48,767 bases of DNA, taken from positions 1 through 48,767 of the forward strand of contig REDJ01000200.1 in the NCBI GenBank assembly GCA_007693555.1, given 5' to 3'. This DNA is from Bacteroidota bacterium. GTDB lineage: Bacteria; Bacteroidota; Bacteroidia; Bacteroidales; UBA7960. Under the pieces are notes generated by a model. It was not told the DNA's origin, made no database searches, and saw only the letters and a program-made list of their open reading frames with translations. The translations under genes were made by a program, and so were the position numbers. How positions within the stretch are numbered: position 1 is the stretch's first letter; each line of letters starts with the position of its first letter. This document shows, one piece after another, positions 1-48,767 of this stretch.

Positions 1-111
1 AGCTTGTGGCGCATCTCAAATACAAAACCGCAGAATATCCCAATTGATACGTATAATGGCGCGTCTCCGGGAATTAAAAATATTATGGATATTGAATTGC
101 AAATTCAATGA
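1..111 (+). CDS. Possible C-terminal end of a protein cut by the left window edge
   Basis: Frame 1 is open from base 1 to a TGA at 109-111, giving 36 residues that end in DIELQIQ. The composition looks protein-like (charged and hydrophobic residues alternate, one NGASPG turn). A strong hairpin with a T-run follows at 160-197 in the right orientation to end a plus-strand gene. The last codons overlap a small palindrome (92-110). The family cannot be recognised from so short a tail, and the open frame could be chance. Confidence 0.3.
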   Translation, partial: SLWRISNTKPQNIPIDTYNGASPGIKNIMDIELQIQ

Positions 112-140
112 TGTTCAGAGCGGAATTGCAAATTCCGCTC
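92..140. repeat. Two tandem palindromes sharing the core GAATTGCAAATTC
   Basis: Two perfect inverted repeats lie 8 bases apart. The first (about 92-110) is ATTGAATT-GCA-AATTCAAT. The second (about 118-140) is GAGCGGAATT-GCA-AATTCCGCTC. Both have the same 3-base loop GCA and the same inner core, so they look like two copies of one small element with different outer arms. They sit between the end of a possible plus-strand gene and a terminator hairpin. Their role is unknown; a dispersed small palindromic element or a protein-binding site are both possible. Confidence 0.6.
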
Positions 141-159
141 AGCAGGGGCCTAAAACAAA

Positions 160-197
160 GAACTGCCTCCAGAAAACTTTGGAGACAGTTCTTTTTT
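160..197. terminator. Rho-independent terminator, probably bidirectional
   Basis: The stem GAACTG (160-165), one C-A mismatch, CTCCA (167-171) pairs with TGGAG (180-184) and CAGTTC (186-191) around an 8-base loop. Six T follow on the plus strand. On the minus strand the downstream sequence is also T-rich (TTTGTTTTAG). It would end the polysaccharide-locus operon, whose last stop codon is at 253, as well as a plus-strand gene from the left. Confidence 0.75.
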
Positions 198-252
198 ATT
201 AACTTAAAAACAACACATAAACGTAGTTTTATCTACGTTCTTAAACCTGAAA

Positions 253-1326
253 TTATGGTTTTTCAAGTTCATAAATACTTTGAATCTGTGTGGTTGTAAG
301 TGCAGATCTGTAAATACGAACTTCATCAAGAATTCCTTTAAAATAACCGCCCCAGTTTACATAAAATGGGCTTTCCTCGCTATCAGAATAAATACCAGTT
401 GGTAAATCCTGACCAATTGAAAGATTTACGGGAGAATCCAATTGAATAGGAGTTCCTGGTGTATTATCCCACAATTTTACCTGCGTTCCATCTAAATAGA
501 AAGCCATTTCGCCATCCTTGTAAGTCACAGCAACATGATACCACTCACCCAGATTGATTGTGGGAGATTCATTATCACGATCATGATAAACTTCATCGCC
601 GTCATGAAGAGCTTTAATAGTAAAGAATACCTTTGGAGCATCCTGTAACTGGAGCTTATAGCCATTCCAACGATTGAGCGAAACCATGTAATTATTCGCC
701 CATGGATCATCCAGATCATCTGGTTTCATCCACAAAGAAATTGTGATAGCTTGCGATGGGTTAAGTTGCGCATTAAACGGAATTTCAACATTAGCACCAC
801 TATTGAAGTAGAGTGCCTGGTTTTCATTTCCATATCGGTCAGTAGTCCACTGGGGTGTACCTGCTCCCCAGTGTGAGTGACCTGTTGTTAATGTACCATG
901 GAAATTGTTTCCGGAGAAGTCATTCACCTGCGTTCCTTCACCTTCATCAAATGTCCAGTGTCCTACAAGGTCTTCGGGAGCAATGGGGATTACCTTCCGG
1001 GCTTCATATGCTTCAATAGCTGCATCCAAAGCTATTACTGCATTATCCACCTGGGTTTGTGTGGCATCGACATTTTCATAAACTGCTTTTGCCAGATCAA
1101 TAACTTCCTGAAGTTCTGCTTTTGCACCAGGCTGATACTGCCCTTCTGCAGTACCTTCAGTAGTAGTTTCAATGAGATTCTCGGCCTCCTGAATCTTTGC
1201 AGCAAGCTCAGTTTTGTCAACTACAACTACATCGTCGTCATCGTCATCGCTGCAGGCATAAAAGGTTATTAAGCTGCCTGAAATCAGCGCAATCATCAAA
1301 AATTGAATAAATTTAAACTTTTTCAT
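253..1326 (-). CDS. Surface lipoprotein with FIVAR-like and LamG domains
   Basis: This 357-residue protein starts with a lipoprotein signal (MKKFKF..., lipobox ending at Cys25). A run of six Asp follows the Cys and Ser, which is the type of signal known in Bacteroides to send lipoproteins to the outer face of the outer membrane. Residues 38-110 form a helical FIVAR-like segment. Residues about 120-355 form a LamG/concanavalin A-like jelly roll, opening with GHWTFDEGEG and ending with LDEVRIYRSAL. No catalytic residues are apparent. It is the last gene of the locus, where SusE/SusF-type glycan-binding proteins usually sit, so I infer a surface glycan-binding role. It lies 36 bases after the SusD stop, in the same transcription unit. 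Confidence 0.8.
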   Translation of the reverse strand: MKKFKFIQFLMIALISGSLITFYACSDDDDDDVVVVDKTELAAKIQEAENLIETTTEGTAEGQYQPGAKAELQEVIDLAKAVYENVDATQTQVDNAVIALDAAIEAYEARKVIPIAPEDLVGHWTFDEGEGTQVNDFSGNNFHGTLTTGHSHWGAGTPQWTTDRYGNENQALYFNSGANVEIPFNAQLNPSQAITISLWMKPDDLDDPWANNYMVSLNRWNGYKLQLQDAPKVFFTIKALHDGDEVYHDRDNESPTINLGEWYHVAVTYKDGEMAFYLDGTQVKLWDNTPGTPIQLDSPVNLSIGQDLPTGIYSDSEESPFYVNWGGYFKGILDEVRIYRSALTTTQIQSIYELEKP

Positions 1327-1362
1327 AGGTTTTAATTTTAGGTTAATAATACGGGTTAAAGT

Positions 1363-2844
1363 TTAATTATTGATTTGTTGGTTAATATCAACCTCACTTT
1401 GAGGTATAGGAAAATATCTGTGCTGATCGTAATCAAAACTGGTATCGGCAAGTTTTTGCTCAGCATAAGCCCTGCCATATCGCATAAGGTCATAAAAGCG
1501 GTGAAATTCAAATCCCAGTTCCACTCTTCTTTCATTTCTTATTATTTCCCTTAACTGGTTTTGATTTGATATTGTAATATCCGGAAGCAAACCATCAGGT
1601 ATTTGTCCATGGCCATCCAGGGTTTCATCATGCAAAAAACTTTCTCTTGCCCGCTTTCTTACCTGGTTAAGGGGCTCAAGGGCTTCACTGCTTCTGTTTA
1701 ATTCATTAAGTGCTTCGGCTTTAATAAGTAATACTTCAGCGTATCTCATAAATACATAATTCAAATCGCCATCGCCCTTTGTTCCTGAAGGAATTTCTGA
1801 AAGGGGTTGAAGATGTTTCTTTTGTATGAAACCTGTTGGAGACCATGCCGGATCAAACTCTTCTCCGTTCAACCATAATTTTCCCTCCCTTCCCAAAGTA
1901 TAATCCAGTCGTGGATCATAAATATCATCATCGGTTTTTTCAAATGCATCCACGAAATCTTCTGTAGGAACATTAAAAAAGTAACCGTTTTCGGGTTGAG
2001 GTGCAAACCACTGATTGAGAACATTACCCTGAAAAGGATCCTGGCCACTGAGATGCTGTATTTCAAAAACAGACTCGCTGTTATTTTGAAAATCAGTCAT
2101 AAAGTTATGGCTGTAAATGGGCATTAGTTCATATATGCCCAACTGCTCAAGTTCATTTATCGCATCAAGAGCAAGCTCATATTTTTCGCGGAAAAGATAT
2201 GTTTTAGCAAGAAGTCCCAACGCTGCACCTTTGGTTGCCCTTCCGTGCTGTCCTCCTATACTGGCAGGTAATACTTCAGCTGCATGTTTAAGGTCTTCTT
2301 CAATTTGATCATATACAGAAGCCACAGGAGAAACAGGTACATGCAAATCATCAGCTGTGAGAGCAGGTTCTGTTTTTAAAGGTATTTCTCCGAAAATATT
2401 TACGAGATGAAAGTAATAATATGCCCTAAGAAATCTGGCCTCTGCCGTAACTCTTTCTTTCACCTCCTCACTGACAGCGGGTCCTAATCTGTGTATAACA
2501 TCATTTGAACGGCTTATTCCTTCATAATATCTTCTCCAGATATGCTCCAGAAAACCATTGTCACGCGTATAGGTAAAATTCTCAATAAACTCAATCTCGC
2601 TTTGATCTCCCGGTATTCCACCTTTAATGGCATCATCAGAGGCAACATCACCAAATACCCACAATGGATTTCTTATTCCTGTAAAAGCCATGGGCTGGTA
2701 GGCTGCTGTGAGCGCAAGTATTGCATGATCATCAGTCTGAAAAAATGTGCTACTGGTGTAAATTCCCTGCATTCTTTCATCCAGAAAATCTTCGCAACCA
2801 ACTAAAAAGACTATGGCTATCAAAAATATTCTTATTGGTTTCAT
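1363..2844 (-). CDS. SusD/RagB family outer-membrane glycan-binding lipoprotein
   Basis: SusD proteins cap the SusC channel and capture oligosaccharides at the cell surface. The chosen start (Met at 2844) gives 493 residues and a compact lipoprotein signal MKPIRIFLIAIVFLVGC with Cys17; the frame stays open upstream to 2871, but that adds only a charged extension. Family marks are the CEDFLDE start after the Cys, the helical repeat region with YYYFHLVNIFGEIP (a typical RagB segment), and the C-terminal pattern IIRNERRVELGFEFHRFYDLMRYG followed by YFPIPQSEVDIN. It lies just after the SusC gene (38 bases from the SusC stop to this start) and is surely co-transcribed with it. Confidence 0.93.
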   Translation of the reverse strand: MKPIRIFLIAIVFLVGCEDFLDERMQGIYTSSTFFQTDDHAILALTAAYQPMAFTGIRNPLWVFGDVASDDAIKGGIPGDQSEIEFIENFTYTRDNGFLEHIWRRYYEGISRSNDVIHRLGPAVSEEVKERVTAEARFLRAYYYFHLVNIFGEIPLKTEPALTADDLHVPVSPVASVYDQIEEDLKHAAEVLPASIGGQHGRATKGAALGLLAKTYLFREKYELALDAINELEQLGIYELMPIYSHNFMTDFQNNSESVFEIQHLSGQDPFQGNVLNQWFAPQPENGYFFNVPTEDFVDAFEKTDDDIYDPRLDYTLGREGKLWLNGEEFDPAWSPTGFIQKKHLQPLSEIPSGTKGDGDLNYVFMRYAEVLLIKAEALNELNRSSEALEPLNQVRKRARESFLHDETLDGHGQIPDGLLPDITISNQNQLREIIRNERRVELGFEFHRFYDLMRYGRAYAEQKLADTSFDYDQHRYFPIPQSEVDINQQINN

Positions 2845-2882
2845 ATGTATATTTTTTATTTTTAATATCATTTTACCAGGTT

Positions 2883-5800
2883 TTAAAATGAGAATTGAAC
2901 ACCCAGATTAAAAGAAACTGCCAAAGGATAAGTGCCCCAATCAATTCCGGCAGCTGCATCACCCTCTTCCCTTGAGTTGTCACTGGTTGTCATTTCAGGA
3001 TCCAGCCCGGGGTAGCGTGTAAAAGTTAGCAGGTTATGAGCAAGGAAATAAATCCTTGCATTTCTCAATCCCAAACGTTGTGATGTATTTGCCGGAAGGG
3101 TATATCCCACTTGCAGGTTTTTCAAACGCAGAAAAGAACCGTCTTCGAGAAAACGCGTAGATGGTCTTGTATTATTGGCTTTTGCGCTCCATGATGCCCG
3201 TGGCTGGGTATCAGAGGTTCCTTCACCTGTCCATCTTTCATCAAAATACCTCATAGTAACATTGAAAGGTCTGTAAAAACCTTCTATATCGGTTGCAACC
3301 TGGTAATATATTTTATGTCCGAATGCCCCGTGCCAGAACATAGACAGGTCAAAGTTTCTGTAATTGAAGGATGTTTGAAATCCCGTCGTATATTTTGGAA
3401 TTGCACTTCCTACATGAACACGGTCCAACTCATTGATAAATCCATCTCCGTTTTGATCCACATAACGGACATCACCCGGGCGAATATTTACGCCCTGATA
3501 GGCACTTGTAATAATTTCCAGGTTATTCTGGAAAATTCCATCCATTTCATAAAGGAAAAATGAGCCTACGGGAAATCCAACTTCTGTTCTTGTTGCAAAA
3601 ACACCATGATCTATCCGACCTCCTACAATGGGGGCTGCAAGACTTAAAACCTCATTATGCAAATAGGCAGCATTGCCTGTAAGTTCAAATGACAATTCTC
3701 CAATACTGTTGCGCCATGTAAGCTCCATTTCAACACCTTCATTGAGAATTTCTCCGTTATTTACCCAGGCAGGGCTGGCATATCCTGCAGACGGAGGAAT
3801 GGGCTCTTTAACCAGCATGTTAGCTGTGATTTTTCTAAAATAGCCCAACTCCATGTAAATTCTGCCTTGCATCATAGAAACATCCAACCCAACATCCAAC
3901 TGTGTGCTGGTTTCCCACTGCAGGTTTCGGTTGCCTAAAACTGATATGGCATATCCTGTATTCATAATACCTCCAAAGGGATAGTTAAAATTGGGTGATA
4001 TCTGATCCGAATAAGCATAATTACCCACTTCCTGGTTTCCGATTGCACCATAACCTGCTCTTAGCCTAAGGATGTCAAAAAAGTAATTATCAGCCATAAA
4101 ATCTTCCATATCTATGCGCCATGCACCCGAAAAACTGTAAAATGTACCCCAACGATTATCGGGGCTAAATCTTGATGAACCGTCACGTCTGATTATAGAC
4201 GATAAATAATATTTATTATCATAGTTGTAATTTAACCTACCAAACAATGAAAGCAAAGTATTTGCCCATCTGCCTTCCGAAACAACAACACTGCCAAGGC
4301 CATTGCCCAGGAATACAAGCCTGTCTTCCTGATCAGGAAAATCTCTCTGGGTTGAATTAGTGGTGTATCCATTATTTCTAATAGCTTCAGTACCTAATAT
4401 GGCAGAAACATTATGTTTACCTCCAAATGTTTCATTGAAAGAAAATACATTGCTGGCGGTTAAGCTTTGATAAAAACCGTTACTGATATTCAAAGAGTTT
4501 GGGTTATTTATTCTCTTATTTGTTCCCCAGTTTTCATTAAAACGTCTCTGATAGAAATCAGTACGGTCCATTCCCAAAACGGAAGAGAAATGTAATTGAG
4601 GTAATATCCGGATTTGTGCGTTTACATCCCCGAATAGTCTGTTTTGCTGAATATTGTTATTCATTTTATCAGCTAGCCCCACCGGATTGTACCCATCACC
4701 AAACAAAGCAGGATGTGAAGGTAAGTCAACATACTCTCCATCATCTTTTCGCACAGGAATGGGAGGTGTACGAAAGAAAGCATATCTTACCACACTTCCA
4801 CCATTTCCTCCAAATCCATCACCACTACTTCCGATTATATCATTGTCACTTCTGGCCATATTGATATTGGAACCCAGCGTAATATTATCATTTATTTTAC
4901 TGTTCAAACTTAATCTTCCTGAATAACGGTCATAATGCGAACCGATAATAATTCCTTCCTGTTGAAACATGTTGGCTGAAACCATGTAAGTAAGCTCATC
5001 TGTTCCTCCGCTAACGGCAATATTATGATTTTGAATCAAACCTCTTCTGAAAATTTCCGCAAGATGATCAACATCAGGTAAAGTTGCAGCCATTTCACTG
5101 CTAATGAGATTCCGGTGAAACCTTGGATTATCGATGAAAGCATTGTCATTGTTAGCAGCTTCATTGTAAATCTCAACATATTTATCACGGTTTGTCATTG
5201 GTGTGAGTCTGCCATGCTGCTGAAAACCCATCTGCGAAGAAACTTCGATGCGGGGTGCTCCCGATATACCTCTGCGGGTAGTAATGAGGATTACGCCATT
5301 GTTCGCTCTTGCACCGTATATGGCAGCTGAAGCGGCATCTTTTAGAATAGTCACAGATTCAATATCGTTTGGAGACAGAGTACTCAAAGCATCAACAGTT
5401 GGAACTCCATCCACAATGTACAAAGGGTCATTGCTGCTGTTTATGGATCCTATCCCTCTGATTCTTACATTAACACCTTCTCCGGGCATACCTGTATTAT
5501 GTGTAATGTTAACTCCCGATGCCCTTCCCTGCAAAGCCTGATCGACTCCGGCAACCGGCAGGTTCCGCAATTGATCACCTGAGACACTTGAAACGGCACC
5601 GGAAACATCTACTTTGCGCTGAATACCATACCCAACAACTACAAACTCTTCAAGAGTTTTGACATCCTCCCTCATTGTTACATCAATTCTTGTTTGATTA
5701 TCTACCGGAACTTTTAAAGGAGTAAATCCAAGGAAACGAAAAGATAATACAGGCTCCTGAATATTTTCCGGAATATTAAGGGTGTAGTTTCCATCCATAT

Positions 5801-5978
5801 CGGTCGTGGTACCCAATGTTGTTCCTTCAATCATAACAGTTACTCCGGGCAATCCTAACCCACTTTCATCTGCTACTTTTCCCCTTACAGTCTCCGGGCC
5901 GTTTTGACCCGGAACTATCAGGGGAACCAAAAACAACACCCAAATCAACCAAAACCTATGTAAATTGAATTTCTTCAT
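2883..5978 (-). CDS. SusC/RagA family TonB-dependent outer-membrane transporter
   Basis: This 1031-residue protein imports oligosaccharides across the outer membrane using TonB energy. A signal peptide covers about residues 1-24. A carboxypeptidase-regulatory-like beta-sandwich follows (about 30-110, with GLPGVTVMIEGT and TDMDGNYTLNI). Next is the plug domain with the SusC signatures VVVGYGIQRKVDVSGAVSSV, IRIRGIGSINSS-like and PLYIVDGVP, then a C-terminal beta-barrel of about 800 residues ending in an aromatic residue (FNLGVQFSF). There is no N-terminal STN domain, so it is not an anti-sigma-linked type. It is followed at once by SusD. Substrate specificity cannot be read from the sequence. 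Confidence 0.95.
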   Translation of the reverse strand: MKKFNLHRFWLIWVLFLVPLIVPGQNGPETVRGKVADESGLGLPGVTVMIEGTTLGTTTDMDGNYTLNIPENIQEPVLSFRFLGFTPLKVPVDNQTRIDVTMREDVKTLEEFVVVGYGIQRKVDVSGAVSSVSGDQLRNLPVAGVDQALQGRASGVNITHNTGMPGEGVNVRIRGIGSINSSNDPLYIVDGVPTVDALSTLSPNDIESVTILKDAASAAIYGARANNGVILITTRRGISGAPRIEVSSQMGFQQHGRLTPMTNRDKYVEIYNEAANNDNAFIDNPRFHRNLISSEMAATLPDVDHLAEIFRRGLIQNHNIAVSGGTDELTYMVSANMFQQEGIIIGSHYDRYSGRLSLNSKINDNITLGSNINMARSDNDIIGSSGDGFGGNGGSVVRYAFFRTPPIPVRKDDGEYVDLPSHPALFGDGYNPVGLADKMNNNIQQNRLFGDVNAQIRILPQLHFSSVLGMDRTDFYQRRFNENWGTNKRINNPNSLNISNGFYQSLTASNVFSFNETFGGKHNVSAILGTEAIRNNGYTTNSTQRDFPDQEDRLVFLGNGLGSVVVSEGRWANTLLSLFGRLNYNYDNKYYLSSIIRRDGSSRFSPDNRWGTFYSFSGAWRIDMEDFMADNYFFDILRLRAGYGAIGNQEVGNYAYSDQISPNFNYPFGGIMNTGYAISVLGNRNLQWETSTQLDVGLDVSMMQGRIYMELGYFRKITANMLVKEPIPPSAGYASPAWVNNGEILNEGVEMELTWRNSIGELSFELTGNAAYLHNEVLSLAAPIVGGRIDHGVFATRTEVGFPVGSFFLYEMDGIFQNNLEIITSAYQGVNIRPGDVRYVDQNGDGFINELDRVHVGSAIPKYTTGFQTSFNYRNFDLSMFWHGAFGHKIYYQVATDIEGFYRPFNVTMRYFDERWTGEGTSDTQPRASWSAKANNTRPSTRFLEDGSFLRLKNLQVGYTLPANTSQRLGLRNARIYFLAHNLLTFTRYPGLDPEMTTSDNSREEGDAAAGIDWGTYPLAVSFNLGVQFSF

Positions 5979-6009
5979 ATTTTTAAATTTTTTTGAATTA
6001 AATAATCAG

Positions 6010-7740
6010 CTATTGTTTATTTCGAAATGCAACAAAAACATCTCCAGCCATTATCAATCCATCCTTCTTTGTAAGTTTTGCTTCCTGGGGTATCTCAACA
6101 ATGAGCCTGGCTTTGCGCCCTTCAACTATGACATCTGAACTGGAAGTCACATTTTCCGAAAGAATTTCACCAGATATTACATCATATAAATACACAGGAT
6201 CACCCTGATACAAATAATTTATTGTTTTATCTTCTTCGTAAGGATTATAAATCAGATACGTTGGATATGCATCATTTCTGAAAAAATCAGTAGCCAGGCA
6301 ATCCAATCTCAATATTTTTTCAACATTGGTTTTTTGAATAATCGAGCCAAAAATACCCACATGTGCCGAACCGTATAAGCTGAATTGAGAGACCTCAGGA
6401 TTGCCGTCAACCCAAAGAGGTCCGTCTCCCACAGCCACAGGGCTAACCCCTTCAAATTCTGGGCGTTCAAAAAGATCTTCTTTTATAAGTCCTTCGTAAC
6501 CTATTACATTTCTGGTTATATTCATATATTGCGGCAATGACTGATGATTTTCAGGAATTTCATTGGCATAAAACAAGCGTGCTGCATTGGCAGCATTTAG
6601 CATCCATTTGCCTATGGTTTCGGCATATCGGGGATCGTAGCGTACCATTGGAACCAATGACCAGGCCATATCAAAAGTGTTCATCAGGAAAGCAAATCCG
6701 CCATTGTGCGACCAGCTTCCCTGCAAACCATGCACATCAAAATCTCCCCACCTTTCATTAATAATTCCCCAGCCGTAGCGTCCATCTTCTGCATGAGTGC
6801 CATCAAATGTCCAGTCGAGAATGCGGTGGAAGTCATAGTCAGTCCCATGTTCAGCATTTAACCTGGCTGCCACCAGGGCGCCAAAGGGCATCAGCACTTC
6901 GTAAAACCGGCTTTCCTGCTGAGCAAGCAAAGCTTCAATGGCAGATTTAGCCCCCTGAAGGTATCGTTCATCTCCAAACTTTTGATAAGCAGCAAGCAAC
7001 ACCCATGCATGACCTGCTGCAGCATCCTGCTGAAATGGGATATGGCTGCGTTTCCCTTCCATGACTGAATAGTCAAAGAATGAAAAATCGTAATTCCCTG
7101 CCAAAACCGAATCCGCCTTAAAAAACTGTTCGGCTACAATTCTCATGATACTATCAGCTCTTTCTACACCTGGGAAAAGGTCAGATACGGCAAAGTACAA
7201 TACATTAGGAAAGACATCATACCACCAGTCGCGGGCATATCCACCTCCTAAATGACCTACCCTTTCAGATGTATTGTTCATTACGATATTCCAACCGTTA
7301 TCGCTGTTGAAATAGTTTTGTACCATTTTTACATAGTTAAAACCATCCTGGTCAGTTTTATCGATACCAACCAATCCAGCACTCATAAGTGCACCAAGGC
7401 TGTTTATTGCTTCATGAAACTCGCCTTGATGTACTTCAGAGCCTTGTCGTAAATCACCTATGGCAGTAAACATACCAAAAGTCAATTGGGGGAAATTCCT
7501 TTGATTATCATCCAGCCAAATCAGGGGAAGATATTCTCCCTTTGCATCATGGTCAAACACATAACTGTCATAATTCTTTGTCATTTCTTTCCAGTCAAGC
7601 ATTTTATAGGGTTCCGGTAGAAAAGGCATGGTTTCTATCCTGCTAATACTAATCTGTTCAACACTTTTATCAGTGCTGCACGACATGAAAACGAACAACA
7701 CAGCAATAAATAGCATTAGCAGTTTTAATTTTTTATTCAT
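6010..7740 (-). CDS. Lipoprotein of an unnamed alpha/alpha-barrel glycosidase-like family
   Basis: This 576-residue protein has a lipoprotein signal with Cys21. Its body matches the N-terminal 540 residues of the protein at 10392-13613. Shared blocks, in order, are MPxFPxPYxMxDWK, GIDKTDQ, DWWYxxxPN, a WG...W(G)xxDxHGL segment, GS(A/S)HVG and TYLxYNP(Y/F). The helical content, with repeated W and acidic clusters, suggests an (alpha/alpha)6-barrel like those of many glycosidases and lyases. A short beta-rich C-terminal part (about 490-576) follows. I do not recognise a numbered CAZy family. Conserved acidic residues in the WG...DxHG block are catalytic candidates. Location in the locus suggests periplasmic or surface glycan processing; that is inference. 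Confidence 0.6.
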   Translation of the reverse strand: MNKKLKLLMLFIAVLFVFMSCSTDKSVEQISISRIETMPFLPEPYKMLDWKEMTKNYDSYVFDHDAKGEYLPLIWLDDNQRNFPQLTFGMFTAIGDLRQGSEVHQGEFHEAINSLGALMSAGLVGIDKTDQDGFNYVKMVQNYFNSDNGWNIVMNNTSERVGHLGGGYARDWWYDVFPNVLYFAVSDLFPGVERADSIMRIVAEQFFKADSVLAGNYDFSFFDYSVMEGKRSHIPFQQDAAAGHAWVLLAAYQKFGDERYLQGAKSAIEALLAQQESRFYEVLMPFGALVAARLNAEHGTDYDFHRILDWTFDGTHAEDGRYGWGIINERWGDFDVHGLQGSWSHNGGFAFLMNTFDMAWSLVPMVRYDPRYAETIGKWMLNAANAARLFYANEIPENHQSLPQYMNITRNVIGYEGLIKEDLFERPEFEGVSPVAVGDGPLWVDGNPEVSQFSLYGSAHVGIFGSIIQKTNVEKILRLDCLATDFFRNDAYPTYLIYNPYEEDKTINYLYQGDPVYLYDVISGEILSENVTSSSDVIVEGRKARLIVEIPQEAKLTKKDGLIMAGDVFVAFRNKQ

Positions 7741-7790
7741 ATTTCACTTGTTTATTTTGGACGATAAATAACTTATTTCTATTGAAATTC

Positions 7791-9086
7791 TCAGATTTCA
7801 AGTTTGGGAGCTTCAAGATCAGGGTTATCCTTTCTCACCTTATCTATGGTACTATTCGTATGTTTTATAATATTTTTTGCCAGCGGAACAGATAACAATT
7901 GAATTGTGGCAATAATCAGTACAGAATACCTGAGAGCAACTTCTTCTGAAACATAGAAAGCAAGGTAAATAAACAGAACAAGTCCCATGAATCTGCCGAT
8001 ATATAACCCAAACTCATGGTTGAAGATATAGGCAAACTCGCTTCTGTTTTCCTTTACCGACAGCACATCAATGATGCGCATCTGAATGGGGAAGTATGCA
8101 ATATCATGCAAAGGCATAAAAATGACCTTTGATAATACAAATATAATAACTCCAAGAGCAGAAAACAATATTTGATTCATCAGTGAGCCTATAAAAAATA
8201 CGATAATACCTCCGGCGAAAATATAAAGACGATGCTGAGGTTTAGCAGTTCTTCCCAGGATATACAGTAAAAATGCTGTTAAAATACCACTGATACTTTG
8301 AATGGTACCAAGTGATCCTTCATCACCCACAAGACGCATAACCAAAATAGCAGGTGCTGTTACCAGGTATCCTTGCACAGAACCCTTTAATGCTGCAAGA
8401 ACAAGGAATTTATACCATAAGTAATCATATTTCCAGTGTATAAATTTCTTTTGTTTGGGGTTTCTGAACTTACCAAGGTGTATTACAATACTGGACAGAA
8501 TAGTTAGTACAATTACCGCATAGGCTATTATCCGATAAGCTACCTGTATATTACCTTCAAACCACCCGAGGTGTGTTGTGCTTACCAAAAACCACCCAAC
8601 AATGGCAGGTACAAGAATAAAAGTAATGGTGTAGAAAAAGGTTTCAACACCGAAATAATAGTTACGGTTTTTATCATTTGTAGTATCCAGGGCAAGAAAA
8701 TCACGGTTTGCCCAGAAAAATCCAAAAGAGGCACCCATTATAAAACCGGCTACGGCAACGCCTGCAAATGTCATTATACTGAGCGACATCATAAACAGCA
8801 TAGAAATACCACTCAACAGCATTCCAAAACTATACAGATGTGAAACATTGATTTTTCTCAGCAGGAAACCGTTAATTAAAAAAGTAAAGGGAATTCCTGT
8901 ATAAACACACAACTGATATACTGCTACCATTGCAGGATTATCAGCACTTCGCATGATATAGGCTCCGACAAAAATATCAATAATGGGTAAAACAAAGGCA
9001 TATATCATGTTTGTAATCAACACCAGCCGCATCAAGCGTGGCATCGACATAAAAAAACGAAATTCTCCAAATAACTTGTTTATCAT
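7791..9086 (-). CDS. MFS-type inner-membrane transporter
   Basis: The 431-residue protein is hydrophobic throughout, with about 12 membrane segments and a short hydrophilic loop near residue 205 (KFRNPKQKKFIHWKYDYL), as in the central loop of major facilitator transporters. There is no signal peptide. It lies between the lipoprotein barrel enzyme and the cytoplasmic GH130 enzyme, which fits import of oligosaccharides or disaccharides from the periplasm to be split inside the cell. Pairing of an MFS carrier with GH130 is well known in mannan-processing loci of Bacteroidetes. The transported sugar cannot be told from the sequence. Confidence 0.8.
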   Translation of the reverse strand: MINKLFGEFRFFMSMPRLMRLVLITNMIYAFVLPIIDIFVGAYIMRSADNPAMVAVYQLCVYTGIPFTFLINGFLLRKINVSHLYSFGMLLSGISMLFMMSLSIMTFAGVAVAGFIMGASFGFFWANRDFLALDTTNDKNRNYYFGVETFFYTITFILVPAIVGWFLVSTTHLGWFEGNIQVAYRIIAYAVIVLTILSSIVIHLGKFRNPKQKKFIHWKYDYLWYKFLVLAALKGSVQGYLVTAPAILVMRLVGDEGSLGTIQSISGILTAFLLYILGRTAKPQHRLYIFAGGIIVFFIGSLMNQILFSALGVIIFVLSKVIFMPLHDIAYFPIQMRIIDVLSVKENRSEFAYIFNHEFGLYIGRFMGLVLFIYLAFYVSEEVALRYSVLIIATIQLLSVPLAKNIIKHTNSTIDKVRKDNPDLEAPKLEI

Positions 9087-9168
9087 TCTTTAGTTTTTTA
9101 AAACATAAAAGTTCAACATTAAGAATCCGGACTTTCATAATAGACCCGGTTTAATCATCAAGATACTG

Positions 9169-10212
9169 CTATTTTAATGTGTTAAGTATTTCACGAATAG
9201 AAAACTCTGCACCACAAATAACCTCATCGCTAGCTCCGTAATACATGGTTATTTTATCTCCATCAACGAAATGCCCGTTTGTAAATACCACATTACCGAA
9301 AAACCCTGTTTGCTCATAGTCCATAACAGGTTCCATTATGGGATCAACACTCCGAGCCAGTACTTTTGACGGATCTTCTTTATCAAGCAAGAGTGCTCCA
9401 AGGCAGTAACGATGTTCTTTATTTGCACCATGATAAATTTCGAGCCATCCTTCCCCGGTTTCAATGGGGGCAGCTCCGGCACCAACTCTGGCACTGTCCC
9501 ACATACCCTTGCGCGTAACTGCAATGCACTTATGGTTACCCCAATGCAAAAGGTCCGGTGACTCGGCAATCCATATATAATTGCCACCTAACTCCGGACT
9601 GCTGGGACGATGTAATGCATAATATTTACCTTTTATTTTTCGCTCAAAAATGGCACAGTCTTTATTATGTGGCGGAAATATCATACCCCTGCGTTCATAA
9701 TTTTTCCAGTCATGGGTGTATATATACCCTACACCAACAGCTATTTCCGATACTTTTGTATAAGTGAGATGGAAACCGTCTCCCATTTCTGTTACACGGC
9801 AATCTTCTATGCCAAATGATTCCAGAGCACCTTCACCGGCAATCAATGGATAAGCCGGGTCTTCTCTGAAAGTTTTTCCATCAGTACTGTATACAAGCCG
9901 GAGATGTGATAGTGTAGTCAGGTAATTTTTTCCTTTATAGGCAATTACCCTGGGATCGGAGGCATCAAGGTCGGGATCATTCTTGTCAAAACTCAATATT
10001 TCTATTTTACCTTCTGCATTAAACACAGGCACTTTTATGCTAGCTTCGTCCTGCTCTGTTCGCTCGGCTACCCTGCATAGCAGCCATATCTTACCATCAT
10101 AGCGAAATACACCCGGGTTGAGCAAACATTCAATCTTCATCCCATCTATACTGGGTTTTAAATCTTTAGGACCCAGTAAAGGATTTTCCTTAGATCTTTT
10201 GGCTATATCCAT
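9169..10212 (-). CDS. GH130 family beta-mannoside phosphorylase or mannosidase
   Basis: GH130 enzymes split beta-mannosides, most by phosphorolysis and some by hydrolysis, in a five-bladed propeller fold. I start at the Met at 10212 (347 residues, MDIAKRSKENPLLGP), because an in-frame Met at 10275 adds residues unlike the family and lies upstream of a promoter-like CAAATGTA (10241-10248). Family blocks seen are ENPLLGPKDL, LLNPGVFRYDGKIWLLCRVAER, SDPRV, GIEDCRVT, CAIFERKIKGKYYALHRP, WDSARVGAGAAP, WLEIYHGAN and YYGASDEVICGAE. There is no signal peptide, so it acts in the cytoplasm downstream of the MFS carrier. The usual GIEDPR block has Cys in place of Pro. Phosphorylase versus hydrolase cannot be settled by eye. 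Confidence 0.88.
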   Translation of the reverse strand: MDIAKRSKENPLLGPKDLKPSIDGMKIECLLNPGVFRYDGKIWLLCRVAERTEQDEASIKVPVFNAEGKIEILSFDKNDPDLDASDPRVIAYKGKNYLTTLSHLRLVYSTDGKTFREDPAYPLIAGEGALESFGIEDCRVTEMGDGFHLTYTKVSEIAVGVGYIYTHDWKNYERRGMIFPPHNKDCAIFERKIKGKYYALHRPSSPELGGNYIWIAESPDLLHWGNHKCIAVTRKGMWDSARVGAGAAPIETGEGWLEIYHGANKEHRYCLGALLLDKEDPSKVLARSVDPIMEPVMDYEQTGFFGNVVFTNGHFVDGDKITMYYGASDEVICGAEFSIREILNTLK

Positions 10213-10240
10213 TCTTTTCGTTTTTGCTTTATATCTTACA

Positions 10241-10248
10241 CAAATGTA
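10241..10248 (-). promoter_or_regulatory. Possible -7 element before the GH130 gene
   Basis: The minus strand reads TACATTTG, a full match to the Bacteroidetes -7 consensus TAnnTTTG. It would start transcription about 20 bases upstream of the Met at 10212. No well-spaced -33 TTG is present, so this may be chance. If real, it would be an internal promoter of the locus. Confidence 0.3.
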
Positions 10249-10391
10249 ATTTGCAATCTCCGCAAACGTGTGCACTGGGTTTTCAAATTTGTATATTATA
10301 TTATCAAACTTATCATAACCTTTAAAATGAGTAAATTAAAACAGTTCTTTTCCGGTTATTGAGAATACTGTATACAGAAATGGAAAAATAA

Positions 10392-13300
10392 TTAACGAAC
10401 CAAAATAAAAGGTGATGAAATTGAACGTTCTCCTGAGATGATTTTCAGAAAATACACTCCTGATTTTTCAAAACCGTTCAGGGGTATTTTAAATATGTTG
10501 CTCGCTTCCGGAAATAAACTGCCGGTTTGAAGCAATCTGCCGGTTAAATCTATAATTTGATACTCAAGTTTTCCGGCATCCAATGTTTTTGTTTGAACAA
10601 AAAGATGATCTATGTTAACAGGATTTGGAAATACCAGCAGTGATAATTTTTCCTCTATTTCAGTTATTTCAATGTCAAGACTTAGATTCTCTGCTATCTG
10701 ATCGGGCGAAAGAGGATAGTCATAAATATTCAGTAGTGTCATTGCACCTTTAAAATTATAATTATTGTTTCCAGGGATATTTTGCCCCAATACGGGCCTC
10801 ACCGGTGAATGATTGATTTTACCCACATGTGATGTAAAGGCATCAAGCTCTCCGTCAATCCATATCTCCATATCTTCTCCATTGAACACCAATGACAGAA
10901 AATACCATACTCCCGGCTCAATAAGTGATTCAGAATCCAGATCTTTTATTCCTTCTGAAGTGTTCAAAGTAAACCTGATGCGCTGATTACCAATAGAAAC
11001 TTTAAACCTGTGTTCCCAACTGCCGTGTGAAACGGGATGTTGTTCATGCGGTGTCAGCTCATCCGTTTTTAAAAAAACAGTAAGAGACAACGCATCCTCA
11101 AAATCAAAAAGTTCTGAGTCAGGAAGCAATACGTAAGCACTCGTTCCATTGAATGAGGCTGCAGAACCAGGCCGGTTATTCATATCCGGCACATAAACCA
11201 ATCCGCCACCGGCTGTTCCATCTAAAGCATTTCCACTGTAATCATCCACATTTCCTCTTAAAGGATAAAATGCAATCAGATTTCCCTCACCAGAATCCGG
11301 AAAATCTCTGACCATGATTAAAATACTATCGACAGCAAATAAACCATCAGGATTGGTCACTTTACATGATATATAATAATCTCCGGGAGTTTCAGGGGCA
11401 GTAAAAACCGCACTTCCATTTTCTCCGATTATATTTCCTTCCCCGGCATGCCATTCATAAGTCAGTGGGTCATCATAAAAATCTTCAGCAATACAAACTA
11501 GCTGCGATTGTTCAGAAGGTCTTATTTTTCGGGGATAAGCTTTTAGTGATAATATTTCAGGATCATAAGGAATTTTTTCAACAACCTCAACTTTTACAGA
11601 TATAGAATCTGATAAACCGAATGTGTTGGTTACTTTACTGGAAATGATAAATATTCCTGTTTCTTGTGGTGCATGAAATAAAATTTGATCTTCACCGGTG
11701 AATAATTCACCATCCGGCATAAACCAATGATAAATAAGTTCAGCATCCTGGGGGTCTGTTGCAGTGCAGAATATCTGGGTTGAACTACCTGTTACAATTA
11801 TGGTATCCACTGCTGCCAAAGCTTTTATTCTTGGAGGTAAATTCCCTGCAGGCTGTCCGTTGTCAAAATCAATGATAACTCCATCTGCATATGTTTTTTT
11901 ACCATCTATAACAACGTTTGCATCCTGCGGAACCAATACCGGCATAACCACATTTTTTGCAGGAACATTGATTGTTGTGAATACACTTTGGTTTTCAGAT
12001 AAAAACTGTTTACTGATTATGTCGTAAATCTTATGATTACCTTCGGGAAGATTTAAAGTTATAAGATGAGAATTATTGAAAGGATTATAATACAAATAAG
12101 TCGGGTAAGCTTCCTGTCCGTAGAAATCCGTTTTAAGCAAATCAAGTTGCAAAATTCCCTCAACCTCTGTCGTATCAATAATAGCAGCCAGATAACCTAC
12201 ATGAGATGATCCGTAAAGCATCAGGTTAGTTTGTGCCCATCCACCATCCATTGCATCACCTGTCATATAGGGACTCATACCGTGTTTGATTTCTCTGAGT
12301 GCTTCATAGCCTATAAATGACTCAGGATCATAGGTTTGAGCCCATTCAGCATTATCTTGCATATTTTCAGGAAGAAAGATCGGATAAAACAACCTGGAAG
12401 CATTAGCCATATTGAGCACCCATTTTGCCACAGCCCTTGCAAATCTGTGGTCATATCGCAGCATAGGAACCAGGGTAGCGGCCTGCTGATACCCATTCAT
12501 CATAAATGCATAATCATTACCTGTATCATTTGCTTCACCGATAAGTCCATGACAATCATATCCGCCCCAGTTTCCGCTAATAGCTCCCCAGCCTCTTAAT
12601 GGGCCCCTGTTAAAAGTCCAGTTAAGCATTTTTTCCACATCATAGCTGGTTCCAATCTCAGCGTTCATTCGGGCAGCTGTGTAAACACCATAAGGCAATT
12701 GCAACTCATATGATGGGTTTTGCTCCCAATCATCAAGAAACTCCATTGACCACTCAGCACCTTTTAAAAACTCTCTGTTTCCGGAAGCCATGTAAGAATT
12801 GTATAAGATCCAGGCCAATGCTCCTGCAGCCTCAGGCTGCTTTACACCCTGATCCAGCGGTTCCATTTCCGACATGTTCCAGGCACGGTAATTCATATAA
12901 GGCACTGCCCATGGGGTATCCGATCCTCCCATAGCTCTTACCGCACGAAGCCATTGATTAGCCAATACGGGTAACTGATCATGAAAAATCTCAATGTCAG
13001 GATATAAGCGTTTTAATTGCATGAAAAAGATATTGGGCATGGTCTCATACCACCAATCATGTCCTGAACTGGTAACAGGATGATTCAGATAAATATTCTC
13101 AGCAGGGCGTTTATTGAAAAACTCCTGTATCATATGTGCCCAGTTTTGATTGAACTGGTCGGTTTTATCAATTCCAACCAGCGAAGCACCAACGACTGCA
13201 GGAATAGCATTGATTGCTTCACCGGATGTGGGATAATTTGTACCAACCGCAGTGTGTAAACCAAAGCTTGGATAATCAGGATAATTTACAGATTGATCTC

Positions 13301-13613
13301 TGAAAAAAACAAATGGCATAAACTGGCCTTGCAAGTCCTGGTTGAAAACCAGGGAATCATAGCCAACTGCAACGGCTTTCCAGTCGCGCATGTAATAGGG
13401 TTGTGGAAAATCGGGCATGGTATTTATCCTTGGAATATCAATTTGCTGAGCCGATAGGTTTGTAAACAGAAATACTGATAAAATCTGTAAAAACAAACTA
13501 CGTGGTTTAAAAATGCTAAATGCTCTATTTGAGAAATTTTCTGCGAATATTTTAATTAACCCAAATACAGCAAAACATTCACTAAACCAAATTCTTTCTG
13601 ATGCTTTTTTCAT
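10392..13613 (-). CDS. Secreted alpha/alpha-barrel glycosidase-like protein with Ig-like, LamG and T9SS domains
   Basis: This 1073-residue protein has an unusually long N-terminus (n-region of about 37 residues, hydrophobic stretch, then NLSAQ), with no alternative Met before the mature part. Residues about 60-590 are the paralogue of the lipoprotein at 6010-7740 (MPDFPQPYYMRDWK, GIDKTDQ, HDWWYETMPN, WGGYDCHGL, GSSHVG). Two Ig/PKD-like domains follow (about 600-690 and 690-777), each with a tyrosine-rich core (YHWF, YEWH). A LamG domain covers 778-977. The last 82 residues (FPNPV, IIDLTGRLL, SGVYFLKI) form a type IX secretion sorting domain. The protein is therefore expected outside the cell or on its surface. 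It is the first gene of the minus operon, divergent from the regulator. Its catalytic activity is unknown. Confidence 0.68.
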   Translation of the reverse strand: MKKASERIWFSECFAVFGLIKIFAENFSNRAFSIFKPRSLFLQILSVFLFTNLSAQQIDIPRINTMPDFPQPYYMRDWKAVAVGYDSLVFNQDLQGQFMPFVFFRDQSVNYPDYPSFGLHTAVGTNYPTSGEAINAIPAVVGASLVGIDKTDQFNQNWAHMIQEFFNKRPAENIYLNHPVTSSGHDWWYETMPNIFFMQLKRLYPDIEIFHDQLPVLANQWLRAVRAMGGSDTPWAVPYMNYRAWNMSEMEPLDQGVKQPEAAGALAWILYNSYMASGNREFLKGAEWSMEFLDDWEQNPSYELQLPYGVYTAARMNAEIGTSYDVEKMLNWTFNRGPLRGWGAISGNWGGYDCHGLIGEANDTGNDYAFMMNGYQQAATLVPMLRYDHRFARAVAKWVLNMANASRLFYPIFLPENMQDNAEWAQTYDPESFIGYEALREIKHGMSPYMTGDAMDGGWAQTNLMLYGSSHVGYLAAIIDTTEVEGILQLDLLKTDFYGQEAYPTYLYYNPFNNSHLITLNLPEGNHKIYDIISKQFLSENQSVFTTINVPAKNVVMPVLVPQDANVVIDGKKTYADGVIIDFDNGQPAGNLPPRIKALAAVDTIIVTGSSTQIFCTATDPQDAELIYHWFMPDGELFTGEDQILFHAPQETGIFIISSKVTNTFGLSDSISVKVEVVEKIPYDPEILSLKAYPRKIRPSEQSQLVCIAEDFYDDPLTYEWHAGEGNIIGENGSAVFTAPETPGDYYISCKVTNPDGLFAVDSILIMVRDFPDSGEGNLIAFYPLRGNVDDYSGNALDGTAGGGLVYVPDMNNRPGSAASFNGTSAYVLLPDSELFDFEDALSLTVFLKTDELTPHEQHPVSHGSWEHRFKVSIGNQRIRFTLNTSEGIKDLDSESLIEPGVWYFLSLVFNGEDMEIWIDGELDAFTSHVGKINHSPVRPVLGQNIPGNNNYNFKGAMTLLNIYDYPLSPDQIAENLSLDIEITEIEEKLSLLVFPNPVNIDHLFVQTKTLDAGKLEYQIIDLTGRLLQTGSLFPEASNIFKIPLNGFEKSGVYFLKIISGERSISSPFILVR

Positions 13614-13942
13614 AATGACTTTTTTTAAAAGTTTTATAGTTTAAAAATAAAATCAGTTTATTAAAATTAAGTAAACCGGGTTCCCATAATTGTACACCCT
13701 GTTATCAATATTTTAATAATCCGTAAAGTGATTAATTCATATTTTATTATATTTTTCCTGATTAGTTAAAAAAAGTGTCAGTTCCAGATAATATCAAATG
13801 GAATTTCTAATTTTACATCTTAACCCAAACTTCACCTTGTGTTGTCAATCAAAAAAGAAAATAAAACCTCGGAAAAACAATTCGTTTAAAAAATAGAACC
13901 TAAAGTCATTTTTGTCACACTTTTATTGCAAACAACAAACAG
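13614..13942. other. Divergent intergenic region between the PUL operon and its regulator
   Basis: This 329-base AT-rich stretch separates the start of the minus-strand operon (13613) from the start of the hybrid regulator (13943). It must hold the operon promoter and the regulator-binding site. No full TAnnTTTG match was found on either strand; the closest for the plus strand is TCATTTTTG near 13907. No open frame of note and no clear long inverted repeat were seen. Confidence 0.5.
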
Positions 13943-16900
13943 ATGATTCCATGCCTGAATAAACTGATTATCACTGCTATAATCCTGCTCTCTGCGAATA
14001 TACATGCCGGTAGTGAGGTTATTGAGGATTGGGATTTGCTTTGGCGTTCTCATCAAATCAGCAATGAGGATGGATTATCAAACAGTGCTGTAACCTCAAT
14101 TTACCGTGATAAAAGAGGCTTTATGTGGTTTGGTACATGGGATGGATTAAACAGATACGATGGGAAAAATATCAAAACTTTTTACCCCGACATCCAGGAT
14201 AAAAATGCTATAAGCAACAATATCATCTGGCATATGCTCGAAGATAAGCATGGGAAATTCTGGATAGTAACTGAAAACGGGATTAACCAGTATTCACATG
14301 ATCTTGAAAATTTCTCAAACTGGTTTACAGGATACCCTGAAATAACTTCCAGAGAACAAAGCCTTAAAGCTCAAGTTGGTTTTGACGGAAATATATGGGT
14401 AAGTGCATTTGGTTTGGGACTGTTCCGTTTCAACCCAGTCTCCGGGAATTTCGAAGAAGTAACTATTCCTGGATTGGCGGATAGTTTTCTGAAAAGAATT
14501 AATGATTTTTTCTTCTATGGGAATAGTATTTACCTGGTTGATAATGAATCGTTGATTCAATATAATTTCGATGACAACTTACCTCCGGAAACAATTCGGT
14601 TTACGGAGTTATGTCCTGAAGCAGATGAAGATTATTATGAAAACAGTTGGTTCTTTGAATTAAACAACACCCCTCATCTGGCACTCAGCATAAGAAAAGG
14701 AGGACTTTTGCTTGTGAATCTTATTGATTTTTATATACATACAATACAAAAGTTTGATCCCGGATTTTTTATTACATCTATTCATCTATCTCTGGATAAA
14801 AATCACTTGTGGCTGGGTGCTGATGATGGCAACATTTTTAAGCTAAAACTTTCTGAAAAGCTGCATCCTGAATCTGTTTTACATCTGATTCCTGAGCTGG
14901 CAGGAAGACGTCTAAAAATATGGTCTGTACTTGAAACACCTGATGACTTGTTATGGATTGGAACCGACGGGGAAGGTATATTCAGAACCATTATGAAGCC
15001 CAAACCGTTTTACCAGATTAAAAGAGGTGAACCCCAGGAAAGAATGCTTAATCACCAGATTGTCAGAGCTATCTATGAAGATAAAAATGGTAATTTATGG
15101 GTAGGTACCAGAGGCAACGGCCTTAATTATATTCCTGCAGTTTCTGGTCCTGCTATTTATTATACAACTAAAAATGGCTTAACCAATAATGCAGTTCTTT
15201 CACTGGAAGAAGATAAAAATGGAAACCTTTGGATAGGCCACGATGGTTCAGGTATTGATATTCTGGAACTTTCCACAGGAAAATTCTATCATTTCCCGGC
15301 AGACCTTAAAGGTGCTGAAGATTTGGAATTCGGTTCCGTATATGATATTTGTACTGATACATTTGGGAAAGTGTGGCTTGGAACAAGTGGTCATGGATTA
15401 ATTGGCTTAAATATCAGAAAAACCAATACCGGCTATGAGTTGGTAAACTACAAAAAAGTTAAAGGCTACCAACCTGATGACATACTTAAGAGTAATATCA
15501 TTTATGCAATTGTGGAAGAAAAACCTAACATATTATGGTTTGGTACTCGTGGAGCAGGTATTTACAGATTAAATACAATTACCGGTGAGTTGAAGAATTC
15601 AGGCATAGCGCAATCCGAAACACCGGGCCTCAGTGATAATGATGTGCTGAGTCTGCACATGGGAAATGATGGTTTTCTCTGGGTTGGAACCAGCGGTGGA
15701 TTAAATATGATAAATATCAATTATACTCCCTATAGTTTTAAGCATTTCACAACCCATGATGGTTTACCAAACAATACCATTCATGCAATACTGGAAGATT
15801 CAGAGGGAAATATCTGGTCAAGTACCAATAAGGGCTTAAGTAAATTTGAGAGGGCTAACAATACATTTTTCAACTTTAACAGTGCAGATGGATTGCAAAG
15901 CAATGAATATACCGATGGTGCAGCCTTAAAAGGAAAGAATTCAGGGAGGTTTTATTTTGGAGGTATTAATGGTTTAGATTGGTTTTATCCTGAAAAAATC
16001 ACAATTTCTCAGCGTAAACCTGAACTTGTTTTTACCGGTTTCCGCCTTTACAACAAAATGATTTTACCGGGAGATTCTACAGAAATTCTTCAAAAAAACA
16101 TAAATGAACTAGAGACTATTACCCTAAAACATCATCAAAACTTTTTTACCATTGAATTTACCACCCTGAATTTTATCAATCCTGATAAAAGCTTATTTGA
16201 ATACAAATTAGAGAACTTTAATACAGACTGGGTGTTTGCAGGAAATCAGCGTGAAGTAAATTTCACCAATGTGCCATTTGGAAAGTACCGCTTATTGGTC
16301 AGAGCCACCAATGAAGATGGAATCTGGTCAGATGAAATAAGAACACTTAACATTGTTATTCAGCCTCCGATATGGAAAACCTGGCCTGCATTTATAATTT
16401 ATATCATAATCGCAGGAATTCTGATTTTCTTGATTTACAGGTATCAGTCAGTAAGAATGCGAAGGAAACAAGAAAGAGCCCTCGAAAAAATTCAACAGGA
16501 AAAAGAAAAAGAGCTGAACCAATACAAACTACAGTTTTTTACAAACCTCGCTCATGAATTTGGCACACCTTTGACATTGATATTTGCCTCTGCTGCCAGC
16601 CTTATGAATCAAAATAATGACCGGCTGGAATCCACAAAACTCATAAAAACCATTTATCAGAATTCAAGGCGTATGCAAAGATTGGTGCAGGAATTACTTG
16701 AATTCAGAAAAGTTGATTCAGGTCGTGAAAGGGTTAATTCAAATAATTTTGAACTTGTAAGTACATTAAACAATATTACCGAGATCTTTACTCATTTTGC
16801 AAGAGAAAATGAACTTGAACTCAGCTTTGAGCCTGAAATAGATGAGCTTTGGGTTACAATTGATGGGGGCAAGCTTGAAAAAATAATGTTGAATCTTCTT

Positions 16901-18112
16901 TCCAATGCAATGAAATACACTCCTGCAGGAGGAAGCATTGCAGTAAAACTTGAGGAAAAAGAGAAACAAATACAGATAGAAGTTTCAGATACAGGAATTG
17001 GTATACCACACAATTCTCTAAATAATATTTTTGAAAGCTTTTATCAGGTTGCTGAAAATCAAAACCGAAAATCAGATTCTTTCAAAGGTATAGGCATCGG
17101 TCTTGCCTATACCAAAAGCCTCGTAGAATTATTGGATGGCACCATATCTGTAACCAGCAAATACGGCAAAGGGACTACTTTTAAAGTGATTTTGCCCTGT
17201 AAAATAACAAAAAATGCTTCAGATGAAATTAAATATCAGCCTGCCGGGCTTATAAATCATTCAGCATTGCTTGAGCAAATGACAGAAGAATTTCTGCCGG
17301 ATAAAAAGCAGAAAAATAAAAATATTGGAAAACCAGAACTATGGACCACACCTAAAAAATACAGGATTTTAATTGCAGAGGATGACCCTGAACTATCTAA
17401 TTTGTTATTCAGGTTGCTATCTGAACAGTACGAAATACTGCTGGCAAAAAATGGTCAGAAGGCTTTGGAAATCATCCAGGACAATCGTGTAGATCTTCTG
17501 GTAAGTGATATTATTATGCCTGAAATGGATGGACTTACTCTATGTAAAATAATTAAATCCCAGCTACTTACCAGTCATATACCGGTTATCTTGCTAACTG
17601 CAAAAGCTGAAATCGAAAACCGGATTGAAGGCCTTGAAATGGGAGCAGACTCATATATACCCAAACCATTTCACCCCAAACATCTTTTTGTAAGAATTGA
17701 AAAATTATTAAAAGCGCGCGAACAGTTTTCTGAATATTTCAAAACCAATTTCGGTACATCATCGTACCATCAGCAAAACAACTTTTCAGCCAGAGATAAG
17801 GAGTTGCTTGATAAATGTGTAGCATTTATTGAAAAAAACTATGGAAATGAAAACCTTGATGCTGACATTCTTTCCGATTATCTGGCTTTAAGCAAAGCAC
17901 AACTTTATCGGAAAATAAAAGCACTTACCGGTCTTACACCGCATGCCCTTATAAAAAACTTCAGATTAAAAAAAGCCCGGCAAATGATTGCCGAAGGAGA
18001 GTATTCAGTTTCAGATATCATTTATATGACAGGATTTAATAACCGAACCTATTTCTACCGGTCCTATAAGGAAATATTTGGCGAAACGCCGGGTGAACTC
18101 AGTAAAATTTAA
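13943..18112 (+). CDS. Hybrid two-component system sensor/regulator of the PUL
   Basis: This 1389-residue protein combines a sensor kinase and a DNA-binding regulator. A signal peptide (to about residue 22) leads into a periplasmic sensor of two-bladed-propeller type built from repeated LWxGTxGxGl units (about 30-740), then a Y_Y_Y domain (about 745-810) and one membrane helix (about 814-834). The cytoplasmic part has HisKA (His871 in NLAHEFGTPLTLI), HATPase (NLLSNAMKYTPAGG, DTGIGIP, GIGIGLAYT), a receiver domain with Asp1189 in VSDIIMPEMDG and the KPF lysine, and a C-terminal AraC helix-turn-helix (about 1295-1389). Such regulators bind an oligosaccharide and switch on the adjacent operon. 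The H-box has Gly where Arg is usual (HEFRTP to HEFGTP). Confidence 0.93.
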   Translation: MIPCLNKLIITAIILLSANIHAGSEVIEDWDLLWRSHQISNEDGLSNSAVTSIYRDKRGFMWFGTWDGLNRYDGKNIKTFYPDIQDKNAISNNIIWHMLEDKHGKFWIVTENGINQYSHDLENFSNWFTGYPEITSREQSLKAQVGFDGNIWVSAFGLGLFRFNPVSGNFEEVTIPGLADSFLKRINDFFFYGNSIYLVDNESLIQYNFDDNLPPETIRFTELCPEADEDYYENSWFFELNNTPHLALSIRKGGLLLVNLIDFYIHTIQKFDPGFFITSIHLSLDKNHLWLGADDGNIFKLKLSEKLHPESVLHLIPELAGRRLKIWSVLETPDDLLWIGTDGEGIFRTIMKPKPFYQIKRGEPQERMLNHQIVRAIYEDKNGNLWVGTRGNGLNYIPAVSGPAIYYTTKNGLTNNAVLSLEEDKNGNLWIGHDGSGIDILELSTGKFYHFPADLKGAEDLEFGSVYDICTDTFGKVWLGTSGHGLIGLNIRKTNTGYELVNYKKVKGYQPDDILKSNIIYAIVEEKPNILWFGTRGAGIYRLNTITGELKNSGIAQSETPGLSDNDVLSLHMGNDGFLWVGTSGGLNMININYTPYSFKHFTTHDGLPNNTIHAILEDSEGNIWSSTNKGLSKFERANNTFFNFNSADGLQSNEYTDGAALKGKNSGRFYFGGINGLDWFYPEKITISQRKPELVFTGFRLYNKMILPGDSTEILQKNINELETITLKHHQNFFTIEFTTLNFINPDKSLFEYKLENFNTDWVFAGNQREVNFTNVPFGKYRLLVRATNEDGIWSDEIRTLNIVIQPPIWKTWPAFIIYIIIAGILIFLIYRYQSVRMRRKQERALEKIQQEKEKELNQYKLQFFTNLAHEFGTPLTLIFASAASLMNQNNDRLESTKLIKTIYQNSRRMQRLVQELLEFRKVDSGRERVNSNNFELVSTLNNITEIFTHFARENELELSFEPEIDELWVTIDGGKLEKIMLNLLSNAMKYTPAGGSIAVKLEEKEKQIQIEVSDTGIGIPHNSLNNIFESFYQVAENQNRKSDSFKGIGIGLAYTKSLVELLDGTISVTSKYGKGTTFKVILPCKITKNASDEIKYQPAGLINHSALLEQMTEEFLPDKKQKNKNIGKPELWTTPKKYRILIAEDDPELSNLLFRLLSEQYEILLAKNGQKALEIIQDNRVDLLVSDIIMPEMDGLTLCKIIKSQLLTSHIPVILLTAKAEIENRIEGLEMGADSYIPKPFHPKHLFVRIEKLLKAREQFSEYFKTNFGTSSYHQQNNFSARDKELLDKCVAFIEKNYGNENLDADILSDYLALSKAQLYRKIKALTGLTPHALIKNFRLKKARQMIAEGEYSVSDIIYMTGFNNRTYFYRSYKEIFGETPGELSKI

Positions 18113-18132
18113 ACAAAACTTGTAATTATCCA

Positions 18133-19215
18133 ATGCTCTGCCGCAAAATCATTCATATTGACATGGATGCCTTCTATGCATCCGTTGAGCAAAGGGATAA
18201 TCCTGAATATCGCGGAAAGCCAATTGCGGTGGGAGGTGCAGGAAATCGCGGAGTTGTTGCTGCAGCAAGCTATGAGGCCCGAAAATTTGGAATTCATTCA
18301 GCAATGCCCGGAAAACAAGCAATAAAAAAATGCCCGGAAATTATTTTTGTAAAACCCCGCTTTGATGTTTACAAGAAAATATCCAGGCAAATCATAAAGA
18401 TATTTAAGGAGTACTCAGATCTGGTAGAGCCTTTATCTCTTGATGAAGCTTACCTTGATGTCACAAATCCTAAAAAAGGGAAAAACTCAGCAACCCTTAT
18501 TGCCAAAGAAATACGTAATCGCATTTATGAAGAACTGAATCTTACCGCTTCCGCAGGAGTTTCATATAATAAATTTCTGGCAAAAATTGCTTCAGACATT
18601 AAAAAACCTAATGGCTTGTTTGTAATCCATCCGGAAGAAGCTGCTGACTTTATCAATAAACTACCCATTGAAAAGTTTCATGGTGTGGGAAAAGTAACCG
18701 CCGGTAAATTCAAATCATTAGATATTCATTATGGATTTGATTTAAAACAGATGCAAATTGATTTTATTTTAAAACACTTCGGAAAAAACGGGCTTTTCTT
18801 TTACGATATCGCCCGGGGAATTGACAATCGTAAGGTTGAGCCCGAGCGTGTTCGCAAATCTGTAGGAGCAGAAAGAACATTTTCAAATGACCTCAGTAAC
18901 GAAAATGAGCTTTACAATGCATTGGAGGATATTTGCAATATCCTGTTCGAACGTCTTTTAAAATCCGGATTATGGGGAAAAACGCTTACAATAAAAATCA
19001 AATATTACGATTTCAGCCAGATTACAAGAAGCAAAAGCTTTTCTGAACCCCTTCAGAATAAAAAGGATATCCTGAAAATCTCTTCTGAACTGATGCATAA
19101 AAACAGGATAAAAGATAAACCGTTACGGCTACTGGGAGTCAGTTTTTCTCAGTTGGAATCTGCCTCACATTCTATCGGAAAGCAATTAAAACTTGAGTTA
19201 AATGCACAAAAATAA
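18133..19215 (+). CDS. dinB: DNA polymerase IV (Y-family translesion polymerase)
   Basis: The 360-residue protein carries the Y-family marks: HIDMDAFYASVEQ at the N-terminus (metal-binding Asp10), VVAAASYEARKFGI, PLSLDEAYLDVT (second acidic pair) and GVSYNKFLAKIASDIKKPNG, a thumb helix-hairpin region (FHGVGKVTAGKF) and a C-terminal little-finger domain. Length is normal for DinB. It copies past damaged bases with low fidelity in the cytoplasm. It starts 20 bases after the regulator stop and could share its transcript, though no functional link to glycan use is known. There is no C-terminal beta-clamp motif that I can identify with certainty. Confidence 0.95.
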   Translation: MLCRKIIHIDMDAFYASVEQRDNPEYRGKPIAVGGAGNRGVVAAASYEARKFGIHSAMPGKQAIKKCPEIIFVKPRFDVYKKISRQIIKIFKEYSDLVEPLSLDEAYLDVTNPKKGKNSATLIAKEIRNRIYEELNLTASAGVSYNKFLAKIASDIKKPNGLFVIHPEEAADFINKLPIEKFHGVGKVTAGKFKSLDIHYGFDLKQMQIDFILKHFGKNGLFFYDIARGIDNRKVEPERVRKSVGAERTFSNDLSNENELYNALEDICNILFERLLKSGLWGKTLTIKIKYYDFSQITRSKSFSEPLQNKKDILKISSELMHKNRIKDKPLRLLGVSFSQLESASHSIGKQLKLELNAQK

Positions 19216-19246
19216 GGGAAGAGCCGAAAACCTGACCCTTCCCTTA
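19213..19246 (+). terminator. Hairpin at the dinB stop codon
   Basis: TAAGGGAAG (19213-19221, beginning with the stop codon) pairs perfectly with CTTCCCTTA (19238-19246) around a 16-base loop. No T-run follows, so it may act as a weak terminator or only as a 3' end stabiliser. Confidence 0.4.
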
Positions 19247-19566
19247 AAGCAAAGGTTGCAGGGTATTGCCTTATTATAATTTTCCCATTTTTCTTCTCTA
19301 TCCAAATGCTGAACGCTATCTTTACTTAATTTTGCAGGTTTATTTTGGTTTTTACTCTTTTAACGTTTTACACTTAGGCAAATTTAAGTGTTTTTACCAA
19401 TTACAATATAAGTAATTTCACGAAAATTTGTTTTTCAACTTTAGAATCTTTTTATTTAATTGACAGTAAAATGATTGCATAGAAAAAAGTTGTTAACATT
19501 GTTTTAAATAGATAAATTTTATAGTTACATCGAATCTAATTACAGTTTAAAATACATTTCCCTGAC
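19247..19566. other. Intergenic region upstream of mutS2
   Basis: About 320 bases of AT-rich sequence contain no convincing gene. Two promoter-like spots for mutS2 are present: TAATTTTG at 19327-19334 (full match to TAnnTTTG but no -33 TTG) and TTG at 19490-19492 followed after 20 bases by TAAATTTT at 19513-19520. Neither is decisive. Confidence 0.35.
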
Positions 19567-22017
19567 ATGGTTTATCCTGAAAACTTCGAACAAAAAACCG
19601 GTTTTGATCAAATCCGGCAGATGCTTACACAGGCCTGCATAAGCAGTTTAGGAAAAAGTTTTGTGGAAAAACTGAAGTTTAGCAGCAGCCATAATCTTGT
19701 AAGCAGGTTACTTGACCAGACTGAAGAATTCCGGAATATCATACTATCAGGTGAAAATTACCCTACCTCCCATTTTTATAATCCTTTTATGGTTTTTGAA
19801 AGAATCAAGACCGAAGGAACATATGTGGAAACAGAAGAACTGGGAGAAATCAGATCATCTATCGAAACAATCAGTAATTTCATTCGCTTTCTACAGGCAA
19901 AAAAAAATGAAGAAACATACAAATATCCGGTTCTTAATCAATTGACTGAAAACGTTTTTATTGAACCAGATATTTTAAAAGAAATTGACAGTATCCTGGA
20001 TGAACAGAACCAGATAAGGTCAAATGCATCGCAGGAACTGGCGGCTATCAGAAGAAAAAAAAGCGAATTGGAGAAACAGGCATCGGGCAGGATCAACCAA
20101 ATCTTTCATCAGGCAAAAAAACAAGGCTGGGTATCAGATGATGCTGAACTGGCCCTGCGCAATGGAAGACTTGTTATACCTATTACCGTTGCTTATAAAA
20201 GGAAACTCAAGGGGTTCATTCATGACCATTCTGCAACCGGACAGACCGCTTTTCTTGAACCGGAAGAGATCTTTGAAACCAACAATGAAATCAGGCAACT
20301 TGAAGTGGATGAGCAAAAGGAGATAATAAGGATTCTAAAATCATTTACTGACTTTCTTCGCCCATTTCTGCCGGCTCTCAAGGAAGCTTATCTTTTTTTG
20401 GGAAAAATAGATTTTATCAGGGCCAAAGCAAAGATTGCCATTGAGATGGAAGCACAAAGACCCAAACTGGAGAACAATCCCCGGATTACCTGGATCAAAG
20501 CACGGCATCCCCTGCTTTGGTTATCATACAAGGCGCAGAAAAAGCATGTTGAACCGCTAGACCTGCAATTAGATAATAAAAAACGAATTATCGTTATATC
20601 AGGCCCAAATGCCGGGGGTAAATCTGTTTGCCTGAAAACAACAGGTTTGCTTCAGTATATGCTGCAATGCGGACTGCTTGTGCCTATGCTCGACTATTCA
20701 GAAGCGGGGATTTTTAAAAAACTATTTATTGACATTGGAGATGAACAGTCACTGGAAAACGATTTGAGCACATACAGCTCGCATTTGGCCAATATGAAAT
20801 TTTTTCTGAAAAATACCGATTCAGAAAGTCTTTTTCTTATTGATGAGTTTGGTGCCGGAACAGAGCCCAGGCTCGGAGGAGCAATAGCAGAAGTGATTCT
20901 GGAAAAACTTGCAGACAAAAAAGCATTTGGGGTTGTGACTACACACTATGCCAATCTCAAAATCCTTGCAGGTAAAAAAGAGGGTATCATTAATGGTTCC
21001 ATGCTTTTTGATACACAAAAGATGCGCCCTTTATTTCGCTTAAAATCGGGAAATCCCGGTAGCAGTTTTGCATTTGAAATAGCAAAAACAATGGGTATTG
21101 AAAAAGATTTGCTGGCTAAAGCAGAAAAAATTGCAGGCGAAAAACACGTTGACTTTGAAAGGCAACTTCAGGATCTTGAATTGAAAAAACTGGAAATTGA
21201 AGAAAAAGAAAGACAGTTAAAGGCAGGAGATTCCTTCCTTTCTGAAATGATAGAAAAATATCAAAAACTTCACTCCGAACTTGAACAGCGCAAAAATGAA
21301 ATTCTTGTTCAGGCACGAAAGGAGGCCCAAAAGATATTAGGTGACTCCAATCGCATGATTGAGAAAACCATCAAAGAAATCAGGGAATCAGCAGCAGATA
21401 AGGAAAAAACAAAAAAACTCCGGGAGGAATTGGAAGAGTTTATAAAAAGCCAGGAAGTAAAAGATGATTTTCCCGTAGATGAAAACCTCATTCAAAAGAA
21501 GAAAAAGCAAAAGCTAAAAACAACCGCACCTATTCTTGAAACAGAAGATGGCCCCATCAGCAAAGGAGATTTTGTTCGCATAAAGGGTCAACAGACACCT
21601 GGTGAGGTTACCGGGATTGGAGAAAAAGAAGCTATGGTAGAATTTGGAGGTATCATAATAAGGACTTCACTGAATAAACTGGAAAAAATCAGCAAAAAAT
21701 CTGTAAGAAAAACTGAAAAAACTTCAAGGGTGAAATATGATTTTGATATCAATCAAAAAGCCAGTGAGTTTAACCCTCTGCTTGATGTCAGGGGCAACAA
21801 TGTTGAAAAGGCTTTGATAAAGTCGCGCCGCTTTATTGATGATGCCGTATTGCTTGGGATAAAAACATTAAAAATAGTACATGGCACCGGAGATGGTATT
21901 CTGCGCCAAGCACTTCGGGATTATTTGAAAACCATACCCGAAGTAACAAAAACACGTGATGAGCATCCTGACCGCGGAGGAGCAGGATGCACACTTATTG
22001 AAATGAAGATTAAATGA
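19567..22017 (+). CDS. mutS2: Endonuclease MutS2
   Basis: This 816-residue protein belongs to the MutS2 branch, which binds branched DNA and ribosome-related targets and limits recombination; it lacks the mismatch-recognition domain of MutS. Visible are the N-terminal core helices, the Walker A GPNAGGKS (about 345-352), the Walker B region LFLIDEFGAGTEP (about 420), the signature THYANLK, a long coiled coil (about 520-640) and a C-terminal Smr nuclease domain (about 735-816) with LDVRGNNVEKAL and the HGTGDGILR motif. The Smr loop normally reads HGxGxGxLR, so the catalytic part looks intact. The length is typical. The gene stands alone between dinB and a convergent thioredoxin-like gene. Confidence 0.95.
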   Translation: MVYPENFEQKTGFDQIRQMLTQACISSLGKSFVEKLKFSSSHNLVSRLLDQTEEFRNIILSGENYPTSHFYNPFMVFERIKTEGTYVETEELGEIRSSIETISNFIRFLQAKKNEETYKYPVLNQLTENVFIEPDILKEIDSILDEQNQIRSNASQELAAIRRKKSELEKQASGRINQIFHQAKKQGWVSDDAELALRNGRLVIPITVAYKRKLKGFIHDHSATGQTAFLEPEEIFETNNEIRQLEVDEQKEIIRILKSFTDFLRPFLPALKEAYLFLGKIDFIRAKAKIAIEMEAQRPKLENNPRITWIKARHPLLWLSYKAQKKHVEPLDLQLDNKKRIIVISGPNAGGKSVCLKTTGLLQYMLQCGLLVPMLDYSEAGIFKKLFIDIGDEQSLENDLSTYSSHLANMKFFLKNTDSESLFLIDEFGAGTEPRLGGAIAEVILEKLADKKAFGVVTTHYANLKILAGKKEGIINGSMLFDTQKMRPLFRLKSGNPGSSFAFEIAKTMGIEKDLLAKAEKIAGEKHVDFERQLQDLELKKLEIEEKERQLKAGDSFLSEMIEKYQKLHSELEQRKNEILVQARKEAQKILGDSNRMIEKTIKEIRESAADKEKTKKLREELEEFIKSQEVKDDFPVDENLIQKKKKQKLKTTAPILETEDGPISKGDFVRIKGQQTPGEVTGIGEKEAMVEFGGIIIRTSLNKLEKISKKSVRKTEKTSRVKYDFDINQKASEFNPLLDVRGNNVEKALIKSRRFIDDAVLLGIKTLKIVHGTGDGILRQALRDYLKTIPEVTKTRDEHPDRGGAGCTLIEMKIK

Positions 22018-22027
22018 TTATTTTTTA

Positions 22028-22056
22028 TGCGAAAGAAAGCAAAATTCAATTTCGCA
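22028..22056. other. Hairpin between convergent mutS2 and thioredoxin-like genes
   Basis: TGCGAAA (22028-22034) pairs with TTTCGCA (22050-22056) around a 15-base loop. It fills the 40-base gap between two convergent stop codons. Neither side has a clear T-run after the stem, so its strength as a terminator is doubtful. Confidence 0.35.
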
Positions 22057-22057
22057 A

Positions 22058-22603
22058 CTACTTTATGATATTACCTTCAAAATTACTGATGAATTCATCA
22101 AGGTTAGGCTGATGAATAAAAACATCATCATTGAAAAATACCAGGATGGGTTCGAAGTCCCTGGGCTCACGATAACCGGGAATAGCAGTAATAAGATTTA
22201 ATTCTTCATCGAAAAATGCTACTGAAGGATAACTCATTCTCCCTTGCAAAAGAGCTCTTGCAAAATTATGAGTAGCTCTTCTCTCACCAGGGTTTTCATT
22301 GACATACTCTACTCCCCGGAAAGTAATTGGCTCTTCCTGTTCAGCATTGAGCTTTACTGCATAAAAATTTTCATTGATGTATTCAATGATATAAGGATGA
22401 GAAAATGTGTTTGCTTCCATTCTTTTGCACCAACCGCACCAATCGGTATAAACATCAACAAATATTTTTCTGGGTTCCTGCAAAACTTTCTTCTCAGCTT
22501 CTTCTATTGTCATCCAGTTTATTTTGGCATTGTTACCTTCATTTGCCATAATGCTTGAATTTATAACCATAAGTGCCGCAATAGCAATAACTGTTTTAAT
22601 CAT
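22058..22603 (-). CDS. Secreted thioredoxin-like protein (DUF255/thioredoxin_7 type)
   Basis: The 181-residue protein has a cleavable-type signal peptide (MIKTVIAIAALMVINSSIMA) and a thioredoxin fold with the redox motif WCGWC (Cys56, Cys59), preceded by KIFVDVYTD. The spacing after the motif (KRMEANTF, then YINENFYAVKLNAEQEE) is that of the thioredoxin_7 group rather than classical thioredoxin. A cis-Pro position appears in YPSVAFFD. It probably works as a disulfide reductase or isomerase in the periplasm; its partner is unknown. It is transcribed alone, convergent with mutS2. Confidence 0.85.
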   Translation of the reverse strand: MIKTVIAIAALMVINSSIMANEGNNAKINWMTIEEAEKKVLQEPRKIFVDVYTDWCGWCKRMEANTFSHPYIIEYINENFYAVKLNAEQEEPITFRGVEYVNENPGERRATHNFARALLQGRMSYPSVAFFDEELNLITAIPGYREPRDFEPILVFFNDDVFIHQPNLDEFISNFEGNIIK

Positions 22604-22980
22604 GTCTGATGAATTTTATGTACTAATTTACATTAATCAAATTTAATGCTAAAAATTTATTTTCATGTTTTAAACAGCATAAAAGGTGAAATGTTGTGAA
22701 TATTTAATACAAAATAGAAGAGATTCTTTATCTGCAAAAAAGCTGTAATCCTTTTATCTTAAAAAAAACTGTCAATGCTATCCAGTTAAAAATGCTTGAA
22801 AACTAAGTAATTGAGTTCATCGAGCTTACAGTTCTTCGCTTCACTATATTCCGCACAGAATGATCTCTGGGAAAGCCTGTCATGCTGAGCAAAGCGAAGC
22901 ATCTCGTTGTTTTTGTCGGAAACTACTGAAAAACTACCTAAAATTTATAATTTCGCAGAGTTAAAAATTATTAAGGTCCT
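22604..22980. other. Intergenic region with a bipartite repeat, upstream of the permease
   Basis: The 377 bases between divergent genes hold no convincing open frame. The repeat at 22831-22906 is the only clear structure. A promoter-like TAATTTCG near 22952 lies just before the permease start, one base off the -7 consensus, with no good -33. Confidence 0.4.
22831..22906. repeat. Degenerate bipartite dispersed repeat (CATGCTGAGC...GAAGCATCTC type)
   Basis: The right arm (22877-22906) carries GTCATGCTGAGC followed by AAAGCGAAGCATCTCG. It folds on itself as ATGCT-GA-GC-AAA-GC-GA-AGCAT, with two G/A mismatches inside the stem. The left arm (22831-22862) carries TTCTTCGCTTCACTATATTC then CAGAATGA, resembling the reverse orientation of the same unit with an insertion. 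Sequences of this form are found scattered between genes in many Bacteroidetes genomes. No encoded protein is seen. Confidence 0.6.
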
Positions 22981-24201
22981 GTGTATTTTTTCAAAAAAAA
23001 GAAAGAAATTCATTTATCGCCCGGAAAAATTGTCTGGCGGAAGTTCCGATCAAACATTACTGCAATTTCAGCCTTTTCATTGATTGTTTTTGCTGTGGGA
23101 TTAGCTACACTGGGTTATCTAATCACCCCGGATTCCACACCTTTTGCAAATGACCAGAACCTTGAGCTCTCGGTGAAAAGCCCCGGCACAAAAGTTACAT
23201 TTCTCAAAGTACGTAAAAATATAGAAGCAAGGCATCAGGTTTTTTTTCAGACGATGATTTGGGGCAAGCCTTCTGCTTATGAAACAATCCCCATTGAAAA
23301 CTATGCCCGGGAGGCAGACGGAATCACCATAAACAAATACACCGGATACGAAGGATTTGAGGGAATGGAATTAACTATTCCTTTTGCAGATGTATTGTTT
23401 CCAACAGATTCATTCTACGTTGCAGACAATCAAATCCGGGCGTATTTCAGAGGTGAACTTTCCGGGTATCTTTCATCAGATGAAGCCTGGGACAAAATTA
23501 TTAATGACAATATTTACGTAAAAACATTTTGGCTGGGTACCGACAGATTTGGCAGAGATTTACTAAGTCAGATCATCATTGGGGCTAGAGTATCACTCTC
23601 GGTAGGATTTATAGCCATAAGCATTGCTCTTTTATTGGGAGTGTTGCTTGGAAGTCTGGCCGGATTCTTCAGAGGCAGGATTGACAATTTTATAATGTGG
23701 CTGATAAATGTTGTTTGGTCAATACCTACATTACTTTTGGTGATTGCAATAACTTTTGCCCTGGGAAAGGGCTTCTGGCAGGTTTTTATTGCTGTAGGTT
23801 TAACCATGTGGGTAGATGTGGCCCGTGTTGTAAGAGGACAGATAATAAGCCTGAGGGAGAATGAATATGTTGAAGCTGCGCGAGCCCTGGGATTGCCAAA
23901 CATTCGCATCATTGCAAGGCATATACTTCCAAATATTACCGGACCGGTGGTCGTAATTTCCGCCGCAAATTTTGCATCAGCAATCCTGATCGAAGCAGGT
24001 TTAAGCTTTTTAGGTATCGGTGTGCAGCCTCCCATGCCCTCATGGGGAACCATGATTCGCGAAAATTACGGTTATATTATCCTGGATAAAGCTTATCTGG
24101 CTGTGATACCGGGTTTATGTATTATGTTGCTTGTTATGGCGTTTATGCTTGTTGGAAACGGTTTGAGGGATGCTCTTGATAAAAGCCCTGTAAACTATTG
24201 A
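22981..24201 (+). CDS. Oligopeptide/dipeptide-type ABC transporter permease (OppC-like)
   Basis: The 406-residue protein starts with GTG. The first membrane helix is near residues 20-45. A periplasmic insert of roughly 120 residues follows, and the C-terminal half is a standard binding-protein-dependent permease domain with the EAA-type loop (EYVEAARALGLPNIRIIARHILPNI) that contacts the ATPase. OppC proteins are usually near 300 residues, so the insert is a real extension (GMELTIPFADVLFPTDSFYV region). The LGTDRFGRDLLSQII segment before the second helix is a classic OppC/DppC mark. No OppA, B, D or F gene is nearby, so the rest of the transporter must be encoded elsewhere. Substrate unknown. 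Confidence 0.88.
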   Translation: MYFFKKKKEIHLSPGKIVWRKFRSNITAISAFSLIVFAVGLATLGYLITPDSTPFANDQNLELSVKSPGTKVTFLKVRKNIEARHQVFFQTMIWGKPSAYETIPIENYAREADGITINKYTGYEGFEGMELTIPFADVLFPTDSFYVADNQIRAYFRGELSGYLSSDEAWDKIINDNIYVKTFWLGTDRFGRDLLSQIIIGARVSLSVGFIAISIALLLGVLLGSLAGFFRGRIDNFIMWLINVVWSIPTLLLVIAITFALGKGFWQVFIAVGLTMWVDVARVVRGQIISLRENEYVEAARALGLPNIRIIARHILPNITGPVVVISAANFASAILIEAGLSFLGIGVQPPMPSWGTMIRENYGYIILDKAYLAVIPGLCIMLLVMAFMLVGNGLRDALDKSPVNY

Positions 24202-24202
24202 A

Positions 24203-26719
24203 TCAGTTCTTTCCCGGAAATGCAATACTTACCTGCAAACCTCCGTCATTTTCAATTTTCCAAACACCTCTTAACTGTTCCTCAACAATAACCTTAACCA
24301 GATGCAACCCCATGGATTTCGTATTGGAAACATCAAATTTCTTTTTCATACCAGAACCGTTGTCAATCACCTGAAGTTCATAACCCGATTCACTTTCGGT
24401 AAAATAAACATCAACCTGCTTTTTATTGTTTCTCTTCCCTTTATTTTCATTGAATGCATGTTTTAATGAATTGGTAAGCAATTCATTCACTATCAGCCCA
24501 CAGGGTACGGCAAAATCTATATTCAAATAATTACTTGTAGCATGTAAATGATTTTTTACTTTAACACCTTTATGGTAAATACTTACAAGATTTGCAGAAA
24601 TCCTGTCCAGATAATCATCAAACTTTATTTCTGTCAGATTATTAGATTTATATAATTCTTCATGTACAAAAGACATGGCAGAAATCCTTTGCTCAAGCTC
24701 AAGAAAAGCTTCTTTTTCCGGCTTTCCCTGGATCTCTTGAATTTGTAATCTAATAAGTGATATAATCACCTGCATGTTATTTTTTACCCTGTGATGTATT
24801 TCATGAATCAATGTTTCTTTTTCTCTTAAGTCGCTCATTACCCGAGCTTCGGAGTCTTTTCTCAGGGTTATATCTTCAATCATTAAACTTACAGATTGAA
24901 TGGTTTGATCCATATCACTCAACACCGGGTTGCTATAAATTTTGAAATATTTTTTATTTCCTTCTTTAGAATAAAAAACTTTCTCCATTTCTTTAGATTC
25001 TCCCCTTAGAGAGAAAAATAAAACGTCATTAACCAGTTCATTTACTGAAGAGGTTGTTGATAAGAAAAACGAATCACCCGTTTTAAGCATTGTATTGATA
25101 AATTCGGGTGACCATTTTTGAGCCTTTTCATTAAAAGCAATAATATTGAGTTCATTATCAAATAAAATCATTGCATGAGCATGTGTCTTTAAAATGGCTT
25201 TAAGATCATTATCAGTTTTGGAAATTAAAGATTTAGCTTCCTGTTCTTTTTTAAGCAATGCAATTTTATTGCGTTGCCTGATCATTAAAAATGTAAAAGC
25301 TGCGGCAATGACTGTCACAAATAATAAAATTGCCAGTAGAAAAACAAGAGTACCTGACTGGCGTGCTTTCAGATTTATCAGTGCCTTCTCCCTCTCAAGT
25401 ATTTCTATCCTTTGTTGCTTTTCACGTGCTTTTGATTCAATTTCCAGCTCATTAATCTGTCGCGCAATTTGTTCATCCAGAATTTCCCGGCTAATTACAT
25501 GATACTCAAGAGCCAGTTCATAAGCCCTTTTGTACAGACCTGCCAAAGCATATAATTCAGCCAACTGCTCTGTAGCCAACTGTAATACAAACTTATAATT
25601 GTGATTGCGGGCAATCTCAAGCCCCTTTGTGGTATTATCAATTGCTGCATTTATATTGCCGGATTGCTTAAAAACTCTTCCAATATTAATGAATGACAAG
25701 GCTGCTATTCTTTGTTCTCCTACCTGCAGTGATAAGTCAAGTGACTTGCTATAATACTCCCTGGCTTTATTGAAATCATTAAGTTCGGCATGTAATACTC
25801 CCAAATTATTGTAACTCTCAACCATATCTGCCTGGTAGTTCAAATCAGTACGAATACTCAGACTTTTTTCAAGGTTCTCAAAAGCTTTTCCAAAATCACC
25901 CTTATTTTGATATGTAAGCCCAATATTGTTAAATATGGCTGCAACGCGTTGGTGTAAACCCAGCTCCTGAAAAACTTCGAGCGCTCTTTTATATAAATAA
26001 AGTGCTTCATCCCAATTATTTAACTGAAAATAAATTCCAGCAATATTATTGAAGCTTTGAGCCATTCCTTCATGGTTATCATTTTTGGTATATATTTCCA
26101 GTGCGAGTTGAAAATTCCTTAATGCTTCCCACATATTTGCCTGCCTTGCTTCAATAATTCCCATACTGCTTAAAGCAATGGCTATTCTTACAGAGTCTTG
26201 CAACTCCTGATAAATTTCAAGTGCCTCACGATAATAATCACGTGCAACACCAAATACTCCCTGTCTGCTGTATACAACTCCAATATCGTTAAGTAGCTTG
26301 GCAAATTTTGTATCCACCTCTTTTCTGTAAGGAGTAGTGTAATAATCCCTGATTTGAAGCAATACTTCCTGCGCCTGACTATATCTTTCAAGAGCCTCTT
26401 CATAATTTCCAAGAGTTGAGTAAACTATACCTATGTATCTCAAACTTTTTGCACGTAGTATTTCAAGCTGAGGTATAAGGCTTTTTTCACGCGTTTCTTC
26501 TTTTATTTTAGAACCCAGATTAAATGCAGTTTCGTAATAATATATAGCTCGTCCCGGATCGCTGTTTTCATATTTATCACCCAGCTCAATGTATAATCTG
26601 ACCTTTTCGATAGGATCTTCAGTGGTTTGGATTTGCTTCAAAAGAGAATTTTTTTCATCTGCCAGGATATTATTGCTATACAGTAATATCAGTAAAAAAT
26701 TCACAAAAAAAGTTTTCAT
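24203..26719 (-). CDS. TPR-PAS sensor histidine kinase (HisKA_2 type)
   Basis: I start at Met 26719 (838 residues), where MKTFFVNFLLILLYSNNILA makes a signal peptide; the frame is open to 26761. The periplasmic part is a chain of tetratricopeptide repeats (about 40-400; repeated GNYEEAL, YNNLGVLH-type units), then a coiled coil and a membrane helix (SGTLVFLLAILLFVTVIAAAF). A PAS-like domain follows, then the HisKA_2 box HEIHHRVKNNMQVIISLIRLQ split as HEIHHRVKNN and MQVIISLIRL, and a HATPase domain (ELLTNSLKHAF, DNGSGM, SMGLHLVKVI). No receiver or output is attached, so it must signal to a separate regulator. Its stop lies one base from the stop of the convergent permease gene. Confidence 0.88.
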   Translation of the reverse strand: MKTFFVNFLLILLYSNNILADEKNSLLKQIQTTEDPIEKVRLYIELGDKYENSDPGRAIYYYETAFNLGSKIKEETREKSLIPQLEILRAKSLRYIGIVYSTLGNYEEALERYSQAQEVLLQIRDYYTTPYRKEVDTKFAKLLNDIGVVYSRQGVFGVARDYYREALEIYQELQDSVRIAIALSSMGIIEARQANMWEALRNFQLALEIYTKNDNHEGMAQSFNNIAGIYFQLNNWDEALYLYKRALEVFQELGLHQRVAAIFNNIGLTYQNKGDFGKAFENLEKSLSIRTDLNYQADMVESYNNLGVLHAELNDFNKAREYYSKSLDLSLQVGEQRIAALSFINIGRVFKQSGNINAAIDNTTKGLEIARNHNYKFVLQLATEQLAELYALAGLYKRAYELALEYHVISREILDEQIARQINELEIESKAREKQQRIEILEREKALINLKARQSGTLVFLLAILLFVTVIAAAFTFLMIRQRNKIALLKKEQEAKSLISKTDNDLKAILKTHAHAMILFDNELNIIAFNEKAQKWSPEFINTMLKTGDSFFLSTTSSVNELVNDVLFFSLRGESKEMEKVFYSKEGNKKYFKIYSNPVLSDMDQTIQSVSLMIEDITLRKDSEARVMSDLREKETLIHEIHHRVKNNMQVIISLIRLQIQEIQGKPEKEAFLELEQRISAMSFVHEELYKSNNLTEIKFDDYLDRISANLVSIYHKGVKVKNHLHATSNYLNIDFAVPCGLIVNELLTNSLKHAFNENKGKRNNKKQVDVYFTESESGYELQVIDNGSGMKKKFDVSNTKSMGLHLVKVIVEEQLRGVWKIENDGGLQVSIAFPGKN

Positions 26720-26794
26720 GTCCTTGTATTCAGTCCGTTCTGATTTTGAAATGTTAAACAAATATAAGGATTAGATAGTTACAAAAACAAGAAA

Positions 26795-26811
26795 AGGCGC
26801 TTTATGCGCCT
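26795..26811 (-). terminator. Terminator of the SiaB-SiaC operon
   Basis: On the minus strand AGGCGC-ATAAA-GCGCCT is followed by TTTCTTGTTTTTG. The short GC-rich stem with a T-rich tail lies 86 bases after the stop of the small coiled-coil gene and before the TPR kinase gene, so it separates the two transcription units. Confidence 0.7.
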
Positions 26812-26896
26812 CTTTATTGTTAAATTGATATTTTAATCATCTCATTGATTTAGTTCGTCATTGTTTAAGAGAACCTTTTATGAAGTTTTTATAAAA

Positions 26897-27220
26897 TTAT
26901 TTATCAGTAGCTTTTATATAAAACATCAATATTGTGTTTAATTCCCTCACATTCTTCTCAGATTCAACAAGTTTCTCATTCAAAACTTCAATTTTTTCTT
27001 TTGCTTTTAAGAGTTTATGTTGTGAAACATCTCCAATACGGGTTATCTTAACTGTATCTTTTAATAAGAGTTTGTAGTCTTCCAGGAGTTTTCCAAAGGC
27101 TTCACGAACTTCATCTTTTGAAGCTTTATCGTTTTCTGAGAGCTTCTGATAGTTGTCTATTTTTTGAAATTCTTTACTAAAAATTTCCAGAACTCCATCG
27201 TTCTTTTTATCCTCTTTCAT
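26897..27220 (-). CDS. Small coiled-coil protein resembling a cyclase stalk, third gene of the SiaB-SiaC unit
   Basis: This 107-residue protein is almost wholly helical and highly charged, with no signal peptide. The segment at about 44-70 (KLLEDYKLLLKDTVKITR, then IGDVSQHKL) and the following heptads up to residue 96 resemble the linker found just before GGDEF or phosphatase domains (LxRIxDxxQxxLxxxxxxIxxLNxxL). Here the protein ends 11 residues later with no catalytic domain. It follows the SiaC-like gene by 13 bases. In Pseudomonas aeruginosa, SiaC binds the stalk of the cyclase SiaD, so by analogy this could be the SiaC-binding partner. That role is inference; the protein itself has no named family that I can assign. 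Confidence 0.6.
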   Translation of the reverse strand: MKEDKKNDGVLEIFSKEFQKIDNYQKLSENDKASKDEVREAFGKLLEDYKLLLKDTVKITRIGDVSQHKLLKAKEKIEVLNEKLVESEKNVRELNTILMFYIKATDK

Positions 27221-27233
27221 TTAGCTTTTGGAT

Positions 27234-27617
27234 TTAAATTTTGTCAACAGGGATAAGTTTGAAGTTGAGATCCATTTCCATAAAAAGCTTCTCTCCACTA
27301 TCAAGGCTATCTTCGTCATCTTCACTGTAATACCAGTTAACATTGATTTTGTGGTCGGCTTTATGATTTTTCTCCAGTATTTCAAGTAAATTCATAAAGC
27401 ATTTTGAAGTACTGGTGTTAAAATAGTATATATAAAAGTTAACATCCAAAACGGATTCACCCTTTTCAAAATACTTCTCAACCCATTCGTATACAGGCTG
27501 ATAGAACTCGTTGGCATTTTCAGGATAGCTCGAGCCATAAAATCTGATTTCCTTTTTCTGAATGTCAGATTTTATTTCCGGGGTATATTTGGTTCCTTCA
27601 ATTACTAAATTTTTCAT
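27234..27617 (-). CDS. SiaC-family regulatory phosphoprotein (DUF1987)
   Basis: The 127-residue protein matches the SiaC fold: a beta-rich start with TKYTPEIK, GSSYPENANEFYQPVYEWVEKYF split as GSSYPENANEF and YQPVYEWVEKYF, then NFYIYYFNTSTSKCFMNLLE with the key Thr-Ser cluster. Thr68 falls in FNTSTSK, the same place as the Thr phosphorylated by SiaB in P. aeruginosa SiaC. The C-terminal part has an acidic stretch (YYSEDDEDSLDSGE) and a final LNFKLIPVD. It is expected to bind a partner when unphosphorylated. It lies 175 bases after the SiaB-like gene and 13 bases before the coiled-coil gene. Confidence 0.85.
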   Translation of the reverse strand: MKNLVIEGTKYTPEIKSDIQKKEIRFYGSSYPENANEFYQPVYEWVEKYFEKGESVLDVNFYIYYFNTSTSKCFMNLLEILEKNHKADHKINVNWYYSEDDEDSLDSGEKLFMEMDLNFKLIPVDKI

Positions 27618-27792
27618 TTAAATTTAATTTAGTTAATTTTTTCTTATGATAAGAGGTATTTATTCTTTGTTTATCTCCTTTTCTTGTTTACGAAAAATAC
27701 AGCAAAGTGGTTACATGATGTAATAAAACTCTGATAAAGAAAAACCAGATTTAAAACCTGCTGCAAAAAAGAACTTATATCAACACCTATCA

Positions 27793-28350
27793 TCAGTCAA
27801 CAAACATTTGGGCCCTGAGATAAAAAAGGTATTCGCTATTACCGAGATTTTCGAAATCAAATATTACAGGATTACCTGATCTTCTTACAATATCAATAAA
27901 GCCTAAACCTGCGCCTTTACTATCGGTTTCCGCAATCTTACGTCGTCTTTTAAGGTAAAATTCTTTTAAATCATCCTTACTAAGCGAATTAATTAAGTTG
28001 CATTTTTTTTCAAGGTACCTGTGCTGTTTTTCGGAGATCAAATTTACAGTAACAAGTTCATATCCTTTTTCACACTCAAAAACCATAACTGCACCTTGAC
28101 CAAAAGATTTTCCGTTGATGTCTGTTCTTTCATTGCTGTAATGTAAGATATTTTGGGTCATTTCAATATAAATTGCAAATACTTTATTTACAATACTTAA
28201 TGAGTGTTTAAAATGCAATTCACTTCTCAAAACATCACCCAGGCCAACAATAGCGTCCTGAGACACTACCCCACCAAAGGCTAAAATTGTTTTACCCTTT
28301 ATATCTTCAATAAACGCAGACTGCAGCAATTGATCTATCGTTTTCTGCAT
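27793..28350 (-). CDS. SiaB-family protein kinase (DUF6272, GHKL fold)
   Basis: The 185-residue protein has two marks of an ATP-binding GHKL fold: an N-box-like EMTQNILHYS (Glu63, Asn67) and a glycine box GAGLGFIDIVRRSG (about 146-159). The start MQKTIDQLLQ and the FGGVVSQDAIVGLGDVLRSEL region match SiaB-type kinases, which phosphorylate SiaC instead of a histidine kinase partner. It is the first gene of the unit. No SiaA-type PP2C phosphatase or SiaD-type GGDEF gene is present in this window, so the opposing phosphatase must lie elsewhere. Confidence 0.82.
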   Translation of the reverse strand: MQKTIDQLLQSAFIEDIKGKTILAFGGVVSQDAIVGLGDVLRSELHFKHSLSIVNKVFAIYIEMTQNILHYSNERTDINGKSFGQGAVMVFECEKGYELVTVNLISEKQHRYLEKKCNLINSLSKDDLKEFYLKRRRKIAETDSKGAGLGFIDIVRRSGNPVIFDFENLGNSEYLFYLRAQMFVD

Positions 28351-28407
28351 CAGAGAATTATTTAATGGTCAAAATTGACATTTTTTGAAAATCATACAGT
28401 ATAAAAA

Positions 28408-28415
28408 CAAAAATA
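28408..28415 (-). promoter_or_regulatory. Possible -7 element before the SiaB-like gene
   Basis: The minus strand reads TATTTTTG, a full match to TAnnTTTG, about 58 bases upstream of the start codon. No clear -33 TTG lies 19-21 bases upstream. A small inverted repeat GTCAA-AA-TTGAC (28368-28379) lies between this element and the gene. Confidence 0.35.
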
Positions 28416-28473
28416 GGTTTTTCTTTAAGAAATTAAGATTATAAGCTACTGTTTTTTTTAGTTTAATGCAAAA

Positions 28474-29115
28474 TCAGGTCTTTTTACCTAGAAGAGGGAC
28501 GAAACGGAAATGCCCAAACTCTTCTTTTTCAAAATCATTTTCTGATATTTTTGTGAAACGAGTCATTACCTGATTGCTTCCTTTTCCAAGTGGTATCACC
28601 AGCATGCCTCCTATGTTTAATTGTTGTAACAAAGCAGGTGGAGTTTCAGATGCACCGGCCGTAACAAGAATCTTATCAAAAGGAGCATATGCCGGCAAAC
28701 CCTCATATCCGTCACCATAAAACAATTTGGGGTGATATCCCATTTGACCAAGCAATGCTTTACTTTTTCTGTGTAATTCTCTGTGGCGTTCAACACTAAA
28801 TACCCTGGCTCCCATTTCTACCAGCACACAGGCCTGATAACCGCTTCCCGTGCCGATTTCAAGTACTTTTTGTCCGGGTTCAACCTTTAGCAACTCGGTT
28901 TGAAAAGCTACAGTATAAGGCTGACTTATTGTTTGTCCTAATCCGATAGGAAAAGGTTTGTCCTGATATGCAATCTCAGTAAAGGAAGAGTCCATAAAAT
29001 AATGCCTGGGAATTTTTTCCATTGCAGAAAGCACCCTATCATCAGAAATCCCTTTACTTTTTATAGTTTGAACCAACTTCCTCCTCAAGCCCTGATGTCG
29101 ATACGAATCAATCAT
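28474..29115 (-). CDS. pcm: Protein-L-isoaspartate O-methyltransferase
   Basis: The 213-residue protein methylates isoaspartyl residues of aged proteins using S-adenosylmethionine, starting their repair. Marks are RHYFMDSSF, the substrate loop FPIGLGQTISQPYTVA, motif I VLEIGTGSGYQACVL (AdoMet binding), post-I VFSVER, and DKILVTAGA with PPALLQQLNIGGMLVIPLG. Length is normal. It is transcribed on the minus strand upstream of the SiaB unit, 123 bases away, and divergently from the oxidoreductase gene. Confidence 0.95.
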   Translation of the reverse strand: MIDSYRHQGLRRKLVQTIKSKGISDDRVLSAMEKIPRHYFMDSSFTEIAYQDKPFPIGLGQTISQPYTVAFQTELLKVEPGQKVLEIGTGSGYQACVLVEMGARVFSVERHRELHRKSKALLGQMGYHPKLFYGDGYEGLPAYAPFDKILVTAGASETPPALLQQLNIGGMLVIPLGKGSNQVMTRFTKISENDFEKEEFGHFRFVPLLGKKT

Positions 29116-29276
29116 TTATCCGGTTAAATTAATTTGTCGGATTTATTTCCGAAAAAATAAAGTAGTTCACGAAAAAATACCATCTTCAGTTTTCGATAAT
29201 TATAAGAACAATATATAATGTTTTTTTCAACATTGATTTTGTATACGAAAAAAAAGACCGAAGGTTTTAAAAACAA

Positions 29277-29306
29277 TTGGTACCTGTTACAAAAGTTATA
29301 TTTTTG
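29277..29306 (+). promoter_or_regulatory. Bacteroidetes-type promoter for the oxidoreductase gene
   Basis: TTG at 29277-29279 and TATTTTTG at 29299-29306 are separated by exactly 19 bases, matching the Bacteroidetes consensus TTG-N19-TAnnTTTG. Transcription would start near 29312. Confidence 0.6.
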
Positions 29307-29324
29307 CATAACCTACTTATGCAA
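29304..29324. promoter_or_regulatory. Operator-like palindrome over the transcription start
   Basis: TTGCATAA (29304-29311) and TTATGCAA (29317-29324) form a perfect 8-bp inverted repeat around 5 bases. It overlaps the end of the -7 element and the expected start site, where a repressor would block transcription. It could also fold as a hairpin at the 5' end of the RNA. Confidence 0.45.
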
Positions 29325-29440
29325 CTCCTTAAAAGATCTGCCTGTAAATAATTCAGGTCAGAAATTATAACGATTGGGTTGATTTTATTGCTTTACTTTA
29401 TCAAACAAAGTTAATTATTAATTTATATAAATCGGAAAAA

Positions 29441-30403
29441 GTGAACAGAATAGGTGTATTGGGTGCGGGGCATTTAGGAAAAATACATATTAAATGCATA
29501 TTAGAATCAGAAAAAATTGAACTAATGGGTTTCTATGATCCAGACGAATTTATAGCCAAAGAGGTTGAGGAAAAGTTTGGAGTTAAGAAATTTGATTCAT
29601 CAGATGAACTCATTAAAGCATGTGACATTGTCGATATTGTTACTCCAACCATATCTCATTTTAAATGTGCATCAGCTGCTCTTAAAAAATTTAAACATGT
29701 TTTTATTGAAAAGCCACTAACCACAACCCTTACAGAAGCACGCAGTTTAATTGATCTTGCAAATGAAGCCAACGTAAAGGTTCAGGTGGGACATGTGGAA
29801 AGATTCAATCCGGCTTTTTTAGCTACTATGCCATTTATTCAAAATCCCATGTTTATTGAAGCTCACAGGTTATCACAATTTAACCCCAGGGGAACGGATG
29901 TACCCGTAATTCTCGACCTGATGATTCATGACATTGATATCATATTGAGTATCGTGAAGTCACCTGTTAAAAGAATTCATGCCAGCGGAGTTGCAGTAGT
30001 GTCAGATACACCTGATATTGCCAATTCAAGAATTGAATTTAACAATGGATGTGTTGCAAATCTTACCGCAAGCAGAATATCCATGAAGAATATGCGTAAA
30101 ACAAGATTTTTTCAGAAGGATAGTTATATAGCTGTGGATTTTTTGAATAAGGAGTCTGAGATTATCAGGATGCAGGATGCCCCGGAAAATCCCGGTCCGT
30201 TTGCTATGATTCTTAACCCCGGAGGTGGTAAAAAGCAGAAAGAGGTTTTTGTTGAAAAACCGGAAATAAAACCTATTAATGCAATCAAAACAGAGCTTGA
30301 AACATTTTACGATTCAATTCTTAATAATACTGAGCCACTTGTTACAATTGAAGATGGTTATAACTCCCTTGACCTTGCTTACAAAATCATGGAAAAAATC
30401 TGA
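29441..30403 (+). CDS. Gfo/Idh/MocA family NAD(P)-dependent oxidoreductase
   Basis: The 320-residue protein starts with GTG. It opens with a Rossmann fold (RIGVLGAGHLGKIHIK), has the family's EKP motif (HVFIEKPLTTTLTEA) and the second-domain segment PVILDLMIHDIDIILS with the conserved acidic/His residues. Members oxidise or reduce sugars, often nucleotide sugars or inositols. The substrate cannot be called here. The next gene makes polyprenyl-linked sugars, which would fit a role in cell-surface sugar synthesis, but 250 bases separate them. Expression is probably controlled by the palindrome over its promoter. Confidence 0.85.
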   Translation: MNRIGVLGAGHLGKIHIKCILESEKIELMGFYDPDEFIAKEVEEKFGVKKFDSSDELIKACDIVDIVTPTISHFKCASAALKKFKHVFIEKPLTTTLTEARSLIDLANEANVKVQVGHVERFNPAFLATMPFIQNPMFIEAHRLSQFNPRGTDVPVILDLMIHDIDIILSIVKSPVKRIHASGVAVVSDTPDIANSRIEFNNGCVANLTASRISMKNMRKTRFFQKDSYIAVDFLNKESEIIRMQDAPENPGPFAMILNPGGGKKQKEVFVEKPEIKPINAIKTELETFYDSILNNTEPLVTIEDGYNSLDLAYKIMEKI

Positions 30404-30653
30404 AAAGAAGCAGGTTTGATTAATCAATAATACTTTTCTAAAAGAATATTTTTATTTCTCAAAAGTCAAAATCATAGACAGAGAGACTAAAAATTGCTAT
30501 TGTCAAAAAAAATGGCCAAAAAAATATTGTTAAAATACTTTAAGAACTTTTTTTTCGTTTCTATACAATAATTGCCCCCTCCTGACTGACAAATATTTTG
30601 ATAAGATGTTATTTATAAGGTTGTAAAGTAAATAAAAACAAACCCAAGCGAGC

Positions 30654-32078
30654 GTGAACGAAAAATTACGAAGACGACAGGTTCTTAAATACATTATTGC
30701 TGATTATTTTTCAGCCTTTTTCTCGTGGTTTCTGTTTATTGTTTATCGTCAAAACAATATCAACGGTAGATTCAGCCGATTTACCGAAGAAATATTTATT
30801 GACGAGAACCTTTTACTTGGAATACTTATTATTCCGGTTTTCTGGTTATTTTTATATGCACTCAGCGGCAGTTATAAGAAAGTTCTGCGTCGCTCACGTC
30901 TCAACGAATTCGGACAAACTCTTTTTATTACGCTCATCGGGGTTTTGATCATATTTTTTGCAGTACTACTTGGAGATGAAGTACAAACCAATGCAGATTA
31001 TTACCGGTCGTTTGCTATTCTTTTTATCCTTCACCTTTCTTTCACATCCGTTTTCAGATTTATCCTTTCCTCTATTACTACCCATAAAATTCATAACCGG
31101 ATCATCGGATTCAATACAATTATTGTTGGAAGCCAGAAGAAAGCACTTGACATTTATCGTGAAATGGAGTCACAGAGAAAATCATCTGGTAATAAATTTA
31201 TTGGATTTATAAATGTAAACCTCTATGATAAATATATAATGGAAGAACATTTACCCCGCCTGGGCTGGTTTAAAGATTTGAAATCCATTATTGAAGAACA
31301 TGAAGTTGAAGATGTAATTATTGCTCTTGAGGCAAGAGAGCATAAAAACATCGGGAAAATATTAGCCGAGCTTTATCAAACCAATGTCCTTATAAAAATC
31401 ATACCTGAGATGCACGATATATTTTTGGGATCAGTAAAAATGACTTCCATTTTTGATGCGCCTTTGATCCAGATTCAGCAGGGGTTGATGCCAACCTGGC
31501 AACAATACATAAAGAGATTTATAGATGTGAGTGTTTCTCTGGTTTCTCTGGTAGTATTATCGCCCGTTTTTTTATTTACTGCCATAGGAGTAAAACTGTC
31601 AAGTAAAGGACCGATTTTTTATTCACATGAAAGAATTGGCATCAATGGCAAACCATTTAAAATGCATAAATTCAGATCTATGTATATTGATGCTGAAAAA
31701 AACGGACCACAATTAAGCTGTAAGAATGATCCTCGAATTACACCATTCGGACTGTTTATGCGAAAAGTCAGATTGGATGAAATACCTCAGTTTTACAATG
31801 TTTTGATTGGCAATATGTCACTGGTTGGACCACGTCCTGAAAGACAGTATTACATTGATCTTATTGTGGAAAAAGCCCCTCATTACCGATTGCTGCAAAA
31901 AATAAAACCGGGTATTACATCCTGGGGGCAGGTAAAATATGGTTATGCTGAAAATGTTTCTCAAATGATAGAAAGATTAAAGTATGACCTTTTGTATCTT
32001 GAAAACATGTCTCTTGCAGTCGACTTCAAAATATTGATTCATACCTCCATTATAATTATGCAAGGAAGAGGAAAATAA
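30654..32078 (+). CDS. Polyprenyl-phosphate sugar-1-phosphate transferase (WcaJ/WbaP type)
   Basis: The 474-residue protein starts with GTG. It has four to five N-terminal membrane helices (about 12-140), a CoA-binding-like Rossmann region (about 155-270), another helix (about 285-308) and the C-terminal sugar transferase catalytic domain. In that domain are the family blocks GPIFYSHERIGINGKPF, KMHKFRSMYIDAE, KNDPRITPFGLFMRKVRLDE split at RKVRLDE, LDEIPQFYNVLIGNMSLVGPRP split at NVLIGNMSLVGPRP, and KPGITSWGQV. Such enzymes start exopolysaccharide or O-antigen synthesis by placing the first sugar phosphate on undecaprenyl phosphate at the inner membrane. No other exopolysaccharide genes are next to it. 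Confidence 0.92.
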   Translation: MNEKLRRRQVLKYIIADYFSAFFSWFLFIVYRQNNINGRFSRFTEEIFIDENLLLGILIIPVFWLFLYALSGSYKKVLRRSRLNEFGQTLFITLIGVLIIFFAVLLGDEVQTNADYYRSFAILFILHLSFTSVFRFILSSITTHKIHNRIIGFNTIIVGSQKKALDIYREMESQRKSSGNKFIGFINVNLYDKYIMEEHLPRLGWFKDLKSIIEEHEVEDVIIALEAREHKNIGKILAELYQTNVLIKIIPEMHDIFLGSVKMTSIFDAPLIQIQQGLMPTWQQYIKRFIDVSVSLVSLVVLSPVFLFTAIGVKLSSKGPIFYSHERIGINGKPFKMHKFRSMYIDAEKNGPQLSCKNDPRITPFGLFMRKVRLDEIPQFYNVLIGNMSLVGPRPERQYYIDLIVEKAPHYRLLQKIKPGITSWGQVKYGYAENVSQMIERLKYDLLYLENMSLAVDFKILIHTSIIIMQGRGK

Positions 32079-32107
32079 AAAGATTTTCAGGAAAAATTGA
32101 GTAAATA

Positions 32108-32869
32108 TTAAATTGCACCCATTTCAATAAGCTGAACAATCTCTTCGATTAAAATATCCTCGCCGTAAGGATCATATTCAGTTTTGAGATTATAGCCAAA
32201 AATTCTTCCGAAAGATTGCCAGAATACTGCAGTAAATGCCCCTCTGAAATCTCTTAAAACATCATAGGAGGTGTGATTGGTTTCCCGGTCGATGAGTTTA
32301 ATGAGGATATGCCCTTGTGAGATTGTTAACCTTCTGAGTTCTCCTTCAAATTCATCTCTTATCTCTCTTTCGATTTGTCGTGTTGCACGTCTTCTCTGAG
32401 CATCTGTTTCAAGCTCATCAAGCATTTTGCTGTATTCATCAAATTTTATTCCCGCTAATCGTGCATAGGGGTAAACCCTTTTGACATTTCTTACCAATCG
32501 CTGATACTGTCTTTCTTCACGGTTGCTTGTAAAAATACGGGGAGCAAAAAAGCGGAATGTAGGTAATTCAATATATGGAATTGTATCTCCCTGGTATACA
32601 ACTGCACGAGTGGTTATACCCGGGTTTTCCTGAGCATGGGATTTCTCAGGAATGATAAATAAAAATATGAAAATAAAAAGCAGTTTAATAAATACTCTGT
32701 TTGCTGAAAGATATGAACCAATGTCAATTGGTTTTTTTCTTAACCAGGAGTTAAAATCGGATTGTGTTTCAGCATCAGAATTTAATTTGTAAAATGCCTG
32801 TTTCATAGAATTCTGATAAAAAAGGTCTGAATAATACATAACGCTAACAGTATCCTTATAATTGCTCAA
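32108..32869 (-). CDS. DUF4294 family exported protein
   Basis: This family of unknown function is typical of Bacteroidetes. The protein has a hydrophobic stretch ending in PEKSHAQ (a likely signal-peptidase site) and then the conserved body: GDTIPYIELPTFRFFAPRIF split at IELPTF, RLVRNVKRVYPYARLAG, an acidic coiled region, then TISQGHILIKLIDRETN and FRGAFTAVFWQSFGRIFG. The start is uncertain. The coordinate given is the longest frame; the Met at 32806 also leaves an unusually long region before the hydrophobic core. It lies just after the clpX terminator, so it is transcribed separately, and is convergent with the sugar transferase with only 29 bases between stops. Confidence 0.8.
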   Translation of the reverse strand: MSNYKDTVSVMYYSDLFYQNSMKQAFYKLNSDAETQSDFNSWLRKKPIDIGSYLSANRVFIKLLFIFIFLFIIPEKSHAQENPGITTRAVVYQGDTIPYIELPTFRFFAPRIFTSNREERQYQRLVRNVKRVYPYARLAGIKFDEYSKMLDELETDAQRRRATRQIEREIRDEFEGELRRLTISQGHILIKLIDRETNHTSYDVLRDFRGAFTAVFWQSFGRIFGYNLKTEYDPYGEDILIEEIVQLIEMGAI

Positions 32870-32898
32870 ACCACTTATCTCAAATGTTATGCCATATT

Positions 32899-32931
32899 AA
32901 AAAAGCATCCGTATATGCATAACAGATGCTT
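32899..32931 (-). terminator. Terminator after clpX
   Basis: On the minus strand AAGCATC (32931-32925) pairs with GATGCTT (32909-32903) around a 15-base loop, and a run of six T follows. It lies 35 bases after the clpX stop and ends the tig-clpP-clpX unit. Confidence 0.75.
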
Positions 32932-32965
32932 AAAGTACAAAATTTCCGGCTAAAAACAAAACCGG

Positions 32966-34213
32966 TCAGGCAACTTTCAATCTACCCAGGTTATTTATTT
33001 TTAATTGCCTCTGGGCATATTCAAGTGTGATATGGATATTTTTTTCCGATTTTTCAGAAGGAGCATCAAACATTGCATCAAGCATGATCAGTTCGCAGAT
33101 AGACCGCAAACCTCTTGCTCCAAGTTTGAATTCTACTGCCTTATCAACTATGAAATCATAAACTTCATCGTCAATTTTGAGTTTTATTCCATCCAGTTCA
33201 AATAGTTTGATGTACTGCTTTACCAGTGCATTCTTTGGCTCGGTTAGAATCCGCCTGAGAGCAACCTTGTCAAGAGGATTGAGAAAAGACAATACGGGTA
33301 AGCGTCCTACCAACTCAGGAATAAGTCCATAACTTTTCAAATCCTGTGGTGCTATATATTGAAGCATGTTGTCTTTATCTATAGACTGTTTGTCTTTACT
33401 TACATTATAACCAATGGCATTGGCCTGCAACCTTGAGGCAATTCTTTTTTCAATACCATCAAATGCACCCCCGCAAATAAATAATATATTCTGGGTATTT
33501 ATCTGTACCATTTTTTGTTCAGGATGCTTCCTCCCACCCTGGGGAGGTACGCTGACTATTGCTCCTTCAAGTATTTTAAGAAGTGCCTGTTGCACTCCCT
33601 CGCCCGAAACATCTCTTGTAATTGAGGGGTTGTCACTTTTACGGGCAATTTTATCAACTTCATCAATAAAAACGATTCCCCTTTCGGCAGAAGCCACATC
33701 ATAATCAGCAACCTGGAGCAGACGTGACAAAATACTTTCTACATCTTCACCCACATAGCCTGCCTCGGTAAGCACCGTTGCATCGGCAATACAGAATGGT
33801 ACCTGAAGCATTTTTGCTATTGTACGAGCCATCAAAGTCTTTCCTGTGCCGGTCTCTCCAACCAGAACAATATTTGACTTTTCCAATTCAACATCGTTTT
33901 CATCAGCATGGCTTGTTGAAGAGGAAGCCACTGAAATTCTTTTGTAATGGTTATATACAGCAACAGAAAGTACTTTTTTGGCTTCCTCCTGACCAATGAC
34001 ATATTGATCAAGGTGGTGTTTTATTTCAGAAGGTTTTAAAAGCTTAAATGAGGGAAGTTTACTTTTTTGTTTAAGTTTTTGCTCTTCAGCTACGATGAGT
34101 TGTGCCTGATCAACGCAACGATCACAAATATGCGCATTTATTCCCGAAATGAGCATATCTACATTTTTTCCTTCGCGTCCACAAAAGGAGCATTTTCTGT
34201 TATCTTTTGACAT
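32966..34213 (-). CDS. clpX: ATP-dependent Clp protease ATP-binding subunit ClpX
   Basis: The 415-residue unfoldase feeds proteins to ClpP. It has the N-terminal C4 zinc-binding domain (Cys8, Cys11, Cys30, Cys33), Walker A GETGTGKT, Walker B with [12 protein letters not shown], the sensor and pore region ([16 protein letters not shown]) and the C-terminal D2 small domain with [11 protein letters not shown] short Asp/Glu/Ser-containing linker follows HYKRISVAS, as is common in this phylum. It is the last gene of the tig-clpP-clpX unit, 51 bases after clpP, with its own terminator after it. Confidence 0.97.
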
Positions 34214-34264
34214 ATTGCAAAAATAGGTGCTTCAATAAATAACCTTAAATAGGGTCAATGAGTA

Positions 34265-34948
34265 TTACTTGGATTTTTTAGTTTCAGACAAAACTTCGTC
34301 AATCATACCATAATCAAGAGCTTCCTTTGCTGTCATCCAATAATCCCTGTCTGAATCTTTCCATATTTTATCATAGTCTTGTTTGGAGTGAGAAGCAATT
34401 ATTTCGTATAATTCTTTTTTTAGTTTAAGAATTTCACGTGCAGTAATTTCAATATCACTTGCCTGTCCTTCTGCTCCGCCCATGGGCTGATGAATTAATA
34501 TCCGCGAATGTTTTAAGGCAGTTCGCTTTCCTTCAGTGCCTGCACATAACAGGACAGCACCCATAGAAGCCGCAATACCGGTGCAAATTGTAGCCACATC
34601 CGGTGCTATATATTGCATGGTATCATAAATCCCAAGGCCGGCATATACAGAACCTCCCGGTGTATTCAGATATATCTGGATATCTTTACGAGAATCAACC
34701 GATTCAAGGAATAATAACTGAGCCTGAATAATATTGGCCACATAATCATTAATAGGCACACCCAGGAAGATGATGCGGTCCATCATTAGGCGGCTGAATA
34801 CATCCATAGTGGCTACATTAAGTTGTCTTTCCTCAATGATAGTAGGGCTTATATAATTGCCGTATATGGAAGTATAGTTATGCAGTGTTGTGCTGCTTAT
34901 TCCCATATGCCGGGTTGCATATTTTTGAAATTCGTCTTTTGGTATCAT
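34265..34948 (-). CDS. clpP: ATP-dependent Clp protease proteolytic subunit ClpP
   Basis: The 227-residue serine protease has its nucleophile at Ser128 in GIAASMGAVLL and the catalytic His at about 153 in RILIHQPMGG; a third acidic residue lies in the DRDYWMTAKEALDYG region. NTPGGSVYAGLGIYDTM is the usual oligomer-interface block. The N-terminus (MIPKDEFQKYATRHMGISS) is longer than in Escherichia coli and is likely processed, as is usual in the phylum. It lies only 4 bases downstream of tig, so the two are translated from one message. Confidence 0.97.
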   Translation of the reverse strand: MIPKDEFQKYATRHMGISSTTLHNYTSIYGNYISPTIIEERQLNVATMDVFSRLMMDRIIFLGVPINDYVANIIQAQLLFLESVDSRKDIQIYLNTPGGSVYAGLGIYDTMQYIAPDVATICTGIAASMGAVLLCAGTEGKRTALKHSRILIHQPMGGAEGQASDIEITAREILKLKKELYEIIASHSKQDYDKIWKDSDRDYWMTAKEALDYGMIDEVLSETKKSK

Positions 34949-34952
34949 ATGT

Positions 34953-36344
34953 TTATTGAATTTGAGGTTGATCCTGATTCTTATATTTTTCGGTCATTTC
35001 CTTTACGAAATCATCAAAGTTAATCTCTTTTTCCTTGAGCTTCAAGTTTTCTTTGAGCAGATCCATAACTTTCACGTCAAAAAGCTGGTCATATACTTTT
35101 TTAAGCTCTTCCTGGTTGGAAGCAATTCGTTTTACAAAATCATTGAGTGTATCATCATCCGGGTCAGACTGACCATACTGGGCCATCTGCTGGCGCATAA
35201 AAGATTTCAAATGATTTGACACTTCATCGTGGCTCACCTCAATTTTATGTTCTTTGATAAGATGATTCTCTATCAACTGCCACTTAAATGAATCTGCATA
35301 TGTAACAAACTCATTTTCCACTTGTTCAGGAGTGATTTCCTTATTTTCCTTATTTGATTCAAGAATCCACCTTTTAAGAAAATCTTCAGGAAGCGAAAGA
35401 TTTGCTTTCTCCACAAGGGTTTTAATGGCTTCATTTTTAAAATGCTTATCTGCATCTACCTGATATTGCTTACTTAACTGCTCGCCAATAAAATCCCTGA
35501 ACTGAGCTTCATCTTTTATTTCTTTATCGGGTGCTACTTTTTTATATAGCTCTTCATTTAATTCTGCAGGTTCAATACGTGAGATTCTTTCTACCACAAA
35601 TCTGTAATTTTTACCATATTGATCAAGTTCTTCCTTTTTAACACCCAGCATGCTTGCCAGTTCAGTTTGATTATCAAGGGCTTTAACCAGATCAATATCA
35701 ACAGTATCTCCAGCTTTCAAGCCTGTAAGCTTTTCTTTGGCATCGTCATCTTTGAGATATTGAATATAAAGGTTGGATTCATTTTTCAATCCATCTTCTA
35801 TAACATTACTCTCACCATCAAGCTCTTCAAATTTGCCATATAGTACATCTTCTTTTTCGGACTTCTCAGGGCTGATCATTTTTCCATAACGACGACTTAA
35901 ATCCTTTATGGTCTCATTGATGATATTATCCTCAACTTTGATTTTATGGTATTGAACCTCAATGTTATCTGCAAGGTTGAGATTTATTTCCGGAGCAATG
36001 CCGATTTCATAGTGAAATTCAAATTCTTTTTGGTTCTCCCAGTCAATTTCACGAGCTTTTTCATGATCAGGAAGCGGATTTCCCAACATATTTATATCTT
36101 TCTCTTTTACATAATCATATACGGCATCAACCAAAATTTTATTTACTTCTTCGGCCACAACACTTTTTCCATATAGTTTTTTCACCATCCCCATCGGTAC
36201 TTTCCCTGGTCTGAATCCTGGCATCTGAGCCTTACGTTGTAAATCTTTCAATGCTTTTTCAACTTTTTCCTGATAATCTTCCGGGCTAAGCTGAACTTTC
36301 AATCTGGTAGTAAGTTGGTTTGTATTTTCCTGAGTGATATTCAT
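34953..36344 (-). CDS. tig: Trigger factor (ribosome-associated chaperone)
   Basis: The 463-residue protein has the N-terminal ribosome-binding domain with KMPGFRPGKVPM-like signature (here AQMPGFRPGKVPMGMVKKLYG), a divergent peptidyl-prolyl isomerase-like middle (about 160-260) and a long helical C-terminal arm rich in Glu, Lys and Asp. It binds new chains at the ribosome exit. Length fits Bacteroidetes trigger factors, whose middle domain is poorly conserved. It is the first gene of the tig-clpP-clpX unit; the tRNA terminator lies about 100 bases upstream. Confidence 0.95.
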   Translation of the reverse strand: MNITQENTNQLTTRLKVQLSPEDYQEKVEKALKDLQRKAQMPGFRPGKVPMGMVKKLYGKSVVAEEVNKILVDAVYDYVKEKDINMLGNPLPDHEKAREIDWENQKEFEFHYEIGIAPEINLNLADNIEVQYHKIKVEDNIINETIKDLSRRYGKMISPEKSEKEDVLYGKFEELDGESNVIEDGLKNESNLYIQYLKDDDAKEKLTGLKAGDTVDIDLVKALDNQTELASMLGVKKEELDQYGKNYRFVVERISRIEPAELNEELYKKVAPDKEIKDEAQFRDFIGEQLSKQYQVDADKHFKNEAIKTLVEKANLSLPEDFLKRWILESNKENKEITPEQVENEFVTYADSFKWQLIENHLIKEHKIEVSHDEVSNHLKSFMRQQMAQYGQSDPDDDTLNDFVKRIASNQEELKKVYDQLFDVKVMDLLKENLKLKEKEINFDDFVKEMTEKYKNQDQPQIQ

Positions 36345-36435
36345 AAATGATAATTTTTTTTTTAATATTATCAGTTAGAAACTGATCAAACCGATAATAA
36401 AAGGTTACAAAAATCTACTTTTCAATGCATAAAAT

Positions 36436-36478
36436 AAAATACCCCGTTAGATTGATGGTTTGGTTTTATCTTACGGGG
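36436..36478 (-). terminator. Terminator of the tRNA-Leu transcript
   Basis: CCCCGT (36442-36447), one T-T mismatch and AGAT pair with ATCT and ACGGGG (36473-36478). On the minus strand a T-rich tail (TATTTTATTTTATG) follows. It lies between tRNA-Leu and tig, so the tRNA is not read into the chaperone gene. Confidence 0.75.
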
Positions 36479-36502
36479 CTGGGATTCATATGTTTTTGTT
36501 GT

Positions 36503-36583
36503 GCGGATGGAGGGACTCGAACCCCCACGCCTCTCGGCACCAGATCCTAAGTCTGGCGCGGCTACCAATTACGCCACATCCGC
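36503..36583 (-). tRNA. tRNA-Leu (anticodon UAG)
   Basis: An 81-base cloverleaf on the minus strand. The 7-bp acceptor stem is GCGGATG with CATCCGC, the D arm contains AATTGGTA, the anticodon stem is CCAGA/TCTGG around CTTAGGA (anticodon TAG), a long variable arm TGCCGAGAGGCGT marks class II tRNA, and the T arm has the GGTTCGAGTCC core. The CCA end is not encoded. Confidence 0.95.
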
Positions 36584-36600
36584 TTTTTTAAAAAGGAGTG

Positions 36601-36608
36601 CAAATATA
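36601..36608 (-). promoter_or_regulatory. -7 element of the tRNA-Leu promoter
   Basis: The minus strand reads TATATTTG, a full match to TAnnTTTG, 17 bases before the mature 5' end of the tRNA. The -33 element is not clear. Confidence 0.5.
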
Positions 36609-36701
36609 CAACAAATTATCTTTCTTATGGACTTAAAATCTAATAAATTTAAGGGATGTTAAATCACATTTTTTGGGAATATCAACCTGAAAGCAATCAA
36701 A

Positions 36702-38861
36702 TTATACTTCTTCGCAAGGCAAGGAAAATGTGAATTCTGAACCTTTATCCAGTTGACTTTCAAAGAAGATCTCACCACCTTGTTTTTCCACAAATTCTTT
36801 ACAAAGTAATAAACCAAGCCCACTACCCTTTTCTTCCATAGTACCATAAGTGGAATGCAAGGTGTCGGTTCTGAAAATTTTCTTCTTATTTTCTTCACTC
36901 ATACCTACACCATCATCTTTCACTGAAATATAGGCCTTATGTTTTTTTACATAACTGCTGAGGACTATTTCACCGCCCGGTTCAGTGTATTTAAGTGCAT
37001 TGGATAGCAAATTTCTTACAACTGTATCAGTCATATTCCTGTCAGCCCAAACAGCCAGATCATCATCAACCTTATCAATAAGTTTTATTCTTTTTTCTTT
37101 GGCATTGTTTAGAACCAGGTTAATATTGTCTTTAATGATTTCATGTAAAGCAATATATTCCGGTCTGTATTTTATTTTACCTGTTTGAGTGCGCGACCAC
37201 TGAAGAAGGTTTTCAAGCAGATTATCAATTTTAAGAACAGATTTGTCAAGCTCAAAAGCAAGTTCTTTAAGCTCATCTTTTGTCATATTAAAAATGTCTC
37301 TTTTTAATATTCTGGAAAAACTCACAATAGAGGCAAATGGATTTCGTAAATCGTGCGAAATAATTGAGAAGAACTTATCTTTCGTTGCATTGATCTCCAG
37401 GAGATTCTTTTCAGACTCTTTAAGTTTTTTATTAGAAATATTCAGTTTATGATTAAGATCTTCAAACATTTTTTTTTGTTCCATCAGAGAATGATTGAGT
37501 TCAACCAACTGAGCATTGGATTCTGAAATTTCATTTTTTTGTTTTTCCAGAATGACATTGGTATTACGCACAATCAGGAACCGGTTATAGAGCAAAAAGA
37601 GTGTTATGAGAATAAGAATGACACCTACAATTAAAAAATTTCTCAATAGCCTGTTGCGTTGTGTACTTAAAAGATTAATCTGTTCATTTTTTCTTAGTAA
37701 CTGTAACTCGCTTTCTTTTTGCTCACGATCATATAAAAGCTGCAATTCATATATTTTTCGCCTGTTTTCTTCACTGTAAATACTGTCTCGCATTACTATA
37801 TATTCTCTTTGATATTGAAAAGCATTTTCAAAATCACCCATTTCTGCCATTACTATTGCCAGCTTGTTATAATTGTCAGTTACCATCCGGTTTAATCCTA
37901 TTTCTTTGGCCAAATCCATGCTCTCAAGAAAATAATATCTTGCTGTATCATGATTTTTCGCCTGTAAGAACAATTTACCAAGATAGTTGTAGGTTTTGGC
38001 AATACCACTTTTATCATCAACTTCCTTATTCAAATTAAGTGCTATCATAAGGTAATCTCTTGATACCTCATAATTATTGCGGAGATAATTTAAATACCCA
38101 AGATTGCTATAGGTAGCTGCAATTTCCCGTTTGTCATTTAATTCAATCCTGATTTCAAGTGCTTTATAAAAGTATTCCTCAGCGCTCTCCAAATCACCCA
38201 TACCCTGATACACTAAACCCAGATTATTATAGGAGTGTGAAATACCCTTGATATTATCGGTTGTTTCCTTGATTTCCAAAGACCGTAAGTGGTAACTTTC
38301 CGCTAACTGATAGTCCTTCTGATATTCATAAACCAAACCTATATTGTTGAGTACAGCTGCCAGGCCATCTGATTCCTGATTCTTCTCATACAGGGCAAGT
38401 GCACGAAAATAATAATCAAGAGCTTTATCGTAATGGCTCTGATTGAAAAAGATGATTCCAATATTGGTGCTTGCTTTGGCTATACCAACTTCGTTCCCGA
38501 TGTCAGTAAAAATATGTAAAGATTCAAGGTGATAATCCAGTGCTTTACCAAAATTACCCATTTGCCAATAAATAACACCTATGTAAGAAAGAGCGTCTGC
38601 AACTTTTTCAGGTGCATTGAGCCTTTCAGCTATTTCAAGAGCTTCCAGGGCATAGTCCATTGCCTGTAGGGGTAAAGTTGACTTGAGGCGCCAGGCAAGA
38701 TTGTAATATGCCTGAAAAGATAATGTATCAGGAATGTTTTGTTGTTGTATTATTCTTTTAAGGCTATCGATATCCGAGACAGGCCTGGCATTGATTTCCT
38801 TTACTGCGAAAAAACATGCTATTATAATAATTAACCTGCCAAAAAACTGGGAAAGTATCAT
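36702..38861 (-). CDS. TPR sensor histidine kinase
   Basis: The frame is open to 39011, but the Met at 38861 starts a proper signal peptide (MILSQFFGRLIIIIACFFAV), giving 719 residues. About 8 tetratricopeptide repeats fill the periplasmic part (units with GNFGKALDYHLESL and YNNLGLVYQGMGD), followed by a basic/acidic coil, one membrane helix (NFLIVGVILILITLFLLYN), a coiled coil, HisKA with FFSIISHDLRNPFASIVSF and HATPase (NLLSNALKYTEPGG, DDGVGM, GSGLGLLLCKEFVEKQGG). No receiver is attached. It is divergent from nrfH and shares about 290 bases of upstream region with it, but a functional link to nitrite is not shown. Confidence 0.88.
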   Translation of the reverse strand: MILSQFFGRLIIIIACFFAVKEINARPVSDIDSLKRIIQQQNIPDTLSFQAYYNLAWRLKSTLPLQAMDYALEALEIAERLNAPEKVADALSYIGVIYWQMGNFGKALDYHLESLHIFTDIGNEVGIAKASTNIGIIFFNQSHYDKALDYYFRALALYEKNQESDGLAAVLNNIGLVYEYQKDYQLAESYHLRSLEIKETTDNIKGISHSYNNLGLVYQGMGDLESAEEYFYKALEIRIELNDKREIAATYSNLGYLNYLRNNYEVSRDYLMIALNLNKEVDDKSGIAKTYNYLGKLFLQAKNHDTARYYFLESMDLAKEIGLNRMVTDNYNKLAIVMAEMGDFENAFQYQREYIVMRDSIYSEENRRKIYELQLLYDREQKESELQLLRKNEQINLLSTQRNRLLRNFLIVGVILILITLFLLYNRFLIVRNTNVILEKQKNEISESNAQLVELNHSLMEQKKMFEDLNHKLNISNKKLKESEKNLLEINATKDKFFSIISHDLRNPFASIVSFSRILKRDIFNMTKDELKELAFELDKSVLKIDNLLENLLQWSRTQTGKIKYRPEYIALHEIIKDNINLVLNNAKEKRIKLIDKVDDDLAVWADRNMTDTVVRNLLSNALKYTEPGGEIVLSSYVKKHKAYISVKDDGVGMSEENKKKIFRTDTLHSTYGTMEEKGSGLGLLLCKEFVEKQGGEIFFESQLDKGSEFTFSLPCEEV

Positions 38862-38932
38862 TGAAAACCGGTCTTGTAATTTATCCGAATTTTTTAAATA
38901 TATAAAACAAAAATAATAAATAAAATGCTCAG

Positions 38933-38952
38933 TTGTGAAAATATTATCATAA
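38933..38952. promoter_or_regulatory. Possible Crp/Fnr-family binding site upstream of nrfH
   Basis: TTGTGA-N8-TCATAA is one base short of a perfect inverted repeat and resembles the half-sites of Crp/Fnr-type regulators, which often control nitrite respiration. It lies about 90 bases before the nrfH -33 element and 72 bases before the divergent kinase start. This is a weak, by-eye match in AT-rich DNA. Confidence 0.22.
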
Positions 38953-39040
38953 AGACAAAATGTTGTTTTCATATTTTTTTCAGGCAAGCAAAAGGTCTTA
39001 TTCATAATCATTATAAATTAAGTCCTTTTTGCACAATTTT

Positions 39041-39071
39041 TTGCTTGGTTATCTAAATTAACATATATTTG
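39041..39071 (+). promoter_or_regulatory. Promoter of nrfHA
   Basis: TTG at 39041-39043 and TATATTTG at 39064-39071 are separated by 20 bases, close to the Bacteroidetes consensus. The start site would be near 39078, about 75 bases before nrfH. No sigma-54 GG-N10-GC pair is present in this region. Confidence 0.5.
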
Positions 39072-39151
39072 AGTACTTGTTTTCCTGTTTAATAGTTCTT
39101 TATTATTCTGACTGAGTATATTAATACAATATATCATCAAAACGTTTACTC

Positions 39152-39772
39152 ATGAATATTTTCAAAAAAATTATTCATTTTTTGAAGCCACCTCTAAACT
39201 GGAAGTTGTCGGTAATTATTCTCATGGGTATTTTTACCGGTATTTTCTTCCTGGTGCTTCATTTATCAATGGCAGCATCCTATTTGTCAGATGAGCCTAA
39301 AACATGTATTAACTGCCATGTTATGTACCCCCAATATGCATCATGGACTAAAGGCAGCCATGGTCGCGTTGCCACCTGCTCCGATTGTCATGTACCACAG
39401 GATAATTTTTTCAGGAAATACTGGACTAAAGCTACCGACGGATTATGGCATGCAACGGTTTTTACCATGCGTTGGGAACCCCAGGTAATTCAAATCAGAA
39501 ATCCCGGCATTAATGTAGTTCAGGAGAACTGTATCCGCTGCCATATTGATCTTGTTGATATGACGCAGTTGGTAACTGTAACCGGATCAATGGCGAGGAA
39601 AGATGAAGGAAAGCTTTGCTGGGATTGCCATCGTGAAACCCCACATGGCACCGTAAAAAGTCTCTCAGCTGCACCCCACGCACTGGTAGAAAGATTGCCA
39701 TCAACCATGCCTGACTGGCTCAATCAATTTTTTGACAGGTCAAAGACTCAGAACAACCAGCAAACTGAATAA
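39152..39772 (+). CDS. nrfH: Cytochrome c nitrite reductase small subunit NrfH
   Basis: The 206-residue membrane-bound tetraheme cytochrome passes electrons from menaquinol to NrfA. It has one N-terminal membrane helix (about 18-42) and four CxxCH haem motifs: CINCH (Cys52), CSDCH (Cys76), CIRCH (Cys127) and CWDCH (Cys156). The first is followed by VM, matching the CxxCHxM arrangement known for the quinol-side haem of the family. It is 45 bases upstream of nrfA and clearly co-transcribed. It starts a respiratory pair behind a good promoter. Confidence 0.95.
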   Translation: MNIFKKIIHFLKPPLNWKLSVIILMGIFTGIFFLVLHLSMAASYLSDEPKTCINCHVMYPQYASWTKGSHGRVATCSDCHVPQDNFFRKYWTKATDGLWHATVFTMRWEPQVIQIRNPGINVVQENCIRCHIDLVDMTQLVTVTGSMARKDEGKLCWDCHRETPHGTVKSLSAAPHALVERLPSTMPDWLNQFFDRSKTQNNQQTE

Positions 39773-39817
39773 ACCAAAGATTTAAATTTTAAAAGCACAA
39801 CTCTAAAATCATATCTT

Positions 39818-41260
39818 ATGAAGACAATCAGAGAACTCACTGAGAAAAAACCATGGTTAAACTGGGTTTTGTTTTTCGCTACCGTAATCATTGTGTTTTT
39901 TATTGGCCTGCTTGCATCATCTATCGTTGAGCGCCGGAGCGAAGCACAACTCTATTTTCAGATGGTTAGTCCTATTCCTGAATGGGAACCTGACAATGCT
40001 GTATGGGGTGAAAATTTCCCAAGACAATATGAGAGTTACATGAAAACTGCTGATACATCTTTCAGGAGTAAATATGCCGGTTCAGTAATGATTGATTACC
40101 TGGAGCAATACCCTGAACTTGTTGTTATGTGGGCAGGTTATCCTTTTTCAAGAGATTACAACCAGGGTCGTGGACATTATTATGCAGTGACTGATGTAAG
40201 GAATTCACTGCGCACCACAGGACCTATGCCAGCAACATGCTGGACATGTAAAAGTACTGATGTGCCCAGACTTATGAATGAAATGGGTGTGGCTGAATTT
40301 TACGCAGGCACACTTATGGAATTGGGACCCGAAGTACAAAATCATATTGGTTGCCAGGATTGTCATGACCCGCAGACCATGAATCTTCGTATTACACGTC
40401 CAGCGCTGGCTGAAGCATTTGCCCGCCAGGGTATTGATATTGAAAAGGCAACCCATCAGGAAATGCGCTCATTGGTATGTGCTCAATGCCATGTAGAGTA
40501 TTATTTCGGTGAAAATAATTACCTGATATTCCCCTGGGATAAAGGCTATTCGGCTGATGAAATGGAAGCATATAAGGACAGTGTGCAACATACAGACTGG
40601 GTACATAGTTTAAGCCGTGCTCCAATGATTAAAGCACAACACCCCGACTATGAGCTTTATAAAACAGGTATACATGCCCAGAGGGGAGTATCTTGTGCCG
40701 ACTGCCACATGCCTTACAAACGTGAAGGTGGAATGAAATTCACCTATCACCATATTACAAGCCCATTGCAAAATATTGAAGCAACCTGCCAGGTATGCCA
40801 CAGGGAGAGTGAAGCAACTCTGCTTGCCAATGTTTATGAACGGCAGGATAAAATTTCGGAGCTCCGCCGTATTGTGGAAGGAAATCTAGCCCGCTTACAT
40901 ATTGAGGCCAAACATGCATGGGATGCCGGAGCTACTGAAGAAGAGATGAAGGATGTGCTGCAACTTATAAGACATGCACAATGGCGCTGGGACTGGGTTG
41001 CTGCTGCCAATGGTTATGGCATCCACTCGCCCAATGAAGCACTCAGGGTATTGGGTACATCCATCCAGAAAAGCCAGGAAGCCAGAATTATTCTTGCTAC
41101 CATTTTTGCAAAATACGGCAAAGACTATCCCATTGAACTACCCGACATATCAACCAAGGCAAAAGCACAGGAATACATTGGTCTGGACATGGATCAGCAA
41201 CGCCAGATGAAAAGGGATTTTAAAGAAAATGTGTTGCCTGGATGGTTGTCGGCTAAATAA
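39818..41260 (+). CDS. nrfA: Ammonia-forming cytochrome c nitrite reductase NrfA
   Basis: The 480-residue pentahaem enzyme reduces nitrite to ammonium with six electrons in the periplasm. The N-terminus has a hydrophobic helix (about 14-36) that may be an uncleaved anchor. The active-site haem has the family's CWTCK motif (Cys141, Cys144, Lys145), and four CxxCH motifs follow: Cys179, Cys221, Cys293 and Cys324. The active-site Arg (VRNSLRTTG), Tyr (CHVEYYF) and His (IKAQHPDYELYKTGIHAQRG region) blocks are present. No cytochrome c maturation genes (ccsBA) are next to it, although such genes are often linked to nrfHA in this phylum. The gene ends at a strong terminator. Confidence 0.97.
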   Translation: MKTIRELTEKKPWLNWVLFFATVIIVFFIGLLASSIVERRSEAQLYFQMVSPIPEWEPDNAVWGENFPRQYESYMKTADTSFRSKYAGSVMIDYLEQYPELVVMWAGYPFSRDYNQGRGHYYAVTDVRNSLRTTGPMPATCWTCKSTDVPRLMNEMGVAEFYAGTLMELGPEVQNHIGCQDCHDPQTMNLRITRPALAEAFARQGIDIEKATHQEMRSLVCAQCHVEYYFGENNYLIFPWDKGYSADEMEAYKDSVQHTDWVHSLSRAPMIKAQHPDYELYKTGIHAQRGVSCADCHMPYKREGGMKFTYHHITSPLQNIEATCQVCHRESEATLLANVYERQDKISELRRIVEGNLARLHIEAKHAWDAGATEEEMKDVLQLIRHAQWRWDWVAAANGYGIHSPNEALRVLGTSIQKSQEARIILATIFAKYGKDYPIELPDISTKAKAQEYIGLDMDQQRQMKRDFKENVLPGWLSAK

Positions 41261-41280
41261 GATAACACCAAAACCACAAC

Positions 41281-41317
41281 AAAAAAACCGTTGAGCCCCT
41301 GGCCAACGGTTTTTTTT
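41281..41317. terminator. Bidirectional terminator between nrfA and a yceI-like gene
   Basis: A-run plus CCGTTG (41288-41293) pairs with CAACGG (41304-41309) plus T-run; an inner GCC/GGC can add three pairs. A-tract before and T-tract after make it work on both strands, ending nrfA from the left and the yceI-like gene (stop at 41341) from the right. Confidence 0.85.
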
Positions 41318-41340
41318 GTTTTAATAATGTTCGATTGAAT

Positions 41341-41943
41341 TTAGTTCTCTGTTAATGAGGTTTGTTCAAGAATCAGATCAAAACTCACTTCTATTTCATC
41401 ATTTACTTTAACCAATCCAAAACCCTTTTGTGGTGGTTCAAGGCCAAAATCCGAAAACCGGAAAACTTGCTCTCCTCTGAGAATACTGTATTGATCATCC
41501 AGAAATTCAAGCTCACTGCTAATGAAATACTTGTGCGATTTACCCGCCAGTGTAATTTTGACGTACCCCTGGGCTTTACGGGTATTCTCATGCAATTGTA
41601 CTTCTTTAAGATTAAGGAATTCAATTTGGATTTCAGGATATTTATCATGCTTCAATGTGTTTCTGAAGTCATTATTCATGATCCTGTTTCTACAATCAAA
41701 GGTTTCAACTTCAATAAAAACACTACCATGAATTTCCCACTTTTCGCTATAAGGATCCCAAAGCTCTCTTATCATATCAGATCCACTTTCATAAGCTGAA
41801 CCACACTGAAATGTGTTCACATTGGTAGTTCCGTTAATCTGCAAAGAGCTTGCCCCTGTTACATGCCAGAAACGGGTTATTTCCTTGTTGGCAAAAACAG
41901 TTAATGAAAGTATTATCAGGGAAAACGAGACAAATAAACGCAT
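41341..41943 (-). CDS. YceI-like exported protein
   Basis: The 200-residue protein has a signal peptide (MRLFVSFSLIILSLTVFA) and the general layout of YceI lipocalin-like beta-barrels: an N-terminal WHVTGASSLQINGTTNVNTF block, a middle with VETFDCRNRIMNNDFRNTL (the Cys-rich variant of the YceI dNrmd-type motif), KHDKYPEIQIEF and a C-terminal VNDEIEVSFDL. YceI proteins bind isoprenoid lipids in the periplasm. Two Cys (Cys47, Cys81-like) may form a disulfide. It follows another yceI-like gene on the same strand with 117 bases between, so it may be read from the same sigma-54-like promoter. Confidence 0.75.
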   Translation of the reverse strand: MRLFVSFSLIILSLTVFANKEITRFWHVTGASSLQINGTTNVNTFQCGSAYESGSDMIRELWDPYSEKWEIHGSVFIEVETFDCRNRIMNNDFRNTLKHDKYPEIQIEFLNLKEVQLHENTRKAQGYVKITLAGKSHKYFISSELEFLDDQYSILRGEQVFRFSDFGLEPPQKGFGLVKVNDEIEVSFDLILEQTSLTEN

Positions 41944-42060
41944 ATTGTTGAGGTTTAAAGAATCAGCTAAATAATCACTTATCGGGAACTGGCTTATATT
42001 TTATTAAATTTACTTCTGGATTAATTTCAAATCTCAAAAAATAATTGTTTGGAACCAAAA

Positions 42061-42648
42061 TTATTTGGCCCTTCCTGAAGGATTAAAGTTTACGTCAAAT
42101 GCGATCTTCAGTTCATCACCGGTCCTTACTGTTCCGAGCAAGGCGGTTGGAGGATCAACATCAAACTGAGTGAATTTTATATTGTGTGCACCGGAAAACT
42201 GAACAGAATTTCCGTTTACTGTGTAATCGGTGCGAAGGGTTACCGGAAGGGTTGTTCCCGCAATGGTTAGATTTCCGGTTGCCAGAACTTGCTGAGATGT
42301 AATGTTACGAATACCTGTTAACTCAAAGCGAACATAATCGTGTTTATCGGCATCAACAGCGCTGTAAGCTGTACGATCCATTCTGTTATTCCCGCTTTTT
42401 AAGGATTTTACAGGCAAATCAACACGCAGATTTTGAATTTCTTTAATTTCACCATTCTCCACAACAATGGTTGCCTGACCACGGGCACCTTCAGAAACCA
42501 TGTCCCAGTCGTGAAGCGTAGAAGTACCTGAAACTTTAAACTCCTGGCTGGAGCTAAGCTGATAACCATTCTGCGCAGTTAAAACTGCAGAACTGAATAA
42601 GAAAAAAGTTACCAGTAGTAACGAAAACAGATTTTTATTGAAACGCAT
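42061..42648 (-). CDS. YceI family periplasmic lipid-binding-like protein
   Basis: I start at Met 42648 (195 residues), which gives a clean signal peptide (MRFNKNLFSLLLVTFFLFSS, cut after VLTAQ); the frame is open to 42675. The mature part is a clear YceI domain: FKVSGTSTLHDWDM, LRVDLPVKSLKSGNNRMDRT split at SLKSGNNRMD, DADKHDYVRFELTGI, ATGNLTIAGTTLPVTLRTDY split at TIAGTTLPVTL, and FTQFDVDPPTALLGTVRTGDEL split at DPPTALLGTV. The likely promoter is the sigma-54-like element at 42732-42747, with palindromic sites further upstream. YceI folds hold isoprenoids such as quinones, which would fit a nearby respiratory system, but that link is inference. Confidence 0.88.
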   Translation of the reverse strand: MRFNKNLFSLLLVTFFLFSSAVLTAQNGYQLSSSQEFKVSGTSTLHDWDMVSEGARGQATIVVENGEIKEIQNLRVDLPVKSLKSGNNRMDRTAYSAVDADKHDYVRFELTGIRNITSQQVLATGNLTIAGTTLPVTLRTDYTVNGNSVQFSGAHNIKFTQFDVDPPTALLGTVRTGDELKIAFDVNFNPSGRAK

Positions 42649-42731
42649 TAGATTAATTTTTATAATTGAATTCATCGGTTTTTAATTTTCAAGTAGGTTA
42701 AACATATTTTTGTTGTTTCGGCCCTCTCATT

Positions 42732-42747
42732 TGCAAATCTTATACCG
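42732..42747 (-). promoter_or_regulatory. Sigma-54-like promoter for the yceI-like gene
   Basis: The minus strand reads CGGTAT-AAGAT-TTGCA. The invariant GG and GC are 10 bases apart as required, and TTGCA is perfect for the -12 box; the -24 box matches only in GG and A. It lies 84 bases before the start codon. Confidence 0.45.
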
Positions 42748-42844
42748 TATTCAGGTATAAAAAAGCTAAAATATTATCATACAGCGCCAACGCTTTAGGT
42801 ATGAAGTTAATAAGAATTTTGATAAATAGCAAATCGGTGCCCGA

Positions 42845-42883
42845 TTGCGGAATTGTATAAGAAAAAGTTGCGTAATTCCGCAA
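42845..42883. repeat. Perfect 10-bp inverted repeat with a 19-base spacer
   Basis: TTGCGGAATT (42845-42854) and AATTCCGCAA (42874-42883) are exact reverse complements. The right half is also part of the palindromic site at 42869-42882. The repeat may join two regulator sites. Confidence 0.7.
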
Positions 42884-42902
42884 AATGTTGTGGATTTCCG
42901 CA
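42869..42902. promoter_or_regulatory. Pair of palindromic activator-like sites, 20 bp apart (near yceI)
   Basis: TGCGTA-AT-TCCGCA (42869-42882) and TGTGGA-TT-TCCGCA (42889-42902) are 6-2-6 imperfect palindromes of the same motif. Their centres are exactly 20 bp apart, two helical turns, so proteins on both would sit on one face of the DNA. They lie about 125-155 bases upstream of the yceI -24 box, a normal enhancer distance. Confidence 0.5.
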
Positions 42903-42995
42903 GTTTCAAAATCATTATTCTATCACTATAGCATTTATTTATAATTCATCTGGTGGATGAATTTTGGATAATCTATGTTGGGAATAACGTGAATT

Positions 42996-43029
42996 AGCGG
43001 AAAATCGTCAAAAAGAACGGAAACCCGCA
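42996..43029. promoter_or_regulatory. Second pair of palindromic sites, 20 bp apart (near the barrel gene)
   Basis: AGCGGA-AA-ATCGTC (42996-43009) is a half-site and AACGGA-AA-CCCGCA (43016-43029) a fuller copy of the same motif. Centres are again 20 bp apart. They lie about 90-120 bases upstream of the sigma-54-like element at 43118. Confidence 0.42.
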
Positions 43030-43117
43030 ACAAAAACCACTTGAAAAAATGAATTAAATGGAACGATTAGCTCATACATTCCTGATAACATGAATGTTAG
43101 GAAATTCAGACGTTTTC

Positions 43118-43133
43118 TGGCATATGCTTTGTC
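43118..43133 (+). promoter_or_regulatory. Sigma-54-like promoter for the outer-membrane barrel gene
   Basis: TGGCAT-ATGCT-TTGTC matches the consensus TGGCAC-N5-TTGCA except at two places; the -12 GC is GT here. It lies 97 bases before the start codon. The overlapping TATGCTTTG could instead be a mis-spaced Bacteroidetes -7 element. Confidence 0.38.
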
Positions 43134-43229
43134 AGGCAGGACAACTAGAAATTTCGATAAGAAATCTCAGAAAAATGAGTAACTTAATATAAATTAAATT
43201 CAATTAACATTAAACTAAATTAATAAAAT

Positions 43230-44546
43230 ATGAAACAAAACAGAATCACCATTGCAGCTATTTTATTTATAGCAGTACTCAAGGTTCATGGTCAACAACC
43301 AGAGTTGATAAATGAAGAATCAACTTTTGTGAGTGACTATACAGAAAACCTTAATTACAACGGCATAGAGATTGCGAATGTAAATAATATTAAATTTTTT
43401 ATGGGTCTTCATACTGTAGCCCGATTTCAGGCCCTCACGCAGGAGAACGTTTTTGTGCTCTCAGGTGGAGAGTTTATTGAACCTGTTGAATTGGGCGCAG
43501 GAGCACAAACCTCCTTTGCCAACCTGGAGTTCCGCGTAAACCTAAGTGATGACATTGTGGTTTACTTCGACGGACTACTGGCCACCCAAAGGCACCCAAC
43601 TCAATGGTGGGGTGGAAATGGTTACATATACTTCCGCAGAATGCCTGAAAACTCTTTCCTTTCTGTCTTCAATGGTATTTTTAATTATATTGATTTAAAG
43701 GTGGGTAATTTTTATGCTGACTTTGGTGATGAGTGGTATCGCCGCTCTATGAATGGTGACGTGCAGCGTAATCCCCTTGTAGGAACCCCAGTAGTTTCGA
43801 CCCTTGGTACCGAACCCGGATTTGAAATCATTCATAAGCGCCCACGCTATGGATTAATGGTTGGAGCTGGTACCGGAGCCCCCGAACAAGACATGAGAGC
43901 TGACAGGGGCTATTCTTTTCGCACTAAGGCATGGGTATCTCCCATTGAAAACATGTATCTTTCAGGTTCTTACTACACTACCAATCATGAAGCAGGAGCT
44001 GCACGTGGCACCAATCTTTTCCGCAGAGAAAGGTTAGGAGGTTCCTATTCAAGTGTATGGAATCTTCACAATGACAACTCCGGAAATGGAGAAGGCCCTG
44101 GCCAGGTTCGTATTGGAGATGGTAAAGAGCTGGATGCATTTCAATTCGACCTTACATGGAGACCTATCCCCACAACACATTTTAAGGCGCATTACGGTCT
44201 GGCTAATGCATCAGGGCCCAATCCTGCCACCACCGACGTCGGAACTGAAGAGTGGGCTTATTATGGAGCAGATATTACACAATACATCCATCGTAGTATT
44301 TACCTTTCAGCCAGATATTCAGAAGCCAATGCTTCTCAATTTAGCAATGTGGCAGCAGGCTCAGTAAACAGGTTTCAGATAGGTGCCGGAGCATGGATTA
44401 CCAGCAGAATGCTCATGAAACTTGAGTATGTTACCCAGTCAGCAACAGGCTGGGACGAAGGGACTGTGGGAGTGGCTAACTTCGTTGATGTAGGGCGTGA
44501 TCCCAAATTCAGCGGAATTATTTTTGAAGCTTCATTTTCACTATAA
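43230..44546 (+). CDS. Outer-membrane beta-barrel protein, porin-like, family not recognised
   Basis: The 438-residue protein has a signal peptide (MKQNRITIAAILFIAVLKVHGQ). The mature part consists of alternating strands with many aromatic girdle residues and ends in FEASFSL, typical of an outer-membrane barrel. Phrases such as NLEFRVNLSDDIVVYFDGL, NYIDLKVGNFYADFGDEWYR split at GNFYADFGDEWYR, and YLSARYSEANASQF resemble porins that report a membrane-embedded monomer of about 16-18 strands. I cannot name the family or the solute. It stands alone between a sigma-54-like promoter and a strong terminator, divergent from the yceI-like gene and next to the sigma-54 activator operon, which may control it. 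Confidence 0.65.
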   Translation: MKQNRITIAAILFIAVLKVHGQQPELINEESTFVSDYTENLNYNGIEIANVNNIKFFMGLHTVARFQALTQENVFVLSGGEFIEPVELGAGAQTSFANLEFRVNLSDDIVVYFDGLLATQRHPTQWWGGNGYIYFRRMPENSFLSVFNGIFNYIDLKVGNFYADFGDEWYRRSMNGDVQRNPLVGTPVVSTLGTEPGFEIIHKRPRYGLMVGAGTGAPEQDMRADRGYSFRTKAWVSPIENMYLSGSYYTTNHEAGAARGTNLFRRERLGGSYSSVWNLHNDNSGNGEGPGQVRIGDGKELDAFQFDLTWRPIPTTHFKAHYGLANASGPNPATTDVGTEEWAYYGADITQYIHRSIYLSARYSEANASQFSNVAAGSVNRFQIGAGAWITSRMLMKLEYVTQSATGWDEGTVGVANFVDVGRDPKFSGIIFEASFSL

Positions 44547-44570
44547 GATTTAAGAATTGAATTAGATTGA

Positions 44571-44611
44571 ACCGAGGGTTGCAGGCATTACCTGTAACCC
44601 TCGGTTTTTTT
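44571..44611 (+). terminator. Strong rho-independent terminator of the barrel gene
   Basis: A 15-bp stem (ACCGAGGGTTGCAGG with CCTGTAACCCTCGGT, one G-T wobble) around the loop CATTA is followed by seven T. It lies 24 bases after the stop codon and separates it from the convergent regulator gene. Confidence 0.92.
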
Positions 44612-44622
44612 AACACCAAAAC

Positions 44623-45972
44623 CTAAAAATCAAGGCTGTACTTTTCTGCTTTTGTTCGAAATGTAGACAAAGGAATATTCAGAAGCCTGGCTGCTTTGGT
44701 CTTATTTCCACCACTTTTGACCATGGCAGCTTTAATGAGTTTAACTTCAGTAGCTGCCAGTATTTCCTCCAGATTCCATTGATCATTTACTTCAAGATTG
44801 TTATCGGAAATTTCAGGTTTAATAAATTCGGAAGGAATATCTGTCACCGTAATCTGGTTTCCTGTTGTGGTAAGTACAAGTCTTTCCATAAGGTTTCTAA
44901 GTTCCCTTACATTTCCCGGCCATTTATAGTTTTCCAGTATACCCAACGCATCCGGGTTAATTTGCAATGGCTTGCCTTGTGAAAACTCCGTTAGAAATCT
45001 GTTTACAAGTACCCTGATGTCATCTTTTCTTTCCCTGAGCGGTGGAATATGTATAGGAATAACATTTAACCGGTAAAAGAGGTCATCACGGAATTTTCCC
45101 TGGGAAATCAGTTTCTTTAAATCATACTTGGTTGATGACACTACCCTTACATCGATCTTTACAGCCTTTGTTGCACCAACAGGTTCTACTTCCTGTTCCT
45201 GCAGTACACGTAAAAGCTTCACCTGCAATTCCAATGGCACATCATCAATATCATCGAGGTAAATAGTTCCTTTATCAGCAATTTCAAATCGTCCTTTTCT
45301 GGATTTTTCGGCACCGGTAAATGCACCTTTTTCATGTCCGAAGAGTTCACTTTCGAAAACCTCACGGGCCAGAATGGCACAACTAACTTTAACAAAAGGT
45401 TTATTACTGCGGTTGCTATTATAATGTATTATGTTAGCAAGCATCTCCTTGCCTGTTCCTGTTTCGCCGGTTATTAAAACTGAAGCATTGGAATGAGCCA
45501 CTGATTGTACCAGTTCAAATATTTTCTTAACGGAGTCACTCTCACCTGCAAAGCTTGAAAAATCAAACTTTTCACTAATCTGGGTTTGCAAACGCAAATT
45601 ATCCTGTTTTATGTCGCGCAATTCGGCAACTCTTTTGGTCAGGTGCAAAATTTCTTCATTGCGAAAGGGTTTTGAGAGATAATCATAAGCGCCCAGTTTT
45701 AGTGCTTTAATGGCAGTATCAACTGATGCATAAGCCGTCATAACTACTACAAACGTATCAGGCGAAAGCTTCTTTACCTTCTCCAGCAGTTCAAGCCCAT
45801 CAATGCCCGGCATACGTATATCTGTAATTAAAAGATCAGGGTTTTCATCGGCTATCTTTTGCAATACCCCTGAAGCTTCAGCAAATTCAAAAACCTGGTA
45901 GCCTGCATCCCTGAGTTCATCAGCCAGGCTTACCCTGAGAATCCGTTCATCTTCTGCTAAAAATATCTTCAT
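44623..45972 (-). CDS. Sigma-54-dependent response regulator (NtrC family)
   Basis: The 449-residue regulator has a receiver domain (about 1-120; phosphoacceptor Asp51 in LLITDIRMPGIDG, KPF lysine at about 101), a sigma-54 activation AAA+ domain (about 138-375; Walker A GETGTGKE at 169-176, GAFTGA loop at 216-221, Walker B-like GTIYLDDIDDVP, arginine-finger region FRDDLFYRLNVIPIHIPPLR split at LNVIPIHIPPLR) and a C-terminal Fis-type helix-turn-helix (GGNKTKAARLLNIPLSTF). The GAFTGA loop is intact, so it should open sigma-54 promoters. Its gene overlaps that of the sensor kinase by 4 bases (ATGA), which shows tight coupling. The palindromic sites at 42869-43029 are its most likely targets in this window. 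Confidence 0.96.
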   Translation of the reverse strand: MKIFLAEDERILRVSLADELRDAGYQVFEFAEASGVLQKIADENPDLLITDIRMPGIDGLELLEKVKKLSPDTFVVVMTAYASVDTAIKALKLGAYDYLSKPFRNEEILHLTKRVAELRDIKQDNLRLQTQISEKFDFSSFAGESDSVKKIFELVQSVAHSNASVLITGETGTGKEMLANIIHYNSNRSNKPFVKVSCAILAREVFESELFGHEKGAFTGAEKSRKGRFEIADKGTIYLDDIDDVPLELQVKLLRVLQEQEVEPVGATKAVKIDVRVVSSTKYDLKKLISQGKFRDDLFYRLNVIPIHIPPLRERKDDIRVLVNRFLTEFSQGKPLQINPDALGILENYKWPGNVRELRNLMERLVLTTTGNQITVTDIPSEFIKPEISDNNLEVNDQWNLEEILAATEVKLIKAAMVKSGGNKTKAARLLNIPLSTFRTKAEKYSLDF

Positions 45973-47516
45973 GTTGATGTAAATGATTTTACCGGTAATA
46001 TTATACTCACTATGGTTCCTGAGTTTCTCACACTTTTAATTTCCATTTCTCCACCATGATCCCCAATGATATTCATGCTCACAGAAAGCCCCAACCCGGT
46101 GCCCTTTCCGGGCGGCTTGGTTGTAAAAAAAGGATCGTAAATTTTGGTCAGGTTTTCAGAAGGGATACCGGAACCGTTATCTTTTAACTCAATAAAGAAT
46201 TTTTCTTTATCATTTTCCATCAGGCCACAGCTTACATTTAATTCGCCGGAGATTTCAGGGTTTTGCCTTTTTCTATCGGCAATTGCATCAATGCTGTTTA
46301 ATACCAGGTTGAGAAAAACCTGTTCGAGCTGATTCTTATTACCAAGTATCAAAACATTGTAAGGGCAAGTGTTGAGAAAAACCTTAATCTTTTCCTTTTC
46401 TAGTCTGTGCTCTGCCAATGTTAAAGAATTCTTCAGTGCTTCTTTGGGATCCAAATCGTTTTTTTGATGATCGGGCTGCCGCGCAAAATCAAGCAGATTT
46501 TTTACTACCATCTCCATTTTTATGGCAGCTTCTTCCATCAAATCAAGGTACTTCGCAGCTTCCACGGTATTGCCCGGATTCTTCTTAATCCTCGATATGC
46601 AATGCATTATACCGGCGAGAGGATTATTTACTTCATGGGCTACTCCTGATGCCAGAGTACCTATTGAAGCGAGTTTTTCAGATTGTATAAGCTTTTTTTG
46701 TGTGGTTTCCAGCTCATCATAGGCTTTCTGGAGTCTTTGCACCATTTCATTAAAGCGCGAAACAAGAATATCAATTTCATCACCGGGCAAAAGTTTCATT
46801 ACCTTTTCCACTCGTCTTGGATAACGCGTAGCAGACATAAGTTTCTTTTCTCTAATGGATTGCATATCAAGATTATCGGCTATATTGCTGATATCTTTCA
46901 CCGGACTGGTTACCAGGTAAGAGAAAATAAAGGTCCCGCCCAGGCTAATTACAACAAGTGTAAGAATCATTCCCAGTAATGTGCGAGTTGCCTGGTTAAG
47001 TGTTCTGCCAATATTATCTTCGGTAAGACCAACCCTTAAAAACCCAATATTGCCTTCCAGCAAAGGAATAGAGATATCCCTGATAAGCTTATCACTTCCC
47101 TGAAATTTTACGTGAGCGGAGATAACTTCATTACTCTGCTCACGTTGGTGAATATCATGCAGGCCATCAGGCACCAAACCATCAAAAGTATGGGCTTTAA
47201 TCCGACAATCAATATCACAAACCAATATATATTCAATACTTTCATCTGCAGCTTTTACTTCGTCGAGCAGAACATTCAAAGCAACAATATCATCAAAAAG
47301 AATATAATTTATAGCCCTTTCTGATATAATTTGAGACATAAAAACGCCTTTCTCCTGTAATTCTTCCTCGAGTGAAGAAAATATAATACGGTGAACCAAT
47401 ACTACATTGATACTTCCGAATAACACCACAACAACCACCATACCAATGGTAAACTTCCAGAAGAGTGGGATTTTTACCCTCTCAGTCTCTTTACTATTTA
47501 ATGATATTTGATTCAT
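45969..47516 (-). CDS. Membrane sensor histidine kinase partner of the sigma-54 regulator
   Basis: The 515-residue protein has a first membrane helix at about 21-42, a periplasmic sensor domain of about 135 residues (about 45-180, with VDIDCRIKAHTFDGLVPDGL-like dCache/PAS-type phrasing split here as CDIDCRIKAHTFDG), a second helix (about 182-206), HAMP (VTSPVKDISNIADNL), HisKA with His294 in GVAHEVNNPLAGI, and HATPase (NLVLNSIDAIADR, DNGSGIP, GTGLGLSVSMNIIGDHGG split at NIIGDHGG). The HEVNNPL H-box is of the NtrB/HydH type. The periplasmic part could contact the binding lipoprotein encoded 10 bases upstream. Confidence 0.93.
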   Translation of the reverse strand: MNQISLNSKETERVKIPLFWKFTIGMVVVVVLFGSINVVLVHRIIFSSLEEELQEKGVFMSQIISERAINYILFDDIVALNVLLDEVKAADESIEYILVCDIDCRIKAHTFDGLVPDGLHDIHQREQSNEVISAHVKFQGSDKLIRDISIPLLEGNIGFLRVGLTEDNIGRTLNQATRTLLGMILTLVVISLGGTFIFSYLVTSPVKDISNIADNLDMQSIREKKLMSATRYPRRVEKVMKLLPGDEIDILVSRFNEMVQRLQKAYDELETTQKKLIQSEKLASIGTLASGVAHEVNNPLAGIMHCISRIKKNPGNTVEAAKYLDLMEEAAIKMEMVVKNLLDFARQPDHQKNDLDPKEALKNSLTLAEHRLEKEKIKVFLNTCPYNVLILGNKNQLEQVFLNLVLNSIDAIADRKRQNPEISGELNVSCGLMENDKEKFFIELKDNGSGIPSENLTKIYDPFFTTKPPGKGTGLGLSVSMNIIGDHGGEMEIKSVRNSGTIVSIILPVKSFTST

Positions 47517-47526
47517 AAATGGGGAA

Positions 47527-48435
47527 TTAGTCTAACAGTCTTTGTTTCATTTCCCGCACAGAGTTATAATTCTCATCTTCTCCTTCAATAAAACGGTCAA
47601 CCAATAAATCATCCAGAATTGAGCTCGCTTCAGTATTTGTATGCATTAAAAGGAATAGCTGCTTCAGTTGCTCTCTTTTTTCACCCTTAAGTCTTTGCGA
47701 AATTACTATCGGCGGATTTCCGTAATCAGGCGAAACTTCAATAATTCTTACTCCTTCAATTCTCTCGGGTTGATAAACTTTAAGATAATCAAAAATCAAC
47801 TGATTGATAGTTGCAGCATCAACAACTCCCTTTGCCACAAGCTGAATGGATATATCATGGCCATAGGTGAACATTGTAGATTCAAAAAAGCTATCATAGG
47901 TTTCATTAAAATCCTTCAGTCGGTGTAATGCATATAAATAGCCTGTATTTGACAGAGGATCGGTAAAAGCAAACCGGCTTCCTCTTAAATCTTCAAAACT
48001 TTCAGCAGCAAAAGCTTCAGAAGCAATTATATAGGCATTGTAATAGGGTTTACCTGCACTAACCGGCACTGCAAGAAGCTCAACATCTTTTGAATAATCC
48101 AATTCAACGTAAGCACCGGTGCAAATAAACGCAAAATCCAACTGGCCTGCTTCAAGCATCTGGTTAATCTCTGCATAGGTTTTTCTTTGGTGAAACTCAA
48201 TGGGATATCCCATCTCATCTGAAATATATTTGAAAATTTTCTCATAAGATTCATAAGTTTCACGGGGAGAAAGTATTGCTGATACTGCAACTTTAAGGGG
48301 ATTATAGATAGTATCGTCTTCAACTGCCTCTTGTCTCGTTCTATTGTTTTGGTCAATTTCAATTACTTCCCGGGGCTTGCGGTTACAGGCAGAAATTACA
48401 ATTAAAATAACAATGATCAGGTTTAATAATTTCAT
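47527..48435 (-). CDS. PhnD-like periplasmic oxyanion-binding lipoprotein
   Basis: I start at Met 48435 (302 residues), because MKLLNLIIVILIVISAC is a complete lipoprotein signal (Cys17); the frame is open to 48486 and the extra residues include a promoter-like element. The body matches the PhnD/phosphonate-phosphite binding family: PLKVAVSAILSPRETYESYEKIF split at SPRETYESYEKIF, YAEINQMLEAGQLDFAFICTGAYV split at GQLDFAFICTGAYV, and FTDPLSNTGYLYALHRL. Such proteins bind phosphonate, phosphite or other oxyanions. No ABC transporter genes are beside it; the next genes are a kinase and its regulator. It is therefore probably a sensor subunit, as AioX is for arsenite. The actual ligand is unknown. 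Confidence 0.88.
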   Translation of the reverse strand: MKLLNLIIVILIVISACNRKPREVIEIDQNNRTRQEAVEDDTIYNPLKVAVSAILSPRETYESYEKIFKYISDEMGYPIEFHQRKTYAEINQMLEAGQLDFAFICTGAYVELDYSKDVELLAVPVSAGKPYYNAYIIASEAFAAESFEDLRGSRFAFTDPLSNTGYLYALHRLKDFNETYDSFFESTMFTYGHDISIQLVAKGVVDAATINQLIFDYLKVYQPERIEGVRIIEVSPDYGNPPIVISQRLKGEKREQLKQLFLLMHTNTEASSILDDLLVDRFIEGEDENYNSVREMKQRLLD

Positions 48436-48459
48436 TTGCTTAATTCTTAACGTAAGTAT

Positions 48460-48486
48460 CAAACGTAAAGTTAGCAAGATTATCAA
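48460..48486 (-). promoter_or_regulatory. Promoter of the binding-protein/kinase/regulator operon
   Basis: The minus strand has TACGTTTG (48467-48460), a full -7 match, with TTG 16 bases upstream (48486-48484), a short spacer. It places the start site near 48454, about 18 bases before the Met at 48435, and so supports that start over the one at 48486. Confidence 0.42.
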
Positions 48487-48570
48487 AACCTGATCATTTC
48501 AATAATACTAAGAAAAGCTAAAGACAATATTTCATCTCACTGTCTCAAACAAAATCCCCCTAATCAAGAA

Positions 48571-48767
48571 TCAGCTCAAATCTTTTTTAATCGCCTGAAT
48601 TAATGATTTTAGCTCTTTTTCTTTTTCATAATAGTTATCCGGAGAATCAAGATGAGTATTCACACTGATGTAGAATTTAATTTTCGGCTCAGTACCCGAA
48701 GGTCTTGCAGAGATAAGGTTCCCTCCCTCTGTTAAAAACTGAAGTACATTGGATTTGGGTAAATCAA
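48571..48767 (-). CDS. Phosphoglucomutase/phosphomannomutase, C-terminal end (cut by the window edge)
   Basis: The last 64 codons of a minus-strand gene whose start lies beyond the right edge. The fragment reads [19 protein letters not shown] then [16 protein letters not shown], which is the phosphate-binding loop of domain 4 in phosphohexomutases ([10 protein letters not shown]). A lysine/glutamate-rich helix ends the protein. It converts a hexose 1-phosphate to the 6-phosphate or back; which sugar cannot be told from this end alone. The stop lies 136 bases upstream of the start of the binding-protein gene. Confidence 0.85.

Follow-up and report, generated by a model that had tools for sequence, protein, structure and literature searches.

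The intergenic region between a YceI-family gene and a porin-like outer-membrane barrel gene on a Bacteroidota contig (the window, meaning the whole 48,767 nucleotide stretch analysed) raises the question of how these two divergent genes are controlled. YceI a (42,061–42,675, minus strand; Pfam YceI E 1.3e-16) and the barrel (43,230–44,546, plus strand) are the predicted targets, and an NtrC/AtoC-type response regulator is encoded nearby at 44,623–45,972 (minus strand). The initial annotation had proposed that this one NtrC-family activator acts on both genes via sigma-54, a proposal that our comparison supports. The dyads and their spacing, the promoter elements at narrow distances, linkage to regulator orthologues in eight families, covariation with the recognition helix, a partial test in genome G069 and the presence of rpoN in the host genome (PF04552 E 4.0e-52 at G000:C203), all read from sequence, make it highly probable that the 44,623–45,972 regulator controls both genes divergently through sigma-54 from this intergenic region.

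Two pairs of 14-bp dyads were found where they had been proposed, the members of each pair having centres 20 bp apart. On the YceI side, TGCGTAATTCCGCA (42,869–42,882, centre 42,875.5; TGCGTA-AT-TCCGCA) and TGTGGATTTCCGCA (42,889–42,902, centre 42,895.5; TGTGGA-TT-TCCGCA) each carry one mismatch to the motif TGCGGA-NN-TCCGCA. On the barrel side, AACGGAAACCCGCA (43,016–43,029, centre 43,022.5; AACGGA-AA-CCCGCA) carries three, and AGCGGAAAATCGTC (42,996–43,009, centre 43,002.5; AGCGGA-AA-ATCGTC) is missed by a motif search permitting up to three mismatches, being a hybrid between the two half-site types described below. The initial annotation overlooked a fifth, half-conserved site (42,846–42,859, centre 42,852.5), in which only the TGCGGA half at 42,846–42,851 is kept; its centre is 23 bp from the next dyad, and it is a weak pair-model match (42,845–42,883, E 0.82). 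No strand is assigned to any of these five sites.

Taken singly, the motif is uninformative. With up to three mismatches the window contains 12 matches against 9.28 expected, and 27 of 100 shuffles reach at least 12, so there is no excess; across the genome, the degenerate single dyad with up to two mismatches gave 87 + 75 matches, compared with 18 + 11 for a reversed control. Lone weak copies are thus no proof, since single motifs occur at chance level in the window and are frequent genome-wide. The genome scan suggested in the initial annotation was too degenerate to be useful with the single motif. Pairs at 20 bp are rare: none of 300 dinucleotide shuffles equalled either window region. Pair model R2, whose training set of seven regions included both window regions, returned only the two window places from the 4.23 Mb host genome (E 2.0e-6 for the pair beginning at 42,869 and 6.8e-6 for that beginning at 42,996), the next match having an E value of 0.58. 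Under a broader model, R1, the window sites are weaker, with E values of 8.5e-4 for the barrel-side pair and 0.42 for the YceI-side pair. Autoregulation in the window genome found no support: none of the R2 places lies 5′ of the gene for the binding protein, a side on which fewer than 300 bases of contig remain.

Both promoter elements proposed earlier were also recovered. Facing the YceI genes, the sigma-54-like −24/−12 element CGGTATAAGATTTGCA (GG-N10-GC) reads on the minus strand from 42,747 to 42,732, with its −12 position 152.5 bp from the pair midpoint; similar elements occur at 151.5–154.5 bp in G002, G004, G015, G001 and G011. Facing the barrel gene, TGGCATATGCTTTGTC (43,118–43,133, plus strand; 119.5 bp) is weaker, as had been noted, being GG-N10-GT without the −12 C. 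Its barrel-side counterparts are TGGCATATGCTTTGC in G069, TGGCATATGCCTTGC in G015, TGGCATATGTTTTGT in G011 and TGGCATACCCATTGC in G001. The element in each region was taken to be the 16-mer with the highest score on the downstream side of the dyads, under weights that we set on the literature consensus. By score alone the window elements are equalled by 9% (YceI side) and 2.5% (barrel side) of shuffles, and across 22 regions the shuffle fractions range from 0 to 0.555. The evidence for sigma-54 is therefore the constant placement of the elements, since their scores alone are often unremarkable. In all of the 22 regions first chosen, the best 16-mer, selected by score only, fell within a narrow distance class, measured from pair midpoint to −12: 118.5–119.5 bp (four barrel regions), 129.5–133.5 bp (14 yceI regions) or 151.5–152.5 bp (four window-clade yceI regions). 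Twelve later regions gave 118.5, 130.5, 131.5, 139.5 (twice) and 150.5–154.5 bp (seven times), a count that omits a second orientation in G284, where the pair lies between a binding-protein gene and a cytochrome gene and the element towards the binding-protein gene is poor (39.5 bp). Seven regions from families f11, f32, f53, f56, f62 and f85 have a candidate element ending in GA rather than GC, scoring 9.5–10.5 of 15, and a fair sigma-54-like element also stands in a control operon in G047 that has no dyads.

NtrC-type enhancers consist of two dyads in helical register some 100–150 bp upstream of the −24/−12 element. The dyad layout here is alike, with a different motif and different targets. 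The best period over all 34 distances was near 11 bp (R 0.72, from related sequences), which suggests helical phasing of the dyads relative to the sigma-54 element. It does so only tentatively, because the steps between distance classes (12.5, 7.9 and 13.3 bp) are not clean helical turns; strict 10.5-bp phasing is not supported by them. Promoters of the −24/−12 class are described in Bacteroidetes in a study of Flavobacterium psychrophilum, where one is backed by a reporter and mutagenesis (PMC9723704); these belong to the same promoter class, serving other genes and other activators.

The regulator is accompanied by a conserved set of genes. Among the 59 genomes searched, 19 carry an orthologue with at least 50% identity, counting partial ones, and the complete order of binding protein, kinase, regulator, YceI a, barrel and YceI b was present at six of 20 loci (one with inserted genes); at most of the remaining loci the order was partial, in many cases because a contig end interrupts it. 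YceI a and the barrel are instead divergent in the window and in G015. In G001, too, the region upstream of YceI a has dyads in both orientations; its contig ends before any barrel gene, and we infer a divergent arrangement there. YceI b (41,341–41,943, minus strand; Pfam YceI E 2.7e-7) lies downstream of YceI a in relatives, with or without a barrel gene between them, and is probably the second gene of the target operon. There are two barrel types, that of the window and another approximately 25% identical to it, whose usual place is the gap separating YceI a from YceI b, for instance in G001, L090; no gene of this second type is present at 41,944–42,060 of the window, nor at the corresponding place in G015. 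As side observations, a SelR-domain (methionine sulfoxide reductase B) gene adjoins the barrel in G064 and a similar-looking gene lies near the G069 barrel (L195:227-808, L095:8418-9005).

The dyad pair itself was found beside an orthologous regulator in eight families of the order. The usual layout in relatives is the regulator gene, then two dyads 20 bp apart, then a sigma-54-like element. For the spacing analysis, 22 upstream regions were used; G009, G066 and G070, cut by contig ends, were omitted, and L111 was scored separately at a later stage. The half-site rule was written after some regions had been seen, and spacing formed no part of it. When spacings of 14–60 bp were scanned, the top score fell at 20 bp in 20 of 22 regions (tied in G059), the exceptions being the G030 yceI region (53 bp) and G017 (31 bp), and at most two of 300 shuffles per region matched the observed pair. 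The 20-bp spacing also came first in all 12 later regions, most of which had been found with a spacing-containing model. These regions are not independent trials, because they are related by descent. A scan of named genomes found one regulator at 55% identity (L111:4645-6823) and otherwise relatives at 37–46%. L111 has the same trio followed by tatA, a porin and an Fe-S subunit that resembles TtrB, DsrO and ArrB, all below curated cut-offs; despite its 55% regulator it has a best spacing of 31 bp and no convincing dyad pair.

Model R1 was built from the 22 regions with the 20-bp spacing, and without adjacency to the sensor cluster, as part of it. Over 98 genomes, at E ≤ 0.002 and beyond the training set, it found three places (a second copy in G030, G067 and G044), all adjoining the regulator. 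Weaker new matches in G035, G033 and G092 (E 0.009–0.018) had no sensor cluster nearby, and one in G001 (E 0.0105) lay beside one. Over 393 genomes of the order, R1 at E ≤ 0.002 identified seven new genomes, six with the match beside the binding protein-kinase-regulator cluster and one (G205) without it. Overall, nine of the ten new places at this threshold are beside an orthologous sensor cluster. At E ≤ 0.0105, a match occurs in 18 of the 19 genomes whose regulator is at least 50% identical versus one of 40 others, a comparison that is largely circular, most of the 19 being training genomes; the G009 contig, which is cut, has the regulator and no R1 match. Within the 226,047 bases of loci examined, 15 pairs scored at least 23, of which 12 were expected sites and three lay elsewhere. 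Four yceI/barrel operons lacking the regulator on the examined stretch reached only 18–20 of 28 at the 20-bp spacing. In G044, a stop codon breaks the reading frame of the regulator (L242:4352-5693), although a good dyad pair adjoins it.

The half-site sequence changes together with the regulator's recognition helix. The half-site core is TGCGG in the window's clade and GACGA in most relatives. Window-clade half-sites (10 regions) have T at −7 (28/40), G at −6 (33/40) and G at −3 (27/40), and the others (18 regions) have G at −7 (68/72), A at −6 (55/72) and A at −3 (59/72); C at −5 (37/40 and 71/72) and G at −4 (40/40 and 66/72) are common to both. The helix reads PLSTFRTK in the window clade (PLSTYRTK in G001). 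In the other genomes it reads PASTLKSR, PASTLKSK or something close to these, except that in G017 the helix is off the contig. This covariation amounts to one contrast on the tree, G069 aside. G069 provides a partial test of the switch, because its barrel is close to that of the window (81% identical over the 163 residues on the contig), yet its sites follow its own regulator type: the G069 regulator, on another contig than the barrel, is of the other type (54% identity), and three of the four half-sites at the barrel have GACG, matching this divergent regulator.

These observations bear on other readings of the region. The dyads could be operators of another regulator, NtrC-type or a repressor, with the linked regulator being a mere neighbour; the host genome does encode at least 28 proteins scored as related to the regulator, and similar dyads could be bound by some of these. 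We consider this improbable, however, given that the dyads accompany orthologues of the 44,623–45,972 gene in eight families and shift in sequence with its recognition helix, and that the G069 barrel, on a separate contig, has its own regulator's site type. A chance cluster of AT-rich inverted repeats is contradicted by the retention of the pairs in relatives, by the shuffles and by the R2 genome search; even with single degenerate motifs at chance frequency in the window, its probability is very low.

A further reading, slightly less probable than that of another regulator, is that sigma-A promoters mainly transcribe both genes, with the dyads modulating expression and the GG-N10-GC matches coincidental. 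Sigma-54-like elements at narrow distances in 22 of 22 regions argue against it, as does the barrel side of the window, which has no element of the type TTG-N17-21-TAnnTT(C/T); such elements are absent from 17 of the 28 regions scanned, two of which were cut at wrong boundaries. In its favour, the 11 regions that do have one exceed a summed expectation of 4.97, and on the YceI side a sigma-A-like TTG-N20-TAnnTTC lies between the dyads and the sigma-54 element (42,803–42,832, minus strand; coordinates derived from a 53.5-bp offset) and recurs in the same place, about 54 bp from the pair midpoint, in all six window-clade YceI-side regions (G000, G001, G002, G004, G011 and G015). Since this element is conserved, transcription could start from promoters of both types, and it may provide basal expression. 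Sigma-54 control of both genes by the linked regulator remains our preferred reading.

The regulator has the domains of the NtrC family, with a receiver (PF00072), an AAA+ domain (PF00158, Sigma54_activat) containing GAFTGA and a Fis-type helix-turn-helix (PF02954). Its assignment as NtrC-type in the initial annotation was correct; its membership in an AioXSR-like trio had been missed. The trio is completed by a sensor histidine kinase (45,969–47,516, minus strand), identified by Pfam and a conserved neighbour in relatives, and a periplasmic binding lipoprotein of the AioX/ArrX type (47,527–48,486, minus strand), with a lipobox recognised by eye and a phosphonate-binding-like Pfam match. It is the only such binding protein in the window's genome, and by sequence its closest solved structures are ArrX (E 4e-55), the arsenate sensor of Chrysiogenes arsenatis, and AioX (E 5.2e-36). 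Seven residues of the AioX pocket are listed in PMC5908839 (Tyr, Cys, Tyr, Ser, Ser, His, Asp). Six of these align in the window protein, and the second Ser is Thr. All 17 aligned homologues keep the pocket Cys, and in eight of the 17 the first Ser has given way to a second Cys.

AioR and ArxR belong to the AtoC type and work with promoters of the RpoN kind (PMC5908839, PMC6011840), examples being TGGCACAACGATTGCA in NT-26 (PMC6011840) and the putative TGGCAAGGCTATTGCT at arx (PMC5908839); ArrR is CitB-like and without an AAA+ domain (PMC5908839). By analogy, the window trio would work like AioXSR, because AioR and ArxR, unlike ArrR, are AtoC-type regulators with RpoN promoters and the binding protein is nearest ArrX and AioX. 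The likeness to AioXSR and ArxXSR extends to the order of binding protein, kinase and AtoC-type AAA+ regulator, the probable family of the binding protein and the RpoN-type target promoter; it is the NtrC-like regulator that separates the window system from that of ArrX. The target in AioXSR and ArxXSR is a molybdenum arsenite oxidase, whereas in the present systems it is either YceI with a porin-like barrel or cytochromes with DUF5777 barrels, and the operator is a 20-bp-spaced pair of GACGA or TGCGG dyads. No molybdenum arsenic enzyme genes were found among the 28 of 32 non-overlapping window ORFs of at least 100 aa that were scanned, and the three molybdopterin-domain places in G000 are all on contigs other than the window's. 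No account of the dyad/sensor system appears among the matches listed from the open-licence literature, nor is it mentioned in the accessible sections of PMC6549141 and PMC12316311, and we judge the system to be an undescribed variant of the AioXSR-like, sigma-54-coupled kind.

The window's barrel protein had no Pfam match up to E 0.1, Porin_O_P included, and no NCBIfam match. In its predicted structure (pLDDT 62, pTM 0.69), the phosphate porins OprO (1.5e-12) and OprP (1.9e-12) rank first among PDB matches, at a TM of about 0.56 and 13–14% identity, with general porins scoring only slightly lower. NrfH- and NrfA-type cytochromes of ammonia-forming nitrite reductase adjoin YceI b at 39,152–41,260, and likewise in G002 (L203). 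Despite this adjacency their membership of the system is not supported, none of the 20 regulator loci having an NrfH/NrfA match. Elsewhere in the window, SusD, a TonB-dependent receptor, an MFS protein and GH130 at 1,363–10,275 form a likely polysaccharide-use locus, and SusD/RagB and Por_Secre_tail families are represented, in keeping with a Bacteroidota host.

In other families and in G030, where part of the genes were scanned, the dyads are followed by cytochromes, ethylbenzene-dehydrogenase-like haem proteins, DUF5777 barrels and YceI. As for the signal, acr3 shares a contig with the sensor in G002 and G009, and arsD, arsR, an arsC-like gene, arsM and acr3 lie beside the barrel in G011 (L092:3594-6945). 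A general arsenic link is nevertheless weak: of 30 genomes, 16 have acr3 above its cut-off, among them 11 of the 19 that carry the regulator (at least 50% identity) and five of the 11 that do not. Arsenic is therefore a lead only, because acr3 is not clearly enriched in regulator-bearing genomes and a search of the window's genome did not find it. The ligand is most likely an oxyanion, which is a weak step in the argument, with an arsenic species as one candidate.

We infer the following course of events for the window. The ligand-binding lipoprotein (47,527–48,486) would signal to the histidine kinase (45,969–47,516), which would phosphorylate the NtrC-type regulator (44,623–45,972). The regulator would then bind each pair of dyads, which lie on about one face of the helix because they are 20 bp apart, and looping would bring it to sigma-54 polymerase, driving open complex formation at the −24/−12 elements of the yceI operon and the barrel gene. 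More broadly, and only tentatively, at slightly less than an even chance in our estimation, a widespread and undescribed AioX/ArrX-like three-component sensor in the window's order, probably Bacteroidales, drives a sigma-54 envelope electron-transfer/porin module comprising the cytochromes, haem proteins, DUF5777 barrels and YceI named above. Its signal may be a metalloid oxyanion. The window clade, having no cluster cytochromes, would have YceI and porin targets and would have switched jointly from GACGA/PASTLKSR to TGCGG/PLSTFRTK.

If this is true, the joint switch of operator and helix is a natural case of rewired regulator-site specificity, and the pair of regulator/operator variants would allow a change in Fis-type helix specificity to be probed via few residues and bases. 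Furthermore, the known range of arsenic-type three-component sensors would grow from arsenic oxidases to include a second kind of target module, and the YceI and unnamed porin genes of these little-known bacteria would gain a testable regulator and context.
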